This document shows positions 1 to 64,000 of a stretch of 64,000 bases of DNA, piece after piece (positions within the stretch are counted from its first letter, which is position 1; each line of letters starts with the position of its first letter). The DNA lies in assembly GCA_015689645.1 (NCBI GenBank), contig WVSM01000007.1, positions 62,001 through 126,000 of the forward strand, in the 5' to 3' direction. The position numbers were made by a program, and so were the translations under genes. The notes below the pieces were generated by a model. That model was given only the letters and a program-made list of their open reading frames with translations. It did not search any database and had not been told where the DNA came from. Origin of the DNA: Rhodobacterales bacterium HKCCE4037 (lineage in GTDB: Bacteria > Pseudomonadota > Alphaproteobacteria > Rhodobacterales > Rhodobacteraceae).

Positions 1-541
1 TCCCCTGCTCGGAGCTTTCGACCACTTCGAAGCCCCCGAGACCGAAGGCATCGGCCTCGATCATGTCCATGATCAGGCGGTTGCCGTCATTGCCCGGCTC
101 GATGCCGTAGATCTGCGCGTCCAGCTCGTCGATGGCGGTCGCAATGGTGCCGAAATCGACGATGCCCAACTCGGCCCCGGCGGCGTTGGTCGCAAGCGTG
201 TATTTCGCGCCTTCAAGGTTGGCGCGCACGGTGTCGACGGTGCCGGCCTCGCGATAGGGGGCGATGTCGGCCTCCATCGTGGGCATCCAGTTGCCGAGGA
301 AGACGTCGACGTCGCCTTCGGCGAGCGAGGTGTAGGTCACCGGGACCGACAGGACGAGGATCTCGGTCTCGTAGCCCAGCGCTTCGAGCACGACTGTGGT
401 GGCCGCCGTGGTGGCGGTGATGTCCGTCCAGCCCACGTCGGAGAAGGTCACGGTGCCGCATTCGGCATCTTGCGCCATGGCGCTGCCCGCGCTGACGGCA
501 AGCGCAAGGGCGCTGACGGCTGTTTTCTTCATGAAAGTCAT
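1..541 (-). CDS. choX: Choline ABC transporter substrate-binding protein, 3'-truncated at window edge
   Basis: About 180 codons are visible; the C-terminus lies beyond the left edge. The N-terminus is a typical Sec signal (MTFMKKTAVS followed by an Ala-rich core ending SAMA), with the mature chain starting QDAECG. The downstream sequence (TFSDVGWTDI, FLGNWMPTME) resembles the OpuAC/ChoX family of periplasmic choline and betaine binders. The start at 541 has an AGGGAG ribosome site 6 nt upstream; an in-frame ATG at 532 is the alternative. It diverges from betI across an 85-bp gap with a BetI-type palindrome, so it is probably induced by choline with betICBA. ATPase and permease genes would be expected further left. 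Substrate is inferred from family and context. Confidence 0.85.
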   Translation of the reverse strand, partial: MTFMKKTAVSALALAVSAGSAMAQDAECGTVTFSDVGWTDITATTAATTVVLEALGYETEILVLSVPVTYTSLAEGDVDVFLGNWMPTMEADIAPYREAGTVDTVRANLEGAKYTLATNAAGAELGIVDFGTIATAIDELDAQIYGIEPGNDGNRLIMDMIEADAFGLGGFEVVESSEQG

Positions 542-571
542 CTGGATCTCCCTGTCATTGATCGTTTGTTG

Positions 572-585
572 ATTGACCAGTCAAT
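572..585. promoter_or_regulatory. Probable BetI operator in the choX-betI divergent promoter
   Basis: ATTGAC-CA-GTCAAT is a perfect 6-bp inverted repeat in the 85-bp gap, 31 bp from the choX start and 41 bp from the betI start. TetR-type BetI repressors bind such TTGA/TCAA palindromes next to bet genes and release them when choline is present. Binding by this BetI is inferred. Confidence 0.6.
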
Positions 586-626
586 TAAAATCGGTTTTCT
601 GGGGCAGACGCAACAGGAGACGCGAC

Positions 627-1196
627 ATGCCCCGCACGGGAATGATGGCTATACGGAAAGACGCACTTGTCAACGCGACGATTAGCGAGATCGGGCGCGC
701 CGGGACGCTGGACGTGACCATGGGACAGATCGCGAAAAGCGCGGGCGTGTCGAGTGCGCTGGCCCATCATTACTTCGGATCGAAGGACGATCTGCTGCTG
801 GCCGCGATGCGCCGGGTGCTGACCCAGTTCGGCGCGGAAACCCAGGTTTTGCTGGGCAAGGCGGATACGCCTCGCGCGCGCCTCAGTGCCATCGTGGCCG
901 CCAGTTTCGGGCCGCAGAACTTCCGCGACGAGGTCGTTTCGGCCTGGCTGAATTTCTACGTGATGGCGCAGACCCAGCCGCAGGCCGCACGGCTTCTGCG
1001 GGTCTACCAGGGGCGGCTGAAATCCAACCTGACCCATGCGCTCCGGCCGCTCTGCCCGGACCCGACGCAGGTGGCGGCAACGGCGGCGGCGCTGATCGAC
1101 GGGCTTTACATCCACGCCCTGAGCGGACCCGGCGCGCCCGACGCGGATGCCGCCATCGCGACGGTCGAAGCCTATCTTGACGGGGTGACCCAATGA
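627..1196 (+). CDS. betI: TetR-family choline-responsive repressor BetI
   Basis: 189 residues, normal for BetI. The N-terminus MPRTGMMAIRKDALVNAT matches the BetI pattern, and a TetR helix-turn-helix spans about residues 29-50 (VTMGQIAKSAGVSSALAHHY). The C-terminal half is the ligand domain expected to sense choline. The ATG at 627 has AGGAGA 6 nt upstream. A longer TTG start at 573 would put coding sequence over the operator and is rejected. Its stop overlaps the betC start by 4 bp, so repressor and enzymes are translationally coupled. Confidence 0.92.
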   Translation: MPRTGMMAIRKDALVNATISEIGRAGTLDVTMGQIAKSAGVSSALAHHYFGSKDDLLLAAMRRVLTQFGAETQVLLGKADTPRARLSAIVAASFGPQNFRDEVVSAWLNFYVMAQTQPQAARLLRVYQGRLKSNLTHALRPLCPDPTQVAATAAALIDGLYIHALSGPGAPDADAAIATVEAYLDGVTQ

Positions 1197-2701
1197 ACAA
1201 GCCCAATATCCTGATCCTGATGGTGGACCAGCTGAACGGGACGTTGTTCCCCGATGGCCCAGCGGACTGGCTCCATGCGCCGAACCTCAAGGCACTGGCC
1301 GAGCGGTCGACGCGGTTCGCCAATGCCTACACCGCCTCGCCCCTCTGCGCGCCGGGCCGGGCGAGCTTCATGTCGGGCCTCCTGCCCTCGCGCACCGGGG
1401 TCTATGACAATGCCGCCGAATTCCCCTCGAGCGTGCCGACCTACGCGCATCACCTGCGCCGGGCGGGCTATTACACCGGCCTCTCGGGCAAGATGCATTT
1501 CGTGGGCCCGGACCAGCTTCACGGCTTCGAGGAACGGCTGACGACCGACATCTACCCCGCCGATTTCGGCTGGACCCCTGATTACCGCAAACCGGGCGAG
1601 CGGATCGACTGGTGGTATCACAACATGGGGTCAGTGACCGGCGCGGGCGTGGCCGAGATCACCAACCAGATGGAATATGACGACGACGTCGCCCATCACG
1701 CCGAGCAGAAGCTTTACGACCTGTCGCGCGGCCATGATGAGCGTCCGTGGTGCCTGACCGTCAGCTTCACGCATCCCCATGACCCTTACGTGGCGCGCAA
1801 GCGGTTCTGGGACATGTACGAGGATTGCGAGCACCTTCTGCCGGAGGTGGGCGATCTGGGGTATGACGCACAAGACCCTCATTCCAAACGGATTTTCGAT
1901 GCGAATGACTGGCGGTCCTTCGATATTTCCGAAGAGGATATCAAGCGGTCGCGCCGGGCGTATTTCGCCAACATCTCCTACCTCGACGAGAAGATCGGCG
2001 GGATCCTCGATGTGCTGGAGCGCACGCGGCAGGAGGCGGTGATCGTCTTCGTCTCGGACCATGGCGACATGCTGGGCGAGCGCGGGCTGTGGTTCAAGAT
2101 GTGCTTCTACGAAGGGTCTTCGCGCGTGCCGCTAATGATCTCGGCCCCGGGGATGGAGCCGGGGCTGGTGGCGGCGCCGGTCTCCACCATCGACGTCTGC
2201 CCGACGCTCTGCGATCTCGCCGGGGTCGACATGGGCGCGGTGATGCCGTGGGTCGAGGGCGAAAGCCTCGCGCCGCTGGGCACAGGAGCGGAACGCGCCT
2301 CGCCCGTGGCGATGGAGTACGCGGCGGAGGCGTCCTATTCGCCGCTGGTGGCGCTGCGGCACGGGCGCTGGAAATACACCAACTGCGCCATCGACCCCGA
2401 GCAATTGTTCGACCTGGAGGCCGATCCGAAGGAGCTGGAGAACCGCGCCGAGGATCCCGGTTGCGCCGAGGTGCTGGAGACCTTCCGCATCACCGCCGCC
2501 GCCCGCTGGGACCTCGAACGCTTCGACGCGGATGTTCGGCAAAGCCAGGCCTGCCGCTGGGTCGTCTACGAGGCCTTGCGCAACGGGGCCTATTACCCGT
2601 GGGATTTCCAGCCCCTGCGCGATGCCTCCAACCGCTACATGCGCAACCACATGGACCTCAACGAGGTCGAGGAAAATCAACGGTTTCCCCGAGGCGAGTA
2701 G
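1193..2701 (+). CDS. betC: Choline-sulfatase
   Basis: 502 residues. Hydrolyses choline-O-sulfate to choline and sulfate in the cytoplasm, feeding the betaine pathway. The sulfatase signature C-x-P-x-R is present as Cys52-Ala-Pro-Gly-Arg56; Cys52 is the residue converted to formylglycine. An N-terminal metal-binding segment (ILMVDQLN) and the later FVSDHGDMLGE metal motif are both present. The C-terminus (AYYPWDFQP, RNHMDLNEVEE) is the tail specific to choline-sulfatases rather than arylsulfatases. It starts inside the betI stop codon and precedes betB by 26 bp. No signal peptide is visible. Confidence 0.95.
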   Translation: MNKPNILILMVDQLNGTLFPDGPADWLHAPNLKALAERSTRFANAYTASPLCAPGRASFMSGLLPSRTGVYDNAAEFPSSVPTYAHHLRRAGYYTGLSGKMHFVGPDQLHGFEERLTTDIYPADFGWTPDYRKPGERIDWWYHNMGSVTGAGVAEITNQMEYDDDVAHHAEQKLYDLSRGHDERPWCLTVSFTHPHDPYVARKRFWDMYEDCEHLLPEVGDLGYDAQDPHSKRIFDANDWRSFDISEEDIKRSRRAYFANISYLDEKIGGILDVLERTRQEAVIVFVSDHGDMLGERGLWFKMCFYEGSSRVPLMISAPGMEPGLVAAPVSTIDVCPTLCDLAGVDMGAVMPWVEGESLAPLGTGAERASPVAMEYAAEASYSPLVALRHGRWKYTNCAIDPEQLFDLEADPKELENRAEDPGCAEVLETFRITAAARWDLERFDADVRQSQACRWVVYEALRNGAYYPWDFQPLRDASNRYMRNHMDLNEVEENQRFPRGE

Positions 2702-2727
2702 CCTCAAAAGTAAAGAAGGGGTGAAGG

Positions 2728-4173
2728 ATGCAGCCCACAGCGTCTCATTTCGTGAACGGTGCCTATTTGGAAGACACCGACGGCACGCGGATGCCGGTGA
2801 TCTTTCCCGCGACGGGCGAGGAAATCGCCGTGGTGCACGCGGCAACCCCTGCCGTGGTGGAGGCGGCCCTTGCTGCGGCTGCGGCAGCGCAGAAGGACTG
2901 GGCCGCGCTGATGCCGGTGGAGCGCGGCCGCGTACTGCGGCGGGCGGCGGACATCATGCGGGATCGCAACCGCGAGCTTTCGGAGCTGGAAACGCTGGAC
3001 ACCGGCAAGCCGATCCAGGAAACGCTGGTGGCCGATGCGACCTCCGCCGCCGATGCGCTGGAATATTTCGGCGGGTTGGCCGCGACGCTGACCGGTGAGC
3101 ATGTGCCCCTGGGCGGTGACTGGGCCTACACGATGCGGGTGCCCTTGGGCGTCTGCGTGGGGATCGGGGCGTGGAACTACCCCACCCAGATCGCCGCGTG
3201 GAAAGGCGCGCCGGCGCTGGCCTGCGGCAACGCGATGATCTTCAAACCGTCTGAACAGACGCCGCTATGTGCCCTGAAAGTCGCGGAAATCCTGGTCGAG
3301 GCCGGGGCGCCCCCGGGCGTGTTCAACGTGGTGCAGGGCGCGGGCGACGTGGGGCGCGCACTGGTCGAAGATGCGCGGACGGCCAAGGTCTCGCTCACAG
3401 GCTCCGCGCCGACCGGCAAAAAGGTTTACGCGGCGGCGGCGGCGCAGATGAAACACGCAACGATGGAATTGGGCGGCAAGTCGCCCCTGATCATCTTCGA
3501 CGATGCGGATCTGGAAAGCGCGGTTTCGGCCGCAATCAACGCGAATTTCTACGCGTCCGGGCAGGTCTGTTCGAATGGAACGCGGGTCTTCGTGCAGGGC
3601 GGGATCAAGGAGGCGTTCCTGGAGCGGCTGGCGGAGCGGACCGCCAAGGCCGTCATTGGCGACCCGCGAGATGAGGCCACGAATTTCGGCCCGATGGTGA
3701 GTGAAGATCAGCTCTCAATTACCTGTTCCTACATCGAAAAAGGCATCTCCGAAGGCGCGCGGCTGGTTCATGGCGGCAAGCGGCTGGACGGAGCCGGCTG
3801 GTTCATCGAGCCGACGATCTTTGCCGATGTGACCGACGACATGACCATCGCGCGGGAGGAGATTTTCGGGCCCGTCATGTCGGTGCTCGACTTCGACACC
3901 GAGGAAGAGGTCATCGCGCGCGCCAACGACACCGATCTGGGCCTGTCAGGCGCCGTTTTCACCGCCGATCTGACCCGCGCGCACCGGGTGGTTCATGCCA
4001 TCGACGCAGGTTCCGTCTGGATCAACCAGTACAACCTGACCCCCGTCGAAGTGCCCTTCGGCGGCATGAAGGGCTCGGGCGTGGGGCGCGAGAATTCGAA
4101 GGCCGCGATCGAACATTACAGCCAACTCAAGACCGTATACGTCGGCATGTCCCCGGTGGAGGCCGCGTTCTGA
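2728..4173 (+). CDS. betB: Betaine-aldehyde dehydrogenase
   Basis: 481 residues, the usual BetB length. Oxidises betaine aldehyde to glycine betaine with NAD(P)+. The aldehyde dehydrogenase landmarks are in order: WNYP around residues 149-152, the general base in MELGGKSP (Glu247), and the nucleophile in [11 protein letters not shown] (Cys281). The C-terminal [14 protein letters not shown] segment is usual for BetB. An AAGG-type ribosome site precedes the ATG. The stop overlaps the betA start (TGATG), giving the order betI-betC-betB-betA, known from rhizobia and roseobacters. Confidence 0.96.
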
Positions 4174-5855
4174 TGGTTAACACGATGGAAGCCGACTACA
4201 TCGTTGTCGGAGCGGGATCAGCCGGTTGCGCGATGGCCTTCAGGTTAACGGAGGCCGGGAAATCCGTCCTCGTGATCGAACATGGCGGCAGCGATTGGGG
4301 GCCGTTCATCAACATGCCCGCGGCGCTCTCCTACCCGATGGGGATGAAGCGTTACGACTGGGGCTACGTGACCGAGCCCGAGCCGCATATGGACAACCGG
4401 GTGATGGCTTGCCCGCGTGGCAAGGTGATCGGCGGGTCATCCTCGATCAACGGAATGATCTACGTGCGCGGCCATGCGCGCGACTTCGACACCTGGGCCG
4501 AGATGGGGGCGGAGGGCTGGTCCTACGCGGACGTGCTGCCCTATTTCAAACGGGCCGAGACATGGCATGGCGATGCGGGCGACCCCGCGTACCGTGGCCA
4601 TGATGGCCCGATGCACATCACCCGAGGCGGACGGAAAAACCCGCTTTTTCAGGCGTTTATCGAGTCCGGCACGGCGGCGGGTTACGGCGCGACCGACGAT
4701 TACAACGGCTACCGGCAGGAAGGCTTCGGCGCATTCGAGATGAGCGTCTGGCAAGGCAAGCGCTGGTCGGCGGCGTCGGCCTACCTGAAGCCCGCGCTGC
4801 AACGTCCGAACTGCGCGATGGTCAACGGCCTCGTCGAAAAGGTCGAGATCGAGGAGGGCCGCGCCGTCGGCGTGCGGCTGGTCGACGGCCGGGTGATCCG
4901 GGCGCGCGCCGAAGTGGTGCTGGCCGCCGGTTCGATCAATTCGCCTAAAATTCTAATGATGAGTGGAATTGGACCCGCCAAGCATCTGGCAGAGCACGGA
5001 ATTTCCGTCGTCGCGGACCGGGTGGGCGTGGGGCAAAACCTCCAGGACCACCTGGAACTCTACGTGCAATACGCGGCCTCGCAGCCGGTTTCCATCGCGC
5101 CCTATTGGTCGCTATGGGGCAAGGCCTTTGTCGGGGCGCAATGGCTCACCACCAAGACCGGGCTCGGGGCCACGAACAATTTCGAGGCCTGCGGTTTCAT
5201 CCGCTCGAACAAGGGCGTGGAATACCCTGATATTCAATATCATTTCCTGCCCATCGCGATCCGCTACGACGGCACGATGCCCCCCGGTGGCCATGGGTTC
5301 CAGGCCCATGTCGGGCCGATGCGCTCCCCCTCGCGCGGGGATGTCACCCTGCGCTCGGCCAATCCGCTGGACGCGCCGCGCATCCGGTTCAACTACATGT
5401 CGACCGAACAGGATTGGCTGGATTTCCGCCGCGCGATCCGCCTCACGCGGGAGATTTTCGAGACCCACCCGATTGCCGGCTACGTGGATCACGAGATCCA
5501 GCCGGGCGCCGAGGCGCAATCGGATGAATCCCTCGACACGGTGATCCGCGAACACGCGGAATCGGCCTATCACCCCTGTGGCACCGCCCGGATGGGCCGA
5601 CCGGATGACGCGGGCGCGGTGGTCGACCCGCTCAACCGTGTGATCGGGGTGGATGGGCTTCGGCTTGCGGATTCCTCGATTTTCCCATTGATTCCGAATG
5701 GTAACCTGAACGCCCCGTCGATCATGGTCGGGGAAAAGGCTGCCGATCACATCCTGGGCCGAAGCCTTCCGGCAGAAAACCTGGAGCCGTGGATCGCCCC
5801 CGATTGGCAAAACGCCCAACGCGAGAGGGAGGCTGTCGCGCAAGCGGCGGAATAG
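4173..5855 (+). CDS. betA: Choline dehydrogenase (GMC flavoprotein)
   Basis: 560 residues. Oxidises choline to betaine aldehyde, donating electrons to the respiratory chain at the membrane. The FAD-binding fingerprint VVGAGSAG lies near residues 11-18. The GMC C-terminal active site is present: [10 protein letters not shown] with His467 and PNGNLNAPS with Asn511, a normal His-Asn spacing. The start at 4173 overlaps the betB stop and has GGTGGAGG 10 nt upstream; Met at 4185 (MEADYIVV) fits homologous N-termini equally well, so the first four residues are uncertain. Last gene of the bet operon. Confidence 0.95.
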
Positions 5856-5946
5856 TTCAACCGTTGAGCAAACGCAGCGGGTCCGTTTCGGCTGGCCCGG
5901 CGCGAGCTTGCATCCTAGGGTCGGCACGATGACACGAGGTGCCCTA

Positions 5947-7326
5947 ATGCAGCCGCTTGCCCGGCCCCTGACCTTTTTCAAGGCCTACGATATTCGTGGG
6001 CGGCTGGACGAGGACCTGACGGACCCCAATGCGGAGCGCGTGGGGCGTGCGTTTGCCGAGGGTCTCGGGGCACGACGCGTGGTCTTGGCGCGCGACGTGC
6101 GCCCGTCGTCGCGCGGTCTTTCGCAGGCCGTCGCGCGGGGCCTGATGGCCGCCGGGGCGGAGGTTCTGGATCTCGGGCTTGCGGGCACGGAAGAGATGTA
6201 TTTCGCCGTGTCACACCTCGGTGCGGATGGCGGGATCTGCGTGACGGCGTCGCACAATCCGATCGAATACAACGGGATGAAAATGGTCGGCGCGGGCTCT
6301 GCCCCGTTGGGCGCGGAAAGCGGCCTGGCCGAGATCAAGGCGCTGGCCGAGCGCGGAGATTTCGCGGACGCGCGCGGCGGTGGACGGGTGGTCGATTCGT
6401 CGGGAACGCGGTCCGATTACGTGGAATGCGTGGCCGGGTTCGCGTCGGCGGCATCCCTCAAGCCTCTGAAAATACTCGTGAATGCCGGGAACGGCGCGGC
6501 AGGGCCAACGTTCGATGCCTTGGCAGGGCGGCTCCGCGCGAACGGTGTTCCGTGGGACTTCGTGCGCTTGCACCACGCGCCCGATGGCACTTTCCCGAAC
6601 GGCATCCCGAACCCGATGCTGGAGGAGAACCAGCCTGCGACGGCCGCGATGGTGCGGCAGGCCGGGGCCGACATGGGCGTCGCCTGGGACGGGGATTTCG
6701 ACCGCTGCTTCTTCTTCGATCACGAGGGGACGTTCATCCCCGGCGAATATGTCGTCAGCCTGCTTGCCGAGGCGTTTCTGGAGAAGGAGCCGGGTGCGAC
6801 GATCGTGCAGGAGCCGCGTGTGATCTGGTGCACGCGCGACGTGGTCGAGCGCGCCGGCGGGCGCGTGGTCCTGTCGAAATGCGGGCACACCAACATCAAG
6901 CGGGTGCTGCGCGCGGAGGGTGCGGTCTATGGCGGCGAAATGTCGGCGCATCATTATTTTCGCGACTTCTTCCACTGCGACAGCGGGATGATCCCGTGGT
7001 TGCTGGTGGGCGAATTGATGGGTCGGCGGGGCGCCACGCTGAAGGACCTGGTGGCCGGGCGGCGGGCGGCGTTTCCGTCATCGGGCGAGATCAATTTCCG
7101 TGTCCCGGATGCGGAGGCGGCGATGGCGCGGGTGGAGAAAGACTACGGCAGCCGGGCGTTGGAGCGCGACGATGTCGACGGGTTGAGCCTGAGCTTCGGC
7201 GATTGGAGGTTCAACCTGCGGATGTCGAACACGGAGCCGCTCCTGCGGCTCAATGTCGAGGCAAAAGACAGCCCTGAGCGTGTGAGAACGGCGGTTGCCG
7301 CGCTGAGGGCGCTGATCGAGAAATGA
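5947..7326 (+). CDS. Phosphomannomutase/phosphoglucomutase
   Basis: 459 residues, typical for the alpha-D-phosphohexomutase family (ManB/AlgC type). Interconverts hexose 6- and 1-phosphates for sugar-nucleotide synthesis. All family motifs are present: phosphoserine loop VTASHNP (Ser102), Mg site DGDFDR (248-253), sugar loop GGEMSAHHYF, and the C-terminal phosphate loop NTEPLLRLN. The ATG at 5947 has GAGGT 7 nt upstream; earlier in-frame starts at 5908 and 5929 are less likely. It is same-strand with betA but 91 bp downstream. Mannose versus glucose preference cannot be read from the sequence. It may supply precursors to the glycosyltransferase cassette at 8.6 kb. Confidence 0.9.
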   Translation: MQPLARPLTFFKAYDIRGRLDEDLTDPNAERVGRAFAEGLGARRVVLARDVRPSSRGLSQAVARGLMAAGAEVLDLGLAGTEEMYFAVSHLGADGGICVTASHNPIEYNGMKMVGAGSAPLGAESGLAEIKALAERGDFADARGGGRVVDSSGTRSDYVECVAGFASAASLKPLKILVNAGNGAAGPTFDALAGRLRANGVPWDFVRLHHAPDGTFPNGIPNPMLEENQPATAAMVRQAGADMGVAWDGDFDRCFFFDHEGTFIPGEYVVSLLAEAFLEKEPGATIVQEPRVIWCTRDVVERAGGRVVLSKCGHTNIKRVLRAEGAVYGGEMSAHHYFRDFFHCDSGMIPWLLVGELMGRRGATLKDLVAGRRAAFPSSGEINFRVPDAEAAMARVEKDYGSRALERDDVDGLSLSFGDWRFNLRMSNTEPLLRLNVEAKDSPERVRTAVAALRALIEK

Positions 7327-7657
7327 ATGTTGCAAATAGATAATGATGAGCAGGTTCGTGCCGTACTTTGCGACATTTAATGCATCTTATAGACAAGTAA
7401 TTCTGAACGCTTTCTACGCGGAAAAGCATCTTATCCACAAGCTTATCCACAGATGTCCCGTGCCGTGATCTTGGTCGGGCCCACTTGTCCGGTGGCGAGG
7501 ACTGCCAAGACACGCGGGTGGTGTCTTCCGCAAGCGTCGAAGAAATGCCGCCGACATCCCTGTGGGCCGTTGCGTTCGCATGCCTGTTCCAACAGGGTGC
7601 GGGATATGCGGCGGTGCGCCGCCCTGCCCTTCGACCGACACGATCAGGAGAGACCAC
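7327..7657. other. 331-bp gene-free, partly AT-rich gap with DnaA-type boxes
   Basis: No plausible gene. The first about 125 bp (7327-7451) are clearly more AT-rich than the surrounding coding DNA and carry two perfect DnaA-type 9-mers plus a degenerate third. The remainder (7452-7640) is GC-rich leader sequence of the next gene with a small hairpin (GGCGG-TGCG-CCGCC) near 7601-7622. The promoter of the DapA-family gene is probably here, but no convincing -35/-10 pair was identified. Confidence 0.55.
7382..7451 (+). promoter_or_regulatory. DnaA-box cluster (two perfect TTATCCACA plus one degenerate copy)
   Basis: TTATCCACA occurs at 7431-7439 and 7443-7451, same strand, 12 bp apart. A related 9-mer TTATAGACA lies at 7387-7395. 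The 16-mers at 7382-7397 and 7426-7441 share 14 of 16 positions (GCATCTTAT, two variable bases, ACAAG), so the outer pair is a 44-bp direct repeat. The perfect boxes match the strong DnaA consensus. No replication gene is adjacent, so origin function is not claimed. Confidence 0.55.
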
Positions 7658-8569
7658 ATGCTCGATGCCAGCGCCGCCGGCGTCTTCACCATCGCCGCCA
7701 CGCCATTCCTGCCGGACGGCGCCCTGGACCTTGAGAGCATCGACCGCATGGTCGACTTCTACGCCGAGCGTGGGGCGAACGGCCTAACGATCCTGGGGAT
7801 CATGGGGGAAGCCGGGGAACTGACGCCGGACGAATCCGAGGCGGTGATCAAACGTGTGGCGGCGCGGACGGACCTGCCGGTGATCGTGGGCGTGTCGGCG
7901 CCGCGGATGGAGGCGATCGGCCGCATGGCGGAGATCGCGATGGAGAACGGTGCCGCAGGGGTCATGGTGGCTCCGCAGGCCCCCTCCCAGACCGAAGCGC
8001 AGACGCGCGACTATTTCCAGGACGTCGCCAAGGTGCTGGGTGACACGCCCTGGGTGCTGCAGGATTTTCCGCTGGTCACGAAAGTGTCGATCCAGACGGC
8101 GACCCTGCTGGAGATCTTCGAGACCTGCCCGAATTGCGTGATGCTCAAGCACGAGGATTGGCCGGGGCTGGAAAAGATCGCCGATCTGCGGAAGGCCGAG
8201 GCAGACGGGGCGCGGCGCGTGTCTATCCTGTGCGGCAACGGCGGGCAATTCCTGCCGGAGGAAATGGGCCGCGGCGCCGACGGGGCGATGACGGGTTTCG
8301 CCTTTCCCGAGATGATGCGCGACGTCGTAAGCCTCTGGAACAGCGGGGAAACCGACCGCGCCCAGGACGTGTTCGACGCCTATCTGCCGCTGGTGCGGTA
8401 TGAATGTCAGCCGGGCCTCGGGCTGGCAGCGCGCAAGTACATCCTCGCGCGGCGCGGTGCGATCGCCAATCCGACCGCGCGCAAGGCGGGCGCAAGCCTG
8501 AGCCCGGCCGCGATGGCGGAGATCGACCGGCTGATCGCCCGGCAGGAGGCGCGGCTCGCCAGCCTCTAG
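7658..8569 (+). CDS. Dihydrodipicolinate synthase (DapA) family lyase
   Basis: 303 residues, a TIM-barrel class I aldolase of the DapA/NanA superfamily. The Schiff-base lysine is in CVMLKHED (Lys164) and the pyruvate-binding loop is GIMGEAGE (48-55). The catalytic tyrosine usual in DapA (YNxPxRT) is absent; the equivalent segment reads LQDFPLVT, so lysine biosynthesis is unlikely and a different aldolase or dehydratase reaction is probable. The ATG at 7658 has AGGAGA 6 nt upstream; an in-frame extension to 7562 is unsupported. It stands alone and gives no pathway clue. Confidence 0.8.
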   Translation: MLDASAAGVFTIAATPFLPDGALDLESIDRMVDFYAERGANGLTILGIMGEAGELTPDESEAVIKRVAARTDLPVIVGVSAPRMEAIGRMAEIAMENGAAGVMVAPQAPSQTEAQTRDYFQDVAKVLGDTPWVLQDFPLVTKVSIQTATLLEIFETCPNCVMLKHEDWPGLEKIADLRKAEADGARRVSILCGNGGQFLPEEMGRGADGAMTGFAFPEMMRDVVSLWNSGETDRAQDVFDAYLPLVRYECQPGLGLAARKYILARRGAIANPTARKAGASLSPAAMAEIDRLIARQEARLASL

Positions 8570-8645
8570 CCCTCCGGTCCTGCCCCCCCTTTCGGAAGCC
8601 GCATGATTGGCCTAAAGCCCTTGGGACTGTCGCAAGGACCGCCCG

Positions 8646-9398
8646 ATGACCGCGCCGCGTTTTACAATCGTGATCCCCATGCTGAATGAGGCCGAGACCG
8701 TGCCGCATCTGCTGGGCGGCTGCGTGGCGGCGGCCGATCCACTCGGGCCTTACGAGATCTGCGTGACGAACGACGGCTCGACCGACGACACCGATGCCGC
8801 CCTGCGCGCCTTCCGCGACGCGCATCCGCAAGCGAACCTGACGATCCTGACCCATCCGAAACCGGCCGGCCAGTCGGCGGCGGTGCATTCCGCGGTTCGC
8901 GCCGCGCGCGCGCCGGTCATCGGGATGCTGGACGGCGACGGGCAGAACCCGCCCGAGGAATTGCCGAAGCTGCTGGAGGTCCTGCTGGACGGGCCGGAAA
9001 CCCTCGGTCTTGTCGCCGGGCAGCGGGTGAAACGCGACGACCCGCCCGCCAAACGCATCGCGTCGAAGGCCGCCAACGCCCTGCGCAAGGCGATGCTGAA
9101 GGACGGCACACGCGACACCGGCTGCGGGCTGAAGGCGTTCCGGCGCGATGCCTTCCTCGCCCTGCCCTATTTCAACCACATGCACCGCTACCTGCCCGCG
9201 CTGTTCCAGCGCGACGGCTGGCAGGTCGCCCACGTCGACGTCGCCCACAAGCCGCGCGTCGCGGGCGCATCGAAATACACCAACCTGGGCCGCGCCATCG
9301 TCGGCGCATGGGACCTTCTGGGCGTCGCCTGGCTGATCAAACGCAAGCGCGTGGTCACGCCGTCCGAGGTGCGGGTCGACAGGGGCGAGGCACGTTAG
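8646..9398 (+). CDS. Family 2 glycosyltransferase, dolichol-phosphate mannosyltransferase-like
   Basis: 250 residues. GT2 fold with the nucleotide-sugar motif VTNDGSTDDT near residues 38-47 and the metal site MLDGDGQNPPEE near 97-108. Homologous enzymes (DPM1, ArnC types) move a sugar from a nucleotide donor onto a polyprenyl phosphate at the inner face of the cytoplasmic membrane. It lacks the two C-terminal membrane helices seen in ArnC, so it resembles soluble DPM1. The next gene starts one base after its stop and an ArnT-like transferase follows, so a lipid-linked sugar donor for lipid A or cell-surface glycan is inferred. Confidence 0.85.
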   Translation: MTAPRFTIVIPMLNEAETVPHLLGGCVAAADPLGPYEICVTNDGSTDDTDAALRAFRDAHPQANLTILTHPKPAGQSAAVHSAVRAARAPVIGMLDGDGQNPPEELPKLLEVLLDGPETLGLVAGQRVKRDDPPAKRIASKAANALRKAMLKDGTRDTGCGLKAFRRDAFLALPYFNHMHRYLPALFQRDGWQVAHVDVAHKPRVAGASKYTNLGRAIVGAWDLLGVAWLIKRKRVVTPSEVRVDRGEAR

Positions 9399-9399
9399 A

Positions 9400-9729
9400 A
9401 TGCAACAATGGCTTTTCGATTTCCTGAACCTCGACAGCTGGCTGGAGTTCTGGTGGGTCACGCTGGGTTTCGTCGCGCAGGCGATCTTCGCGTCGCGCTT
9501 CATCGTGCAATGGATCGCGTCGGAACGGGCCGGCCGCTCCTACGTGCCGGTGGCGTTCTGGTACCTGTCGATCTCGGGCGGGCTGTTGATGCTGGCCTAT
9601 GCGATCTACCGTGCCGACCCGGTCTTCATCCTCGGCCAATCGACGGGGGTGATCGTTTACGGACGCAACCTGATGCTGATCCACAAGGCCAAGCGTCTGG
9701 AGGCTGACGCGGCGCATGAGAAGCCCTGA
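9400..9729 (+). CDS. Small membrane protein with lipid-A-disaccharide synthase N-terminal (LAB_N) domain
   Basis: 109 residues with three predicted membrane helices (about 18-38, 48-72, 78-98) and a LAB_N-like sequence (WVTLGFVAQAIFASRFIVQW, YGRNLMLIHK). LAB_N proteins are a free-standing version of the domain fused to LpxB in some bacteria; their biochemical role is not settled, though they sit in lipid A loci. Here it lies between a polyprenyl-phosphate glycosyltransferase and an ArnT-like transferase, so a part in translocating or presenting the lipid-linked sugar is possible (inference). Start and stop are tightly coupled to both neighbours. Confidence 0.82.
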   Translation: MQQWLFDFLNLDSWLEFWWVTLGFVAQAIFASRFIVQWIASERAGRSYVPVAFWYLSISGGLLMLAYAIYRADPVFILGQSTGVIVYGRNLMLIHKAKRLEADAAHEKP

Positions 9730-11356
9730 CATGGGGCTTCTGGCGCATCGGTTCGCGCCGCTGGCGCTGCTGCTGCTGGCGTTTCTGAGCTTCGGGATCG
9801 GGCTGGCCGAGCTTCCGGTGCAGGACCGCGACGAAGCGCGGTTCGCGCAGGCCGCGCGGCAGATGGCGGCAACCGGCGACCTGATCGACATCCGCTTCCT
9901 CGACCAGCCGCGCCACAACAAGCCCGCACTGATCTACTGGCTGCAGACGGCGGCGATCCAAGTGACGGGGGCGGATGGCGTGACACCGATCTGGATGCAT
10001 CGCCTGCCGTCGTATCTGGCCGGGGTGCTGTCGGCGCTGGCGCTGGTCTGGGCGGTACGGCCCATGGTCGGGCGGCGCGCGGCGCTGCTGGCCGGCGTGA
10101 TGTGCGCAACGATCTACATGCTGCATGCGGAGGCGCGGACGGCCAAGACCGATGCGGCTTTGCTGCTGTCGGTGATCCTGGCAATGGGCGCGCTGGGGCG
10201 GGTCTGGCTGGAGCAGGCGAAAGGCTGGTTGATCCCGGCGGTCTTCTGGACGGCATTGGCGGCGGGCTTCCTGTTGAAGGGGCCGATGGTGGCCTTGCCG
10301 GTTCTGGGCGCGATTGCGTGGTGCGGCTGGCAGGCGCGGTCGCTGCGCTGGCTGGGTGGGCTGCGACCCCTGCCCGGACTTGCGTGGTTCCTTCTGCTGT
10401 CCGCGCCGTGGTTCGTCGCAATCTCGATCGTCACCGAGGGGGCGTTCTGGGCCGGGTCGGTGGGCGGAGATCTGAGCGACAAGATCACGGCAACGGGCGA
10501 GCATTCGGGAAGCCCGCCGGGCCTTTACCTGCTGACGACATGGTTCACGTTCTGGCCGTGGACCATGCTCCTGCCGCTGGGTCTGGTCTACGGCTGGGTC
10601 ACGCGGCAGAAGGCAGAGACCGCGTTCCTGCTCGGCTGGCTGGTGCCCGGCTGGATCGTGTTCGAGGCCGTGCCGGTGAAGCTGATCCATTACACCCTGC
10701 CGCTGTATCCCGCCCTTCTGGCGCTCTGCGCGGCGGCGCTGCTCCAACTGGCGGAGGGCAAGCGGTTCGGTGGCTGGCCCGCGTGGATCGGAAGCGTCGG
10801 GTTCGCCTTGGGCGCGGTGCTGTTCGCGGCGCTGATGGCGGGGTTGCCGGTGGTCAATGGCCCCGGATTGCATGGCCCGAGCGTCGCAGGGGCGGTGATA
10901 ACGCTGACCCTGTCGGCCCTGGCGCTGTTCGCGTTCTGGACCGGGCGGGCCTTGCCAGGCATGGCTGCGCTGGCTGTGGCAGGCATCGCGATGGGCTGGA
11001 CGCTGACCGCCGCGACCCTGCCCGCTGCGCGCGACCTGTGGATCGCGCCGATGCTGGCCGACGCGATGGACGCGCACACCTGCCTTGAGGGGCCGGTGTC
11101 GCTGGTCGGCTACCAGGAGCCGTCAGCGGCCTTCCTGCTTGGCGGCGACGTCCGGATGGACACCCGCGAGGACGCGCTGGCCTATCTGTCCGAGGGGGCG
11201 GGGCGCACGGCTTGGATCCAGATAGAGGCCGGTGATCCCGTGGGCGTGCCGGGTGTGACGCAGGTCACCGGCACGAACTCGGCCAACTTCCGCAAAGTGA
11301 CCCTGCGCCTTTGGGTGTCGCCTGGGATACCGGCGGCGGAAAATCCATGCGGGTGA
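9716..11356 (+). CDS. ArnT-like family 39 glycosyltransferase, integral membrane
   Basis: 546 residues with about a dozen hydrophobic helices: a GT-C enzyme that uses a polyprenyl-linked sugar on the periplasmic side. The first extracytoplasmic loop holds the acidic motif QDRDEARFAQ (about residues 39-48), equivalent to the catalytic DE-x-R of ArnT/PMT enzymes. A periplasmic C-terminal part (about 450-546) follows the helices. The start at 9716 overlaps the LAB_N stop; ATG 9731 is an alternative. With the GT2 and PAP2 genes it suggests lipid A decoration; the transferred sugar is unknown, and the Ara4N genes arnA/arnB are not in the window. Confidence 0.85.
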   Translation: MRSPDMGLLAHRFAPLALLLLAFLSFGIGLAELPVQDRDEARFAQAARQMAATGDLIDIRFLDQPRHNKPALIYWLQTAAIQVTGADGVTPIWMHRLPSYLAGVLSALALVWAVRPMVGRRAALLAGVMCATIYMLHAEARTAKTDAALLLSVILAMGALGRVWLEQAKGWLIPAVFWTALAAGFLLKGPMVALPVLGAIAWCGWQARSLRWLGGLRPLPGLAWFLLLSAPWFVAISIVTEGAFWAGSVGGDLSDKITATGEHSGSPPGLYLLTTWFTFWPWTMLLPLGLVYGWVTRQKAETAFLLGWLVPGWIVFEAVPVKLIHYTLPLYPALLALCAAALLQLAEGKRFGGWPAWIGSVGFALGAVLFAALMAGLPVVNGPGLHGPSVAGAVITLTLSALALFAFWTGRALPGMAALAVAGIAMGWTLTAATLPAARDLWIAPMLADAMDAHTCLEGPVSLVGYQEPSAAFLLGGDVRMDTREDALAYLSEGAGRTAWIQIEAGDPVGVPGVTQVTGTNSANFRKVTLRLWVSPGIPAAENPCG

Positions 11357-12021
11357 TCCTGTTCCTTTTGCTGCTTGCCGGCGCCTTCGCGCTCGACGGA
11401 GCCGTGCACGGGGCGGTGCAATCCGCACCAGGCTGGGTCGCGGAGGCCGCGCGCCACGTGACGTGGATCGGCAAGACGGACTGGCAGGCCTTGGTATTGG
11501 TCACGTTGATGCTGGGGGCGGTCTTCGTCCCATCCTCGCCGACCGCGGAACGGGTTTTGCGGCTGGCCGTGGCGTGTTTCCTGCTGATCCTGCTGACCGG
11601 CATCGCCGTGCAACTTCTGAAACACGGGTTCGGACGGCCACGGCCCGCGCATGTCGGGGAGCTTTCGGTCTGGAGCTTCGCACCCTTCGGGTTCCAGTCG
11701 GGCTGGAATTCGTTTCCGTCGGGGCACTCGACCACGATGGGCGCGCTGGCGGTGATGGCTGGCCGGATCTGGCCACGGTGGACCGTCGTCGCATGGGGCG
11801 TCGCGGCGCTGGTGGGGGTCAGCCGGGTATTGGTGGGAGCACATTACCCCTCGGACGTGGTGGCCGGGTTGGCGCTCGGCGCGGTGCTGGCGGCGTGGCT
11901 CTTGGACCGGTGGGCGGTCACGGCGCCGTTCCCGGCGAATGAGGGCGCGCCGCAGAGGGTGGTGGAGATCCCCCGGACCTTCGGACGGCTGCTGGCATCC
12001 CTGTGGCCGCGCCGCACGTAA
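11347..12021 (+). CDS. PAP2-family membrane phosphatase
   Basis: 224 residues with about six hydrophobic segments. The three PAP2 motifs are present: KHGFGRPRP (K-x6-RP), PSGHST, and SRVLVGAHYPSD (S-R-x5-H-x3-D). Such enzymes dephosphorylate undecaprenyl pyrophosphate, lipid A or phosphatidic acid at the periplasmic face. The ATG at 11347 lies inside the end of the ArnT-like gene; a TTG at 11311 would extend it with non-hydrophobic sequence and is less likely. Last gene of the four-gene cassette, where it may remove a lipid A phosphate or recycle the lipid carrier (inference). Confidence 0.85.
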   Translation: MRVILFLLLLAGAFALDGAVHGAVQSAPGWVAEAARHVTWIGKTDWQALVLVTLMLGAVFVPSSPTAERVLRLAVACFLLILLTGIAVQLLKHGFGRPRPAHVGELSVWSFAPFGFQSGWNSFPSGHSTTMGALAVMAGRIWPRWTVVAWGVAALVGVSRVLVGAHYPSDVVAGLALGAVLAAWLLDRWAVTAPFPANEGAPQRVVEIPRTFGRLLASLWPRRT

Positions 12022-12130
12022 GGCGTTTCCGGTTTCCACTGTAACGGGTATCGCCGATGTCCCAAGAACGCCGAAGGCGTGCCAGGGTATCCGTGTCTCG
12101 TGTTCAAGATCGGGCGTTATCGGGTCACGC

Positions 12131-12263
12131 CGGAAAACTCCAGTTTTCCGTGAGGGATTTCTGCAGAAATCCCCGCCCGCGGCGGCGGGCGCGGAAAACG
12201 CGCGTTTTCCGGTCCGTTTTGCGCGCGCAAAACGCCCCGCGGCGCGCGTCGCGAGACGCGGGG
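12131..12263. repeat. Six abutting palindromes/hairpins
   Basis: Successive inverted repeats: 12131-12150 (9-bp arms around CC, core GGAAAACT), 12154-12173 GGGATTTCTGCAGAAATCCC (perfect), 12175-12190 (GCCCGC/GCGGGC), 12192-12211 CGGAAAACGCGCGTTTTCCG (perfect), 12215-12234 CGTTTTGCGCGCGCAAAACG (perfect), 12235-12263 (CCCCGCG/CGCGGGG, inner GCGTC/GACGC). Spacers are 0-3 bp. The first element could end transcription of the lipid A cassette, but one terminator would not need six stems. Confidence 0.8.
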
Positions 12264-12279
12264 GGCGGCAGATCGCGTA

Positions 12280-12309
12280 ACTACAGGATAACTACGGGTT
12301 CACTACGGC
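12280..12309 (+). repeat. 11-bp phased direct repeat ACTAC(A/G)GG, locus 1
   Basis: ACTACAGG, ACTACGGG and ACTACGGC begin at 12280, 12291 and 12302, exactly 11 bp apart, followed by a decayed fourth unit near 12313. The same unit with the same spacing recurs at 52626-52656. Period equals about one helical turn. Confidence 0.65.
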
Positions 12310-12353
12310 TTCCTTACACGGTCGCAATCAGTCATTCGGCATGTCGCAAAGAG

Positions 12354-12373
12354 TCTGGACAGATATGTCCAGA
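12354..12373. promoter_or_regulatory. Perfect inverted repeat upstream of dimethylglycine dehydrogenase gene
   Basis: TCTGGACA-GATA-TGTCCAGA, 8-bp arms, 52 bp before the start codon. The position and symmetry suit an operator for a dimeric regulator; the TetR gene downstream of the enzyme is the nearest candidate. Binding partner not established. Confidence 0.5.
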
Positions 12374-12424
12374 GCTTCCTAATTTCGATCCAGACACCGG
12401 ATTCGCACCCGCAGGAGGCTGCCC

Positions 12425-14827
12425 ATGAAATCCCATTACCGCGTTGTCGTGATCGGCGGGGGCGTTGTCGGCTCCTCGGTTCTGTACCACTTGGCGAAAC
12501 TTGGCTGGACCGATTGCGTCATGCTGGAACGCTCGGTCCTGACGGCCGGGTCAAGCTGGCACGCGGCGGGCGGCATCCACGCGCTGAACGCGGATCCGAA
12601 CATGGCGGCGTTGCAGGCCTATACCATTGATTTGCTGAGCGAAGTGGAGGCCGAGAGCGGCCAGAACATCGGGCTTCACATGACCGGCGGGCTGACGCTG
12701 GCGGGCACACCGGAGCGCTGGGAATGGCTGCAATCGGCCTATCGCACGTTCCAGTCCATCGGCATCCACGACTGCCACCTGATGACCCCGGCAGAGGCAC
12801 AGGCGGCCTGTCCGATCATGTCGACCGATGGCGTTCTCGGCGCGCTCTGGGCCGATCGGGAGGGCTACGTGGACACCACCGGCACCGTCCATGCCTATGC
12901 CATCGCTGCAAAAAAGCGCGGGGCGGAGTATTACGAACACACGAAGGTGGGGGAGCTGATCCAGACCGCCGATGGCTGGGAAGTGATCACGGACAAAGGG
13001 AAAATCACCTGCGAGCACGTGGTCAATGCGGGTGGCCTCTGGGCCAAGCAACTGGGCCGCATGGCGGGCATCGAATTGCCGGTCTCGCCGCTGAAGCACC
13101 ACTACCTGATCTCGGACACGATCCCGGCGCTGGAGAGCCTCGATTTCGAAGTTCCGATGACCGTGGACCTCGAAGGATTCACCTATCTGCGGCAGGACCA
13201 GAAGGGCGTCCTGCTCGGCATTTACGAGGTCGAGCACGAGCATTGGGCGATGGACGGCGCGCCGTGGGACTACGGGATGGAGCTGTTCCAGGAGCAGACC
13301 GATCGTATTGAAAAAGAACTGATTTTGGGGTTCGAGCGCTATCCCGCCTTGCAGGAGGTGGGCGTCAAGACCTGGGTGAACGGGGCGTTCACCTTCTCGC
13401 CCGACGGCAACCCGCTGGTCGGGCCGGTGCCGGGCGTGAAGGGCTATTGGTGCGCCTGCGCCGTGATGGCGGGCTTCCTGCAAGGCGGCGGCGTCGGCAA
13501 GTCCTTGGCGGAATGGATGATCGAGGGCGAGACCGAGGCCGACACCTATTGCATGGACGTCGCCCGCTACGGGAAGTTCGCGGAGAACCGGGAATACATC
13601 AAGCAGACCACCGGCCAGTTCTATTCGCGCCGCTTCGTGATGTCCTACCCGAATGAACAGCTTCCGGCGGGGCGGCCCCTGAAGCGCGCGCCGGCCTATT
13701 CCGACATGACGGAGGCCGGGTGCCGCTGGGGGCAATCGTGGGATCTGGAAGTGCCGCTCTACTTCGCGCCGAGCACGGAGTTCGAGGAAAACCTGACGCT
13801 GAAGCGCTCCAACGCGCATGACATCGTGGCGGCGGAGTGCAAGGCGGTGCGCGAGAGCGTGGGCCTTCTGGACATCTCCGGCTTCTCCCGCTTCGAGGTG
13901 TCCGGGCCAAACGCGGAGGCATGGCTCGACAAGCTGATGGCGTCGAAACTGCCGAAGCCCGGACGCGCAAAGCTGGCCCCGATGCTGGCGCCTTCGGGGC
14001 GGCTGATGGGCGACCTGACGCTGTTCAACTGGGGCGACGGCACGTGGTGGATCATGGGATCCTACTACCTTCGGGCGTGGCACATGCGGTGGTTCAAGGA
14101 CCACCTGGGCGACGGCGTGCAGGTGCGCGATCTGGGCGAGGAGGTCTGTGGCTTCTCGCTCTCCGGGCCGAAGTCGAAGGCCGTGATCGACAAGCTGGTG
14201 GAGGGCGGCGTGGACCTGCCCTTCATGGGCTGCGCCGCGCTGGACGTGGGGCTGATCCGAGCCAAGGTCGCGCGGATGAGCGTGACCGGCGAGACGGGAT
14301 ACGAGATCAACTGCCGCTACGGCGATCACATCACGCTGAGGCGGATGCTGCTGGAGTCGGGCGCGGACGAAGGCATCCGCGAGGTCGGCTTCAACGCGCT
14401 CCTGTCGACGCGGCTGGAGAAGAGCTTCGGCATCTGGTCGAAGGAATTCACCATGGGCTACACCGCCGCCCAGACCGGCATGGACCGCTGGATCGACTGG
14501 GACAAGGACTTCACCGGCAAGGCGGGCGCGATGGCCGAGAAGGTCGGGAACGGCCCGTCGCAACGGCTGGTGACGCTGGAGATCGCCGAGGGGGATTCCG
14601 ATGCGATCGGGTACGAGCCGGTCTGGAAAGATGGCGAGATGGTCGGCTTCGTCACCTCGGGCGGATACGGGCACACCTTGGGCAAATCGCTCGCCATGGC
14701 GATGGTGAACGTGGAGGCGGCGGAGGACGGCACGGACCTATCGGTGCATGTCGTGGGCGTCGAGCGGGCGGCGAAGGTCATCCCGCCCTCACCCTACGAT
14801 CCGGCCGGCAAAGCGATGCGGGCGTGA
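12425..14827 (+). CDS. FAD-dependent dimethylglycine/sarcosine dehydrogenase-like protein (DAO + GcvT)
   Basis: 800 residues in two parts. The N-terminal DAO flavoprotein (about 1-380) has VVVIGGGVVGSS and the SSWHAAGG motif; His46 matches the covalent flavin histidine of dimethylglycine and sarcosine dehydrogenases. The C-terminal half (about 440-800) is an aminomethyltransferase (GcvT-like) domain that passes the released one-carbon unit to tetrahydrofolate. It oxidatively demethylates N-methylglycines in the cytoplasm, a step in glycine betaine breakdown, which fits the bet genes 7 kb upstream. Whether the substrate is dimethylglycine or sarcosine is not decidable here. AGGAGG lies 6 nt before the ATG. 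Confidence 0.85.
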   Translation: MKSHYRVVVIGGGVVGSSVLYHLAKLGWTDCVMLERSVLTAGSSWHAAGGIHALNADPNMAALQAYTIDLLSEVEAESGQNIGLHMTGGLTLAGTPERWEWLQSAYRTFQSIGIHDCHLMTPAEAQAACPIMSTDGVLGALWADREGYVDTTGTVHAYAIAAKKRGAEYYEHTKVGELIQTADGWEVITDKGKITCEHVVNAGGLWAKQLGRMAGIELPVSPLKHHYLISDTIPALESLDFEVPMTVDLEGFTYLRQDQKGVLLGIYEVEHEHWAMDGAPWDYGMELFQEQTDRIEKELILGFERYPALQEVGVKTWVNGAFTFSPDGNPLVGPVPGVKGYWCACAVMAGFLQGGGVGKSLAEWMIEGETEADTYCMDVARYGKFAENREYIKQTTGQFYSRRFVMSYPNEQLPAGRPLKRAPAYSDMTEAGCRWGQSWDLEVPLYFAPSTEFEENLTLKRSNAHDIVAAECKAVRESVGLLDISGFSRFEVSGPNAEAWLDKLMASKLPKPGRAKLAPMLAPSGRLMGDLTLFNWGDGTWWIMGSYYLRAWHMRWFKDHLGDGVQVRDLGEEVCGFSLSGPKSKAVIDKLVEGGVDLPFMGCAALDVGLIRAKVARMSVTGETGYEINCRYGDHITLRRMLLESGADEGIREVGFNALLSTRLEKSFGIWSKEFTMGYTAAQTGMDRWIDWDKDFTGKAGAMAEKVGNGPSQRLVTLEIAEGDSDAIGYEPVWKDGEMVGFVTSGGYGHTLGKSLAMAMVNVEAAEDGTDLSVHVVGVERAAKVIPPSPYDPAGKAMRA

Positions 14828-14922
14828 GGGCGCGGCAGTGGACCGGATACGGTTCGACGCGCTAAAGGTATGTATTGCCAAGACGCCCGCCATTTGCGGA
14901 CCGAACCCCGAGAGAAACGACA

Positions 14923-15588
14923 ATGCCCCGCCCTGCCCCCGTTCTCCACCGTGACGATCCGGCGAAAGACCCGCTGACGGGACATGTGAAGGTCACGCGC
15001 GAGGATTGGCTGAACGTGGCGCGCGAGGTGCTGATTGGGCAAGGCGCGGGCGAGGTGAAGGTGCTGGCGCTGGCCAACCGGCTGGGTGTGTCGCGGTCCA
15101 GTTTCTACTGGTATTTCGGCTCGCGCGCCGACTTGCTCGATGCGCTTCTGGCGGATTGGGAGGCGCGCAACACCGCGCCGATCCTGCATCATTGCGCCTT
15201 GCCGACCGAGACGATCACGGCGGCCCTGTGCAACTTTTTCCGCTGCTTCGTGGATGCCCGTATCTTCGACGCGCATCTGGATTTCGCCGTGCGGGAATGG
15301 GCGCGGCGCGACACGTCGGTGCGGCGGCGGATCGATGCCGCGGACGCCGCGCGGTTGCGCGCTGTCACGGAGATGTTCGAGGCGCATGGTTACGAGGCGG
15401 TGGAGGCCGACAGCCGGGCGCGCATCCTCTACTTCATGCAGATCGGCTATCACGCGCTGGAATTGCGCGAGACGATTGAGACGCGGATGACGCGGCTGCC
15501 CGGCTTCCTTGAGCATTTCACGGGGCGCCAACCCCGGGCCGAAGAGATCGCGGAGTTCACCGCTTTCGCCCTGACGGCCCGGACCTAG
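14923..15588 (+). CDS. TetR-family transcriptional regulator
   Basis: 221 residues. TetR helix-turn-helix near residues 43-64 (VKVLALANRLGVSRSSFYWY), followed by a helical ligand domain (RADLLDALLADWEARN). The ATG at 14923 has GAGAGA about 7 nt upstream; a TTG at 14875 adds a basic, unlikely N-terminus. It lies 95 bp after the dimethylglycine dehydrogenase-like gene on the same strand, so it may control that gene through the inverted repeat at 12354. Its 3' end overlaps the converging Gfo/Idh gene by 4 bp. Confidence 0.85.
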   Translation: MPRPAPVLHRDDPAKDPLTGHVKVTREDWLNVAREVLIGQGAGEVKVLALANRLGVSRSSFYWYFGSRADLLDALLADWEARNTAPILHHCALPTETITAALCNFFRCFVDARIFDAHLDFAVREWARRDTSVRRRIDAADAARLRAVTEMFEAHGYEAVEADSRARILYFMQIGYHALELRETIETRMTRLPGFLEHFTGRQPRAEEIAEFTAFALTART

Positions 15589-16604
15589 AGCGTCACGCGC
15601 TGCCCCGTGCGCACGCTTTCATCGGCAGCGAGGCAGATGGCGAGCGAGCGCACCGCGTCCTCCATGTGCCGCGTGAGGTCGATATCTTCGACAATCGCGC
15701 GGCGCAGGTAGGCCTGTTCGGCGTCACAGAGTTCCTGGTGGCCCGGTTCCTCGTCCAGCGCGATCATCTCGTCGCCGTCCTGGCGGTGCACCAGCAGGCC
15801 GCCGACCTTGGTGTGGCCGTCGATATCAGCGCTGTCGGTCTTGTCGGCATCGGTGATGGAGACCGAGCCGTTCGGGCTGACCACGTCCTTCACGAAGAAG
15901 GCCGTCTCGCTCATCATCGGGCCCCAGCCGGCCTCGTACCAGCCGACGGAGCCGTCGTCGAAGATCACCTGGAACTGACCGTAATTGTACATGTCCGGGG
16001 CGATTTCATCCGATAGACGCAGGCCCATGCCGTGCACGGCGACGGGTTTCGCGTCGGTGATCTGGCACCAGACATCGACGTAATGAACGCCGCAATCGAC
16101 GATGGGCGCGGTGGTGTCCATCAGCGCCTTGTGGGTCTGCCACTCTGCGCCCTTGGACTGCTGGTTGAGGTTCATGCGGAAGACGTAGGGTCCGCCAAGG
16201 GCGCGGGCCTCGGCGATAAGGCGCTGCCACGACGGGTGGTGGCGCAGGATGTAGCCGACGGCGAGTTTGCGGCCGGTGGCCCGCGCCTTTTCCACGACGG
16301 CTTGTGCATCGGCGACATTGGTGGCGAGGGGTTTTTCGACGAAGACATGGGCCCCGGCCTCCATCGCCTTGATGGCCAGCGCGGCGTGGCTGTCGGAATA
16401 GGTGGCGACGACGACGAGGTCGGGCTTGAGCGCGAGGGCTTCGTCCACGTCCGAAAACCACGGGTAGCCTTGCAGGTCTGCGGGGAGGTCAGGCCGTGAG
16501 CGGCTGACCAGCCCGACGATCTCGGCATCCTCCGCCGCGTGGTGGGCGAGTGCGTGGCTGCGGCCCATATTGCCGAGGCCGATGATGACGACGCGGAGGG
16601 TCAT
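15585..16604 (-). CDS. Gfo/Idh/MocA-family oxidoreductase
   Basis: 339 residues. N-terminal Rossmann fold with VVIIGLGNMGRSHA and the family signature VFVEKPLATN (EKP lysine), then a C-terminal beta-sheet domain with the substrate histidine region DCGVHYVDVW. These enzymes oxidise or reduce a sugar or cyclitol hydroxyl with NAD(P). The ATG at 16604 has GGAGAG 7 nt upstream; a longer frame to 16631 lies inside the preceding gene. Last of three consecutive Gfo/Idh genes at the 3' end of the sugar operon; its start overlaps the previous stop. Confidence 0.88.
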   Translation of the reverse strand: MTLRVVIIGLGNMGRSHALAHHAAEDAEIVGLVSRSRPDLPADLQGYPWFSDVDEALALKPDLVVVATYSDSHAALAIKAMEAGAHVFVEKPLATNVADAQAVVEKARATGRKLAVGYILRHHPSWQRLIAEARALGGPYVFRMNLNQQSKGAEWQTHKALMDTTAPIVDCGVHYVDVWCQITDAKPVAVHGMGLRLSDEIAPDMYNYGQFQVIFDDGSVGWYEAGWGPMMSETAFFVKDVVSPNGSVSITDADKTDSADIDGHTKVGGLLVHRQDGDEMIALDEEPGHQELCDAEQAYLRRAIVEDIDLTRHMEDAVRSLAICLAADESVRTGQRVTL

Positions 16605-16605
16605 G

Positions 16606-17730
16606 TCAGCTCTCCAGCCTGCGGGCGGCACCCACGGCGACTTCCTTGCCGGTCATGCGCGAGCGGACGGCGGCGAAGGCCATGGCGAGGCTGCGCAGGT
16701 TCTCGGCCGCGCCGTTCGACGGCTCGCGGTCATCCTCGATGGCGCAGAGAAGCTCACCCATCGTGCCCATGAAGCCGTCGTTGAACCACTGGCCTTCGAT
16801 TTTGGGCCGGGCGATGCCGTCGGGCGTGGTCATGGTCACGCGCTGCTGGCTGAGGTCGGGGCCGTCAGACTGGATGCTTCCGGCGGTGCCGCCAAGGAAG
16901 GTCGTGTCGCGGGGGCCGTGGGGGATGCCGCCGTCGAAGACGAGCGAGGCCTGTGCGCCATCGGCCCGCACCATGGCTTGCGCCAGAAGCGGCACCTTGT
17001 TGGCCTGCCCCGCGCCGCGCAGGGCGGTGGCGAATACGGATTCGACCCGGTCGCCCAGAACCGAGTTCACGAAGTCGAACCAATGCACGCCGAAATCGTA
17101 GAGGATCAGGTCCTCGATCTCGTCAAAGGGCGTCCCGGCGGTCCAGCCGTGGTTCCAGTGCACGTTCAGATGCACCGAAAGCACCTGTCCGATATGGCCC
17201 GCGCGCGCGGCTTCCCGCATGAAGGCGAAATAGGGAGCCCACCGTGCGTTCTGGTTCACGGCCAGCTTCACGCCCTTGTCCTGCGCCAGTTTCACGAGGT
17301 CCATGCCGGTGTCGAGGTCGGTGACGAAGGGCTTCTGGCTGAGGACGTGCTTGCCCGCCTTCAACGCCGCTTCGATGATCTCGGTCCGGTGTTCGGGGTG
17401 GAGGGTGATGTCGACCACGTCGATATCGGGGTTCGACAGGATGGTTTGCCAGTCGTCCTCGATCCGCGCCTCGGGGCAATATTCCGCCGCTTTCTCCTCG
17501 GCCTTCGCGCGCGTGCGGTTCCACATCGCACCTACGGTCCAGCCTGCCTTGCGGTAGGCGTCGAGATGCGAGCCGGAGATGCCGCCGGTCCCGATCACGC
17601 CGATCCTGGGCCGCAGGTGTTGCGGCATCGGCGGCTTGTAGGCAACGTCAGGCGCGGCGATTTCGGGCAGGTCGGCGGCCTTCAGCGCGTAGGTGTCGCT
17701 GTCGCCCGCGTCCTTGGTCGTGTCACTCAT
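16606..17730 (-). CDS. Gfo/Idh/MocA-family oxidoreductase
   Basis: 374 residues with an N-terminal extension of about 40 residues before the Rossmann start IGVIGTGGISGSHL. The usual EKP is QKP here (HVLSQKPFVTD); the catalytic lysine is retained. The substrate domain carries YDFGVHWFDFVN with the conserved histidine. It overlaps the upstream Gfo/Idh gene by 4 bp. A dehydrogenase acting on a sugar or sugar-acid hydroxyl is expected; the substrate is unknown. Confidence 0.87.
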   Translation of the reverse strand: MSDTTKDAGDSDTYALKAADLPEIAAPDVAYKPPMPQHLRPRIGVIGTGGISGSHLDAYRKAGWTVGAMWNRTRAKAEEKAAEYCPEARIEDDWQTILSNPDIDVVDITLHPEHRTEIIEAALKAGKHVLSQKPFVTDLDTGMDLVKLAQDKGVKLAVNQNARWAPYFAFMREAARAGHIGQVLSVHLNVHWNHGWTAGTPFDEIEDLILYDFGVHWFDFVNSVLGDRVESVFATALRGAGQANKVPLLAQAMVRADGAQASLVFDGGIPHGPRDTTFLGGTAGSIQSDGPDLSQQRVTMTTPDGIARPKIEGQWFNDGFMGTMGELLCAIEDDREPSNGAAENLRSLAMAFAAVRSRMTGKEVAVGAARRLES

Positions 17731-18803
17731 GGCAGAAGCTCCAGCGTACGTTTCTGTTGTGCCGAGGCGGCGGCGGTGTCGACGATGCGCTGCGCGGTGA
17801 GGCAGAGCGCCGGGTCGAACGGCCCGTCCGGCTGCGCGCCCCGGTCGATCAGGTCGAGGATGTAGGCGATGGCGTCGGCGCGGACTTCGGAGAGCGGATC
17901 GACGGGGATGTCGTGTTTCTCAGGTTTCGTGCGGGTCTGGACAGTCACGGCCTCCGCATAATCGGGCGAGCAGATCGTGCCGTCGCCGCCCACGAAGACG
18001 AAGCCGCACATCGGTTGCGGGTTCTCCGTCCAGGGGTCCGTGAAGGTGCCCCAGCGGGTTTCCATCTTCGACAGGCCGCGGGCGTAGCGGACCACCGCGA
18101 TGGCGTGCTGGTCGACTTCGATCCCCGGCACCTCGTCGATGGTACAGGTGACTTCCAGCGGGGCCTCGCCGCCCATGTACCAGGTGCCGAGCGTCGCGCC
18201 GTAGCCCATGTAGTCGAGCAGCGCGCCGCCGCCGGAAGACTTCTTGTACCACCACGAGTCGGGCTTCTGGCGCTCGACCTCTTCGGGCGACACCTCTACC
18301 TTGTCGGCAAGGTGGAAAAGCGGCCCGCGGTTGCCGTCGTAGAAATGCACCTCGCGCAGCTCGCCGATCATCCCCTCGTCGATCAGGCGCTTGGCGGTCA
18401 GGTGGCTTGGCACCCAGGCGAGCGGCCAGTTGATCGACATGATCCTGCCGGTGCCTTCCATCGCCGCGATCATCCGGCGCGCGTCGTCGGCGCTGGCGGC
18501 GAAGGGTTTCTCGACATGGATGTGCACGCCATGGGGCGCGAGGCGTTCGGTCATCTCCGCGTGGTCGGCCGTGGCGCAACAGAGGATGGCGAGGTCGTAG
18601 GGACCGGCCGCCATGCAGGCGTCGAAATCGGTGAACACGCGATGCTCGGGCACGTCGAACGTGTCGATGGCGGACTGCATCTTGGCGCGGTCCGGGTCGT
18701 AAAGGCCCGCGATCTCGGCCTCCGGGTGTGCGTCGACCATGCGCAGCAGGTCGCCCATGTGCATGTGGTCGAAGCTGATACCGACAACCTTGAACCGTGC
18801 CAT
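17727..18803 (-). CDS. Gfo/Idh/MocA-family oxidoreductase
   Basis: 358 residues. Begins MARFKVVGISFDHMHMGDLL, an atypical nucleotide loop lacking the full GxGxxG, followed by the normal HIHVEKPFAAS signature. The substrate domain contains DYMGYGATLGTWYM in place of the usual D-x-G-x-H, so the canonical histidine is not obvious. Together with the altered loop this suggests a divergent reaction or cofactor use. First of three Gfo/Idh genes after the ABC permeases, 34 bp downstream of the last permease. Confidence 0.82.
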   Translation of the reverse strand: MARFKVVGISFDHMHMGDLLRMVDAHPEAEIAGLYDPDRAKMQSAIDTFDVPEHRVFTDFDACMAAGPYDLAILCCATADHAEMTERLAPHGVHIHVEKPFAASADDARRMIAAMEGTGRIMSINWPLAWVPSHLTAKRLIDEGMIGELREVHFYDGNRGPLFHLADKVEVSPEEVERQKPDSWWYKKSSGGGALLDYMGYGATLGTWYMGGEAPLEVTCTIDEVPGIEVDQHAIAVVRYARGLSKMETRWGTFTDPWTENPQPMCGFVFVGGDGTICSPDYAEAVTVQTRTKPEKHDIPVDPLSEVRADAIAYILDLIDRGAQPDGPFDPALCLTAQRIVDTAAASAQQKRTLELLP

Positions 18804-18837
18804 TGAACCCTCCCCTCCCCGCGTTCGCGGGTCCGCG

Positions 18838-19851
18838 TTACCTCGTTCCGGTGATGCGCACGTAAAGCGCAGTGACCAGCAGGATGATCAGCCCGAACAG
18901 CGCGATCCGCGCGCCTTCGGGCATTTGCAGAAGCGTCAGCATCGTGTCGATCACGCGCAGGATCAAGGCCCCCACGATCGCCCCGGCAAAGCTGCCGCGC
19001 CCGCCGAAGATCGACGTGCCGCCGATCACCGCCGCCGCCACCGAGGGTAGCATCAACGGGTTGGCCAGTTGGAGCGACGGCGTGCGGATCATGCCGAGGT
19101 AGAGCAGCCCTGCCAGAGCCGCGATCAGGCCGGACAGCGCGTAGAGGGCAAGGAACACCTGCCAGCTTTTCACGCCGCTGAGCTTCGCCGCGTTCTCGTT
19201 CGAGCCGAGCGCGAAGAGCAGCCGCCCGAAGCCGGTGAACCGCATCAGCCAGAGCACGAACACCGCGAAGGGCACGAAGAGGAACAGGCCGTTCGGCAGG
19301 CCTGCCGTGCGCCCGGTGCCGAGCCAGATCAGGAAGTCAGGCACCAGCGTTCCGGTGGAGATCACGAAGCGCTGGTAGACCTGCAGGCAGCCCGTGGCGA
19401 TCAGGCCTGTGCCGAGCGTCATGATGAGCGGATGCACCTTCACCACGCCGACGCCGAAGCCGTTGACCAGCCCCACGGCAAGGCCACAGGCCATGGACAC
19501 CGCCACCGCGCCGGGCACGCCGATCAGCGGGGACAGCGTGGCGCAGACGAAGGCCGAAATCGTCGCGACGATCCCGGCGGACAGGTCGATGCCCGCCGTC
19601 AGCATGGTCAGCACCTGGCAGGCGGCCAGCATCGCAAGCGGGATCGCGAACTTGATCAGGTTGTTGACCCAGAACACCGAAAGCGCGCCGGTGCGGCCCG
19701 TTCGGAGCGGCATCACGACGTAGAAATGCGCGATGATCAGAAGGATCAGGAAAAAGATCAGCGGCACGACCGGGTTGTCGCGCAGGAAGCGGCCGAACCG
19801 GACCAGCCCGCGTTCCTCGGCCGCCTCCGCGTGGATGCGTGCGTCGCTCAT
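18838..19851 (-). CDS. Sugar ABC transporter permease (RbsC-like)
   Basis: 337 residues, about ten hydrophobic helices, in the BPD_transp_2 (ribose/xylose/galactoside permease) family; sequences such as LTAGIDLSAGI, VVKVHPLIMTLGT and GGTSIFGGRGSFAGAIVGAL are characteristic. It is the second of two different permeases in this operon, starting within the stop of the first, so the membrane channel is probably a heterodimer. Confidence 0.9.
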   Translation of the reverse strand: MSDARIHAEAAEERGLVRFGRFLRDNPVVPLIFFLILLIIAHFYVVMPLRTGRTGALSVFWVNNLIKFAIPLAMLAACQVLTMLTAGIDLSAGIVATISAFVCATLSPLIGVPGAVAVSMACGLAVGLVNGFGVGVVKVHPLIMTLGTGLIATGCLQVYQRFVISTGTLVPDFLIWLGTGRTAGLPNGLFLFVPFAVFVLWLMRFTGFGRLLFALGSNENAAKLSGVKSWQVFLALYALSGLIAALAGLLYLGMIRTPSLQLANPLMLPSVAAAVIGGTSIFGGRGSFAGAIVGALILRVIDTMLTLLQMPEGARIALFGLIILLVTALYVRITGTR

Positions 19852-20783
19852 GTCCGGGTCCCCCTGTAGGTCAGAACCGCGCCAAGCATCACCACGCCGA
19901 CCATGACGACGCCCTCGACGATGGTGGTCACGTTCGGGTCCACGTTGGCGAGCGTCAGGATGGTGCGGATGATGCGCAGGATGAAGACCGCGATGATCGG
20001 TCCGATCAACCCGCCGCGCCCGCCGCCGAGCATCACGCCACCAAGCACGACCGCCGCGACGGCGGCCAGAAGATAAGGGCCGGGCACAGGCTCGCCGATG
20101 CCCGTCAGCATGATAAGGGAAAGGCCCCCCATCGCCGCCAGCACGCCTGCCAGCGCGTAGGCCGCGACCTTGGTCCAGCCGACGGACACGCCGGAGCGGA
20201 AGGCCGCCAGTTCATCGGAGCCGACCGCATAGATCGACAGGCCCAGTTTCGAGCGGCGCACGGGCACCCAGACGATCGCGATGGCGATGATGGTCACCAG
20301 AAGCGCGTTGGGCACGAAGGGGATGATGGAGCCCGCGATCAGCGACCGCAGGCCCGGGGCAACCGTGCCGCCGGGGCTTTCGAGGATCAGGAGCGCCGTG
20401 CCTTCCCAGACGAAGAGCATCGCCAGCGTCACCACGATATCGGGCACGCGCGTCACAACGATCAGCCCGCCGTTGATCGCGCCCATGATACCGCCGAGCG
20501 CCAGCGTCAGCGCGACCGCCGGCACCGCGCCCATGCTTTGCATCAGCACAGCCGCCGTCACGCCGCAGACCGCCATGATGGAGGCAATCGACAGGTCGAT
20601 GCCGCCGACGATCACCACGATGGCCATGCCCGCCGTGGCGAAGGCGAACGGCAGCGCCGCGCGGGCGAGGCTTTCAAGGCCGTTGGCGCCGAAGCTCGGC
20701 TGGATCAGCTTGGTGACGCCCAGAAGGATCACCATCAGGACCAGCAGGCCCAGAACCCACGCGTTCTTGCGGATCATGCTCAT
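19848..20783 (-). CDS. Sugar ABC transporter permease (RbsC-like)
   Basis: 311 residues, about nine to ten membrane helices, BPD_transp_2 family (IVGGIDLSIASIM, VVLGGVMLGGGRGGLIGPII). It overlaps the ATPase gene upstream and the second permease downstream by 4 bp each. Pairs with the 18838-19851 product to form the transmembrane part of the importer. Confidence 0.9.
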   Translation of the reverse strand: MSMIRKNAWVLGLLVLMVILLGVTKLIQPSFGANGLESLARAALPFAFATAGMAIVVIVGGIDLSIASIMAVCGVTAAVLMQSMGAVPAVALTLALGGIMGAINGGLIVVTRVPDIVVTLAMLFVWEGTALLILESPGGTVAPGLRSLIAGSIIPFVPNALLVTIIAIAIVWVPVRRSKLGLSIYAVGSDELAAFRSGVSVGWTKVAAYALAGVLAAMGGLSLIMLTGIGEPVPGPYLLAAVAAVVLGGVMLGGGRGGLIGPIIAVFILRIIRTILTLANVDPNVTTIVEGVVMVGVVMLGAVLTYRGTRT

Positions 20784-22270
20784 GACGCGGCCTTTTCCTC
20801 GGTCAGCCCGTAGGCTGCGCGCATCAAGGTCTGTTCATCGGCATCGGCGGCGTCGATCACGTCGACGACCCGGCCATTGAAGATCACAACGGCGCGGTCG
20901 CAGGCGAGCGGCACCTCTTCGAGTTCGGAGGTGTAGAACAGCACCGCCGCGCCCTGTTCGGCCAGTTCGCGGACCAAAGGGTAGATCTGCCGCTTGGTGC
21001 GGACGTCGATGCCGCGTGTCGGGTCGAACAGGAGGAGCGTCTGCACCCCATGGGCCAGCCAGCGCCCGATGGTCACCTTCTGCTGGTTGCCGCCGGAAAG
21101 GCGCTGCACCTCACCCTGTGCGCGGGTGTCGATCTGGAGTTTCTCGATGGCATGGTTGACCCGGTCCCGCTCGTGCCGACCCTTCAGCGGGCCCCAGTCG
21201 CGGATGCGGGCCGAGAATGGCAGGGCTATGTTCTCGCGCACCGAACGCTCGCGCATCAGCGCCTCGGCCCGGTCGCCGGGCACAAGGGTCAGCCCCTTGG
21301 CGATGGCCTGCGAGGGGTGGTTGAAGCTGACCGCTTCGCCATCGACCGTCAGGCTGCCGCCGGTGGCCTTGCGGAAGCCCGCGAGCACGTCGAAGACTTC
21401 GTCCTGCCCCTGCCCTTCCAGCGCCACGACACCCAGCACTTCGCCGGGATAGAGGTCGAAGGACACATTCGTCACTTTGGGGGCCACGGCGAGGTTGCGG
21501 GCGCTGAGGCGCGGGGCGCCTTCGTTCACGTGTTTGGCGCGGGCGGCGGCCTTGCCGAGGTCGAGCTTCGCCCCCAGCATCAGCTCCACCACTTTCTCCT
21601 CGGCCCCCGGTTCGATCTTCAGATCGCCCACCGTGCGCCCGTCGCGCAGGACCGTGGCGCTATCGCAGAGCGCCTGGATTTCAGTGAAGCGGTGCGAGAT
21701 GTAGATGACGCCCCGCCCCTCGTCCGCCTGCCCGCGCACGACCTTCAGGACCCGGTCCACGAGGTCGGTCGGCAGGGCGGCTGTCATTTCATCGAGCATC
21801 AGAACGTCCGGCTCCGCCGCGATGGCGCGGGCCAGGTCGAGAATGCGGAGGGTCGCCAGCGGCAGGTCCGAGATCATGTGATCGAGGCGCAGGCCCTTGA
21901 TGCCAAGCTCTTCGACCCAGTGGCGGAACGGTTCCACCGGCGTGTCGCCGAGGCGCAGGTTATCGGACACGTCGAGATCGGGGATCAGCGAGGGTTCCTG
22001 GTAGACGGGCACAAGGCCCGAGCGTCGCGCCTGCGCGGGGCTGCCCACCTGCGCGGGCTTGCCACGGATCAGCACGCGGCCCGCATCCGGCGTCAGCGCG
22101 CCGGTGATGATCTTCACGAAGGTCGATTTGCCGGCGCCGTTCGCGCCCATCAGCGCCACGACTTCGCCCGGCGCCACGTGCAGGCTGGCGTCGGTCAGCG
22201 CGCGCACCGCGCCGAAGCTTTTGGCCACGCCGGTCGCGTCCAGCAACGCCTGTGTTTCGGTCCCGCTCAT
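20780..22270 (-). CDS. Sugar ABC transporter ATP-binding protein, two nucleotide-binding domains (RbsA-like)
   Basis: 496 residues with two ABC domains. The N-terminal one has Walker A GANGAGKST (about 41-49) and Walker B VLMLDEMTAALP. The C-terminal one has a degenerate Walker A region (VALEGQGQDEV), signature LSGGNQQKV and TLLLFDPTRGID. This is the standard architecture for ribose-class importers, where the second site is the degenerate one. It follows the binding-protein gene after a GC-rich hairpin (22302-22330), which would lower its expression relative to the binding protein. Confidence 0.92.
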   Translation of the reverse strand: MSGTETQALLDATGVAKSFGAVRALTDASLHVAPGEVVALMGANGAGKSTFVKIITGALTPDAGRVLIRGKPAQVGSPAQARRSGLVPVYQEPSLIPDLDVSDNLRLGDTPVEPFRHWVEELGIKGLRLDHMISDLPLATLRILDLARAIAAEPDVLMLDEMTAALPTDLVDRVLKVVRGQADEGRGVIYISHRFTEIQALCDSATVLRDGRTVGDLKIEPGAEEKVVELMLGAKLDLGKAAARAKHVNEGAPRLSARNLAVAPKVTNVSFDLYPGEVLGVVALEGQGQDEVFDVLAGFRKATGGSLTVDGEAVSFNHPSQAIAKGLTLVPGDRAEALMRERSVRENIALPFSARIRDWGPLKGRHERDRVNHAIEKLQIDTRAQGEVQRLSGGNQQKVTIGRWLAHGVQTLLLFDPTRGIDVRTKRQIYPLVRELAEQGAAVLFYTSELEEVPLACDRAVVIFNGRVVDVIDAADADEQTLMRAAYGLTEEKAAS

Positions 22271-22301
22271 CGTGCCCCGGCCTTCGTCGTCTGGTCATGG
22301 A

Positions 22302-22330
22302 ACCGCCCCGCACGAGGTGCGCGGGGCGGT
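22302..22330 (-). terminator. Intercistronic stem-loop between binding-protein and ATPase genes
   Basis: Ten-base arms ACCGCCCCGC and GCGGGGCGGT around a 9-nt loop, with no U-run. Position after the binding-protein gene suits partial termination or 3'-end protection, the usual device for making more binding protein than ATPase. Confidence 0.65.
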
Positions 22331-22348
22331 CAGGTTCATGGGATCGGA

Positions 22349-23368
22349 TCAGCCTTCGCAGGCGATGATCTCTTCCATCGTGTAGTCTGTCCATCCGGGG
22401 ATGGAGACCGAAACCGGCCATTCCGGATCGAGGTTCGGGTTCAGCGCGCCCGCGATGGTTTCGCGGCCCTCTTCGGTGGTGTTTTCCCACAGAACCGGAT
22501 CGACCAGCACAGTCGTTTCCGCCGGCGCTTCACCATTCAGGATGTCCACTGCCAGAGCGATGCCGGCACCGCCGACGGAGCCGGGGTTGGTCACCGCGGC
22601 ACCTTCAAGGCCCTCGGTCTCGGCAAGGTACTGCACGAAGCCCGCGTTATCCGCGCCCACGATCGGCACCAGCGGCGCGCCGGATTCCACGAAGGCATCC
22701 ACGATCACGTTGTCGATTCCGCTCGTCCAGACGCCGTCGAACGGGATGCCGGTGGCGAGGAAGTCGAACATCTGCTGCTTGCCCTGGTCCTGCTGCCAGC
22801 CGGTGAAGACCTCGTGCACCACGGTGATGCCGGGATATTCCGCCAGCGCGCGCTGGAAGCCGTTGTCGCGGTCGGTGTCGGCCGAGACGCCCGCGATGCC
22901 GCGCATGTAGACGACGTCGCCCTCGCCGCCGAGTTGTTCGAAAAGCCAGCGCGCGCCGAGGTAGGCGTATTCTTCCTGGTTGTTGGACAGGATGTAGGCG
23001 CCTTCCGCGGTCACGCCCGCGTCCACGGCCACCACGACGATGCCGGCTTCGATGGCCGCATCGAGTGCCGAGTTCAGCGCGTCGGGGTTGGCGGGGTTGA
23101 GCACGATGGCATCGACGCCCGCTTCGATCAGGTTGTTGAGGTCTTCAAGCTGGCCGGCCGCATCGGTGTTGCGGTGGGCAACAATCAGTTCGGCCACGTC
23201 ATCTTCGGCAGCCGCCTGCGCGCGCATGGCGCAGATCATCTGCTCGCGCCAGCCGTTGCCCTGAACGGTGTTCGACACGCCGATCGTGTAGCCGCCATGG
23301 GCATCCGCGAAAGCCGCGCCGGGGGCCAGCATCGCAAGCGTGGCCGCGGTTGTCAGAAGTCTTTTCAT
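22349..23368 (-). CDS. Sugar ABC transporter substrate-binding protein (RbsB-like)
   Basis: 339 residues. A Sec signal peptide (MKRLLTTAATLAMLAPGAAFA) precedes a periplasmic-binding-protein type I fold of the ribose/galactose class (IGVSNTVQGNGWREQM, IVVVAVDAGVT, VVYMRGIAGVSADTDR). It captures the substrate of the 15.6-26.2 kb operon in the periplasm. The ligand cannot be read from the sequence; the enzymes alongside suggest a cyclitol, sugar or sugar derivative handled by dehydrogenation. Confidence 0.9.
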   Translation of the reverse strand: MKRLLTTAATLAMLAPGAAFADAHGGYTIGVSNTVQGNGWREQMICAMRAQAAAEDDVAELIVAHRNTDAAGQLEDLNNLIEAGVDAIVLNPANPDALNSALDAAIEAGIVVVAVDAGVTAEGAYILSNNQEEYAYLGARWLFEQLGGEGDVVYMRGIAGVSADTDRDNGFQRALAEYPGITVVHEVFTGWQQDQGKQQMFDFLATGIPFDGVWTSGIDNVIVDAFVESGAPLVPIVGADNAGFVQYLAETEGLEGAAVTNPGSVGGAGIALAVDILNGEAPAETTVLVDPVLWENTTEEGRETIAGALNPNLDPEWPVSVSIPGWTDYTMEEIIACEG

Positions 23369-23423
23369 TGGTAGTCCTCCCTTGAGGTGTTTTGAACTTG
23401 AGGTAACAGGGGCTTGGCACCCT

Positions 23424-24338
23424 CTACTTGATGAATGGGGTCAGCACGTCGCGCGCCAGCAGGAAGCCCCGCTTGATCTTGTCGTCCGTGCCTTCGAACA
23501 GGCGATCCTCGTGCTCGATGATCACCGGGCCATCGTAACCTGCCCGGTAGAGCCCGCTGAAGAAATTGCTCCAATCCACGTCGCCAAGGCCGCAGAGACG
23601 CGGGATCTGCCAGCCCATCCCAGCCGACATCACACCGTTCTCGTAAAGTCCGTCGTGGTCAACCATGACGTCCTTGGCGTGGACATGACCCATGTGGGGG
23701 CCGAATTCCTTGATGAAGCGGGTCTGATCGATGAATTGCCATATCAGGTGAGACGGGTCGAAGTTCATGCCGACCGCATCGCCCCATTGCTCGAAGATGC
23801 GCCGCCAGATCTTCGGGCTGTAGGCGATGTTATGGCCGCCGGGCCATTCATCGTAGCTGAAGATCATCGGGCAATTCTCGAAGCACAGCTGCACGCCCGA
23901 GGCCTGGGCATGGGCGACGACGGGGTTGAAGATCTCGACCGCGCGGGTCCAGTTCGCGTCGACGTTCAGGCTCCGGTCGCCGCCGACGAAGGTGTTGACC
24001 ACCGGCACGCCCATGGTGCCCGCCGCCGTGATCACCTTCATCAGGTGCCCAATCACCTCGTCGCGGTGGCCCGCATCGGCGTGGAGCGGGTTGGGATAGT
24101 AGCCGAGACCGGAAATCTCGATGCCATGCTCGGCCAGACCGCCCTTGATCTCGTCGCCCTGCGCGGCGCTCAGCCCGTCCACGTCGATGTGTGACGTGCC
24201 AGCGTAGCGCCGCTTCTCGCCGCCCGAGGCCGGCCAGCAGGCGACCTCGAAGGCCGAGAAGCCGTTGGATCCCGCCCAGGAGGCGACATCCATCAGGTCG
24301 GTGTCTTCGAACGGTGCTGTCAGAATTCCAAGTTTCAT
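23424..24338 (-). CDS. Sugar phosphate isomerase/epimerase family TIM barrel
   Basis: 304 residues, AP-endonuclease-2/xylose-isomerase-like barrel. Candidate metal ligands occur in order: CFENCP (Glu), NFDPSHL (Asp, His), HVHAKD (His, Asp) and IIEHED (Glu). Members include inosose dehydratases, ketose epimerases and hydratases/lyases of 3-keto-sugars. Its position 3 bp after a Gfo/Idh gene fits isomerisation or hydration of the keto product of that enzyme (inference). Confidence 0.85.
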   Translation of the reverse strand: MKLGILTAPFEDTDLMDVASWAGSNGFSAFEVACWPASGGEKRRYAGTSHIDVDGLSAAQGDEIKGGLAEHGIEISGLGYYPNPLHADAGHRDEVIGHLMKVITAAGTMGVPVVNTFVGGDRSLNVDANWTRAVEIFNPVVAHAQASGVQLCFENCPMIFSYDEWPGGHNIAYSPKIWRRIFEQWGDAVGMNFDPSHLIWQFIDQTRFIKEFGPHMGHVHAKDVMVDHDGLYENGVMSAGMGWQIPRLCGLGDVDWSNFFSGLYRAGYDGPVIIEHEDRLFEGTDDKIKRGFLLARDVLTPFIK

Positions 24339-24341
24339 CGC

Positions 24342-25502
24342 TTATCCCCCGATCTCATCGAGACGCACCCAACGGTTTTCGCGGGCGCTGAGCACCACCG
24401 CGTCGCAAAAGCGCATCTCGTAATCGCCATCCTCGAAGGTGGCCCAAGTGCTGGTGTCCTGCCGTCCGCCTGCGGCCACGTCGGTGTAGACGGCGCGGAA
24501 GAAGTTGAAGAACGTGTCCGCGAACCCCTCAACATGGCCGGGCGGCAGGCTCGCCGCCGCGACGCCGGTGTCGTTCATCAGGGTGAAATCGCGCATCAAG
24601 GTCTCGTTCGGCTTGTCGCGGTGACCGACGAACATGTGGTCGGGCGTTTCGCTGTTCCAAGCGGCTGAGGCCTTCGAGCCCGCGACGTCCCATTGCAGCG
24701 AGTTCTTGCGCCCGACGTTGATCTGCGAGGTCGACATCACGCCCCGTGCGCCGTTCTCGTACCGGATCACGATCATCGCGGCATCGTCGGTGTCTATCTC
24801 GACCGTTTCGGTCGCGCCCGCGCTGCTGCTGAAGGTCTCGACCGGGCCGACAGGCTTTTGGCGCTCGGGGATGAAGGTGGCGAGTTCGGCCATGACGGCC
24901 TCGGCCTTCAGGCCGGTCACGAAGCTGGTGAGGTCCGCCCAATGCGTCCCGATATCGCCAACCGAGCGCAGCGCGCCGCCCTGCTCGGCCACGAGACGCC
25001 AGTTCCAGTCGGTCTCCTTGGCGAGCCAGTCCTGGTGGTAATGACCGGTGACGAGGCGGATATCGCCAAGCTCGCCCGCCTTCACCATGCCATGGGCCTG
25101 CTGGTTCAGCGGGTAGAAGCGGATGTTGTAGCAGACGGCAGCGACCTTGCCGGACTGGCGTGCCATGTTCACCATCTCGGCGCTTTCGGCGCTGGTCATC
25201 GCCAAGGGCTTTTCACAGATCACGTGCTTCCCGGCGCCCAGAAGCGCCATGACCTGCGCGTAATGGGCGTGGTTGGGCGAGGTCACGTGCACGACGTCGA
25301 CGGTTTCATCCGCGACAAGCTCCTCGATGGAGCCATAGGCATGGGGCACGCCGAGCGCCGAGGCCCGTTCCGCCGACCGTTCGGGCGAAGAGCCGAGCAC
25401 ACCCTTGACCTGCACGCCGAGACGTCGCAGCGCCTGAAGATGCACGGTGCCGATGAAGCCCGTGCCGATCACGGCGGCGGTGATGTTCGCGAAATTCGTC
25501 AT
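24342..25502 (-). CDS. Gfo/Idh/MocA-family oxidoreductase
   Basis: 386 residues. Rossmann start AAVIGTGFIGTVHLQAL, signature HVICEKPLAMTS, and the substrate-domain motif SVGDIGTHWADLTSF with the conserved D-x-G-x-H arrangement. Expected to oxidise a sugar or cyclitol hydroxyl with NAD(P). It lies between the SDR and the TIM-barrel gene in the promoter-proximal part of the operon, so it is a good candidate for the first catabolic oxidation. Confidence 0.9.
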   Translation of the reverse strand: MTNFANITAAVIGTGFIGTVHLQALRRLGVQVKGVLGSSPERSAERASALGVPHAYGSIEELVADETVDVVHVTSPNHAHYAQVMALLGAGKHVICEKPLAMTSAESAEMVNMARQSGKVAAVCYNIRFYPLNQQAHGMVKAGELGDIRLVTGHYHQDWLAKETDWNWRLVAEQGGALRSVGDIGTHWADLTSFVTGLKAEAVMAELATFIPERQKPVGPVETFSSSAGATETVEIDTDDAAMIVIRYENGARGVMSTSQINVGRKNSLQWDVAGSKASAAWNSETPDHMFVGHRDKPNETLMRDFTLMNDTGVAAASLPPGHVEGFADTFFNFFRAVYTDVAAGGRQDTSTWATFEDGDYEMRFCDAVVLSARENRWVRLDEIGG

Positions 25503-25511
25503 GCAATCCTC

Positions 25512-26189
25512 TCAGACAACCGAATAGCCCCCGTCCACGGGAAGCGTGACGCCGGTGATGAATCCCGCCGCGTCGCTGGCCAGGAACAGGGCAGCCCCGG
25601 CGATGTCGCCCGGCTGGCCCCAACGGCCCATCGGTGTGCGCGCCTCGATGGCGCTGGTGAAACTTTGATCCTGCCGGGCGCGGGCCGATTGCTCGGTCAC
25701 GATGAAGCCGGGCGCTATGGCGTTGACGCGGATGCCGTCACCCGCCCATGCGATGGCGAGCGACTTGGTCATCTGCTCCACCCCCGCCTTGCTGGCGCCA
25801 TAGGCCGGGTTCCGGGGAGAGCCGAAGCGCGCGTACATCGACGCGATGTTGATGAGGGCCCCGCCCTTCAGAGCCCCATGCAACGCCTCGGCGCAGCGCA
25901 GGCTGCCCACGAGGTTCACGTTCAGCACGTGGTGGAAGAACTCGGGGTCCATCTCCTCACCCCGGCGGGTGATGGCGGCGCAATTCACGAGCACGTCGAG
26001 CTTGTCGATGCCACTGGCAAAGGCGCGCACGGCGGCGGTGTCGGTCACGTCGAGCTGGGTGTAGGCGAAGCCGTCGTCGGGGTCGGGAGCAGCCTCCACC
26101 CCCGTGATCGCGACCTGCGCGCCGGCATCGCGGAAGGCATGGGCAATCGCCGTGCCGATCCCGCCCCGGCTGGCGCCGACGACGAGCAC
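25512..26189 (-). CDS. Short-chain dehydrogenase/reductase, first gene of the sugar operon; probable longer N-terminus
   Basis: 225 residues from the GTG given here. SDR landmarks: cofactor loop VGASRGGIG, NCAAI (Asn), YGASKAG (Tyr, Lys), and IAPGFIVTEQ. The GTG has no ribosome site and removes the sequence normally before the first strand. The frame stays open upstream, and residues TKTIDFTGAFAGAEVLVVG look like a genuine SDR N-terminus. A strong AGGGAGGG (26254-26261) sits 7 nt before an in-frame ATA at 26246, which would give 244 residues. The true start is therefore probably non-ATG. It leads the leftward operon under the LacI operators. Confidence 0.82.
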   Translation of the reverse strand: MLVVGASRGGIGTAIAHAFRDAGAQVAITGVEAAPDPDDGFAYTQLDVTDTAAVRAFASGIDKLDVLVNCAAITRRGEEMDPEFFHHVLNVNLVGSLRCAEALHGALKGGALINIASMYARFGSPRNPAYGASKAGVEQMTKSLAIAWAGDGIRVNAIAPGFIVTEQSARARQDQSFTSAIEARTPMGRWGQPGDIAGAALFLASDAAGFITGVTLPVDGGYSVV

Positions 26190-26260
26190 CTCGGCACCCG
26201 CGAAGGCACCGGTGAAGTCGATGGTTTTCGTTGCGGCGGCCGTTATCGGCTTACCCTCCC

Positions 26261-26317
26261 TGTAATCGTTTTCAGATTGCTGCGATAAACGCTTTGCGAA
26301 TACTGAAAACGATTACA
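26261..26317. promoter_or_regulatory. Paired LacI-type operators in the SDR-lacI divergent region
   Basis: TGTAATCGTTTTCA at 26261-26274 and its exact reverse complement at 26304-26317, centres 43 bp apart. Each copy fits the LacI-family pattern TGWAANCGNTNWCA. The left copy abuts the SDR ribosome site; the right copy ends 51 bp before the LacI gene. Probably bound by the adjacent LacI protein, repressing both directions. Confidence 0.75.
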
Positions 26318-26368
26318 TACTCGATTGGGAATCAGTTTCATGTCAAGCGGTGATTTCGAACGACAGGG

Positions 26369-27400
26369 ATGAAAATGCCCCCCAAGAGCGCAACAATCCA
26401 GGACGTGGCCCAGGCGGCGAAGGTGTCGACCGCGACGGTCAGCCGCGCCCTGTCGAACCCCGGGCTGTTGTCGGACACGACCCGTGAACAGGTGCTGGAG
26501 GCGATCCGGACCACCGGCTACCGCGTCAACCACGCGGCGCGGAACCTGCGCATGCAGCGGGCGGGCGCGATCCTGATCCTTGTGCCCAATCTCGGCAAGC
26601 CGTTCTACTCGGCGATCCTGCGCGGCATCAGTCAGGGCTTCGCGGGCAGCGATTATTCGGTGCTGATCACCGACACGGAAAACTCGCCCATGGCCGAGGG
26701 GGAGTTGGTGGGCAATTTCACTCAAGGGCGCGTCGATGGGGTGATTTCGCTGGACGGGTCGCTGACCGCCGAGACGCTCGACCAATGCCGGGCGCAGGGC
26801 CTCGACAAGCGGATCGTCTTCGCCTGCGAATGGGTCGATGGCTATGCCTTCCCTTCCATCCAGTCCGACAACCGCGACGGCGCGCGGCAGGCGATCCGCC
26901 ATCTTGCCGACCTCGGCCACCGCAAGATCGCCCATATCACCGGCCCCATCGGCAATGTCCTGACCGCCGCGCGGCGCGACGGCGCGGTGGAGGAGCGGGA
27001 GCGCCTGGGCCTGCCCGCCTTGAAGGAATGGATCATCCGCGGCGATTTCTCGCTGGAATGCGGGCACGAGGCCGCCGACCGCATCCTCGCCATGGAAGAC
27101 CGCCCCACTGCCGTCTTCTGTTCCGCCGACATGGTCGCCTTTGGCCTGATCGCCCGGCTGGCGTCCCACGGCGTGCGCGTGCCCGAGGATATCTCGGTCG
27201 TGGGGTTCGATGATATCGACATGGCCGAAAGCTACGTGCCGGCGCTCACCACCATCCGGCAGGACCGCGACCGCCTGGGCCGCACCGCGGCCGAGCAGCT
27301 TTTGTCGCGCCTGAACGGCACAGCCCCGCCCGGCCCGCCGGAGGAGGAGCTTCTGCCGGTCGAACTGGTGGTCCGCGGATCGACGGCCCCGCCCGGTTAA
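26369..27400 (+). CDS. LacI-family transcriptional repressor of the sugar operon
   Basis: 343 residues. N-terminal HTH (ATIQDVAQAAKVSTATVSRA, about 8-27) and hinge helix (RNLRMQR), then a periplasmic-binding-protein-like sensor (GAILILVPNLGKPFYSAIL, VVGFDDIDMAESYVPALTTI). It diverges from the ten-gene sugar operon and faces paired LacI-type operators, so it most likely represses that operon and itself until the sugar or an intermediate binds. Its TAA stop shares the TTAA palindrome with the stop of the converging SDR gene. Confidence 0.92.
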   Translation: MKMPPKSATIQDVAQAAKVSTATVSRALSNPGLLSDTTREQVLEAIRTTGYRVNHAARNLRMQRAGAILILVPNLGKPFYSAILRGISQGFAGSDYSVLITDTENSPMAEGELVGNFTQGRVDGVISLDGSLTAETLDQCRAQGLDKRIVFACEWVDGYAFPSIQSDNRDGARQAIRHLADLGHRKIAHITGPIGNVLTAARRDGAVEERERLGLPALKEWIIRGDFSLECGHEAADRILAMEDRPTAVFCSADMVAFGLIARLASHGVRVPEDISVVGFDDIDMAESYVPALTTIRQDRDRLGRTAAEQLLSRLNGTAPPGPPEEELLPVELVVRGSTAPPG

Positions 27401-28122
27401 CATGGCGGTGCCCCCGCAACCCATTGTTCGAGGTCGAGCGATACGCCCGTCATCGGCGCGGAGGCCTCCGACAGGAGCCACACCGCCTGCGCCGCGCATT
27501 CCTCCGCCGTCACGAAACGCCCCAGCGGTTGCGCGGCGGCTTGCGCGTCAAGCCACCCCGGCCCCTTTTCGGCGGCATGTAAAGCGGTCTCCGTCTCGGT
27601 CGCGACCCAACCGAGGTTGATCCCGTTTACCCGGATGCGATCCGCCACATGATGCTGCGCGGCGTTCTTCGTGAGCGTCTGCAACCCGCCCTTGGTGCCC
27701 GCATAGATCGCGAGGTCCGGCACGCCGCAATGGGCGTTCATCGACTGGATGTTGACGATGGCGCCCCCTGCCCCGCGCGCTTTCAAATGCCGGATCAACC
27801 CGGACATCAGGAAGAACGGCGCGCGCAGGTTCACTGCAACCAGCGTATCGAACCGGGCGACATCGGCATCCTCGAACGACGCGCGGGTGGTGAGGCCAGC
27901 GGCGTTCACCAGCCCATCGACGCGGCCCGCCTGTGCAATGGCCTCCGACAGGATCCGCTCAGGCGCATCCGGCTCGGACAGATCCGCGACGATCCCGCCG
28001 CAGGGGTCGCGGTCGGTGGGAATGACCTCCGCACCCTGGGCCAACGCGCCCTTCGCAATTGCCGCCCCGATGCCGCGCGCGGCACCGGTCACGACGATCA
28101 CCTTGCCGGTCAGGTCGCTCAT
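27397..28122 (-). CDS. Short-chain dehydrogenase/reductase
   Basis: 241 residues. Classical SDR: VTGAARGIG cofactor loop (about 11-19), LVNAAG, catalytic Ser/Tyr/Lys in IQSMNAHCGVPDLAIYAGTK, and NGINLGWVATET. Coupled by a 4-bp overlap to the desaturase-family gene upstream, so it probably acts on the product of that enzyme. Substrate unknown. It converges with the LacI gene, the two stop codons overlapping in TTAA. Confidence 0.88.
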   Translation of the reverse strand: MSDLTGKVIVVTGAARGIGAAIAKGALAQGAEVIPTDRDPCGGIVADLSEPDAPERILSEAIAQAGRVDGLVNAAGLTTRASFEDADVARFDTLVAVNLRAPFFLMSGLIRHLKARGAGGAIVNIQSMNAHCGVPDLAIYAGTKGGLQTLTKNAAQHHVADRIRVNGINLGWVATETETALHAAEKGPGWLDAQAAAQPLGRFVTAEECAAQAVWLLSEASAPMTGVSLDLEQWVAGAPPC

Positions 28123-29213
28123 TCCGCCGCCGGAACCGCGTCCGCCCCGTGGAATTCCTCGCGATAGGGCCGCGCCGTCGGGGGCAACTCCCGCCGCAAG
28201 TAATAACCCGGCTCGTGCCGCATCCGCCTGAGCGCGCCGATCATCTCGGCATAGGCGTGGTACATCGACGGGTTCGGCGCGGGCAGGTCGTGCTTGATCG
28301 CCTCATGCAGGCGCGGCAGCGCGTGGTAGGGGATCACCGGGAACATGTGATGTTCGACGTGGTAATTCATGTTCCAGTAGATCCAGCGGCTGACCGGGTT
28401 CATCAGAACGGTGCGCGAGTTCAGCCGGTGATCCAGCACGTCCTCGGCCAGTCCGCCATGCTGCAACAGGCCGGTCAGCACCATGTGCCATGTCCCGTAA
28501 ATCCGTGGCCCGCCGATCAGCATCAGCGGCAGAAGCGACCATGTGACCAGTGCCAGCGCGATTGCCGCCAGATGCACCGCCACGAACAGTCGCGCCCAGA
28601 AGATGGCCTTGGGGATCTGGCTTTCGGGGATGTAGCCGCGCTCGGCCTCGTCGGGGCCGTGAATGGCCTGCCGCACAAGGATGCCGAAATGCTGGAACAC
28701 GTCCGGGATGCCGATGAAATGCAGTGCCTTGCGGGCGATGTCGGGCGGGCGCATCACCGCGATTTCCGGGTCGCGCCCGACGATGATCGTATCGGCATGG
28801 TGGCGCATGTGGCTCCACCGCCAGGCCACCGGATTGCGCATCACCATGAAGCTGGCGAGGTTGTAGACCCAGCGGTTCTTCCATTGCGTCAGGAACGCCG
28901 TGCCGTGCCCGCATTCGTGCCAGCGCGAGTCGCAGGCCGAGCCGTAGAGCACCCCGTAGACGAGGAAGAACGGCACCGTCCACCATGTGCCCCATGTCAG
29001 AACGCCACCGACGCCGGTGACGATCAACAGACCGATCCAGATCAGGGTATCGCGGGTCGCGGGCCCGTCACTGCGCTGCATCAGCTCTTTCATCTGCGCG
29101 CGCGGGAGGTCCGAGTGATACCATTTGGCCGAGACTAGGCCCAGTTCCTGGGCCCGCGCGGCCTCCGGCCCGGTCAACGAATAGTCGCGTTTTTCGTAGG
29201 TGTCTTTCGGCAT
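28119..29213 (-). CDS. Fatty-acid desaturase-family membrane di-iron protein
   Basis: 364 residues with four or more hydrophobic helices and the three histidine boxes of membrane di-iron desaturases/hydroxylases: HECGHGT, HMRHHAD and NYHVEHH. These bind two irons on the cytoplasmic side and insert or remove hydrogens using O2. Good ribosome site (GAGGAGAGG) before the ATG. The gene is coupled to an SDR and flanked by two LacI regulators rather than lipid genes, so a small hydroxylated substrate is possible instead of an acyl chain (inference). No ferredoxin or reductase is adjacent. Confidence 0.85.
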   Translation of the reverse strand: MPKDTYEKRDYSLTGPEAARAQELGLVSAKWYHSDLPRAQMKELMQRSDGPATRDTLIWIGLLIVTGVGGVLTWGTWWTVPFFLVYGVLYGSACDSRWHECGHGTAFLTQWKNRWVYNLASFMVMRNPVAWRWSHMRHHADTIIVGRDPEIAVMRPPDIARKALHFIGIPDVFQHFGILVRQAIHGPDEAERGYIPESQIPKAIFWARLFVAVHLAAIALALVTWSLLPLMLIGGPRIYGTWHMVLTGLLQHGGLAEDVLDHRLNSRTVLMNPVSRWIYWNMNYHVEHHMFPVIPYHALPRLHEAIKHDLPAPNPSMYHAYAEMIGALRRMRHEPGYYLRRELPPTARPYREEFHGADAVPAAE

Positions 29214-29332
29214 GGCGTCCTCTCCTCACGCCAAGCCTGAGCGGCGCGCGCGGGCCAAGTCAATCGAGCGGCGGGGGCTTTCGGGGCAATCCGCGCTTGC
29301 ATGGAAAAATCACATCATTTTACATCATCGCC

Positions 29333-30334
29333 ATGCGCCCCACCCTCAAGGATCTTGCCGAGGCGGCCGATGTCTCAACCGCCACCGCCGACCGGGCGCT
29401 GAACAACCGCGCCGGCGTCTCGCCGCGCACCCGCGCCCTTGTTCTGCAGGCGGCGCTGCGCATCGGCTACCTGCCGGAAAAGTCGGTTCCCAAGCCCGTG
29501 CATCTCGTCGTGCTGCTCCCCAAGGGGACCAATGCCTTCGTCGCGGAATTGCGCCGCCACATCGAAGCCCTTTCGCAGTCCGACCCGACGCTCAGTGTGG
29601 CATTCCCCGACCTGTCAGACCCGGCGCCGGAGGCGATGGCCCGCGCGCTCGACCGCGCCGCAGCTGCCGATGGTGTGGCGCTCCTGGCGCAGAGCCATCC
29701 CGCTGTGCATGACGCGATTGATCGCCTGGCACGCTCCGGCACGCCGGTCGTGACGCTCGCGAGCGACCTGCCCGAGAGCAGCCGCCTCGCCTATGTCGGG
29801 ATCGACGACCGCCGCGCGGGGCGGCTGGCTGGGCAAGTGATCCTGCGGTTCCTCGGACCATCGGCCAAGGGCAAGATCGCCCTGTTCTCGGGGTCGCAGA
29901 GCTATCGCGGCCACCACGACCGCGAGATGGGATTGCGCCAGATCGTCGCCGAGAGTGCCCCGAACCTGACCGTGCTGGGGCGGCTTGAAAGCGGCGAGAA
30001 CCGCAACCAGGCGCAGGCGCTCACGGAAGAGCTTCTGGCCACCCATCCCGACCTCGTGGCGGTCTACAACGCGGGCGGCGGCACACGTGGGATCGCCCGC
30101 GCCCTTCAGGCATCGGGTCGGGCGCGTGATATCGTGTTCGTCGCCCATGACCTGACCGAGCCGAACCGCGCCCACCTGATCGACGGCACGCTCGACGCGG
30201 TCATCGACCAATCCGCGCGGGACGAAGCGCAGGAGGCGCTGGCGATCCTGACGGCCGCCGCACGGGGCGAACATCACGACCCTGCACCCCCCCAGCATTC
30301 CCTGCTGTTCCTGCGGGAGAACCTGCCGCCTTGA
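29333..30334 (+). CDS. LacI-family transcriptional regulator
   Basis: 333 residues. HTH RPTLKDLAEAADVSTATADR near residues 2-21, where the usual VSRAL reads ADRAL, a variant in the recognition helix. The sensor domain is type I (SVPKPVHLVVLLPKG, YVGIDDRRAGRLAG). ATG 29333 is preferred over an upstream TTG at 29297, which would cover a 10-bp spaced direct repeat ACATCAT at 29312 and 29322. It diverges from the desaturase-SDR operon, which it probably controls. Its stop region overlaps an FNR-like box for the next gene. Confidence 0.86.
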   Translation: MRPTLKDLAEAADVSTATADRALNNRAGVSPRTRALVLQAALRIGYLPEKSVPKPVHLVVLLPKGTNAFVAELRRHIEALSQSDPTLSVAFPDLSDPAPEAMARALDRAAAADGVALLAQSHPAVHDAIDRLARSGTPVVTLASDLPESSRLAYVGIDDRRAGRLAGQVILRFLGPSAKGKIALFSGSQSYRGHHDREMGLRQIVAESAPNLTVLGRLESGENRNQAQALTEELLATHPDLVAVYNAGGGTRGIARALQASGRARDIVFVAHDLTEPNRAHLIDGTLDAVIDQSARDEAQEALAILTAAARGEHHDPAPPQHSLLFLRENLPP

Positions 30335-30364
30335 TCCGCGTCACCGCGCCTTGACCCAGATCAA
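30331..30364. promoter_or_regulatory. Two FNR/FnrL-like boxes upstream of the DUF6455 gene
   Basis: TTGAC-CCAG-ATCAA at 30351-30364 is a near-perfect FNR-type dyad, and TTGAT-CCGC-GTCAC at 30331-30344 is a weaker copy exactly 20 bp upstream, overlapping the lacI stop. FnrL activates genes at low oxygen in Rhodobacteraceae; activation here is inferred. Confidence 0.6.
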
Positions 30365-30425
30365 TGTGCGCGTGCGGCGGGCCCGATAACTTGGGCCTGC
30401 ATGGATCAATCCCGAGGGCACCCGC

Positions 30426-30650
30426 ATGTTTTTCGAGAAACTCGACCGCAGCGCCGACCTGGTGAAAGGCATGGCCGACCGCACCGGCACCGACCTGTCG
30501 AACCCGCAGACAGCCCAACAGTTCAAGCGGATGGTCCTGGCTTGCACCGGTTGCGTCGGACATGACGCCTGCGCGCATCTTCAGGCCGAGAACGACACGC
30601 TCGACGCCGCCCCGGTCTACTGCCGCAACGCCGAGCATTTCCGCACCTGA
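30426..30650 (+). CDS. DUF6455 family small cysteine-rich protein
   Basis: 74 residues. Four cysteines are arranged CTGCVGHDAC...YC near residues 40-66, a pattern of the DUF6455 family common in Rhodobacteraceae; the function is unknown. The cysteine spacing suggests metal or Fe-S binding, or redox sensing. Two FNR-like boxes 60-95 bp upstream suggest oxygen-dependent expression. It is monocistronic: the next gene converges from the other strand. Confidence 0.8.
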   Translation: MFFEKLDRSADLVKGMADRTGTDLSNPQTAQQFKRMVLACTGCVGHDACAHLQAENDTLDAAPVYCRNAEHFRT

Positions 30651-30702
30651 TCCGCCTTGGGGGTTGTGGACCGGCAAGGGCACGCCGCCAGTCCATGACG
30701 GC

Positions 30703-31656
30703 CTAGACGCGCAGCCCGCAGCTTTCAAACGCCGCGCGCGTCGCCTCTTTCTCCGCATCGGTCAGGTCCAGCATCGGCGCGCGCACGCCGCCGCCGACCT
30801 GCCCCAGCAACTCCTGCCAGTATTTCCCATGGGCCTGCGGCTTGTCCGCCGGTTTCGTCCGCTTGATCGCCTCGCGCACCGGGTCGAGGCTGTCGCGCAC
30901 CGCGCGCGCCTCGTCGAACCGCCCCTCGAACGCCAGCCGCGTATATTCATTCATCCGCTGATCGACTTTCGACTGAAGCTGATACGGTGGCGAGGAACAG
31001 AGGTAGAGCGTCCAGCCCAACTCCTCGATGTTGTCGAGCCATTCCGCCTCGGACGCTGTGGAGACGTGGATCCTGTCGCCCGCCAGCCGGGTCAGTTCCA
31101 CGTACATCGGGCGGGGCACGGAATACTTGATCGCCACGATATTCGGCAGCTCCGCGATCCGCGCGCAAAGCTCCGGGCTCATCAGGTAGCCGCTGTCCGG
31201 ATGGCTCCACATCGCGATGCCGATGTCCACGCGCTCGCACAGCGCCTTATAATACTGGTAGAGGATCTCGTCGGGATGGCTGACGAAATGCAGAACCGGG
31301 GCGTGAACGACGATGTAATCGGCCCCGCAATCCTGCGCATGCTGCGCCAGTTCGACCACCACGTCGAAATTCTGGTCGCTGGCCGAGAAGATCGTGCCCG
31401 CCGCGCCGTTGCATTCGTCGACCGCGACCTCGATGTTGCGCTTCCGCTCCTCAAGCGACATGGCGAAGAACTCGCCCTGCTTGCCCGCGATGAACAGGCC
31501 CGCGATGCCGAGGTCGTCGACCCAGTGCCGGATGTTGGCGCGGAACCCTTCCTCGTTGAAGGCGCCGTCCGGATGCCATGGGTTCAGGCAGGCAGCCCAG
31601 ATCCCGCGCATGTGTTCCTTCGCGTGTTCCTTCGCGTCGAGGCGGCTGTATTTCAT
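30703..31656 (-). CDS. Dihydrodipicolinate synthase (DapA) family lyase of the aromatic island
   Basis: 317 residues. Schiff-base lysine in IVAIKYSVP (Lys177) and pyruvate loop GKQGEFF (58-64). The DapA tyrosine motif is replaced by MWSHPDSG, so it is not a lysine-biosynthesis enzyme. Hydratase-aldolases that split ring-cleavage products of aromatic compounds belong to this superfamily, a role that would suit the setting (inference). ATG 31656 has AAGGA 7 nt upstream and overlaps the stop of the molybdenum hydroxylase gene by 4 bp. Confidence 0.83.
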   Translation of the reverse strand: MKYSRLDAKEHAKEHMRGIWAACLNPWHPDGAFNEEGFRANIRHWVDDLGIAGLFIAGKQGEFFAMSLEERKRNIEVAVDECNGAAGTIFSASDQNFDVVVELAQHAQDCGADYIVVHAPVLHFVSHPDEILYQYYKALCERVDIGIAMWSHPDSGYLMSPELCARIAELPNIVAIKYSVPRPMYVELTRLAGDRIHVSTASEAEWLDNIEELGWTLYLCSSPPYQLQSKVDQRMNEYTRLAFEGRFDEARAVRDSLDPVREAIKRTKPADKPQAHGKYWQELLGQVGGGVRAPMLDLTDAEKEATRAAFESCGLRV

Positions 31657-33746
31657 GGTTTTTCCTTCTCTGCGGCTTGCAGGGCCGTCCATATTTTCGA
31701 GGGCGTCAGCGGCATGTCGAGGTGGTCAATGCCCACAGGCGCCAAGGCATCCATGACCGCGTTCAGGATCGCGGCGGGCGCGCCGATCGTCCCGGCCTCG
31801 CCCACGCCTTTCACCCCGAGTGCATTCATGGCCGTGGGCGTCTCGGTTTTGTAGAGGGCAAGCGAAGGCAAGTCGGTGGCCCGCGGCAACGCGTAATCCA
31901 TCAGCGATCCGGTCAGCAATTGCCCGTCGCCATAGACCACCTGTTCCATCAACGCCTCGCCGAAGCCCTGGGCAAAGCCGCCACGGATCTGCCCCTCGAC
32001 GAAGGCCGGGTTCACCATGCGCCCCGCATCGTCGAGGCAGGTCACATGGGACAGCGTCGGAACCCCGGTCTCCCGGTCGATCTGCACCGCCACGACGTAG
32101 ACGCCGAAGCCCCATGCTTGCCCCTCGTTCTCGTAGCGCACCGCCTCGGTGATCGGCAGCGCGTCGCCGCGCAATTGGCGCGCCCTCACCCGCTCCGCCG
32201 CGGAAAAGACCGCGCTTCCGCCGATGGCCGTCCCGCGCGAAGCCAGCGCGCCGATCCCATCGGGGCAAGTGGCAGTGTCGCCATGGGTCACGTCGATCAG
32301 GTCCAGCGGAATATCGAACACCTCGGCCGCGATCTGCGCGTAGGCGGTCTCGCGCGCCTGCCCCTGGCTGGACGATCCGCTGGCGATGTCCACGCGCCCG
32401 TTCGCGCCAAGCGTCACCCGGGCACTCTCGAAGCCATCGCCCGACGGTTCGAGGTAGAGGGCCACGCCGACACCGGACAATAGCCCGTCCGCCCGCGCCG
32501 CGTCGCGCTGTTCCAGAAGATCGACGTAGCCCGACAGTTTCGACGCCTGGAACAGCGCCGCCGGGTAATCGCCGGTATCGAGCAGCGCGCCTGTCGGGCT
32601 GCGCACCGGCAAGGCACCGGACGGATGGCTGTTGAGAACACGCAGTTCCATCTCGCAGCGTCCCAGCGCATCGGCGGCCCTGGCCACCAGACGCTCCATC
32701 AGGCAGGCGGCCTCCGGGCGACCGGCCCCGCGGTAGATGCCCATCGGGGCCTCCGCGATGGGCACTCCGCGGGTCTCGATGTCCACGGTGTCGATCTGGT
32801 AGGGCCCCGGCAGGATGCGCGCCGCGTTCCATGGCGGGATCAGCGCGGAATTGGGCAACCATGCGCCCGTGGGCGCCTCGATCCGCGCCTCCAACGCAAG
32901 AAACCGCCCATCCGCCGCAACAGCCAGCCGTCCCCGGGTCAGCAGCCCGCGGCCCTGGGTTGCGGCCAGCATGTCCTCGCTGCGCGTGGCGATCCAGCGG
33001 ACCGACCGACGATGGTGCTGCGCGGCCCAGACCGCGAAGACCTCTTCCGGGTAGACCGAGCCTTTCATGCCGAAGGCTCCGCCCACGTCCGGCGCAATTA
33101 CCCGCAGGTGCGCCGAGTCGATCCCCAGGATGCCGGCGAAGGCGTCGCGCGCGCGGTGCGGTGTCTGTGTCGACAGCCAGATCGTCAGCCCGTCCTCCGC
33201 CCATTCCACCGCGATGCCCCGCGTCTCCATCGGCGCGGGGAACAGGCGCGGGTGGCGGATCGTGGCCTCGATGACATGGTCGGCCTTGGCAAAAGCCGCG
33301 TCGGGATCGCCCGTGCGCCACGATTTCTCCGCGATTGGTGCGGGGTCGTCAGGGGCCACCACGTCTTCGACGTCCAGTCCGATCGCTTCCAGCCCATCGA
33401 GCGCAGCCGCCTGCGTTTCAGCCAGAACCGCAGCCAGCGGTTGACCAAGCGCCCCGATCCGTTCTTGTGCAAGAATGGGGAACTCAGGTGCATCCCGAAG
33501 GGGCAACACTTCCTTCACGTCGAGCGCCTTGATCTGGGAAATATCCTCCGCCCGGTGCACGGCCCGCACGCCGGGCTGCTTCAGAGCCTCATCAAACTCA
33601 AGCGAGCGCATCACGCCGGAGACCACCGGCGCCCGCAGGAACGCGATGTGCAAGGGATCACGCAACGCAACGTCCGCCACGAAACACCCCTGCCCTTTCA
33701 GCCGGGTCGCGGCGCGGCGGTCGACCGGGCTTGCCCCGATCTGCAT
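31653..33746 (-). CDS. Xanthine dehydrogenase/aldehyde oxidase-family molybdenum hydroxylase, large subunit only
   Basis: 697 residues from ATG 33746 (GAGGG 5 nt upstream); ATG 33764 is an alternative. Domains: aldehyde oxidase a/b hammerhead (about 10-120) and molybdopterin-binding region (about 135-690). Visible motifs are GGAFGMKGS, IYRGAGRPEAA (form II CoxL-like) and, near the C-terminus, KGVGEAGTIGAP with the catalytic glutamate. Such subunits hydroxylate heteroaromatic rings or aldehydes using water. They normally need a 2Fe-2S subunit and an FAD subunit, and neither is present in the window. Coupled to the DapA-family gene. Confidence 0.87.
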   Translation of the reverse strand: MQIGASPVDRRAATRLKGQGCFVADVALRDPLHIAFLRAPVVSGVMRSLEFDEALKQPGVRAVHRAEDISQIKALDVKEVLPLRDAPEFPILAQERIGALGQPLAAVLAETQAAALDGLEAIGLDVEDVVAPDDPAPIAEKSWRTGDPDAAFAKADHVIEATIRHPRLFPAPMETRGIAVEWAEDGLTIWLSTQTPHRARDAFAGILGIDSAHLRVIAPDVGGAFGMKGSVYPEEVFAVWAAQHHRRSVRWIATRSEDMLAATQGRGLLTRGRLAVAADGRFLALEARIEAPTGAWLPNSALIPPWNAARILPGPYQIDTVDIETRGVPIAEAPMGIYRGAGRPEAACLMERLVARAADALGRCEMELRVLNSHPSGALPVRSPTGALLDTGDYPAALFQASKLSGYVDLLEQRDAARADGLLSGVGVALYLEPSGDGFESARVTLGANGRVDIASGSSSQGQARETAYAQIAAEVFDIPLDLIDVTHGDTATCPDGIGALASRGTAIGGSAVFSAAERVRARQLRGDALPITEAVRYENEGQAWGFGVYVVAVQIDRETGVPTLSHVTCLDDAGRMVNPAFVEGQIRGGFAQGFGEALMEQVVYGDGQLLTGSLMDYALPRATDLPSLALYKTETPTAMNALGVKGVGEAGTIGAPAAILNAVMDALAPVGIDHLDMPLTPSKIWTALQAAEKEKP

Positions 33747-33817
33747 TTTTCCCTCGTCAGACATACCGGCTTTGTCCCACGCGTCCGCCCCTCCCGGAAG
33801 CTGCACTTGCGTCGCCT

Positions 33818-33838
33818 GATATCCGTATTGTGGATACC
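33818..33838. promoter_or_regulatory. LysR-type box between molybdenum hydroxylase and aspartate dehydrogenase-like genes
   Basis: Dyad TATCC-N7-GGATA containing T-N11-A. A site matching at 17 of 21 positions, in opposite orientation, lies at 39167-39187 upstream of the 3-hydroxyanthranilate dioxygenase gene. It sits 49 bp before the plus-strand gene start. Probably bound by the LysR protein encoded at 34650. Confidence 0.65.
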
Positions 33839-33886
33839 CGGAAGATTTGATGTAAAGAAAACAGCATAGCCGCAAAAGGATAGACC

Positions 33887-34648
33887 ATGCGACTCGGCAT
33901 TATCGGAAAAGGCGCCATTGCGGGCTACGTGACCGCAGCGATCGCAAAACAGCCCGGCGTGACCCTGGCTGGCCGGGTCCTGCGCCAGGCGGATGGGGAT
34001 GCCGTGGCCGACGTCGCCGATCTTCCGCCTGTCGACCTGCTGATCGACTGCGCGGGCCATGCCGGGTTGGCGCAGCACGGGGCGACGGCGCTGGCGCTCG
34101 GGGTCGACGTTCTGACCCTGTCGCTCGGCGCGCTGGCAGATGAGGATCTGGAACACGCCCTGGCACGGGCCGCCCGAGACGGCGGGGCACAACTGCACCT
34201 CGCCTCCGGTGCCATCGGCGCGCTCGATGCGTTGCGGGCCGGGGCCGTGGGCGGGCTTTCGAATGTCACCTACACCGGCCGCAAGCCCCCGGCAGGCTGG
34301 CGCGGATCACCGGCGGAAACGGCCCTTGACCTCGACGGCTTGACCGATGCCGCCGTTCATTTCACAGGCACCGCCCGCGCCGCCGCCCTGGCCTATCCGA
34401 AGAACGCCAATGTCGCCGCCGCCGTGGCGCTGGCGGGCGCGGGCTTCGATGACACGCAGGTCGCGCTGATCGCCGACCCCGCCGCCAGCGGCAACACCCA
34501 CGAGATCATCGCCGAGGGCGCGTTCGGCAGCCTGTCCTTCCGCCTCACCGGCAACAGCCTGCCCGACAATCCACGCTCCTCCGCCCTTGCCGCCATGTCT
34601 GCCGTCGCGGCGATCCGTCAGGCTTCCGCGCCGATCCGGTTCGCCTGA
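33887..34648 (+). CDS. Aspartate dehydrogenase (NadX)-like oxidoreductase
   Basis: 253 residues. Rossmann start RLGIIGKGAIAGYV and the family-specific AYPKNANVAAAVALAGAGFD plus VALIADP segments of L-aspartate dehydrogenases. These interconvert L-aspartate and iminoaspartate/oxaloacetate with NAD(P)H and can feed quinolinate synthesis. Placed with a 3-hydroxyanthranilate dioxygenase and ring-attacking oxygenases, it may instead act on an amino acid released by the pathway (inference). Preceded by AAAGGA; the LysR gene begins one base after its stop. Confidence 0.8.
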   Translation: MRLGIIGKGAIAGYVTAAIAKQPGVTLAGRVLRQADGDAVADVADLPPVDLLIDCAGHAGLAQHGATALALGVDVLTLSLGALADEDLEHALARAARDGGAQLHLASGAIGALDALRAGAVGGLSNVTYTGRKPPAGWRGSPAETALDLDGLTDAAVHFTGTARAAALAYPKNANVAAAVALAGAGFDDTQVALIADPAASGNTHEIIAEGAFGSLSFRLTGNSLPDNPRSSALAAMSAVAAIRQASAPIRFA

Positions 34649-34649
34649 G

Positions 34650-35588
34650 ATGGGGCGGCTCTACAATCGCGCGCTGAACCGCCTGAAGCTCCGCCAGCTC
34701 AGCCTGCTGGTCGCCGTCGGTCGCCTCGGCAACATCCAGGCCGCCGCGCAGGCCGAGAACATCAGCCAGCCCGCCGCCACCCGCATGATCAAGGAGCTGG
34801 AGGCCGATTTCGACACGCTCCTGTTCGACCGCACCAATCGTGGCGCGATCCCGACCCCGCAGGGCGAGGCGCTGATCCGCCATGCGCAACTGATCTTCGC
34901 GCAATTGTCCAACGCGGCGCAGGAGGTGGAGGACATCACCGGCGGCAGCGCGGGTCGTGTCGTCGTCGGAACGCTCCTGGCCGGCGCGGCCGAGCTTGTG
35001 CCGCGCGCCATCCGGCACGTACTGGCGACTCGCCCGAACGTGCAGATCCGCGTGGTGGAAGGCACCAACGACGCCCTCATGCCGCGCGTCCAGACCGGTG
35101 AGATCGACATGGTGGTGGGCCGCCTGCCCCATCACCGCCACCGTCGCGGACTGGTTCAGGTGCCCCTGTCGACCGACGAGATCATCCTTGCCGTCGGTCA
35201 GTCGCACCCGCTGGCCGGGCAGAGCGCGCTGACCTTCGACGATCTCCGGCCCTTCGGCTGGGTGCTGCCGCCCTCCGAGACCACGCTGCGCCGCCAGATC
35301 GAGGAATTGTTCGTCGAACAGGGTCAATACCAGCCCGCTCAGGTGGTGGAGAGCGTGCATTACCTTGCGAACCGCGCGCTTCTGGCCTCCAGCGACCTGA
35401 TCGGCGTCGCGCCACGCGCGGTCGCGGCCCATGACGTGGCGATGAAGGTGCTTGCGCCGCTGGACTACGCCCTTCCCTTCGGTTCGGGTCCGCTTGGCGT
35501 CACCCATCGCGGCGCGGATCGGCTGTCGCCCGCCGCGCGCCTGTTCCTGTCCGCCCTGCAGGACGTCGCCGCCCCCGTCAGCCGATAA
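34650..35588 (+). CDS. LysR-family transcriptional regulator of the aromatic island
   Basis: 312 residues. N-terminal winged HTH (LKLRQLSLLVAVGRLGNIQA, SQPAATRMIKELE) and LysR substrate domain (RVVVGTLLAGAAELVP, EIDMVVGRLP), closest in style to the GbpR/galactose-binding group. Start at 34650, directly after the aspartate dehydrogenase-like stop; a longer frame from 34587 is not supported. It is the only regulator in the block, and two matching T-N11-A dyads lie upstream of the divergent oxidoreductase pair and the dioxygenase-TRAP genes. Its 3' end overlaps the DctM gene by 11 bp on the opposite strand. Confidence 0.9.
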   Translation: MGRLYNRALNRLKLRQLSLLVAVGRLGNIQAAAQAENISQPAATRMIKELEADFDTLLFDRTNRGAIPTPQGEALIRHAQLIFAQLSNAAQEVEDITGGSAGRVVVGTLLAGAAELVPRAIRHVLATRPNVQIRVVEGTNDALMPRVQTGEIDMVVGRLPHHRHRRGLVQVPLSTDEIILAVGQSHPLAGQSALTFDDLRPFGWVLPPSETTLRRQIEELFVEQGQYQPAQVVESVHYLANRALLASSDLIGVAPRAVAAHDVAMKVLAPLDYALPFGSGPLGVTHRGADRLSPAARLFLSALQDVAAPVSR

Positions 35589-36840
35589 GCGCCGTCGACA
35601 GGATCGGCGCATAGCTCAGCAGGATCAGCACCAGCGCCACGGCGATCAGGAACGGCCAGAGCTGGCGCAGGATCCGGCCCGTCGGCGTCTCGCCCATGGC
35701 GCTCGCGATGTAGAGGCCCACACCCACCGGCGGTGTCAGCAGACCGAGGACGAGGTTCAGCGAGATCACCACGCCGAACTGGTAGGGGCTGATGTCGTAG
35801 CTTTCGATGGCGATGGGCAGCAGGATCGGCGTCACCAGGATGATCGCGGCGATCCCGTCGATGACCATGCCGACGAACAGCAGGACCACGTTGACGATCA
35901 GAAGGAACAGGAACGGGTTCTCGGTGATCGTGGTGATGAAGGCCGCAAGCCTTTGCGGCACCGCCTCGTAGATGATGACCCATCCGAACACGTTCGCCGC
36001 CGCGATCATGAAGATGATCAGCGCCGCGTTCAGCGCCGTGCGCTTGAACATATCGAACAGCTTTTTCGGGTCCAACTCCCGGTAAAGCGCCCACCCCAGC
36101 ACAAATGCCACCACGCTCGCCACGGCGGCGCTTTCGGTCGGCGACGCGACGCCGCCCAGGATCCCGCCGATGATCGCCGCCGGGATCAGCATCGCCGGCA
36201 GCGCGTAAAGCAGCGCCTTCCCGGCCTCGGAGGCCGCCATCCAGTCGCCCTTGGGGAATTGCTGTTTCAGCCCGATCAGCGCGATCACCAGCGCGAAACA
36301 GACCGACAGGATCAGCCCTGGAATGATGCCCGCAAGGAACATGTCGCCGATGGGGATCTGCGCCAGGACGCCGTAGATCACGAACAGCATCGAGGGCGGG
36401 ATCACCGGCGCAAGAAGCCCGCCCGCCGCCGTCGTCGCCGCCGCGAATCCCCGGTCGTAGCCCTCCTCCTCCATCGCCGGCACCATGGCCCGGCTCATCA
36501 CCGCGATCTGCGCGGCGGCCGATCCGACGATGGCGGCCATGAACATGTTGGCCAGCAGGTTGATATAGGCCAGCCCGCCCCGGAACCCGCCCACGAAGAC
36601 ACGCGCCGCGTTGATCAGGCGGCGCGTCATGCCGCCCTCGTTCATCAATTCGCCGGTCAGCATGAACAACGGGATCGCCAGCAGTCCGTAGGATTCTATC
36701 CCCGAGAACATCCGCTGCGCGAAACTGTCGTAGAGGATCGTGTTGTCACTCTCCCAGATGTACCACATCGCCGTCAGGGCGAGGACAATGGCCACCGGAA
36801 CCGAAAGCAGCAGCTTGGTGAAGAAGATGACCGGGGTCAT
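35578..36840 (-). CDS. TRAP transporter large permease (DctM)
   Basis: 420 residues, about a dozen hydrophobic helices, normal DctM length. Typical sequences include LLAIPLFMLTGELM, IVGSAAAQIAVMSRAMVPAM, PVIPPSMLFVIYG and LGLLTPPVGVGLYIAS. Drives Na+/H+-coupled uptake of an organic anion delivered by the DctP protein. ATG 36840 lies within the DctQ stop; the longer frame to 37062 is a DctQ shadow. Confidence 0.93.
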   Translation of the reverse strand: MTPVIFFTKLLLSVPVAIVLALTAMWYIWESDNTILYDSFAQRMFSGIESYGLLAIPLFMLTGELMNEGGMTRRLINAARVFVGGFRGGLAYINLLANMFMAAIVGSAAAQIAVMSRAMVPAMEEEGYDRGFAAATTAAGGLLAPVIPPSMLFVIYGVLAQIPIGDMFLAGIIPGLILSVCFALVIALIGLKQQFPKGDWMAASEAGKALLYALPAMLIPAAIIGGILGGVASPTESAAVASVVAFVLGWALYRELDPKKLFDMFKRTALNAALIIFMIAAANVFGWVIIYEAVPQRLAAFITTITENPFLFLLIVNVVLLFVGMVIDGIAAIILVTPILLPIAIESYDISPYQFGVVISLNLVLGLLTPPVGVGLYIASAMGETPTGRILRQLWPFLIAVALVLILLSYAPILSTALIG

Positions 36841-37385
36841 GTCGCGACCTCCGGGCCGTGGCGCTCGGGCGGGGTGAAGTTCAGCAGATGCGCCGTGGCA
36901 TGCAGCAGCACGCCGAACGAGAAGACCGGCATCATCAGCCAGATGATCCACTTCGGAATGCCAAGCGTGCTGGTCGGCTCCGCGTAGATGAAGTTGAAGG
37001 TTGAACCCTGGAACGCCATCACGTCCCAGCCCGCCTGCGCCAGGGCCAAGGGGTTGAACCACCGCCAGCAGAACCAGACCATCGCGGCGGCGAAGACGAA
37101 GATCGCCACGTCCACCAGTTTCGCCGCCACCCTCTGAAGCCCGGCGGGCAAGGCATCGGTCAGGATCGTGATCGCCACCTGTTGCCGCATCTGTATCGCG
37201 GCGGACGCGCCGAAGAAGGTCATCCAGACCATCGTGTAGACCGCCGCTTCATCCACCCAGTAGATCGGCGCACCCGCCGTGCGGGTCACCACGTTCAGGA
37301 GGATCAGAAGCGTCACCCCCACCGCCAGCAAGGCGGCCAGGGCCAATTCGATCCGGGCCCAAACCCTCGAGATACGGCTCAACAT
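36837..37385 (-). CDS. TRAP transporter small permease (DctQ)
   Basis: 182 residues with four predicted membrane helices (ALAALLAVGVTLLILLNVVT, MVWMTFFGASAAIQM, VAIFVFAAAMVWFCW, WIIWLMMPVFSFGVLLHA). Partner of DctM. ATG 37385 has GGTGG 5 nt upstream; GTG 37394 is the alternative. Confidence 0.9.
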   Translation of the reverse strand: MLSRISRVWARIELALAALLAVGVTLLILLNVVTRTAGAPIYWVDEAAVYTMVWMTFFGASAAIQMRQQVAITILTDALPAGLQRVAAKLVDVAIFVFAAAMVWFCWRWFNPLALAQAGWDVMAFQGSTFNFIYAEPTSTLGIPKWIIWLMMPVFSFGVLLHATAHLLNFTPPERHGPEVAT

Positions 37386-37404
37386 CGCGTCCACCCAAAC
37401 GAAA

Positions 37405-37428
37405 CCCGGGCACCCTCGGGCGCCCGGG
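37405..37428 (-). terminator. Intercistronic stem-loop between DctP and DctQ
   Basis: CCCGGGC and GCCCGGG arms (7 bp) separated by about 10 nt, directly after the binding-protein gene. Likely an attenuator or mRNA stabiliser giving excess DctP over the membrane subunits. Confidence 0.55.
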
Positions 37429-37448
37429 CCATGTCCTGTCCTAGATCG

Positions 37449-39185
<1,737 letters not shown>

Positions 39186-39187
<2 letters not shown>

Positions 39188-40532
39188 AGAGCGTACTGAA
39201 ATACTCCGCCTGCTCCCAATCCGAGATATGGGCAAGGTAGCGGTTCCATTCGTGTCGCTTGAGCGTGACGAGCCATTCATGCACCTCAGGCGTCAGCGCG
39301 TCGCGCAGCATGTCGGAGGCTGCGAAGGCCTCGATGGCTTCGCCCAGGGACGCTGGCAAAGCCTCGCCGGGATCGTCGTAGGGATTGGCCATCGGCGGGC
39401 GCAGCTGGGTGCGGCGATGGCGCGGAGCCCACCCGGCAAGCAATTGACCGGCCAGCGCAAGATATGGATTGGCCGAGCTGTCGGGGAGGCGGTTTTCGAG
39501 CCGCAGGGTTCCATCCGGCCCCGTGATCGTCCGGATCATGGCGCCACGATTGTCTCCGGACCATCCGATCCGGTTCGGTGCCAGCTGGTAGGCCGAAAAG
39601 CGTTTGTAGCTGTTCACGGTCGGGTTCGTCAGAAGACAGGTCGCACGCGCATGGGTGAGAAGGCTTTCGATGACGCCATTGGATTCGGGCGTGTATTCAG
39701 CATCGACGCCGACCCCGAAATTCCGTCCCTCCAGAGCGTAGCTTTGATGAATGTGCCATCCGTTCGCTACGGCGTTGGGAAGCGCGGGCTTGGGCATGAA
39801 GCTCGCGAGCATCCCGTGGCGGTGGCTCAGTTCCTTGGCCAGCATGCGGAAATTCACCGCCTGTTCGGCGACCTTCGACGGGCGGCCCGGCGCGAACGTG
39901 ACCTCGTATTGCGATGGCCCCATCTCGATTTCGACCGAGCGGATGTCGATCCCGAACTCCTCCGCACCGCGCCGCAGGCGGTCGAGCATCGGCTCGACCT
40001 CCGCGTAGCGGGTTTCGGTCAGGTACTGGTAGCCCTGGGTCGTGTTCCCGACCTGCGGCGGCGCGCCGGGCATGCCCGATTGCCCGGGGGCCAGAGCTGC
40101 GTCCAGAACCCGGAAGACCTGGAATTCGATCTCCACGCCCATCGTGGCCTCCCACTGCCCGCCAAGCGCATGCTCCTCCGCCCGGCGCAGGATCGCGCGC
40201 GAACAGAAAGGGCTCTCGACATCGCAATGGACCATCGCCGAATGCGGCGACCACGGGATCACCCTGAACGTTTCGGGATCGGGCCGCAGGGTCACGTCCG
40301 ACGCCCCCTGCATCGGCGCGCCCTCCCCTGCCCAGACCGGGAAAGCCGTGCGATGAGACAGGTCTTTCAGAAGCAGGGTCGACGGCACCTTTAGCCCATC
40401 GCGCAACACGCCTGGAAGCGCGGTTGCCGTCACCGTCTTGCCGCGCAGGATCCCATGCGGATCGGTGAAGACGACGCGGATCGTCTCGATCCCCTCCGCC
40501 TCGACCCGCTTGAGAATTTCCTCAATACTCAA
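39186..40532 (-). CDS. Glutamine synthetase-family ligase
   Basis: 448 residues. ATP-dependent carboxylate-amine ligase fold with a short beta-grasp N-terminus (IETIRVVFTDPHGILRGKTV) and catalytic-barrel motifs GVEIEFQVF, EIEMGPSQYEVTFAP, NGWHIHQS, NPTVNSYKRF and RLENRLPDSSANPYLALAG. It lacks the length and tail of housekeeping GlnA, so it is a side-branch member, such as those that gamma-glutamylate amines. It starts at a TTG inside the TGA stop of the Rieske gene, so the two are co-translated. Glutamylation of an aromatic or alkyl amine before or after oxygenation is inferred. Confidence 0.85.
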
Positions 40533-41842
40533 ACGCTTGCATCCCAGGGACAGCTATCGCGACGCTCGCGGTCAGCGGCAAGCGACGCCGCCTGCCAATC
40601 CGCATCCGGCGCGATGGCATCGTTCGACAGCGGCCCCCGGATCGCCTCGGTCCCGCCGTTCTGCATCTTCAGCCCGCTCGCCTCGCCCTCTTCCACCGCC
40701 TTGATCGCGGCCCGCAGCATGCGGCGATACTTGATGATGCCGACATCCGTCTTGCCCAGGTGCTCCTGCCGCCGATCCTGGATGCGACCCATCGATTCCA
40801 CCGCCCACTGGTCATGCACGTTGATGTCGAGGCCCATGCCCGTGTAGGTCTCCCGCGCCTGTTCGTCGGCATTGTAGCCGTAATTGTTGCGGGCGTTCTT
40901 CAACGGCGCGTAATCGGGCAGCCGATGCTCGGCCAGCCTCTGGTCGCGCATCGTGGCCTTGTCGACCGGCGTCTTGAAGCTGGTGAACATCGAATACCAG
41001 TAGCAGGTCTCGTCATCGACGGGCACATGCCATTGGGTGATGGTCATCTCTCTGCTCATCGGAATGCAGATCGCCTGCGGGAAGATCTGGTTGGTCACGC
41101 GCACATGGGTGCGCCCGTCGTCGAGATGGCGAAGCGCGGTCAGCTTCAACCCGTAATCGGTTTCATCGACCATGATCTCGGGCCGAGGGTAATCCCTCAA
41201 AAGCTTCGTCATCGGCATCTCGGTATTGCCGGCCTTGTCGCGGAACTGCTTGCCGTAGCTCTCCGCCGGGTCCTCGTCCTGCAGGAACCGGTGCAGGAAA
41301 CTCGCATGGGCCGGGTCGATGCCCACTTCCATCGCCTGCAGCCAGTTGCATTCCCACAGGCCCTTGAAGGCAAACACATGGCTCTCGGGCGCGCGGAAAC
41401 AGTCGAACTGCGCCATCGGCGGCGGGTCGCCCTCGCCCATGTAGGCCCAGATGATGCCGTTCACCTCGCGCACCGGGTAGCTGACCGCCTTGATCTGCTC
41501 ATGCATGCGCGAGCCTTCGGGCTCCCCCGGCTGCTCGACGCATTGCCCGGTGCAGTCGAAATGCCAGCCGTGGAACGGGCAGCGCAGACCGTTGTCCTCC
41601 AGCCGACCATAGGCAAGGTCCGCGCCGCGATGGGGGCAATGCCGCCCGATCAGGCCGAGCGTGCCGCTCTCGTCGCGGAACAGCACCAGCCGTTCCCCCA
41701 GCAGCGTCACCGGCACCACGGGCCGCGCGCCCATCAATTCGTCGCTCAGCGCGGCGGGCTGCCAATACTGGCGCAACACCCGCCCCGCGCCGGTGCCCGG
41801 CCCGATACGGGTGATCTGGTCGTTCATCTCCTGGCTCATCAT
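40529..41842 (-). CDS. Rieske non-heme iron oxygenase, alpha subunit
   Basis: 437 residues. Rieske 2Fe-2S site CPHRGADLAYG...CPFHGWHFD (about residues 70-95) and mononuclear iron site GIDPAHASFLHRFL with a C-terminal catalytic domain like phthalate 4,5-dioxygenase and related aryl or N-demethylating oxygenases. No beta subunit, ferredoxin or reductase is adjacent, so electrons come from elsewhere. ATG 41842 has GGGAGG 9 nt upstream; later ATGs at 41839 and 41827 are possible. First gene of the minus-strand run Rieske-ligase-dioxygenase-TRAP, with overlapping stop/start to the ligase. Confidence 0.88.
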   Translation of the reverse strand: MMSQEMNDQITRIGPGTGAGRVLRQYWQPAALSDELMGARPVVPVTLLGERLVLFRDESGTLGLIGRHCPHRGADLAYGRLEDNGLRCPFHGWHFDCTGQCVEQPGEPEGSRMHEQIKAVSYPVREVNGIIWAYMGEGDPPPMAQFDCFRAPESHVFAFKGLWECNWLQAMEVGIDPAHASFLHRFLQDEDPAESYGKQFRDKAGNTEMPMTKLLRDYPRPEIMVDETDYGLKLTALRHLDDGRTHVRVTNQIFPQAICIPMSREMTITQWHVPVDDETCYWYSMFTSFKTPVDKATMRDQRLAEHRLPDYAPLKNARNNYGYNADEQARETYTGMGLDINVHDQWAVESMGRIQDRRQEHLGKTDVGIIKYRRMLRAAIKAVEEGEASGLKMQNGGTEAIRGPLSNDAIAPDADWQAASLAADRERRDSCPWDASV

Positions 41843-42050
41843 CGGCTTGGCCCTCCCGGGCCACAGGCTTTCCCGGTTTTCGCGGGCTGTCAACAAAGCT
41901 GCGCGTCGATCCTGCCTGTAATCTCAACATGCTAGCGATCTGGTCATTTGCGCCATCTGGCCCTAGCGTCTGCGGGCATTGGCCGTATGGCCCGCCCGAT
42001 GGCTGCGGGAATAAGGCGGGTGGACCGACCCGGGGAGGGGACGCATCACG

Positions 42051-44852
42051 ATGGCACAACCGGAACTGAACCTGTCCCCCAAGGTCTCGGACGAGGTGCG
42101 CAAGACGACCTGCTACATGTGCGCCTGCCGCTGCGGCATCAACGTGCACATGAAGGACGGCCCCGACGGCAAGAAACGCGTCGCCTATATCGAGGGCAAC
42201 CGTGACCACCCGGTCAACAAGGGCGTCCTATGCGCCAAGGGCTCGGCCGGGATCATGCAGGTCAACGCCCCCTCGCGCCTGCGCGCGCCCCTGAAACGGG
42301 TGGGTGAACGCGGCTCCGGCGAATTCGAGGAGATCAGCTGGGACGAGGCCTATGCCATCGCCGAAGGCTGGCTCCGCCCGATACGCGAGACCGACCCGTC
42401 GAAACTCGCCTTCTTCACCGGGCGCGACCAGTCGCAGTCCTTCACCTCCTTCTGGGCGCAGAATTTCGGCACGCCCAATTACGCGGCCCACGGCGGCTTC
42501 TGCTCGGTCAACATGGCCGCCGCAGGCATCTACACGATGGGCGGCGCCTTCTGGGAATTCGGTCAACCCGATTGGGACCACACGAAGCTCTTCCTGCTCT
42601 TCGGCGTGGCCGAGGATCACGACAGCAATCCGATCAAGATGGGCCTTGGCAAGATCAAGGCGCGGGGCGCGAAGGTCATCGGCGTGAACCCGATCCGCTC
42701 CGGCTACAACGCGATTGCCGACGAATGGGTTGGCATCACGCCCGGCACCGATGGTCTTTTCATCCTGAGCCTCGTGCATTGCCTGATGAAGGCCGGCAGG
42801 ATCGACCTCGACTACCTTGCGCGCTGGACCAACGCGCCGGTGCTCGTGGACAAGGACACCGGCCTGATCCTGCGCGACGGTGACGGCAAGGAATTGGTGA
42901 TCGACCGCGTGACGGGGGAACCCACCGCCTTCGACAAACCCGGCGTCCGCCCCGACCTGTCGGCAACCCACCCCGACGGCCACAAACCCGTTCTGCACCT
43001 GATGGCCGAACGGTATCTCTCCGACGACTACGCCCCCGAAGCCGTGGCCGGGCGCTGCGGCATCCCCGCCCCCCGCATCCGCGCCATCGCCTCCGAGCTT
43101 GCCCGCGTCGCCTTCGAGGAAAGCTTCGAGCTTCCGATCAAATGGACGGATTTCCGTGGCGAAACCCACGAGACCATGACCGCACGGCCCGTCTCCATGC
43201 ACGCGATGCGGGGCATCTCGGCCCATGCCAATGGCTTCCAGACCTGCCGCGCCCTGCATGTTCTCCAGATCCTCCTCGGCACGGTCGAGGCCCCCGGCGG
43301 TTTCCGCTTCAAACCGCCCTACCCCAAACCGTCCAGGATCCACCCCAAGCCCCATTGCAAGGTCACCCCCGGCGAACCGCTCGACGGCCCGCACCTCGGC
43401 TTCGTGCATGGCCCCGAAGACCTCGCCCTGCGCGAAGACGGCAGCCCGGCGCGCATCGACAAGGCTTATACCTGGGAAAATCCCATGAGCGCCCACGGCC
43501 TCATGCACATGGTGATCTCAAACGCCCATGCGGGCGATCCCTACAAGATCGACACGCTCTTCATGTACATGGCCAACATGTCGTGGAATTCGTCGATGAA
43601 CACGACCGGCACGATGAAGATGCTGACGGACAAGGACGAGAACGGCGATTACGTCATCCCGCACATCATCTATTCCGATGCCTATTCCTCCGAGATGGTC
43701 GCCTATGCCGACCTGATCCTGCCCGACACGACATACCTCGAACGCCACGATTGCATTTCGCTGCTCGACCGCCCGATCTGCGAGGCCGACGCCGCCGCCG
43801 ACGCGATCCGCTGGCCGGTGGTGGAACCCGACCGCGACGTGAAAGGTTTCCAGTCCGCCCTCTGCGACCTCGGCGCGCGGCTCGGGCTTCCCGGCTTCGT
43901 GAACGAGGATGGCAGCCAGCGCTACGCCGATTACGGCGATTACATCACCAACCACATCCGCCGCCCCGGCATCGGCCCGCTGGCCGGATGGCGCGGCAAT
44001 GGCGAGAGCCACGGGCGCGGCGAGGCCAACCCCAACCAGATCGACCGCTACATCGAGAATGGCGGCTTCTTCGTCGCCCACATCCCCGAGGGCGCGGAAT
44101 ACATGAAACCATGGAATGCCGCCTACCAGGATTGGGCGGTGGAAATTGGCCTCTACGATACCGTCCAGCCCTACCTCTTCACCCTCTACGTCGAGCCGAT
44201 GCAGAAGTTCCGCCGCGCCGCCGAGGGCCACGGCCCGATCCAGCCGCCCGACCACCTGCGCGACCAGGTGGCGCGGAACATGGACCCGCTCCCGTTCTGG
44301 TCCGATCCCGCCCCCGCGAACCTCGCCGCCGATTACCCCATCACCGCGCTCACCCAGCGCCCGATGGCGATGTATCACTCCTGGGGCAGCCAGAACGCAT
44401 GGCTGCGCCAGCTCCACGGCCACAACCCGCTCTACGTGCCTACGAAGCTGATGCGCGACCACGGGCTCAAGGACGGCGACTGGGCCCGCGTCACCTCCCG
44501 CCATGGCGAGATCACCGTGCCCGTCATGGAAATGGCCGCGCTGAACGAGAACACCGTCTGGACATGGAACGCCATCGGCAAGCGCAAGGGCGCCTGGGCG
44601 CTCGACAAGGACGCGCCAGAGGCCACGAAGGGCTTCCTCCTCAACCACTTGATCCACGAGCTTCTGCCCTCGAAAGGCGACGGCCACCGCTGGTCCAATT
44701 CCGATCCGATCACCGGCCAGGCCGCCTGGTTCGACCTCAAGGTCCGCCTCGAGAAAGTCCCTGCCCCGGCAGAGAGCAAACCCAGCCTTCCCCCGATCAA
44801 ATCCCCCGTCGGCAAAGGCCCGAAAGACCTCGCCTGGAAGGTGGGCCAATGA
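42051..44852 (+). CDS. soeA: Membrane-bound sulfite dehydrogenase (quinone), molybdopterin subunit
   Basis: 933 residues, DMSO reductase family. N-terminal 4Fe-4S site Cys21-x2-Cys24-x3-Cys28 with Cys61, then the molybdopterin guanine dinucleotide domains, including a C-terminal dinucleotide-binding barrel (about 760-900). No Tat signal, matching the cytoplasm-facing SoeA. The N-terminus and the SoeA-SoeB-SoeC order match the SoeABC sulfite-oxidising complex of Rhodobacteraceae and phototrophic sulfur oxidisers. It oxidises sulfite to sulfate and passes electrons via SoeB and SoeC to quinone. A GGGGAGGGG ribosome site precedes the ATG. Another substrate of this family cannot be excluded. Confidence 0.87.
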   Translation: MAQPELNLSPKVSDEVRKTTCYMCACRCGINVHMKDGPDGKKRVAYIEGNRDHPVNKGVLCAKGSAGIMQVNAPSRLRAPLKRVGERGSGEFEEISWDEAYAIAEGWLRPIRETDPSKLAFFTGRDQSQSFTSFWAQNFGTPNYAAHGGFCSVNMAAAGIYTMGGAFWEFGQPDWDHTKLFLLFGVAEDHDSNPIKMGLGKIKARGAKVIGVNPIRSGYNAIADEWVGITPGTDGLFILSLVHCLMKAGRIDLDYLARWTNAPVLVDKDTGLILRDGDGKELVIDRVTGEPTAFDKPGVRPDLSATHPDGHKPVLHLMAERYLSDDYAPEAVAGRCGIPAPRIRAIASELARVAFEESFELPIKWTDFRGETHETMTARPVSMHAMRGISAHANGFQTCRALHVLQILLGTVEAPGGFRFKPPYPKPSRIHPKPHCKVTPGEPLDGPHLGFVHGPEDLALREDGSPARIDKAYTWENPMSAHGLMHMVISNAHAGDPYKIDTLFMYMANMSWNSSMNTTGTMKMLTDKDENGDYVIPHIIYSDAYSSEMVAYADLILPDTTYLERHDCISLLDRPICEADAAADAIRWPVVEPDRDVKGFQSALCDLGARLGLPGFVNEDGSQRYADYGDYITNHIRRPGIGPLAGWRGNGESHGRGEANPNQIDRYIENGGFFVAHIPEGAEYMKPWNAAYQDWAVEIGLYDTVQPYLFTLYVEPMQKFRRAAEGHGPIQPPDHLRDQVARNMDPLPFWSDPAPANLAADYPITALTQRPMAMYHSWGSQNAWLRQLHGHNPLYVPTKLMRDHGLKDGDWARVTSRHGEITVPVMEMAALNENTVWTWNAIGKRKGAWALDKDAPEATKGFLLNHLIHELLPSKGDGHRWSNSDPITGQAAWFDLKVRLEKVPAPAESKPSLPPIKSPVGKGPKDLAWKVGQ

Positions 44853-44952
44853 CCCTCCCGTGTCTCGCGCACGCCCCTCTTTGTTCCATGAAAATGCCGC
44901 GGGGTCCGGGGGGCTGGCCCCTCGCTCCCGCCCTCTCCGCCAGGCCAACCGC

Positions 44953-45717
44953 ATGACCCAGCTTCCCGCCCAGACGCAAAAGAAACTCGGCCTCGTGATC
45001 GACCTCGACACCTGTGTCGGCTGCCATGCCTGCGTGATCTCCTGCAAGGGCTGGAACACCGAGAATTACGGCGCCCCGCTCTCCGACCAGGACGCCTACG
45101 GGGCCAACCCCTCCGGCACCTTCCTGAACCGGGTCCACTCCTATTCCGTCCAGCCGCTGGCCACCTCCGCCAAGCCGCACCCGGCGGCCCAGACGATTCA
45201 CTTCCCCAAGTCCTGCCTGCATTGCGAGGACGCGCCATGCGTCACCGTCTGCCCCACCGGCGCCAGCTACAAGCGCACCGAAGACGGGATCGTTCTGGTC
45301 AATGAATCCGACTGCATCGGCTGCGGCCTCTGCGCCTGGGCCTGCCCCTACGGCGCGCGGGAACTGGATGCCGCCGAAGGGGTGATGAAGAAATGCACCC
45401 TCTGCGTCGACCGCATCTACAACGAGAACCTGCCCGAGGTGGACCGCACCCCGGCCTGCGTGCGCACCTGCCCGGCGGGCGCGCGCCACTTCGGCGATTT
45501 CGCGGACCCCGAGAGCAACGTCTCGCGCCTGACCGCCGAGCGTGGCGGCCTTGACCTGATGCCCGAGCAAGGCACGAAACCGGTCAACAAGTACCTGCCC
45601 CCGCGCCCGAAGGACGAGATGCCCGAATTCGACGTCCTCGCGCCCTACCTCGAACCGGTGGCCGAGAACCCCGGCGGCTTCATCGGCTGGCTCGACCGCG
45701 CGCTGGAGAAGCTCTGA
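44953..45717 (+). CDS. soeB: Sulfite dehydrogenase iron-sulfur subunit
   Basis: 254 residues with four cysteine clusters for four 4Fe-4S centres: CVGCHACVISC, CLHCEDAPCVTVC, CIGCGLCAWACP and CTLC...CVRTC. DmsB/NrfC-type electron wire between SoeA and the membrane subunit. ATG 44953 begins the domain directly; a frame from 44860 would add a low-complexity leader. It ends one base before soeC, while a 100-bp gap separates it from soeA. Confidence 0.9.
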   Translation: MTQLPAQTQKKLGLVIDLDTCVGCHACVISCKGWNTENYGAPLSDQDAYGANPSGTFLNRVHSYSVQPLATSAKPHPAAQTIHFPKSCLHCEDAPCVTVCPTGASYKRTEDGIVLVNESDCIGCGLCAWACPYGARELDAAEGVMKKCTLCVDRIYNENLPEVDRTPACVRTCPAGARHFGDFADPESNVSRLTAERGGLDLMPEQGTKPVNKYLPPRPKDEMPEFDVLAPYLEPVAENPGGFIGWLDRALEKL

Positions 45718-45718
45718 C

Positions 45719-46591
45719 ATGCATCCGGCGCCCTCCGTCATCATCTTCACCACGCTCTCGGGCCTGGGCTTCGGCCTGCTGACCTTCCTCGGCCTCGGCC
45801 TGCCCGACGTCACCGGCTGGACCGCGTTCTGGTTCTTCGTGATCGGCTACGTCCTTGCCGTCGGCGGGCTTTCGGCCTCGGCCTTCCACCTCGGCCACCC
45901 GGAACGCGCGCTGAAGGCCTTCACCCAGTGGAAAACCTCGTGGCTGTCGCGCGAAGCGGTCACCTCCGTCGCCGCCCTGCTCACCATGGCGCTCTACGGC
46001 GCGGGCCTCGTGTTCTTCGATACCGCGTGGCAGCCCCTCGGCTGGATCGGTGCGGCGCTGTCGCTTCTCACCGTCTTCACCACCTCGATGATCTACACCC
46101 AGATGAAGACCGTGCCGCGCTGGCACATGGTGTGGACACCCGCCCATTTCCTGACGCTGTCTCTGGCGGGCGGCGCGCTTCTGGCGGGGCAAGCCTTCGC
46201 GTCCATCTTCCTCCTCCTGCTGGCGGGAATGACCACCGTCGCCATGTGGATCATCGGCGACACAAGATTCGCTCGCTCCGGCACCGACATGGCCACCGCC
46301 ACCGGCCTCGGCCGCATCGGCACCGTCAAGGCCTTCGAACCGCCCCATACCGGCACCAACTACCTGCTGCGCGAATTCGTCCACGTCGTCGGCCGCAAAC
46401 ATGGCCGGAAACTGCGCCTGATCGCGGGCCTGCTGGCCTTCGTCGTGCCGATCCTCCTGATGCTGCTGCTCGTGACCCACGTCACCGCCGCCCTCGCGAT
46501 CCTCAGCCACGTCGCCGGGGTCTTTGCCGCCCGCTGGCTGTTCTTCGCCGAAGCGGAACACGTCGTCGGCCTCTATTACGGCAAGCGTTAA
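45719..46591 (+). CDS. soeC: Sulfite dehydrogenase membrane anchor (DmsC/NrfD-like)
   Basis: 290 residues with about eight membrane helices, DmsC-type anchor (GGLSASAFHLGHPERALKAF, WKTSWLSREAV). Binds quinone and anchors SoeAB on the cytoplasmic face of the inner membrane. Starts one base after the soeB stop. Confidence 0.9.
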   Translation: MHPAPSVIIFTTLSGLGFGLLTFLGLGLPDVTGWTAFWFFVIGYVLAVGGLSASAFHLGHPERALKAFTQWKTSWLSREAVTSVAALLTMALYGAGLVFFDTAWQPLGWIGAALSLLTVFTTSMIYTQMKTVPRWHMVWTPAHFLTLSLAGGALLAGQAFASIFLLLLAGMTTVAMWIIGDTRFARSGTDMATATGLGRIGTVKAFEPPHTGTNYLLREFVHVVGRKHGRKLRLIAGLLAFVVPILLMLLLVTHVTAALAILSHVAGVFAARWLFFAEAEHVVGLYYGKR

Positions 46592-46676
46592 GGTGCCGGT
46601 TTTCCGCCATTTCATTTGCATTCCGGATGCGGCACCCCAAATCTTGACGCACCCCGCCACCCGAAAAGGAGCCCCC

Positions 46677-47141
46677 ATGCGCGCCCTCACCTTCGCCCTC
46701 GCCCTCGCCGTCACACCCCTTGCCGCCAACGCCCAGTCGGTCGAGGAACTGGCCCGCGAATACGCCGCCCTCCCCGCCGTGCAGGAGATGATGGCCGCGA
46801 TGTTCTCGCCCGAGGCCTCCGCCGCCCAGATTGCCGCCACCCTGCCGCCGGGCATGGACCTCAGCGAGCAGCAGTTGACCGACCTCGGCAACCTGCTGTC
46901 GGAAGAGCTGACGGATTTTCAGCCCCGGCTTGAAGTGCTGATGATCGAAGGCATGGTCGAAACCTTCAACGAGGAGGAGATGCAGGCGATGATCGACTTC
47001 TATTCCTCGGACGTGGGTCGCTCGATCCTCGTGCAGACGCAGCCGATGTTCACCAACATCATGACCCAGCTCGCGCCCGAGATGCAGGCGCGCATGATGG
47101 GCCGTCAGAACGATATCATGGCGATCATCATGGGGCAGTAA
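46677..47141 (+). CDS. DUF2059 domain-containing secreted protein
   Basis: 154 residues with a Sec signal peptide (MRALTFALALAVTPLAANA) and a DUF2059 helical domain (MQAMIDFYSSDVGRSILVQT). The family is periplasmic and of unknown function. ATG 46677 has AAAAGGAG 5 nt upstream. It follows soeC by 85 bp on the same strand, so it may be read through with soeABC, but no functional link is evident. Confidence 0.85.
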   Translation: MRALTFALALAVTPLAANAQSVEELAREYAALPAVQEMMAAMFSPEASAAQIAATLPPGMDLSEQQLTDLGNLLSEELTDFQPRLEVLMIEGMVETFNEEEMQAMIDFYSSDVGRSILVQTQPMFTNIMTQLAPEMQARMMGRQNDIMAIIMGQ

Positions 47142-47144
47142 CGC

Positions 47145-47205
47145 CCGCCACCCGTGGCGGAAGGTCCTTGCAAGGACCTTCCGTCACGCGTTTTCGAAAA
47201 CGCGT
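47145..47205. terminator. Three consecutive hairpins between converging genes
   Basis: CCGCCAC-CC-GTGGCGG (47145-47160), a perfect 24-bp palindrome centred on CTTGCAAG (47159-47182), and ACGCGTTTTCGAAAACGCGT (47186-47205). They fill the gap between the DUF2059 and PhyH genes, which converge, so a bidirectional terminator is the simplest reading. The style matches the hairpin array at 12131. Confidence 0.65.
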
Positions 47206-47214
47206 CCCCGCGCC

Positions 47215-48360
47215 CTACAGCCCCCGCCGCGCGATCTGTGCATCGAGCGCCGCGGCGAAGGTCTCCGCGTCCATCCCCTCGGCCAGCGCGCGCCGCAGCA
47301 GCGCCGCCATGCTTTCGGGCGCAAGCCCGCCAACCGGCGGGTCGGTGTCGAGGTTCGTGGGGAAGGCATAGCCCTCCGCCGTGCAGGCAATCGCCGCCTC
47401 GCGACGGTCTTCGGCCAGGTCCGGCAGCACCGGATAGATCAGCTTCGACATCCCCGCCCGGTCCACGCTCTCCATCGCGCGCCCGAAGGCCGACGAGACC
47501 TGCAACAGGTTCGCCATCCGGTGAATGTCTTCCGACGTGTTCGCCCCCGCCGCGTGGAACAGCGCCGGGTTGAAGAACAGCCCGTCGCCCTTCTCAAGCG
47601 GCATCTGCACGCAATGCGCCTCGAAATGCGCGGCGAACTCCGGGCGGCGATAGGCCATGTAACCGGCCGCGAACATCTGGCTGAACGGCAGCAGTTTCGT
47701 CGGCCCGCTTTCGACCGGCATGTCGCAATGCGCGATCGCGCCCTGCAGCGTCATGACCTGGCTCAGCGCGTGGACATGGGCGGGAAACTTCGCCGCCACC
47801 TCCGCCGTCTGGAACCCAAGGTGATAATCGCGATGCGCGGTCTGTGCCTGCCCGCCGGGCCGCACCACGTTGACCTGCGCCGTCATCTGGAAATCCGGGC
47901 CGAGCCATGCCTCCGACACCGCCGCCACCGCCGGCGCACCGTAATAGGCGGCATAACCCGCCGGGTCGGCTTTGCAGTGCTTTTCCAGCACGTTCCAGAT
48001 CCGCGAATTGGCCCCGGCCGCCGCGAAGTGATCCGCGCCGCCACCGCCCTGCGCGGCCTCCTCCGCGATGATGCGGTTGAAGACCTCGCTTGCCGCGTCG
48101 ATGGCCGCGTGATCGGGCTGCGCCTGTTTCAGGACGACGACACCTGCCGATTGCCCCAGGACCCAGGCCCATTCCGCCAACAGCTCCGGGCGCCTCGGGC
48201 CGTTCAGGACCTCGCCGAGGGCGGAGATGTCGTAGACCGGCACGTTCTTATCGACCCGATCCGCGAAGCTCAGATCCGACGGGTCGAGGCTCTGCGCCGT
48301 CAACGCCTCGAACTCCGCAAGCGTCCCGCTGTCCCTAGAGAAATAGCCCGTGTGTTTCAT
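47215..48360 (-). CDS. Phytanoyl-CoA dioxygenase (PhyH) family protein
   Basis: 381 residues. Fe(II)/2-oxoglutarate dioxygenase fold with the iron motif HRDYH (His-x-Asp) in GQAQTAHRDYHLGFQ, a distal His in NPALFHAAGANTS and a following HRMANLLQ arginine for 2-oxoglutarate. ATG 48360 has GGAGG 5 nt upstream. It lies 16 bp after the ABC ATPase gene, last in the inositol transporter operon. A hydroxylation related to inositol or a methylated/phosphorylated derivative is possible, but the substrate is unknown. Confidence 0.85.
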   Translation of the reverse strand: MKHTGYFSRDSGTLAEFEALTAQSLDPSDLSFADRVDKNVPVYDISALGEVLNGPRRPELLAEWAWVLGQSAGVVVLKQAQPDHAAIDAASEVFNRIIAEEAAQGGGGADHFAAAGANSRIWNVLEKHCKADPAGYAAYYGAPAVAAVSEAWLGPDFQMTAQVNVVRPGGQAQTAHRDYHLGFQTAEVAAKFPAHVHALSQVMTLQGAIAHCDMPVESGPTKLLPFSQMFAAGYMAYRRPEFAAHFEAHCVQMPLEKGDGLFFNPALFHAAGANTSEDIHRMANLLQVSSAFGRAMESVDRAGMSKLIYPVLPDLAEDRREAAIACTAEGYAFPTNLDTDPPVGGLAPESMAALLRRALAEGMDAETFAAALDAQIARRGL

Positions 48361-48376
48361 CGCTGCCTCCCCCGGC

Positions 48377-49180
48377 TCAGACGGTCCCGCCAAGCGAGCC
48401 TTCCAGCTCCGCCATTTCCTGGCCACCGGCCATCAAATCCTGCAATTCCTCCGGCGTGATCTCGCCGCGCCGCGCCGTGCCAAGCGTCTTGCCCCGGTTC
48501 AGCACCGTGAACCGGTCGCCCACTGCCATGGCATGGCGCACGTTGTGGGTGATGAAGACGACGCCGATACCGTTCTTGCGCACCTTGTCCACGGTCGCGA
48601 GCACGTTCGAGGTCTGCCTGACCCCCAGCGCCGAGGTCGGTTCGTCGAGGATCAGCACTTTCGCCCCGAAATAGACCGCCCGCGCGATCGCGACGGTCTG
48701 GCGTTCCCCGCCCGACAGCGTGCCGACCGCCTGGTCGGGCGAGCGCAGGTTGATGCCCATCTTCTTCATCTCGGACATGGTCGTCGAATTGGCCTTGTCG
48801 AAGTCGATGAAGAGGCCCTTCTTCGGCTCCCGCCCCATCCAGAAATTGCGCGTGACGCTCATCAGCGGGATCATCGCAAGATCCTGATAGACCGTTGCGA
48901 TCCCCGCCTCCATCGCGTCGCGCGGGCTGGCGAAATTCATCTCGCGGCCCTCGAACAGGATCTTGCCAGCGGTCGGCTTGTGCACGCCCGACATCGTCTT
49001 GATGAAGGTCGATTTGCCCGCGCCGTTGTCGCCCAGAAGGCAATGGCACTCGCCCGCCTTCACGTCGAAGCTGACCCCGTTCAGCGCGATGACCGGCCCG
49101 AAATGCTTCTCGATGTCCCGCATCTCGACGATGGGCTTCTCGCTCATCGCGGCGTCGTGGTGGAAGGCCGTATCGGACAT
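48377..49180 (-). CDS. Sugar ABC transporter ATP-binding protein, predicted inositol importer
   Basis: 267 residues, a single ABC domain of the FrcA type: Walker [10 protein letters not shown] (about 50-58), signature LSGGERQ, Walker [13 protein letters not shown]. Its ATG overlaps the permease stop by one base. It belongs to the transporter controlled by the LacI repressor whose palindrome also lies before iolD, so myo-inositol is the likely cargo (inference from regulation). Confidence 0.87.
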
Positions 49181-50325
49181 CAGCGTTCTCCCGTGATGAT
49201 GCGGCGGATGTAGGTGTTCAGGATCACCGCGAACAGCAGGATGACCCCCAGGAACACCCGGAACAGGCTGCTTTCCACGTCCGCGAAGAACAGCCCCTGC
49301 TGCACGACCCCGAAGATCAGCGCCCCCAGCGCCGCCCCCACGACCGAGCCGTAGCCCCCGGTCAGAAGCGCGCCCCCGATCACCACCGCGATGATCGCCT
49401 CGAATTCCTTCAGGATGCCCCGGTCCGCGGCGGCCGAGCCGAACTCGAACACCTGGCAGCAGGCGAAGACGGTCGAACAGAAGGCCGTCGTCATGAACAT
49501 CGAGATCTTCACCCGGTCCACCGGCACACCCACGTAGCGCGCGGCCTGCGCGTCACCGCCGGCGGCGAAGATCCAGTTGCCGAAGCGTGTGCGCGTCAGG
49601 ATCAGGTGGCCGATCACCACCAGCACCAGCGCCCAGACGATCAGCATCGGGATGCCGCTGACCACCGGCTCGCCCTCGCGCGTCCCACGGGTAAACGTCT
49701 CTATGACGCCGATGTCGGCCAGCCAGACGAACAGCCACCCCATGATGTCGTTGGCGAAGATCGCGGCCAGCCAGTCGCCTTCCGCCGCCTCCTCGATGCC
49801 GCCGATGATCGTGCGGCTTTCCACCGTCTGCGGAATGAAGATCGTGAAGCCGCGCAGGATGAACAGGAACGCCAGCGTCACGATGAACGACGGCAGGCCG
49901 GTGCGCACCACGATCAGCCCGTTGAGCGCCCCGATCCCGATGCAGATCGCGAAGGTGATCAGGATGGCAAGCCACATCGGCAGCCCCCAGACCACGCCGA
50001 ACATCGCGATGGAGATGCCCGCGAACCCGATCATCGAGCCGACCGACAGGTCGAACTCGCCCGCCACCATCAGCATGCAGGCCCCGACCGCGATGATCAT
50101 GAACTGCGCCGAGACGACCGACCAGTTCAGGATGCCCTGCGCGTTGAACATGCCGCTGTCGCCGGCAAGGATGCCGAAGAAGACGAAGACGGCGATGGTG
50201 CCGACGATCCCGCCCAACTCGGGCCGCACCAGCCAGTTGCGCAGGCCCCCGATGTCCTTGATCCGCTCGTCCGCCCCGTCGGGCTGCGGTGTCGGCCCAC
50301 CGGCCGCAGGTTGTGCCTCTGCCAT
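49180..50325 (-). CDS. Sugar ABC transporter permease, predicted inositol importer
   Basis: 381 residues, about ten helices, BPD_transp_2/FrcC type ([40 protein letters not shown]). A hydrophilic N-terminus of about 35 residues precedes the first helix, and a larger extracytoplasmic loop occurs near 175-215. Preceded by a hairpin with a T-run that separates it from the binding-protein gene. Confidence 0.88.
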
Positions 50326-50408
50326 CTGGTCTGTCCCTCCCCGTGGTTCCGCGCGATCCGTGCGGTTTGCGAAAGCCCCCGGTCCCGGGACTTGCGAAAG
50401 CCGCCTTG

Positions 50409-50441
50409 AAAAAGGGCAGGCAACGTTGCCGCCACCTGCCC
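50409..50441 (-). terminator. Intercistronic rho-independent-type terminator after inositol binding-protein gene
   Basis: On the minus strand GGGCAGG pairs with CCTGCCC (50414-50441), with the 12-bp palindrome GGCAACGTTGCC inside, followed by TTTTT. Partial termination would favour binding protein over permease and ATPase. Confidence 0.65.
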
Positions 50442-50476
50442 CGATGTCTCAGGCGATCCCGTGGACCGCCCGCGCC

Positions 50477-51424
50477 TCAGCGGTATTCGCCGGCCAGCGC
50501 TTCCACCATCTCGAGGCCGTCGGCGGTGATGAACCCGGGGCCGGAGTTGATGTTGTTGCCGGGCAGAACGCCGTAGCGGTGGTAGTTGGTCAGAACCACG
50601 ACCGGCAGGTAGGCCTGCAGGAACGGCTGCTGGTCGATGCCCCACTGGATCACGCCGTCACGGATGCCCTGCACGATGTTCTCGCCCAGGTCGAACGTGC
50701 CGAAGTAGATGTCGCCGGCAAGGCCCATCTCTTCCAGCGCCAGGATCGTCGGGTCGGCCGAGGTCGGCCCGAGGGTCAGGATACCGTCGGTTTCGGGGTT
50801 GGCGTTCAGGTAGGCCATCACCCGGTTCTGGATCTCCGCCGGGTCCTGGCCCGCGTCGATCATCGATTCGCCCAGTTCGACGCCCAGGCCGTCCGCGAAG
50901 CCCTGGCAGCGCTCGGCCACCACGGGGTTCGAGATGACGTGGTTCACGCACAGGAAGCTGGTCACGCCGTCGTCCGCGGCCCGCTGACCGGCGGCGAAGC
51001 CCGCGTCGTATTCCGGCTGGCCGACATACATCAGCGCGCCCACTTCACGCGCCTGCTCCGGCGTGCCGGAGTTCATGATGATGACGTCGATGCCCGCATC
51101 CACCGCGGCACTGATCGAATCGCCCAGAACGGTCGGGTCGGCGAGCGTCGTGATGATGCCGTCCGGTCCGCTTGCGGCGGCCTGCTCGATGATGCGCGCC
51201 ATGTCGGCGATGTCGCCGGTCGGCGGGTTGCGGTATTCGACCTCGACGTTCATCTGCTCGCCCGCAAGCGTCAGCGCGTTGCGGATCGTGTTCCACCAGC
51301 TGTCGCTGTCGGGTGCGTGGCTGACGAGGATGTAACGCTCGCCCTCGGCCTGCACGGCGGTGGCGCCCATAAGCGCGGATGCGGCCACGGCGGTGACGGC
51401 AACCGTCTTCAGAAATGCTTTCAT
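50477..51424 (-). CDS. Sugar ABC transporter substrate-binding protein, predicted inositol importer
   Basis: 315 residues with a Sec signal (MKAFLKTVAVTAVAASALMG...VQA) and a type I periplasmic-binding-protein fold (YILVSHAPDSDSWWNTIRNA, DVIIMNSGTPEQAREVG). ATG 51424 has GGAGG 5 nt upstream; the frame to 51514 crosses the operator. The promoter carries the same 16-bp LacI palindrome as the iolD promoter, so it probably captures myo-inositol. Resembles inositol-binding proteins in operon setting rather than by a diagnostic motif. Confidence 0.86.
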   Translation of the reverse strand: MKAFLKTVAVTAVAASALMGATAVQAEGERYILVSHAPDSDSWWNTIRNALTLAGEQMNVEVEYRNPPTGDIADMARIIEQAAASGPDGIITTLADPTVLGDSISAAVDAGIDVIIMNSGTPEQAREVGALMYVGQPEYDAGFAAGQRAADDGVTSFLCVNHVISNPVVAERCQGFADGLGVELGESMIDAGQDPAEIQNRVMAYLNANPETDGILTLGPTSADPTILALEEMGLAGDIYFGTFDLGENIVQGIRDGVIQWGIDQQPFLQAYLPVVVLTNYHRYGVLPGNNINSGPGFITADGLEMVEALAGEYR

Positions 51425-51497
51425 GATGTCCTCCCAAGTGATCATCGGACGGGTCGCGACGCCCGCCTTGACGAAACGGTAGCGGCGAATCTGATTC

Positions 51498-51515
51498 ATT
51501 GCAACCGGTTGCAAT
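51498..51515. promoter_or_regulatory. LacI-type operator (inositol regulon), copy 1
   Basis: ATTGCAACCGGTTGCAAT is a perfect 18-bp palindrome with a central CG, typical of LacI-family sites. It lies between the binding-protein gene and the LacI gene that diverges from it, allowing control of both. The inner 16 bp recur at 55846-55861. Confidence 0.85.
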
Positions 51516-51586
51516 TCGCGCTTTACTTTCTGTCATGAAGCCGACGGCACGGGAGTGTTCGCCGCCGGCATCCGAAGGAACGATTC

Positions 51587-52603
51587 ATGGGCGTCACCCT
51601 CAAGGACGTGGCCGAGAAGGCCGGTGTCTCGACCTCGGCCGTGTCACGCACGTTCACCGAGGGCGCGTCCGTTTCCGCCAAGACCCGCGCCAAGGTGGAA
51701 CGCGCGGCCAAGGCGCTCGGCTATTCACCCAACGCGCTGGCCTCCAGCCTGACGACCGGGCGCACCAAGCTGATCGGGCTGGTCTCCAACAACTTCCACA
51801 ACCCGCTGTTCCTCGAAGTCTTCGACCGCTTCACCCGCGGCCTGCAGGACCGCGGCCTGCGCCCCCTTCTCGTGAACCTCACGCCGCAGGAAACCGACCC
51901 CGAGGCCACGATCCGCATGCTGCGCCAGTATTCCGTGGACGGCGCGATCGTCGCATCATCCACCCTGCCGCCCACCTATTCCGAGGCGTTCCGCGCCGCC
52001 GGCATTCCGGTGGTGAATTCCTTCGGCCGATTCTCCACCGCGCCGCAGGTCCATGTCGTCGGCATCGACAACGTCGCCTGTGGTCGGATGGCGGCCGAGG
52101 CCCTGATCGCACGCGGCTACAGGCGCGTGGCCTTTCTCGGCGGGCCCGAGAACGCGACCTCCACGCAGGACCGCGCCCTGGGATTCCTCGCCGCCCTGCG
52201 CGAACACCCCGAGATCGACGTCTCGGTCAGCTACGCGCGCGCCTATTCCTTCGATGCCGGACGGGTCGAGATGACCAAGCAATTGATGCAGGGCCGGGCC
52301 GAGGCGTATTTCTGCGGCGACGACGTGCTGTCCATCGGCGCGCTGTCCGCCGTGCAGGAGGCCGGGCTGCGCTGCCCGGAGGATGTCGGGATCATCGGCC
52401 TCAACGACATGGAGATGTCGAGTTGGCAGAACATCAACCTCACGACCATCCGCCAGCCGGTGGCCGAGATCATCGGGGCCTCCATCGACCTCGTGGTCGA
52501 CACGGTCGAAAGCCCCGCACGCCACCCCGAAACGCGCCTCTTCCCCTGCCGCGTGATCGAGCGGGGCACCCTGCGCCCGGTCACAGAACCCCGCCAGACC
52601 TGA
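51587..52603 (+). CDS. LacI-family repressor of the inositol regulon
   Basis: 338 residues. HTH TLKDVAEKAGVSTSAVSRTF (about 4-23), hinge LASSLTTGRT, and a type I sensor domain (IGLVSNNFHNPLFLEV, VGIIGLNDMEMSSWQNINLT). It diverges from the transporter operon. Identical TTGCAACCGGTTGCAA palindromes in its own promoter and at the iolD/Gfo-Idh divergent promoter mark it as the probable regulator of inositol uptake and catabolism. The inducer is unknown from sequence. Confidence 0.88.
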   Translation: MGVTLKDVAEKAGVSTSAVSRTFTEGASVSAKTRAKVERAAKALGYSPNALASSLTTGRTKLIGLVSNNFHNPLFLEVFDRFTRGLQDRGLRPLLVNLTPQETDPEATIRMLRQYSVDGAIVASSTLPPTYSEAFRAAGIPVVNSFGRFSTAPQVHVVGIDNVACGRMAAEALIARGYRRVAFLGGPENATSTQDRALGFLAALREHPEIDVSVSYARAYSFDAGRVEMTKQLMQGRAEAYFCGDDVLSIGALSAVQEAGLRCPEDVGIIGLNDMEMSSWQNINLTTIRQPVAEIIGASIDLVVDTVESPARHPETRLFPCRVIERGTLRPVTEPRQT

Positions 52604-52625
52604 CCGGACCGTTCGGAAATCTGTA

Positions 52626-52656
52626 ACTACAGATTCACTACGGGATAACTACGGGT
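52626..52656 (+). repeat. 11-bp phased direct repeat ACTAC(A/G)GG, locus 2
   Basis: ACTACAGA, ACTACGGG and ACTACGGG begin at 52626, 52637 and 52648, exactly 11 bp apart, with a decayed fourth unit following. The first unit is also part of the palindrome CTGTA-AC-TACAG (52621-52632). It lies in the 56-bp gap between converging genes. Same unit and spacing as 12280-12309. Confidence 0.65.
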
Positions 52657-52659
52657 TCT

Positions 52660-53802
52660 TTATACCGCCTCGCGGAACATCGGAGGCCGCGCATCGACCC
52701 ATTCGCCCCGCGCCTTTGCGGACGCCACGGCCCCGTAGACGGCCGCCATCGAACGCACCCCGTCGCGCGCCGTCGGGAAGGCCCCATGCGCCTCTCCGCG
52801 GATCGCGGCCGCGAGGTCGACATAGATATTCGCAACCGCCAGCGGAAAGCCTTCCGGATGCGCGATCGCGACCCGGCTGAGGCGTTGCGCCTCCTCCGAA
52901 AGCCCCGCCTCGCCCTTCTCCATGATCTGCGTCCGACCGCCCACCGGCGTGTAGAGAACCTGGTTCGGCTGCTCGCTGGCCCACCGGAATCCTCCAGTCT
53001 CTCCAAAGACTTGGATGTCGAACCCGTGCTGTCGCCCGATGGCGACCGATGATGTCCAGAGCCGCCCGACCGTGCCGCCTTCCATGCGGAAATTGACCAT
53101 CGCGTCGTCTTCCAGCACGCGGCTGTCGATGGTGCTGGCGAAGTCGGCGCTCAGCTCGCGCACCTCGTCTCCGGTGATGAACGACGCCATGTGCAGCGCG
53201 TGAATCCCGCAATCCGCGAACTGTCCGGAGACCCCGGCCATCGCCGGATCATAGCGCCACCGCACACGCGGATTGTCCGCATCGGTCGCGTCGCCATGGT
53301 GGCCATGGCTGAAATTCGCCACCACGAGCCGGATTTTCCCGATAAATCCGTTACTTACCAGGTGCTTCATCTCCCGCACCATCGGGTAGGCGCTGTAGCA
53401 GTAATTCACCGCGCAGATCTTCCCGGACGCTTCCGCGATCTTCACGATCTCCTCGCCTTCCTCGACCGTCATGGTCATGGGCTTCTCGCACAAGACGTTG
53501 AAACCATTCTCCAAAAACGCCTTGGTGATCTCGAAGTGGGTGGCATTCGGCGTGGCCACGGTCACCAGGTCGACGCGGTCGTCCCGGTCCTTCTCGCCCG
53601 CCAGCATCTCGCGCCAGTCGCCATAGGCCCGGTCCGCATCCACGCCCAGTTGCTGCGCATAGGTGCGCCCCGCATCAGCATCGTGGTCCAACGCCCCAGC
53701 CGCCAACACGAAATTGCCATCCGCCTGCGCGCCCAACCGATGCGCCGGCCCGATCTGGGAGCCTTTGCCGCCCCCGACCATACCCCAGTTCAAACGCGCC
53801 AT
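52660..53802 (-). CDS. Gfo/Idh/MocA-family oxidoreductase of the inositol cluster
   Basis: 380 residues. Rossmann start NWGMVGGGKGSQIGPAHR, signature VLCEKPMTMTVEEG, and substrate motif GQFADCGIHALHMASF with the conserved histidine. The GGGKGSQIG loop is shared by a subgroup found in inositol loci. Likely oxidises an inositol isomer (for example scyllo- or chiro-inositol) or a derivative. 18 bp downstream of the iolE-like gene. Confidence 0.88.
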   Translation of the reverse strand: MARLNWGMVGGGKGSQIGPAHRLGAQADGNFVLAAGALDHDADAGRTYAQQLGVDADRAYGDWREMLAGEKDRDDRVDLVTVATPNATHFEITKAFLENGFNVLCEKPMTMTVEEGEEIVKIAEASGKICAVNYCYSAYPMVREMKHLVSNGFIGKIRLVVANFSHGHHGDATDADNPRVRWRYDPAMAGVSGQFADCGIHALHMASFITGDEVRELSADFASTIDSRVLEDDAMVNFRMEGGTVGRLWTSSVAIGRQHGFDIQVFGETGGFRWASEQPNQVLYTPVGGRTQIMEKGEAGLSEEAQRLSRVAIAHPEGFPLAVANIYVDLAAAIRGEAHGAFPTARDGVRSMAAVYGAVASAKARGEWVDARPPMFREAV

Positions 53803-53820
53803 GCGTTCGGCCCTCCCGCC

Positions 53821-54711
53821 TTAAAAGCCAATTGATTCCAGGTAGTTGCGATTTGCGACGGCATCGTCCTTCGGCCGCACATCCAAGGTCGGGTCGCAAT
53901 CCTGCTCGACCGTGCACCACCCCTCGAACCCGGCGTCCAGCAGCACCTGCCGCACCGCCGGGAAATCCACGTCGCCCTGTCCGAGGTTGCAGAAGATGCC
54001 CTGCCCGCAGGCGTCGTAGAAGCCGGTGCCTTTCGCGATGACAGCCGCCTTCACCACCGGGTCGATGTCCTTGAAATGCATATAGGAAATACGATCCATA
54101 TGTCGCTTCATGAAGGCGACGGGGTCGAACCCGGCATAGGAATGGTGTCCGGTGTCGAAGCAGATCTTAAGGATATCTTCAGACACTTCGTCTAGGAGTC
54201 GTTCGAGTTCCGGCTCGAAATCAATGAACCCGGCGGCATGGGCGTGAATCCCGACCGTCAGGCCGTAGTCTTCCGCGCCCATGCGGGCGATCTGTTCGAT
54301 CCGGTCGCGAAAGGCCGACCATTCCGCTGCGTCCATCTGCTCCGCCGCCTCGGCGCGGCCAGCGGTCGGCGCACGCCTTGGCGAGATCGAGTCAATCAGA
54401 ACAAGGTGTTGCGCGCCATGCGCCCGAAGCGCCTTGCAGGTGCGCACCGCTCCGTCGAGCACGTCGTCCCAGGCATCCGGATCATGGAACGGGCGAAAGA
54501 CAACGCCGCCGATCAGGTCCAGCCCATGTTCCGAGAGCGCCTCTCCCAGTTCTGCCGGATCCTCGGGCATGAACCCCACCGGCCCCAGCTCGATGCCGGT
54601 ATATCCGGCCTGTGCACATTCCTTCAGAACATCGCGCCACGCCGGGTTGCGCGGATCGCCCGCGAATTCCACGCCCCACGAACACGGCGCATTTCCAATC
54701 CGAATCGTCAT
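53821..54711 (-). CDS. iolE: Myo-inosose-2 dehydratase
   Basis: 296 residues, TIM barrel. Starts IRIGNAPCSWGVEFAGDP, the hallmark of IolE, and carries the metal-site segments CFDTGHHSYAGFDP and YMHFKDIDP. Dehydrates 2-keto-myo-inositol to the trihydroxycyclohexanedione used by IolD. ATG 54711 (GAGG 7 nt upstream) lies in the stop of the upstream Gfo/Idh gene. Confidence 0.92.
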   Translation of the reverse strand: MTIRIGNAPCSWGVEFAGDPRNPAWRDVLKECAQAGYTGIELGPVGFMPEDPAELGEALSEHGLDLIGGVVFRPFHDPDAWDDVLDGAVRTCKALRAHGAQHLVLIDSISPRRAPTAGRAEAAEQMDAAEWSAFRDRIEQIARMGAEDYGLTVGIHAHAAGFIDFEPELERLLDEVSEDILKICFDTGHHSYAGFDPVAFMKRHMDRISYMHFKDIDPVVKAAVIAKGTGFYDACGQGIFCNLGQGDVDFPAVRQVLLDAGFEGWCTVEQDCDPTLDVRPKDDAVANRNYLESIGF

Positions 54712-55820
54712 GCGTTTTCCTCTGCTTGGACGTCGACCCACCGGCCCTGCTCGGCCGATGCAAACCCCGCTTCGATCACCCGGCTCACGGCCAGCCCGTC
54801 TCGGAACGTGGGCCAGCGCGGTGTGCCGTCGGCAATCGCTTCGAGGAAGTCGCGCGCCTCGATGATGATCTGGTCCTGGTAGCCGGTGCCATGCCCCGGC
54901 CCCTGGCAGAACGGCAGGTAATCCGGATGCTCCGGACCGGTGAGGATCTTGGTGAAGCCGCGCGTCGCCTCCGGCCCCTCGGCCCGGTAGAGCCAGAGCG
55001 CGTTCTGATCCTCCTGATCGAAGCGGATCGCGCCTTTTGTGCCATGGATTTCATAGGCATAGCCCATCTTCCGCCCGGTCGCGACACGGCTGAAGAAAAG
55101 GTGGCCGATCGGTCCATTTTCAAACCGAACCATCATCTGCGCCTGGTCGTCGTTGTCGACGGCAACGCCGCCTCGGGCAGGATGAACGGTCTCGATCTCG
55201 GCCATGACGCGGGCAATCGGGCCCATCAGGGCAAGCGCGCAATTGACCATGTGCGGCGCGAGATCGCCCATGGTGCCATTCGCCCGGCCACTCGTCCTCC
55301 AATTGGCCGGCAGGTCCGGATCGGCGAGGAAATCCTCGGTATGCTCGCCCCTGAACCACGTGACGTCGCCAATGGCCCCTTCGGCCAACAACTGTCGCGC
55401 AAATTGCGTGGCGGGCGTGCGGACGTAGTTGAACCCGACCATGTTCACCTGCCCCGACGCCTCCGCCGCGGCCACCATCGCCTGCGCATCGTCGATGGAC
55501 GCGCCCAACGGCTTTTCGCAGAAGACCGGCTTTCCATTCGCAAGGGCAGCCTCTGCAATGGCGCGATGCGTGGATTGCGGCGAGGCGATCACGATCGCTT
55601 CGACGGCGGGATCTTGGACCACGTCCTCCCACGAGGCGGCTGCGCGGTTGAAGCCATAGGCATCGCGATACCGCTCGGCCGACGCCTCCGATCCCGCGGC
55701 GATATTTTCCAGCCGGGGGCGAAGACGCGTGCCGAATACCGCGCCGACGGAGGCCATCGCGACCGCATGAGCCTTGCCCATGTACCCGCCGCCGATTAGG
55801 CCGATGCCGATGTCCGCCAT
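54708..55820 (-). CDS. Gfo/Idh/MocA-family oxidoreductase of the inositol cluster
   Basis: 370 residues. Rossmann start IGLIGGGYMGKAHAVAM, signature VFCEKPLGASIDDA, substrate motif MGDLAPHMVNCAL, with histidine in a DxxPH rather than D-x-G-x-H arrangement. ATG 55820 follows GGAGGG. First gene leftward from the shared operator, translationally coupled to iolE. Probably a second inositol-isomer dehydrogenase beside IolG at 60.5 kb. Confidence 0.88.
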   Translation of the reverse strand: MADIGIGLIGGGYMGKAHAVAMASVGAVFGTRLRPRLENIAAGSEASAERYRDAYGFNRAAASWEDVVQDPAVEAIVIASPQSTHRAIAEAALANGKPVFCEKPLGASIDDAQAMVAAAEASGQVNMVGFNYVRTPATQFARQLLAEGAIGDVTWFRGEHTEDFLADPDLPANWRTSGRANGTMGDLAPHMVNCALALMGPIARVMAEIETVHPARGGVAVDNDDQAQMMVRFENGPIGHLFFSRVATGRKMGYAYEIHGTKGAIRFDQEDQNALWLYRAEGPEATRGFTKILTGPEHPDYLPFCQGPGHGTGYQDQIIIEARDFLEAIADGTPRWPTFRDGLAVSRVIEAGFASAEQGRWVDVQAEENA

Positions 55821-55845
55821 GGTTCCCTCCCCTCCGGCTTGCCTG

Positions 55846-55861
55846 TTGCAACCGGTTGCAA
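55846..55861. promoter_or_regulatory. LacI-type operator (inositol regulon), copy 2
   Basis: TTGCAACCGGTTGCAA, identical to the core of the palindrome at 51498-51515. It sits in the 122-bp divergent region between the Gfo/Idh-iolE and iolDCB genes, so one repressor can control uptake and both catabolic directions. Confidence 0.85.
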
Positions 55862-55942
55862 AACACGTATCCTGAGAGTCGAAAACGCGCAACACGGAAT
55901 TGTTCACGCGGGGCCACCCGACGCTGGACAAGCGGGGAGATC

Positions 55943-57814
55943 ATGAACGCAACGCAAGACACCATCCGGCTGACCGTGGCACAGGCCATCGTGCGATACC
56001 TGATGAACCAGTTCATCGAGATCGACGGAGTGGAGACGCGGATTTGCGGCGGCGGTTTCGGGATTTTCGGCCATGGCAACGTGCCCTGCCTGGGCGAAGC
56101 GCTGTACCCGGTTCAGGACGAACTGCCCCTTTACCGCGGGCAGAACGAGCAGAGCATGGGCTTCGCCGCGGCGGCCTATGCGAAGTATCACCTGCGGCGC
56201 CGGTTCATGTTCTGCACCGCGTCGGCCGGGCCCGGCACGGCCAACCTGCTGACCGCATCCGCCCTTGCCCATGCCAACCGTCTGCCGATGTTGATGCTGT
56301 GCGGCGATACTTTCCTGACGCGCCTGCCCGATCCGGTGCTGCAGCAGTTGGAGCATTTCGGGAACCCGACGCTTGGCGTAAACGATGCGTTCAAGGCGGT
56401 GACGCGCTTCTGGGACCGGATCACGCATCCCGCGCAGATCATGCAGTCGCTTCCCGCGGCACTGAACACGATGCTCGACCCCGCAGATTGCGGGCCGGCC
56501 TTCCTCGGATTGCCGCAGGATCTGCAAGGATGGGCCCATGACTACCCGGTCGCCTTCTTCGCGCGGCGCGTGCACCGGATCCGCCGCCAGGCGCCGGATA
56601 CAGCCGAAATCGCGGACGCCGCCGCCCTGATCGCGGGGGCCAAGCGGCCCATGATCATCGCGGGGGGTGGCGTGCAGTATTCGGGCGCAGTGGCGGACCT
56701 GACGGCCTTTGCCGAAACCCATGCCATCCCGGTCGTCGAGACCATCGCGGGGCGGGCGAACCTGTTGGATTCCCATGACCTGAACATCGGGCCGATCGGA
56801 GTGACAGGCTCGGACTCGGCGAACACGATTGCCGAGGAGGCCGACGTCATCCTCGCCATCGGCACGCGGCTTCAGGATTTCACCACCGGATCGTGGACCG
56901 CCTTCGCGAAGGACGCGAAGATCATCGCGGTCAACGTGGGTCGCCACGACGCCACCAAGCATTTGTCGCTGCCCGTCGTCGGGGACGCGAAACTGGCGCT
57001 GTCCGCGTTGGGCGCTGCACTCGCTGGATATGAGGCGCCGGCGGAGTGGACCGCCCGGGCGCGAGCCGAGCGCGCCAAGTGGGATGACTACGTCGCCCGC
57101 AACGTGGCTCATGGCAATCGTCCGAATTCCTACGCACAGGCCATCGGCGTCGTGAACGATCTGTGCGACGCGAAGGACCGGGTCGTGACCGCCGCAGGCG
57201 GCCTGCCGGCGGAAGTCACCGCGAACTGGCGCACCCTCGACATCGGAACGGTGGATGTGGAGTTCGGATTCAGCTGCATGGGCTATGAAATAGCCGGCGG
57301 ATGGGGTGCGCGCATTGCACAAACCGAACGCGAGCCCACAGCCGATACGGTGGTTTTCGTGGGAGATGGCAGCTACCTGTTGATGAATTCCGACATCTAC
57401 TCAAGTGTGCTCACTCAGAAGAAGCTGATCATCCTCGTGCTGGACAATGGCGGCTTCGCGGTCATCAACAAGCTTCAGAACAATACCGGGAACACCAGCT
57501 TCAACAACCTCATCAAGGATTGTCCGACCGTTCCCGAAGCCTTCGCGGTCGATTTCGAAGCGCATGCGCGCGCCATGGGGGCCGATGCCGTCACGGTCGC
57601 AAATCCGGCGGAACTGGGCGATGCCTTCCGCCGCGCCAAGGCGTCGGACAAGACCTGCGTGATCGTCATGCAGGTCGATCCTTATGACGGCTGGACAGAG
57701 GGGGGCCACGCCTGGTGGGAAGTGGGGACACCGGAAATTTCGGAGAACACAAAGGTGACCGAGAAACACGCAGAGATCGAAGCCGATCGCGTCAAGCAGC
57801 GGCAGGGCGTGTGA
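55943..57814 (+). CDS. iolD: 3D-(3,5/4)-trihydroxycyclohexane-1,2-dione acylhydrolase
   Basis: 623 residues, ThDP-dependent enzyme. The N-terminal pyrimidine-binding domain includes YRGQNEQSMGFAAAAYAKY, the middle domain starts near residue 215, and the C-terminal ThDP-binding domain has the GDGSYLLMNSD motif with downstream LVLDNGGFAVINKLQ. Hydrolytically opens the inositol-derived ring to 5-deoxyglucuronate. ATG 55943 follows GGGGAG; a frame from 55856 overlaps the operator. Stop overlaps the iolC start. Confidence 0.95.
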   Translation: MNATQDTIRLTVAQAIVRYLMNQFIEIDGVETRICGGGFGIFGHGNVPCLGEALYPVQDELPLYRGQNEQSMGFAAAAYAKYHLRRRFMFCTASAGPGTANLLTASALAHANRLPMLMLCGDTFLTRLPDPVLQQLEHFGNPTLGVNDAFKAVTRFWDRITHPAQIMQSLPAALNTMLDPADCGPAFLGLPQDLQGWAHDYPVAFFARRVHRIRRQAPDTAEIADAAALIAGAKRPMIIAGGGVQYSGAVADLTAFAETHAIPVVETIAGRANLLDSHDLNIGPIGVTGSDSANTIAEEADVILAIGTRLQDFTTGSWTAFAKDAKIIAVNVGRHDATKHLSLPVVGDAKLALSALGAALAGYEAPAEWTARARAERAKWDDYVARNVAHGNRPNSYAQAIGVVNDLCDAKDRVVTAAGGLPAEVTANWRTLDIGTVDVEFGFSCMGYEIAGGWGARIAQTEREPTADTVVFVGDGSYLLMNSDIYSSVLTQKKLIILVLDNGGFAVINKLQNNTGNTSFNNLIKDCPTVPEAFAVDFEAHARAMGADAVTVANPAELGDAFRRAKASDKTCVIVMQVDPYDGWTEGGHAWWEVGTPEISENTKVTEKHAEIEADRVKQRQGV

Positions 57815-58797
57815 TGGCGGATCATGTTCTGGACGGCATCCGCGAAGGCCGGTTCATCGTCGTCGGGCGTGTCGGCATGGACCTGTCCCCCGTGGACCGC
57901 ACCCGCACGGAAGAGGCGGCCGAAATGACGGTCGGGATGGGCGGATCCAGCGCGAATATCGCGGCGGGACTCGTGAAGCTCGGCCTGTCGGCGGACCTCG
58001 TGACATGCGTATCCGACGATGCGGTCGGGCGTTACTGTCTCAACCAGCTCGATGCCTACGGCGTGGGGCGATCCCATGTTCGCACGATCCGGGGTGAGGA
58101 ACGCACCTCTCTCGCGATTTACGAGACACGTGTGGAGGATCACCAATCGGTCATCTACCGCAACAATGCCGCCGATTTTCAGATGTCGGTCGACGATGTG
58201 GAGGCTGTCGATTACGGTGCCTTCTCGGCCTTGATCACCGCGGGCACGGTTTTCGCCGCCGAGCCGTCGCGCAGCGCGGCGTTCCGGGCTTTCGAGCTGG
58301 CGCGCGAGGCGGGCCTTCCGATCATCTTCGACGTGGATTACCGACCCTATTCCTGGCCCTCGCCCGAGGTCGCCGCCGATGTCCTGTCGCGCGCCGGAGC
58401 CCTGTCTGACATCATCGTCGGCAACGACGAGGAATTCGGCTTCATGGCCGGCTCCATCGACAAGGGCCTCGACAAGGCGCGGGAGCTTGCAGGCAGCAGC
58501 GCCTCCATCGTGGTCTACAAGATGGGGCCCGGTGGAGCGGTCACGTTTGCGGGCGGGGACGAAATCCGCACGGGCATCTACCCCGTCGACGCCGTGAAGC
58601 CCACGGGCGCGGGGGACAGCTTCATGGCCGGGTTCCTTGCCGGCCTCGCCGAGGAGCGCCCCTTGAAAGAAGCCGTCCTTCGCGGGTCTGCCTGCGCCTC
58701 CATCGTCGTGGCGCAGCCCGGTTGCGCCCCGGCCATGCCGAACCGCGACACGCTCGACCTGTTCCTTGCCGAACATCCCGGCCCCACAGCCCCCTGA
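57814..58797 (+). CDS. iolC: 5-dehydro-2-deoxygluconokinase
   Basis: 327 residues, PfkB sugar-kinase family: N-terminal GGSSANIAAGLVKLG and C-terminal PTGAGDSFMAGFLAG with the catalytic Asp. Phosphorylates 5-dehydro-2-deoxygluconate in inositol catabolism. Starts in the iolD stop (TGATG). In some bacteria IolC is fused to a DUF2090 aldolase domain; here it is single, and the aldolase is the separate gene at 59.6 kb. Confidence 0.94.
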   Translation: MADHVLDGIREGRFIVVGRVGMDLSPVDRTRTEEAAEMTVGMGGSSANIAAGLVKLGLSADLVTCVSDDAVGRYCLNQLDAYGVGRSHVRTIRGEERTSLAIYETRVEDHQSVIYRNNAADFQMSVDDVEAVDYGAFSALITAGTVFAAEPSRSAAFRAFELAREAGLPIIFDVDYRPYSWPSPEVAADVLSRAGALSDIIVGNDEEFGFMAGSIDKGLDKARELAGSSASIVVYKMGPGGAVTFAGGDEIRTGIYPVDAVKPTGAGDSFMAGFLAGLAEERPLKEAVLRGSACASIVVAQPGCAPAMPNRDTLDLFLAEHPGPTAP

Positions 58798-58811
58798 AAC
58801 GGAGCGCCTTC

Positions 58812-59651
58812 ATGCACATCGCCCCCTATGACAACCAGAACAAGGCCATCGTGGACGTGGACGATGCTCATGTGCCGCTGACCTATTTCAACATCGTCAA
58901 GCTGAAGGCCGGTGAGGTTTTCGACTACAGGCTCGACGGGTACGAAACCTGCGTGGTGCCGGCCACGGGCACCGTCGACGTGGAAGCCGGTGGCGAGGTC
59001 TTCACGGAGATCGGCAACCGGGGAGCGGATGTCTGGGACGGCGAGCCGGAGGGGGTCTACGTCCCCACGGCGACCGGCGCGCGCATCACTGCGCGCACAG
59101 ATACCGAGACGTTCATCGCAGGTGCGAAATTCGCCGAAACGCTGAAGCCCTTCGCGGTCCGCAGCGCCGAGCTCGACCTTGTGCAATACGGCTCGGACGA
59201 CACCAAGACCCATCGCAAGATCAAGCACATCCTTGGCGCGGGCCACCATGACCGGGTGGGACGGCTCTTGGTGTCGGAACTGTTCACGGTGGGGGCTGGC
59301 GGCTGGTCCGGATTTCCGTCGCACAAGCACGACACGGACAGGCTGCCCGACGAGACGCGCCATGACGAATGCTACAACTTCCGGTTCAAGCCGAACTACG
59401 GCTCGGGCCTTCAGATGCTCCAGCGCGAGGACAACGAGCCGGGCGACGCCTATCACATCGTGGACGGCTCGACCGTTCTGATCGACAAGGGTTATCACCC
59501 CTGCTGTGTGCTTCCGGGATACGAGATGTATTACTTCACCATCCTCGGCGGCCTGACCCAGCGCAGCCTGAAGCAGTATTTCCAACCCACCCATGCCGAG
59601 CAGCTGCATACGATTCCGGGGATCATGGACATGGTGGCCAAGTTCAAATGA
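58812..59651 (+). CDS. iolB: 5-deoxy-glucuronate isomerase
   Basis: 279 residues, bicupin. Metal-binding histidines lie in GFPSHKHD and the PPDETR-like LPDETRHDECYNFRF segment, plus YHPCCVLPGYEMYYF. Converts 5-deoxyglucuronate to 5-dehydro-2-deoxygluconate. GGAG 8 nt before the ATG; stop overlaps the aldolase start. Confidence 0.94.
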   Translation: MHIAPYDNQNKAIVDVDDAHVPLTYFNIVKLKAGEVFDYRLDGYETCVVPATGTVDVEAGGEVFTEIGNRGADVWDGEPEGVYVPTATGARITARTDTETFIAGAKFAETLKPFAVRSAELDLVQYGSDDTKTHRKIKHILGAGHHDRVGRLLVSELFTVGAGGWSGFPSHKHDTDRLPDETRHDECYNFRFKPNYGSGLQMLQREDNEPGDAYHIVDGSTVLIDKGYHPCCVLPGYEMYYFTILGGLTQRSLKQYFQPTHAEQLHTIPGIMDMVAKFK

Positions 59652-60487
59652 CATTGGCGACGCTTTCAGAGGTCCTTCAGCCTGCCTTGAAGGGGGGCTA
59701 TGCCGTGCCGGGGCTCGTGTGCCTCGGGTGGGAAGACATGCGCGCCTTCGCGATGGCCGCACAGGCCGAACGGGCGCCGGTTATCCTTCAGGCGGGGCCG
59801 TCCTGCCGGGAGCATACGCCCTTGCCGATCCTCGGCGCGATGTTCCGTCACCTGGCCGCGCAGGTCGATGTGCCGGTCGTCGCCCATCTCGACCACGGGT
59901 ACACGATGGATGAGTGCGAGGCGGCGTTGGAGGCCGGCTTCACCTCGCTGATGTTCGACGGCTCGCGCAAGCCGCTCGACGAGAATATCCGCCAAACGCG
60001 CGCGGTCGCGGATCTCGCCCACGGGGCCGGGATTTCGGCCGAGGGCGAGATCGGCTTCGTTGGCTATTCCGGCGGCGAGGACAGTGCGGGGACCGACCCT
60101 GAGGAAGCGGCGCTTTTCGCGCGCGAAACCCAGGTCGACGCCTTGGCGATCAGCGTCGGCAACGTACATCTGCAACAGGACCACGAAGGCGGTCTGAACG
60201 AGGCGCGCATTCGCGCAATCGAGGCTGCGACCGACGTGCCGCTGGTCATTCACGGCGGGTCGGGCGTGCCCCATGCGCAGCGGCTGGCGCTGGCCCATGG
60301 CTCGTCGATCTGCAAGTTCAACATCGGAACCGAGCTTCGCATGGCCTTCGGCGCGGCCCTGCGCGCGGCGGTGAATGCAGATGCCGAGCGGTTCGACCGC
60401 GTCCAGATCTTGAAAGACACACATGACCCGGTCATGGAAGCGGCACGCGCCGCGATCCGGTCGACCGGCGCCTCAGGAAAGGTATGA
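59648..60487 (+). CDS. Class II fructose-bisphosphate aldolase-family protein, probable IolJ-type
   Basis: 279 residues. Class II aldolase motifs VVAHLDHGYTMDECEAALEAGF (Asp base and zinc His), MFDGSRKPL, AEGEIGFVGY, ISVGNVH and IHGGSGVPH. In this cluster it most likely splits 2-deoxy-5-keto-gluconate 6-phosphate into dihydroxyacetone phosphate and malonate semialdehyde. Overlaps iolB by 4 bp. The following malonate-semialdehyde dehydrogenase (IolA) is not in the window. Confidence 0.88.
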   Translation: MTLATLSEVLQPALKGGYAVPGLVCLGWEDMRAFAMAAQAERAPVILQAGPSCREHTPLPILGAMFRHLAAQVDVPVVAHLDHGYTMDECEAALEAGFTSLMFDGSRKPLDENIRQTRAVADLAHGAGISAEGEIGFVGYSGGEDSAGTDPEEAALFARETQVDALAISVGNVHLQQDHEGGLNEARIRAIEAATDVPLVIHGGSGVPHAQRLALAHGSSICKFNIGTELRMAFGAALRAAVNADAERFDRVQILKDTHDPVMEAARAAIRSTGASGKV

Positions 60488-60488
60488 G

Positions 60489-61475
60489 ATGATCCGTATT
60501 GGTTTGCTGGGATGTGGCCGGATCGGCCAGGTCCATGCGCGCACGCTGAAATCGCTGGACACCGCGCGTATCGTCGCCGTTGCCGACGCCTTGCCTGATG
60601 CCGCGAAGGCTTTGGCCAATGCCACCGGCGCAGAGGTACGCGACACCGATGCCATCCTGAACGCGGGCGATATCGACGCGGTGGTCATCGGGACGCCGAC
60701 CGACACGCATTTCGACTTGATCGAGGCCGCGACGAAGGCGTCGAAGGCCATCTTCTGCGAAAAGCCGGTGGACATGTCCGTCGCGAACATCCGCAAGCTG
60801 ATGGAGGGCGTGGATGAGGCGGGTGTGCCGTTCCTGACCGCGTTCAACCGGCGGTTCGATCCCAATTTCGCCGCCCTGCAAGCCCGCCTGCGCGGCGGAG
60901 AGATTGGTGCGCTTGAGCTGATCCAGATCACTTCCCGCGATCCGTCGCCGCCGCCGGTCGGCTACATCAAAAGCTCCGGCGGCCTGTTCCGGGACATGAT
61001 GATCCACGATTTCGACATGGCGCGGTTCCTGATGGGCGAGGAATTCACCCACGTTCATGCGGTGGGGTCGAGCCTCGTGGACCCTGAAATCGGCAGGGCC
61101 GGCGACGTCGATACCGCCGCGGTCACGCTGATGACCGCCTCCGGCCGCATCTGCCAGATCTCGAACTCCCGCCGGGCCGCCTACGGCTACGACCAGCGGG
61201 TCGAGGTGCACGGGGAAAAGGGCATGCTGCGGGCGGAGAACGTGCTGGAAACGACCGTCGAAAGTGCCACGGCAGAGGGGTTCAGACGCTCCCCGACGCT
61301 GAACTTCTTCCTTGAACGCTACGAAGCGGCTTACGCGGCGGAGATGAAGGCGTTCATCGCGGCTGTCACTGCGGGTGAGCAACCGACACCGTCGATCCGG
61401 GACGGCTTGCAGGCCCAGATCCTTGCCGATGCAGCGACGCAATCGTGCCAGTCGGGCCAGCCCGTAACGCTCTAG
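60489..61475 (+). CDS. iolG: Inositol 2-dehydrogenase
   Basis: 328 residues. Gfo/Idh family: IRIGLLGCGRIGQVHARTL, signature AIFCEKPVDMS, and MIHDFDMARFLMG with the D-x3-H-D-x-D arrangement of IolG; FNRRFDPNF is also usual for inositol dehydrogenases. Oxidises myo-inositol to 2-keto-myo-inositol with NAD+. Begins one base after the aldolase stop. Its TAG stop shares CTAG with the stop of the converging small gene. Confidence 0.92.
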   Translation: MIRIGLLGCGRIGQVHARTLKSLDTARIVAVADALPDAAKALANATGAEVRDTDAILNAGDIDAVVIGTPTDTHFDLIEAATKASKAIFCEKPVDMSVANIRKLMEGVDEAGVPFLTAFNRRFDPNFAALQARLRGGEIGALELIQITSRDPSPPPVGYIKSSGGLFRDMMIHDFDMARFLMGEEFTHVHAVGSSLVDPEIGRAGDVDTAAVTLMTASGRICQISNSRRAAYGYDQRVEVHGEKGMLRAENVLETTVESATAEGFRRSPTLNFFLERYEAAYAAEMKAFIAAVTAGEQPTPSIRDGLQAQILADAATQSCQSGQPVTL

Positions 61476-61672
61476 TCGCCTTCGGGCGGCTCGTTCCGGA
61501 AGGTGAATATCAGGTTGTAGGCAAGGTAGCCGCCGATCCCCGCGAAGAGGTAGGCCCAGATATCGTTATCCTGGCTCATCTCGAAGGTGGCCCAGGCAAA
61601 GCAGGCGGCGACAATCGCGTAGCGCCGCCAGGCCGGCCGGAAGAACGGGTGCGAGGCGTCGAGCAACTTCAT
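61472..61672 (-). CDS. Small membrane protein of unknown function
   Basis: 66 residues. Not recognised. Two hydrophobic segments (YAIVAACFAWATFEM and IWAYLFAGIGGYLAYNLIF) separated by MSQDND, with a basic N-terminus (HPFFRPAWRRY) and acidic C-terminus (RNEPPEGD). The alternation of aromatic and basic residues suits a real two-helix membrane protein. It lies just after the iron alcohol dehydrogenase gene on the same strand (3 bp gap), so it is probably co-transcribed. Confidence 0.65.
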   Translation of the reverse strand: MKLLDASHPFFRPAWRRYAIVAACFAWATFEMSQDNDIWAYLFAGIGGYLAYNLIFTFRNEPPEGD

Positions 61673-61675
61673 CCG

Positions 61676-62821
61676 TCAGATCACCTTCTCGAACAGGGCG
61701 CGCAGGTTCTGTTCGGTCAACTCGACGGGGTTTCCGCCGCAGGATGGGTCCCGCAGCGCGCTCGCGACAAGGGCGTCCATCTGCTCCGTGGTGACGCCCA
61801 TTTCCGACAGCCGCCGGGGAATGCCCAACCTGTCGTTGAAGGCCTGCACGAAGGCGCGGAAGCCGTCGAAACCGCCGTCGATCCCGAGGTAGCCAGCCGC
61901 GTGATCGAAGCGGTCGCGGATCGCGGGCGCGTTGAGGTCCAGAACGGCAGGCATGCAGACCGCGTTCGTCGTGCCGTGATGGGTGCCGAAGATCGCACCG
62001 ACGGGATGGCTGAGCGCGTGGATCGCGCCGAGGCCCTTTTGGAAGGCCGTCGCACCCATGGCCGCGGCGCTCATCATCTGGGCGCGCGCTTCAATATCCG
62101 TGCCGTCCGCGAACGCGCGCGGCAGGTTGTCGATCACCAGCTTCATGCCCTCCAGCGCAATCCCTTGGCTCATCGGGTGGTAATGCGGGCTGGAGAAGGC
62201 TTCGACGCAATGGGCAAAGGCGTCGAGCCCGGTGCCCGCCGTGATCGCAGGCGGCATGCCTACGGTCAACTCCGGGTCGCAGATCACGACCGTCGGCAGG
62301 ACCCTGGGGTGGAAGATGATCTTCTTTTCGTGGGTCGCGCTGTCGGTGAGGACCGAGGCGCGCCCAACCTCGGACCCCGTCCCTGCCGTCGTCGGCACCG
62401 CCACGATGGGGGCGATGGCATTGGCATCCGCCCGTGTCCACCAATCGCCGATATCCTCGAAATCCCAGACGGGCCGGGTCTGGCCGGCCATGAAGGCGAC
62501 CATCTTGCCAAGGTCGAGACCGGACCCGCCGCCGAAGGCGATGACGCCGTCGTGGTCTCCGGCGCAATAGGCTTCGATCCCGGCGGCGAGGTTCTTGTCG
62601 TTCGGGTTCGGGTCGACCTCGGCGAAAAGCGCACGGCCAAGGCCGGCGTCCTCCAGCACGTCGAGTGCCTGCGCGGTGATCGGTAGACCTGCGAGCCCGC
62701 GATCCGTAACCAGAAGGGGCCGCGTTATCCCGGCCTGCGCACAGGCCTCGGCCAGTTCGGCAATCCGGCCCGCGCCGAAACGGATGGCGGTGGGGTAAGA
62801 CCAATTGGCGGTGAAGGTCAT
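61676..62821 (-). CDS. Iron-containing alcohol dehydrogenase
   Basis: 381 residues, group III Fe-ADH. NAD-binding segment FGGGSGLDLGKMVAF and metal-ligand regions DAFAHCVEAF, HPMSQGI and HALSHPVGAIFGTHHG. Oxidises or reduces a small alcohol/aldehyde. ATG 62821 lies in the stop of the glutamine synthetase-family gene, so the two are coupled; a longer frame is a shadow. The pairing suggests a gamma-glutamylated amino-alcohol or polyamine-type substrate, but this is weak inference. Confidence 0.88.
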   Translation of the reverse strand: MTFTANWSYPTAIRFGAGRIAELAEACAQAGITRPLLVTDRGLAGLPITAQALDVLEDAGLGRALFAEVDPNPNDKNLAAGIEAYCAGDHDGVIAFGGGSGLDLGKMVAFMAGQTRPVWDFEDIGDWWTRADANAIAPIVAVPTTAGTGSEVGRASVLTDSATHEKKIIFHPRVLPTVVICDPELTVGMPPAITAGTGLDAFAHCVEAFSSPHYHPMSQGIALEGMKLVIDNLPRAFADGTDIEARAQMMSAAAMGATAFQKGLGAIHALSHPVGAIFGTHHGTTNAVCMPAVLDLNAPAIRDRFDHAAGYLGIDGGFDGFRAFVQAFNDRLGIPRRLSEMGVTTEQMDALVASALRDPSCGGNPVELTEQNLRALFEKVI

Positions 62822-64000
62822 GCTTTCTCGAATCCTCGCTGGATTTCGTAATCTGTGACCGCGCGGTCGAATTCGTCGATCTCCCACTTGGCGGCGTGGG
62901 CGTAATGGTCGATGACCGCGTCCCCCATCGCCGCGCGCAGCATGTCGGAGTCGAGCAGCGCGTCGCGGGCATCGCGCAGGGTGCGCGGAATTTCCGCCGC
63001 GCCGGTGTCGCCATAGGCATCGCCACCAAAGGCGTCGGGAAGCGACAGCCCTTCGTCGATCCCGGCGAGGCCCGCGGCCAGCATCGCGGCCTGCCCGAGA
63101 TACGCGTTCATGTCCGAGCCCGGGATACGGCATTCGACGCGAATGCCCTTGGTTCCCTCGCCCACAAGACGGAACGCCGCTGTCCGGTTGTCGACAGACC
63201 AGACCAGCCGCGTGGGCGCGAAGGTGCCCGGCGCGAAGCGTTTGTAGCTGTTGATATAGGGGGCGAGGAAATACATCGCCTCGCCCGCGTATTTCAGAAG
63301 TCCCGCCATGTAGCTGTCCATCAGGGCAGATTTTCCCATCGGAGCGTCGGCGTCGTGGAAGGCGTTGGCGCCATCGCGGACCAGGGATTGATGGATGTGG
63401 GAGGCAGAGCCGACCGAATCCGGCGACAGCTTGGGCAGAAAGGTTGCCGCGTAGCCCTGCTGATGCGCGATCTCTTTCACCGCGTGCTTTGCGATCGTGT
63501 GATGATCGGCACAGGCCAGCGCGTCGGCGTAACGGATATTCAGCTCCTCCTGCCCGGCTTCGGCCTCGCCTTTCGTGCCTTCCACCGGCACCCCCATGGC
63601 GCGCAGGTGATTGCGGATCGGGCGCATCACCGGCTCTTCCTTGGAAGTCTGGAAGATATTGTAATCCTCGTTGTAGTGGCTGATCGGGCGCAGGGCGCGG
63701 AAACCCGAGGCAGCGATCTCGTCATGGGTGCCTTGGAAGAGGAAGAATTCCAGCTCGGTCGCCATCACGGGGCTCAGGCCCATCTTCTCGGCCCGCGCGA
63801 TCTGGCGTTTCAGCATCTCGCGCGGGGCGTGTGGGACGGCTGCGTGGGTGGTGTGATCGATGATATCGCAGAGGACCATGGCGGTGCCGTCGAGCCATGG
63901 GACCGGGCGCAGAGTGGAGAGGTCGGGCTTTAGCGTGTAATCGCCGTAGCCCCTGCTCCAACTCGCCGCCGCGTAGCCATCGGGGGTCGCCATGGCGAGG
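62818..64000 (-). CDS. Glutamine synthetase-family protein, 5'-truncated at window edge
   Basis: About 394 codons visible, with the frame still open at the right edge; some 50-60 N-terminal residues are probably outside, since the visible part starts within the GS beta-grasp/catalytic junction (YTLKPDLSTLRPVPW). Catalytic motifs: ATELEFFLF, EAGQEELNIRYADAL, SASHIHQSL, APYINSYKRFAPGTFAPTRL and RVECRIPGSDMNAYLG. It resembles gamma-glutamylpolyamine synthetases (PuuA-like) more than GlnA. Coupled to the iron alcohol dehydrogenase gene. An ATG at 63993 exists but is probably internal. Confidence 0.85.
   Translation of the reverse strand, partial: LAMATPDGYAAASWSRGYGDYTLKPDLSTLRPVPWLDGTAMVLCDIIDHTTHAAVPHAPREMLKRQIARAEKMGLSPVMATELEFFLFQGTHDEIAASGFRALRPISHYNEDYNIFQTSKEEPVMRPIRNHLRAMGVPVEGTKGEAEAGQEELNIRYADALACADHHTIAKHAVKEIAHQQGYAATFLPKLSPDSVGSASHIHQSLVRDGANAFHDADAPMGKSALMDSYMAGLLKYAGEAMYFLAPYINSYKRFAPGTFAPTRLVWSVDNRTAAFRLVGEGTKGIRVECRIPGSDMNAYLGQAAMLAAGLAGIDEGLSLPDAFGGDAYGDTGAAEIPRTLRDARDALLDSDMLRAAMGDAVIDHYAHAAKWEIDEFDRAVTDYEIQRGFEKA

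Follow-up and report, generated by a model that had tools for sequence, protein, structure and literature searches.

Related systems

3-Hydroxyanthranilate (3-HAA) occupies a central position in tryptophan breakdown. In the classical lower route the ring is opened by 3-hydroxyanthranilate 3,4-dioxygenase (HAO), and ACMS decarboxylase (ACMSD), AMSDH and a Rid-type aminomuconate deaminase then act in turn; tryptophan dioxygenase (TDO), a KMO-like enzyme and kynureninase stand upstream. HAO and NadX are also enzymes of quinolinate synthesis. Among the DapA/NAL enzymes, the NahE-type hydratase-aldolases carry out hydration and retro-aldol cleavage, and decarboxylating members of the DapA family (KdgD) are known. 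A Rieske alpha subunit adjoining a glutamine synthetase (GS)-like ligase is found in SadABD, the 4-aminobenzenesulfonate 3,4-dioxygenase of Hydrogenophaga and Novosphingobium; SadAB has been described as the deamination step (PMC5632844), and N. resinovorum SA1 is a sulfanilate degrader. Literature listings gave no homarine gene cluster with the genes treated here, and no description of the core pathway was found among titles and abstracts of the open literature, a set with few subscription journals and no bioRxiv preprints.

General features of the locus

The window, that is the whole stretch of DNA analysed, comprises 64,000 nt of Rhodobacterales bacterium HKCCE4037 (GCA_015689645.1, contig WVSM01000007.1, positions 62,001–126,000, forward strand). 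It contains a ten-gene block at 30703–41842 which the first-pass annotation had read as one LysR-controlled pathway for an aminoaromatic or N-heteroaromatic acid. Every gene named there is present and open at the place given, and profile matches put each in the family assigned to it (Table 1). The gene for the molybdenum hydroxylase (MoOx) overlaps the start of the DapA-family gene by four bases, and the Rieske gene overlaps the start of the GS-like gene by the same length.

The block consists of two modules: a core, which combines HAO and the DapA-family lyase with an enzyme for aldehyde oxidation, an importer, a LysR regulator and, in most cases, an aspartate dehydrogenase (AspDH), and a separate Rieske/GS pair. 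A recurring catabolic block for an aminoaromatic acid, distinct from the standard aminomuconate route, was upheld, and its unity was not. We consider it probable that the core is an alternative lower pathway for 3-HAA.

Table 1. Genes of the block, with window coordinates and the matches that place them
Product	Coordinates	Strand	Evidence
DapA-family lyase, proposed hydratase-aldolase of ring-cleavage product	30703..31656	-	PF00701 106 bits; start Met13 of 329-aa ORF
MoOx large subunit, proposed aldehyde oxidase	31653..33764	-	PF02738, PF20256; start a guess within ORF 31653-33875
AspDH, NadX-like	33887..34648	+	NF009828 321 bits, cut-off 177
LysR regulator, PcaQ-like	34650..35588	+	TIGR02424 206.6 bits, below 303.8 cut-off; start Met22 of ORF beginning 34587
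TRAP large permease DctM	35578..36840	-	TIGR00786 374.6 bits, over cut-off
TRAP small permease DctQ	36837..37394	-	PF04290
TRAP solute-binding protein DctP	37449..38432	-	NF037995 154.7 bits, over cut-off
HAO, ring cleavage	38550..39092	-	TIGR03037 263.9 bits (cut-off 145.95); NF009763 over cut-off
GS-like ligase, SadB/GoaS-like, second module	39186..40532	-	PF00120
Rieske oxygenase alpha subunit, SadA-like, second module	40529..41842	-	PF00355, PF19301 (LigXa-like C-terminal domain)

Distribution and linkage of the core

A search for the gene set across Rhodobacteraceae-type genomes, as had been suggested, found the core to recur. Among 390 genomes of the order, the 54 that have HAO are also the 54 that have the DapA clade; 45 of these were fetched around the genes and nine (G129, G249, G288, G295, G331, G333, G360, G367, G374) were assessed by coordinates only. 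The two genes share a contig and lie no more than about 13.3 kb apart in 51 of the 54, and are on different contigs in G103, G128 and G233. In 384 genomes of the class HAO was found in 36, the DapA clade in 23 and both in 22 (Fisher 2e-25, kinship uncorrected), with G611 carrying DapA and no HAO. The gene order of the core is kept in the window and in eight other genomes of the genus Roseicyclus, two of the nine being without AspDH and three without LysR at the site; the label "LysR-controlled" therefore fits six. Because the genus keeps this order and HAO and the DapA clade co-occur in 54/54 of 390 genomes, the block is more than a chance assembly.

Wider comparisons drew on 37 loci of the order, 19 of the class and 80 from GTDB, the last being the best among at least 547 relatives and overlapping some order genomes. 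HAO lies inside the fetched flank at 33/37, 12/19 and 51/80 loci, respectively, its absence elsewhere being due in part to contig ends.

Ring cleavage and the classical route

The HAO of the window could be aligned with the solved enzyme 1yfu across residues 6–171. The positions which we take to bind iron and substrate, together with the four cysteines of presumed role, are all kept and are at least 97% conserved among 71 aligned HAOs, which bears out the earlier identification of a genuine HAO.

In the window there was no match to kynureninase above 150 bits, and the TDO and kynureninase of the same genome sit on another contig; a search of this genome for a KMO-like enzyme gave no match at E 1e-10. 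Among the 80 GTDB loci, a tryptophan dioxygenase (TIGR03036) is present at 15, a KMO-like FAD enzyme at 19 and kynureninase at 23, mostly in Gammaproteobacteria, and kynureninase occurs at 8/37 order loci; these upstream genes are shared with the classical route. Since tryptophan and kynurenine genes adjoin the core in some relatives, and since the present genome holds TDO and kynureninase on another contig, the core most likely serves as a lower route for 3-HAA itself. The TRAP system probably imports an aminobenzoate.

G571, one of 14 class genomes with HAO and no DapA, was the only one of these looked at and served as the control. Next to its HAO stand ACMSD (405 bits to the solved 2hbv), a Rid protein and AMSDH, the last passing the TIGR03216 cut-off. 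NCBIfam is uninformative for ACMSD, naming nothing even for this true one; with the G571 protein as tblastn query there was no match above 50 bits at any of the 145 core loci, a set that includes the window. A Rid-type protein gave no match above 50 bits in the window and one among the core loci (L254, 144 bits). Eight places in the own genome match PF04909 (L239–L246), the best reaching 87 bits and 29% identity to the control ACMSD (L244) and the next 48 bits. An AMSDH-like aldehyde dehydrogenase (ALDH), 64% identical to that of G571, lies outside the window on contig C1. The first-pass statements that kynureninase and ACMSD are missing, and that this is not the standard 2-aminomuconate route, therefore hold: HAO is common to both systems, but in place of the classical ACMSD, AMSDH and Rid deaminase the core has MoOx or another ALDH (about 30–35% identical to G571 AMSDH), the DapA-clade lyase and, mostly, AspDH.

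The molybdenum hydroxylase and its replacement

The best solved matches of MoOx are CoxL/CutL, 6-hydroxypseudooxynicotine dehydrogenase and quinoline 2-oxidoreductase. It has the xanthine-oxidase-family features, namely the Mo-cofactor domains and a glutamate (Glu693, ORF numbering; conserved in at least 97% across 52 aligned sequences) that is presumably the catalytic one, and shares both with the CoxL/quinoline-oxidoreductase type. Unlike that type it is solitary, with no gene for a [2Fe-2S] small or FAD subunit beside it, and is interchangeable with an NAD-ALDH. MoOx may share a partner subunit encoded at another locus. Four small-subunit domains occur in this genome, two adjoining large subunits (L234, L235) and two within longer ORFs (L230, L232). 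These long ORFs were taken as fused proteins, and no orphan small subunit was seen.

The two aldehyde-oxidising enzymes were counted by tblastn, MoOx where a match exceeding 150 bits lay no further than 6 kb from DapA and ALDH where one of at least 60% identity lay anywhere in the stretch. They never occur together. Of the 37 order loci, 14 have MoOx and 23 ALDH. The GTDB set is divided into 38 and 38, and at the four loci with neither, DapA stands at a contig end; the class loci gave 17 and 0 of 19, two having neither (one of them, L248, with flanks of 3 kb and 10 kb), and the genus 9 and 0. In a looser check, ALDH loci were without any MoOx match and MoOx loci without an ALDH-type match of 45% identity. 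Under the looser rule the ALDH loci number 40 rather than 38 of the 80. In a quick tree built from 134 DapA proteins, of which 128 had a state, at least five switches can be counted. Hydroxylation of picolinate or quinolinate was rejected as the main reading of MoOx, because its replacement in relatives is an ALDH and not another hydroxylase.

The DapA-clade lyase

An AlphaFold model of the lyase (mean pLDDT 87.5) has the DHDPS fold, and Lys189, which lines up with the lysine in solved DHDPS, is invariant in 18/18 DapA-clade sequences; Met13 is near-invariant in the same alignment. Fold and Schiff-base lysine, both predicted here, are shared with the NahE-type hydratase-aldolases, which differ in that the proposed substrate of the present enzyme is an amino-tricarboxylate. 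The protein is about 25% identical to the best solved DHDPS and falls below the cut-off of the DHDPS model TIGR00674 (67.3 bits against 206.15). The 60 best solved matches listed for it include nothing named "hydratase-aldolase". In the clade, the active-site Thr-Thr and Tyr of DHDPS, to which we ascribe catalytic roles, are replaced by Lys71-Gln72 and Trp162; with these two catalytic positions lost, even the type of reaction is uncertain.

The lyase might be a substitute decarboxylase only, acting by Schiff-base chemistry on a ring-cleavage product that resembles a beta-keto acid and removing its C3 carboxyl to give 2-aminomuconate or 4-oxalocrotonate for the known 2-aminomuconate route. The kept lysine, the precedent of KdgD in the family (the window lyase resembles that model weakly, 79.9 bits against a cut-off of 374) and the lack at DapA-bearing loci of the ACMSD that adjoins HAO in G571 would all agree with this, as would the Rid protein at L254 and the pairing on C1 of the AMSDH-like ALDH with a nearby 4-oxalocrotonate-decarboxylase-like gene (210 bits, below cut-off). 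Against it, none of the 145 core loci has a match above 50 bits to the latter protein and only one matches Rid, with a single query for each that distant types could escape. Furthermore, TIGR03218 found no match in three of ten core-bearing genomes (G007, G079, G244), reached 19.9 bits in G069 and passed its cut-off in none of the ten. AspDH, too, would be left without a role, and we regard a mere decarboxylase as unlikely.

Aspartate dehydrogenase

AspDH is present in the fetched stretch at 31/37 order and 59/80 GTDB loci and is absent beside the core at 15/19 class loci as well as in the two Roseicyclus genomes; it is therefore no obligate step at the locus everywhere. Its NadX-like character raises the question of NAD supply, in which ACMS from HAO would close to quinolinate, AspDH would feed iminoaspartate to NadA and the other enzymes would only drain excess ACMS. 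NadA does adjoin HAO at five of the 80 GTDB loci, all Gammaproteobacterial, and three of these also have a gene resembling NrtR, whose 63.6 bits to NF050029 fall short of the cut-off. At the loci of the order (37), the class (19) and the genus (nine), however, no NadA match exceeded 50 bits; the importer, regulator and kynurenine genes suit catabolism, and the near-absolute link between HAO and DapA has no role in NAD synthesis, so that a biosynthetic function appears quite improbable.

The Rieske/GS module

The Rieske protein is 58.8% identical to one that N. resinovorum SA1 encodes on pSA3, possibly by a sad gene of that strain, and the ligase is 39% identical to the GS adjoining it. The pair resembles SadABD in its gene arrangement and would act by gamma-glutamylation and then dioxygenation of an aryl amine. 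It differs in the low identity of the GS and in that no ferredoxin or reductase was recognised beside it, among the ten scanned proteins or, as read from ORFs only, further neighbours.

Strong Rieske matches (at least 69% identity) were found in 43 genomes, 34 of them outside the genus; the Rieske count stands at 41/47, in place of 20/35 under a strict one-piece rule. The pair is joined to the core in 9/9 Roseicyclus, where it heads the HAO–TRAP gene run, and at 1/32 other loci examined, HAO being absent from the fetched 15–20 kb at the remaining 31. The pair is thus a separate SadAB-like module, and its assignment to the core was not supported. Routine splitting of the block, which the first-pass annotation had named as evidence against itself, is seen for Rieske/GS and not for the core, linked in 51 of 54 genomes.

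We also give little credence to the original reading of a single ten-gene pathway, in which an imported N-heteroaromatic or aminoaromatic acid is turned by Rieske/GS into the substrate of HAO. The common direction of the Rieske, GS, HAO and TRAP genes in all nine Roseicyclus and their renewed linkage, in another arrangement, in G124 speak for it, and TDO and kynureninase with no KMO-like match would make anthranilate, leaving a 3-hydroxylating step missing. The 31 loci of 32 with no nearby HAO stand against it, as does the deamination ascribed to SadAB (PMC5632844); HAO needs the amino group. No feature pointing to homarine, picolinate or quinolinate was noticed in the block.

Proposed pathway and its significance

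For the core as a lower pathway of 3-HAA, we infer oxidation by MoOx or ALDH, hydratase-aldolase cleavage by the DapA-clade enzyme and retention of the nitrogen as aspartate. HAO would open 3-HAA to 2-amino-3-carboxymuconate 6-semialdehyde (ACMS), a step strongly supported by family and residues. The aldehyde would then be oxidised by MoOx, or by the NAD-ALDH in relatives, as the gene replacement suggests, the likely product being 2-amino-3-carboxymuconate formed with no prior decarboxylation of the usual kind. Family, phyletic linkage and chemistry point to the DapA-clade lyase for a third step, in which the enamine would be exchanged or hydrolysed, C4=C5 hydrated and a retro-aldol cut made, releasing oxaloacetate or iminoaspartate as the C4 part and malonate semialdehyde as the C3 part; no gene for malonate semialdehyde was recognised within the block. 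AspDH could finally make aspartate from oxaloacetate and ammonia, or from iminoaspartate. The carbon balance would be C7 = C4 + C3, with no CO2 lost.

In its full form the proposal is tentative, though a serious possibility: a widespread marine tryptophan/3-HAA pathway that dispenses with ACMS decarboxylation. In it, 2-amino-3-carboxymuconate would be cleaved to oxaloacetate (or iminoaspartate) and malonate semialdehyde by a new hydratase-aldolase of the DapA clade, none of the seven carbons would be lost, the nitrogen would be retained as aspartate, and a solitary MoOx large subunit would be interchangeable with an NAD-ALDH. Such an exchange at one pathway step is unusual in itself. At present the family models yield no more than "dihydrodipicolinate synthetase family" and "aspartate dehydrogenase"; if the proposal is true, the DapA family would gain a new reaction, with single-gene predictions that are directly testable, and an ACMSD-independent route in Rhodobacterales/Woeseiaceae-type bacteria would alter the reading of tryptophan and aminobenzoate use in marine genomes.

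Gene content of the block

The ten genes that the first-pass annotation had assigned to one block are all present as described and in the families named; the window is part of contig C34 in a genome of 3.84 Mb. The product of the HAO (3-hydroxyanthranilate 3,4-dioxygenase) gene scores above the cut-offs of both curated HAO models, and its residues 6–171 can be aligned with the solved enzyme 1yfu. The genes for the Rieske oxygenase and the glutamine synthetase-like (GS) ligase overlap by 4 bases (refined starts). The modelled structure of the DapA-clade protein shows a DHDPS fold, with TM scores of 0.79 (by query) and 0.89 (by target) to its best match. Because the Thr-Thr and Tyr positions of DHDPS are lost in this clade, though its lysine is retained, the enzyme is, judged by its residues, not a dihydrodipicolinate synthase.

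Coordinates of features in the window and at two related loci
Feature	Stretch	Coordinates	Remarks
Ten-gene block	Window	30703–41842	
DapA-clade lyase gene	Window	30703–31656	Refined start; 4-base overlap with end of MoOx gene
LacI regulator, SDR, fatty-acid-desaturase-like gene, second LacI-type regulator	Window	26369–30334	Adjoining the core
Large molybdopterin oxidoreductase, 4Fe-4S protein, DmsC-like membrane protein	Window	42051–46591	Divergent from Rieske gene; read from ORFs
NadA (quinolinate synthase)	L181, Gammaproteobacterial locus	167–1189	Beside HAO
Rieske alpha relative	L032, Rieske locus	11962–13632	Mononuclear-iron motif present, [2Fe-2S] ligand motif lost

The large molybdopterin oxidoreductase has a match in all eight fetched Roseicyclus stretches. 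The LacI, SDR and desaturase neighbours of the core are kept genus-wide, save for one LacI match absent in L044, and related LacI and desaturase genes also occur at one core locus outside the genus (L118). At the core site, three Roseicyclus loci (L040, L043, L073) have a match to aspartate dehydrogenase (AspDH) and none to LysR, and two (L042, L044) the reverse; within this genus the two genes are lost singly.

Linkage of HAO and the DapA-clade lyase

HAO matches were found in 54 of 390 Rhodobacterales genomes and DapA-clade matches in the identical 54. The two genes lie on one contig within ~13.3 kb in 51 of these (in G121 via a second DapA copy) and on different contigs in G103, G128 and G233. 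In the class sample (n=384) HAO occurred in 36 genomes and DapA in 23, 22 being shared; 14 had HAO without DapA and one (G611) DapA without HAO. This co-occurrence is far beyond chance by Fisher tests, which ignore kinship. At least 547 relatives of the DapA clade were confirmed on GTDB contigs, the best 80 coming from Rhodobacterales, MAGs of Woeseiaceae and other Gammaproteobacteria, Roseibium, Maritalea, Kiloniellaceae and others.

One of the 14 HAO-only genomes (G571) was examined as a control. Beside HAO it encodes a decarboxylase for the HAO product ACMS (2-amino-3-carboxymuconate 6-semialdehyde; 405 bits to 2hbv), a Rid protein, and AMSDH, the dehydrogenase of the classical route, which scores above its cut-off. 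In 145 core loci nothing matched the G571 decarboxylase above 50 bits, and the best score among the eight amidohydrolase places of the window's own genome was 87 bits; a Rid protein was seen at one core locus (L254). Since G571 has the classical genes and the core loci give no such match to that decarboxylase, HAO is accompanied, in the loci examined, by either the classical set or the DapA set.

Exchange of MoOx and ALDH

Where the molybdenum hydroxylase (MoOx) is absent, a gene of the NAD-aldehyde dehydrogenase (ALDH) family is found nearby. Counted by tblastn, the 37 DapA loci of the order comprised 14 with MoOx and 23 with ALDH, none having both or neither; the 80 GTDB loci divided into 38, 38, none with both and four with neither, and the 19 class loci into 17, none, none and two. 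In all four GTDB exceptions DapA lies less than 900 bases from a contig end; of the two in the class, one is at a contig end and one (L248) has flanks. All nine Roseicyclus loci have MoOx. ALDH does not always adjoin DapA, being ~10 kb off, beside HAO, in three order loci. Under a looser check the ALDH loci still gave no match to MoOx, and the MoOx loci none to ALDH-type proteins at 45% identity. A quick tree built from 134 DapA proteins, without branch support values, shows at least five changes of state. MoOx, which resembles CoxL and quinoline oxidoreductase, conserves the catalytic Glu, and no partner subunit genes adjoin it. Since MoOx and ALDH interchange, and ring cleavage by HAO yields an aldehyde, the simplest reading is that both perform one and the same step, aldehyde oxidation.

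Upstream genes and transport

Mostly Gammaproteobacterial GTDB loci combine, with varying completeness, HAO, ALDH, AspDH and DapA with kynureninase (23 of 80), a KMO-like FAD monooxygenase (19) and tryptophan 2,3-dioxygenase (15). We read the monooxygenase as KMO-like from context and size, its best NCBIfam match being VioC, below cut-off; the tryptophan dioxygenase scored 383.1, short of its cut-off (390.7). Kynureninase occurs at 8/37 order loci. In the window's own genome tryptophan dioxygenase adjoins kynureninase on contig C1, and no KMO-like match was found at E 1e-10. Five Gammaproteobacterial loci (L181, L184, L189, L193, L195) have NadA next to HAO, and three of them an NrtR-like regulator gene as well; the pathway may possibly be linked to NAD synthesis. 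Six core loci (L114, L115, L116, L140, L144, L146) show no TRAP match and contain branched-chain-type ABC transporter genes, with a substrate-binding protein in five (one scanned); the ABC transporter probably replaces the TRAP importer there.

The Rieske/GS module

Strong Rieske relatives (at least 69% identity, in one or two pieces) were present in 43 of 390 order genomes, nine of Roseicyclus and 34 others, and weak matches in nine more. For eight Roseicyclus genomes and for 32 of the 34 from elsewhere, 15–20 kb around the gene was fetched. The former, like the window, hold the whole block, save AspDH or LysR in some. Among the 32 others, HAO, MoOx, DapA and TRAP are near in one (G124, locus L058), and a GS-like match lies within the stretch in 31. 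Of 127 plasmids with Rieske matches, six were examined. All six carry a GS-family gene ~2 kb or less away from the Rieske gene; five have a 2Fe-2S protein and FAD oxidoreductase within ~7 kb, the sixth an FAD oxidoreductase and flavodoxin, and two a glutamine-amidotransferase-type gene. The pair corresponds to sadA/sadB of Hydrogenophaga, which PMC5632844 gives as 4-aminobenzenesulfonate 3,4-dioxygenase and glutamine synthetase; GS-like enzymes of the SadB kind gamma-glutamylate aryl amines, according to PMC11335346. Because it is mostly apart from HAO, GS-paired on plasmids and sadA/sadB-like, we read it as a portable aryl-amine module, put ahead of HAO–TRAP in Roseicyclus as a passenger or partner beside the core.

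The Rieske alpha relative is split at six loci (L032, L068–L072): it retains the mononuclear-iron motif but no longer the [2Fe-2S] ligand motif, which is intact in a homologous Rieske domain encoded by a small gene of its own alongside; the remaining 41 of 47 relatives examined are one-piece with both motifs. It would be unusual, if true, for a subunit without a cluster to obtain its Rieske cluster in trans from a homologous protein.

Proposed pathway

Gene content, linkage and exclusivity stand as observed, and the core very probably acts on the HAO product. The chemistry that follows is put forward tentatively, at slightly less than even confidence. ACMS would be oxidised to 2-amino-3-carboxymuconate, the enamine/imine of a 2-oxo acid which, with its carboxyl on C3, would amount to a beta-substituted iminoaspartate. 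The Schiff-base lyase may then hydrate C4=C5 and split the C3–C4 bond by a retro-aldol reaction, giving oxaloacetate or iminoaspartate plus malonate semialdehyde, and AspDH would fix the nitrogen as aspartate. Alternatively, cleavage could come first and malondialdehyde be oxidised afterwards. AspDH, found at 31/37 order, 59/80 GTDB, 4/19 class and 7/9 Roseicyclus loci, is frequent yet not universal, which suits a helper step. No description of this pathway was found in searches of the open literature. We conclude that the core is genuine and conserved, and most likely forms an alternative lower route for 3-hydroxyanthranilate that uses a different enzyme set.
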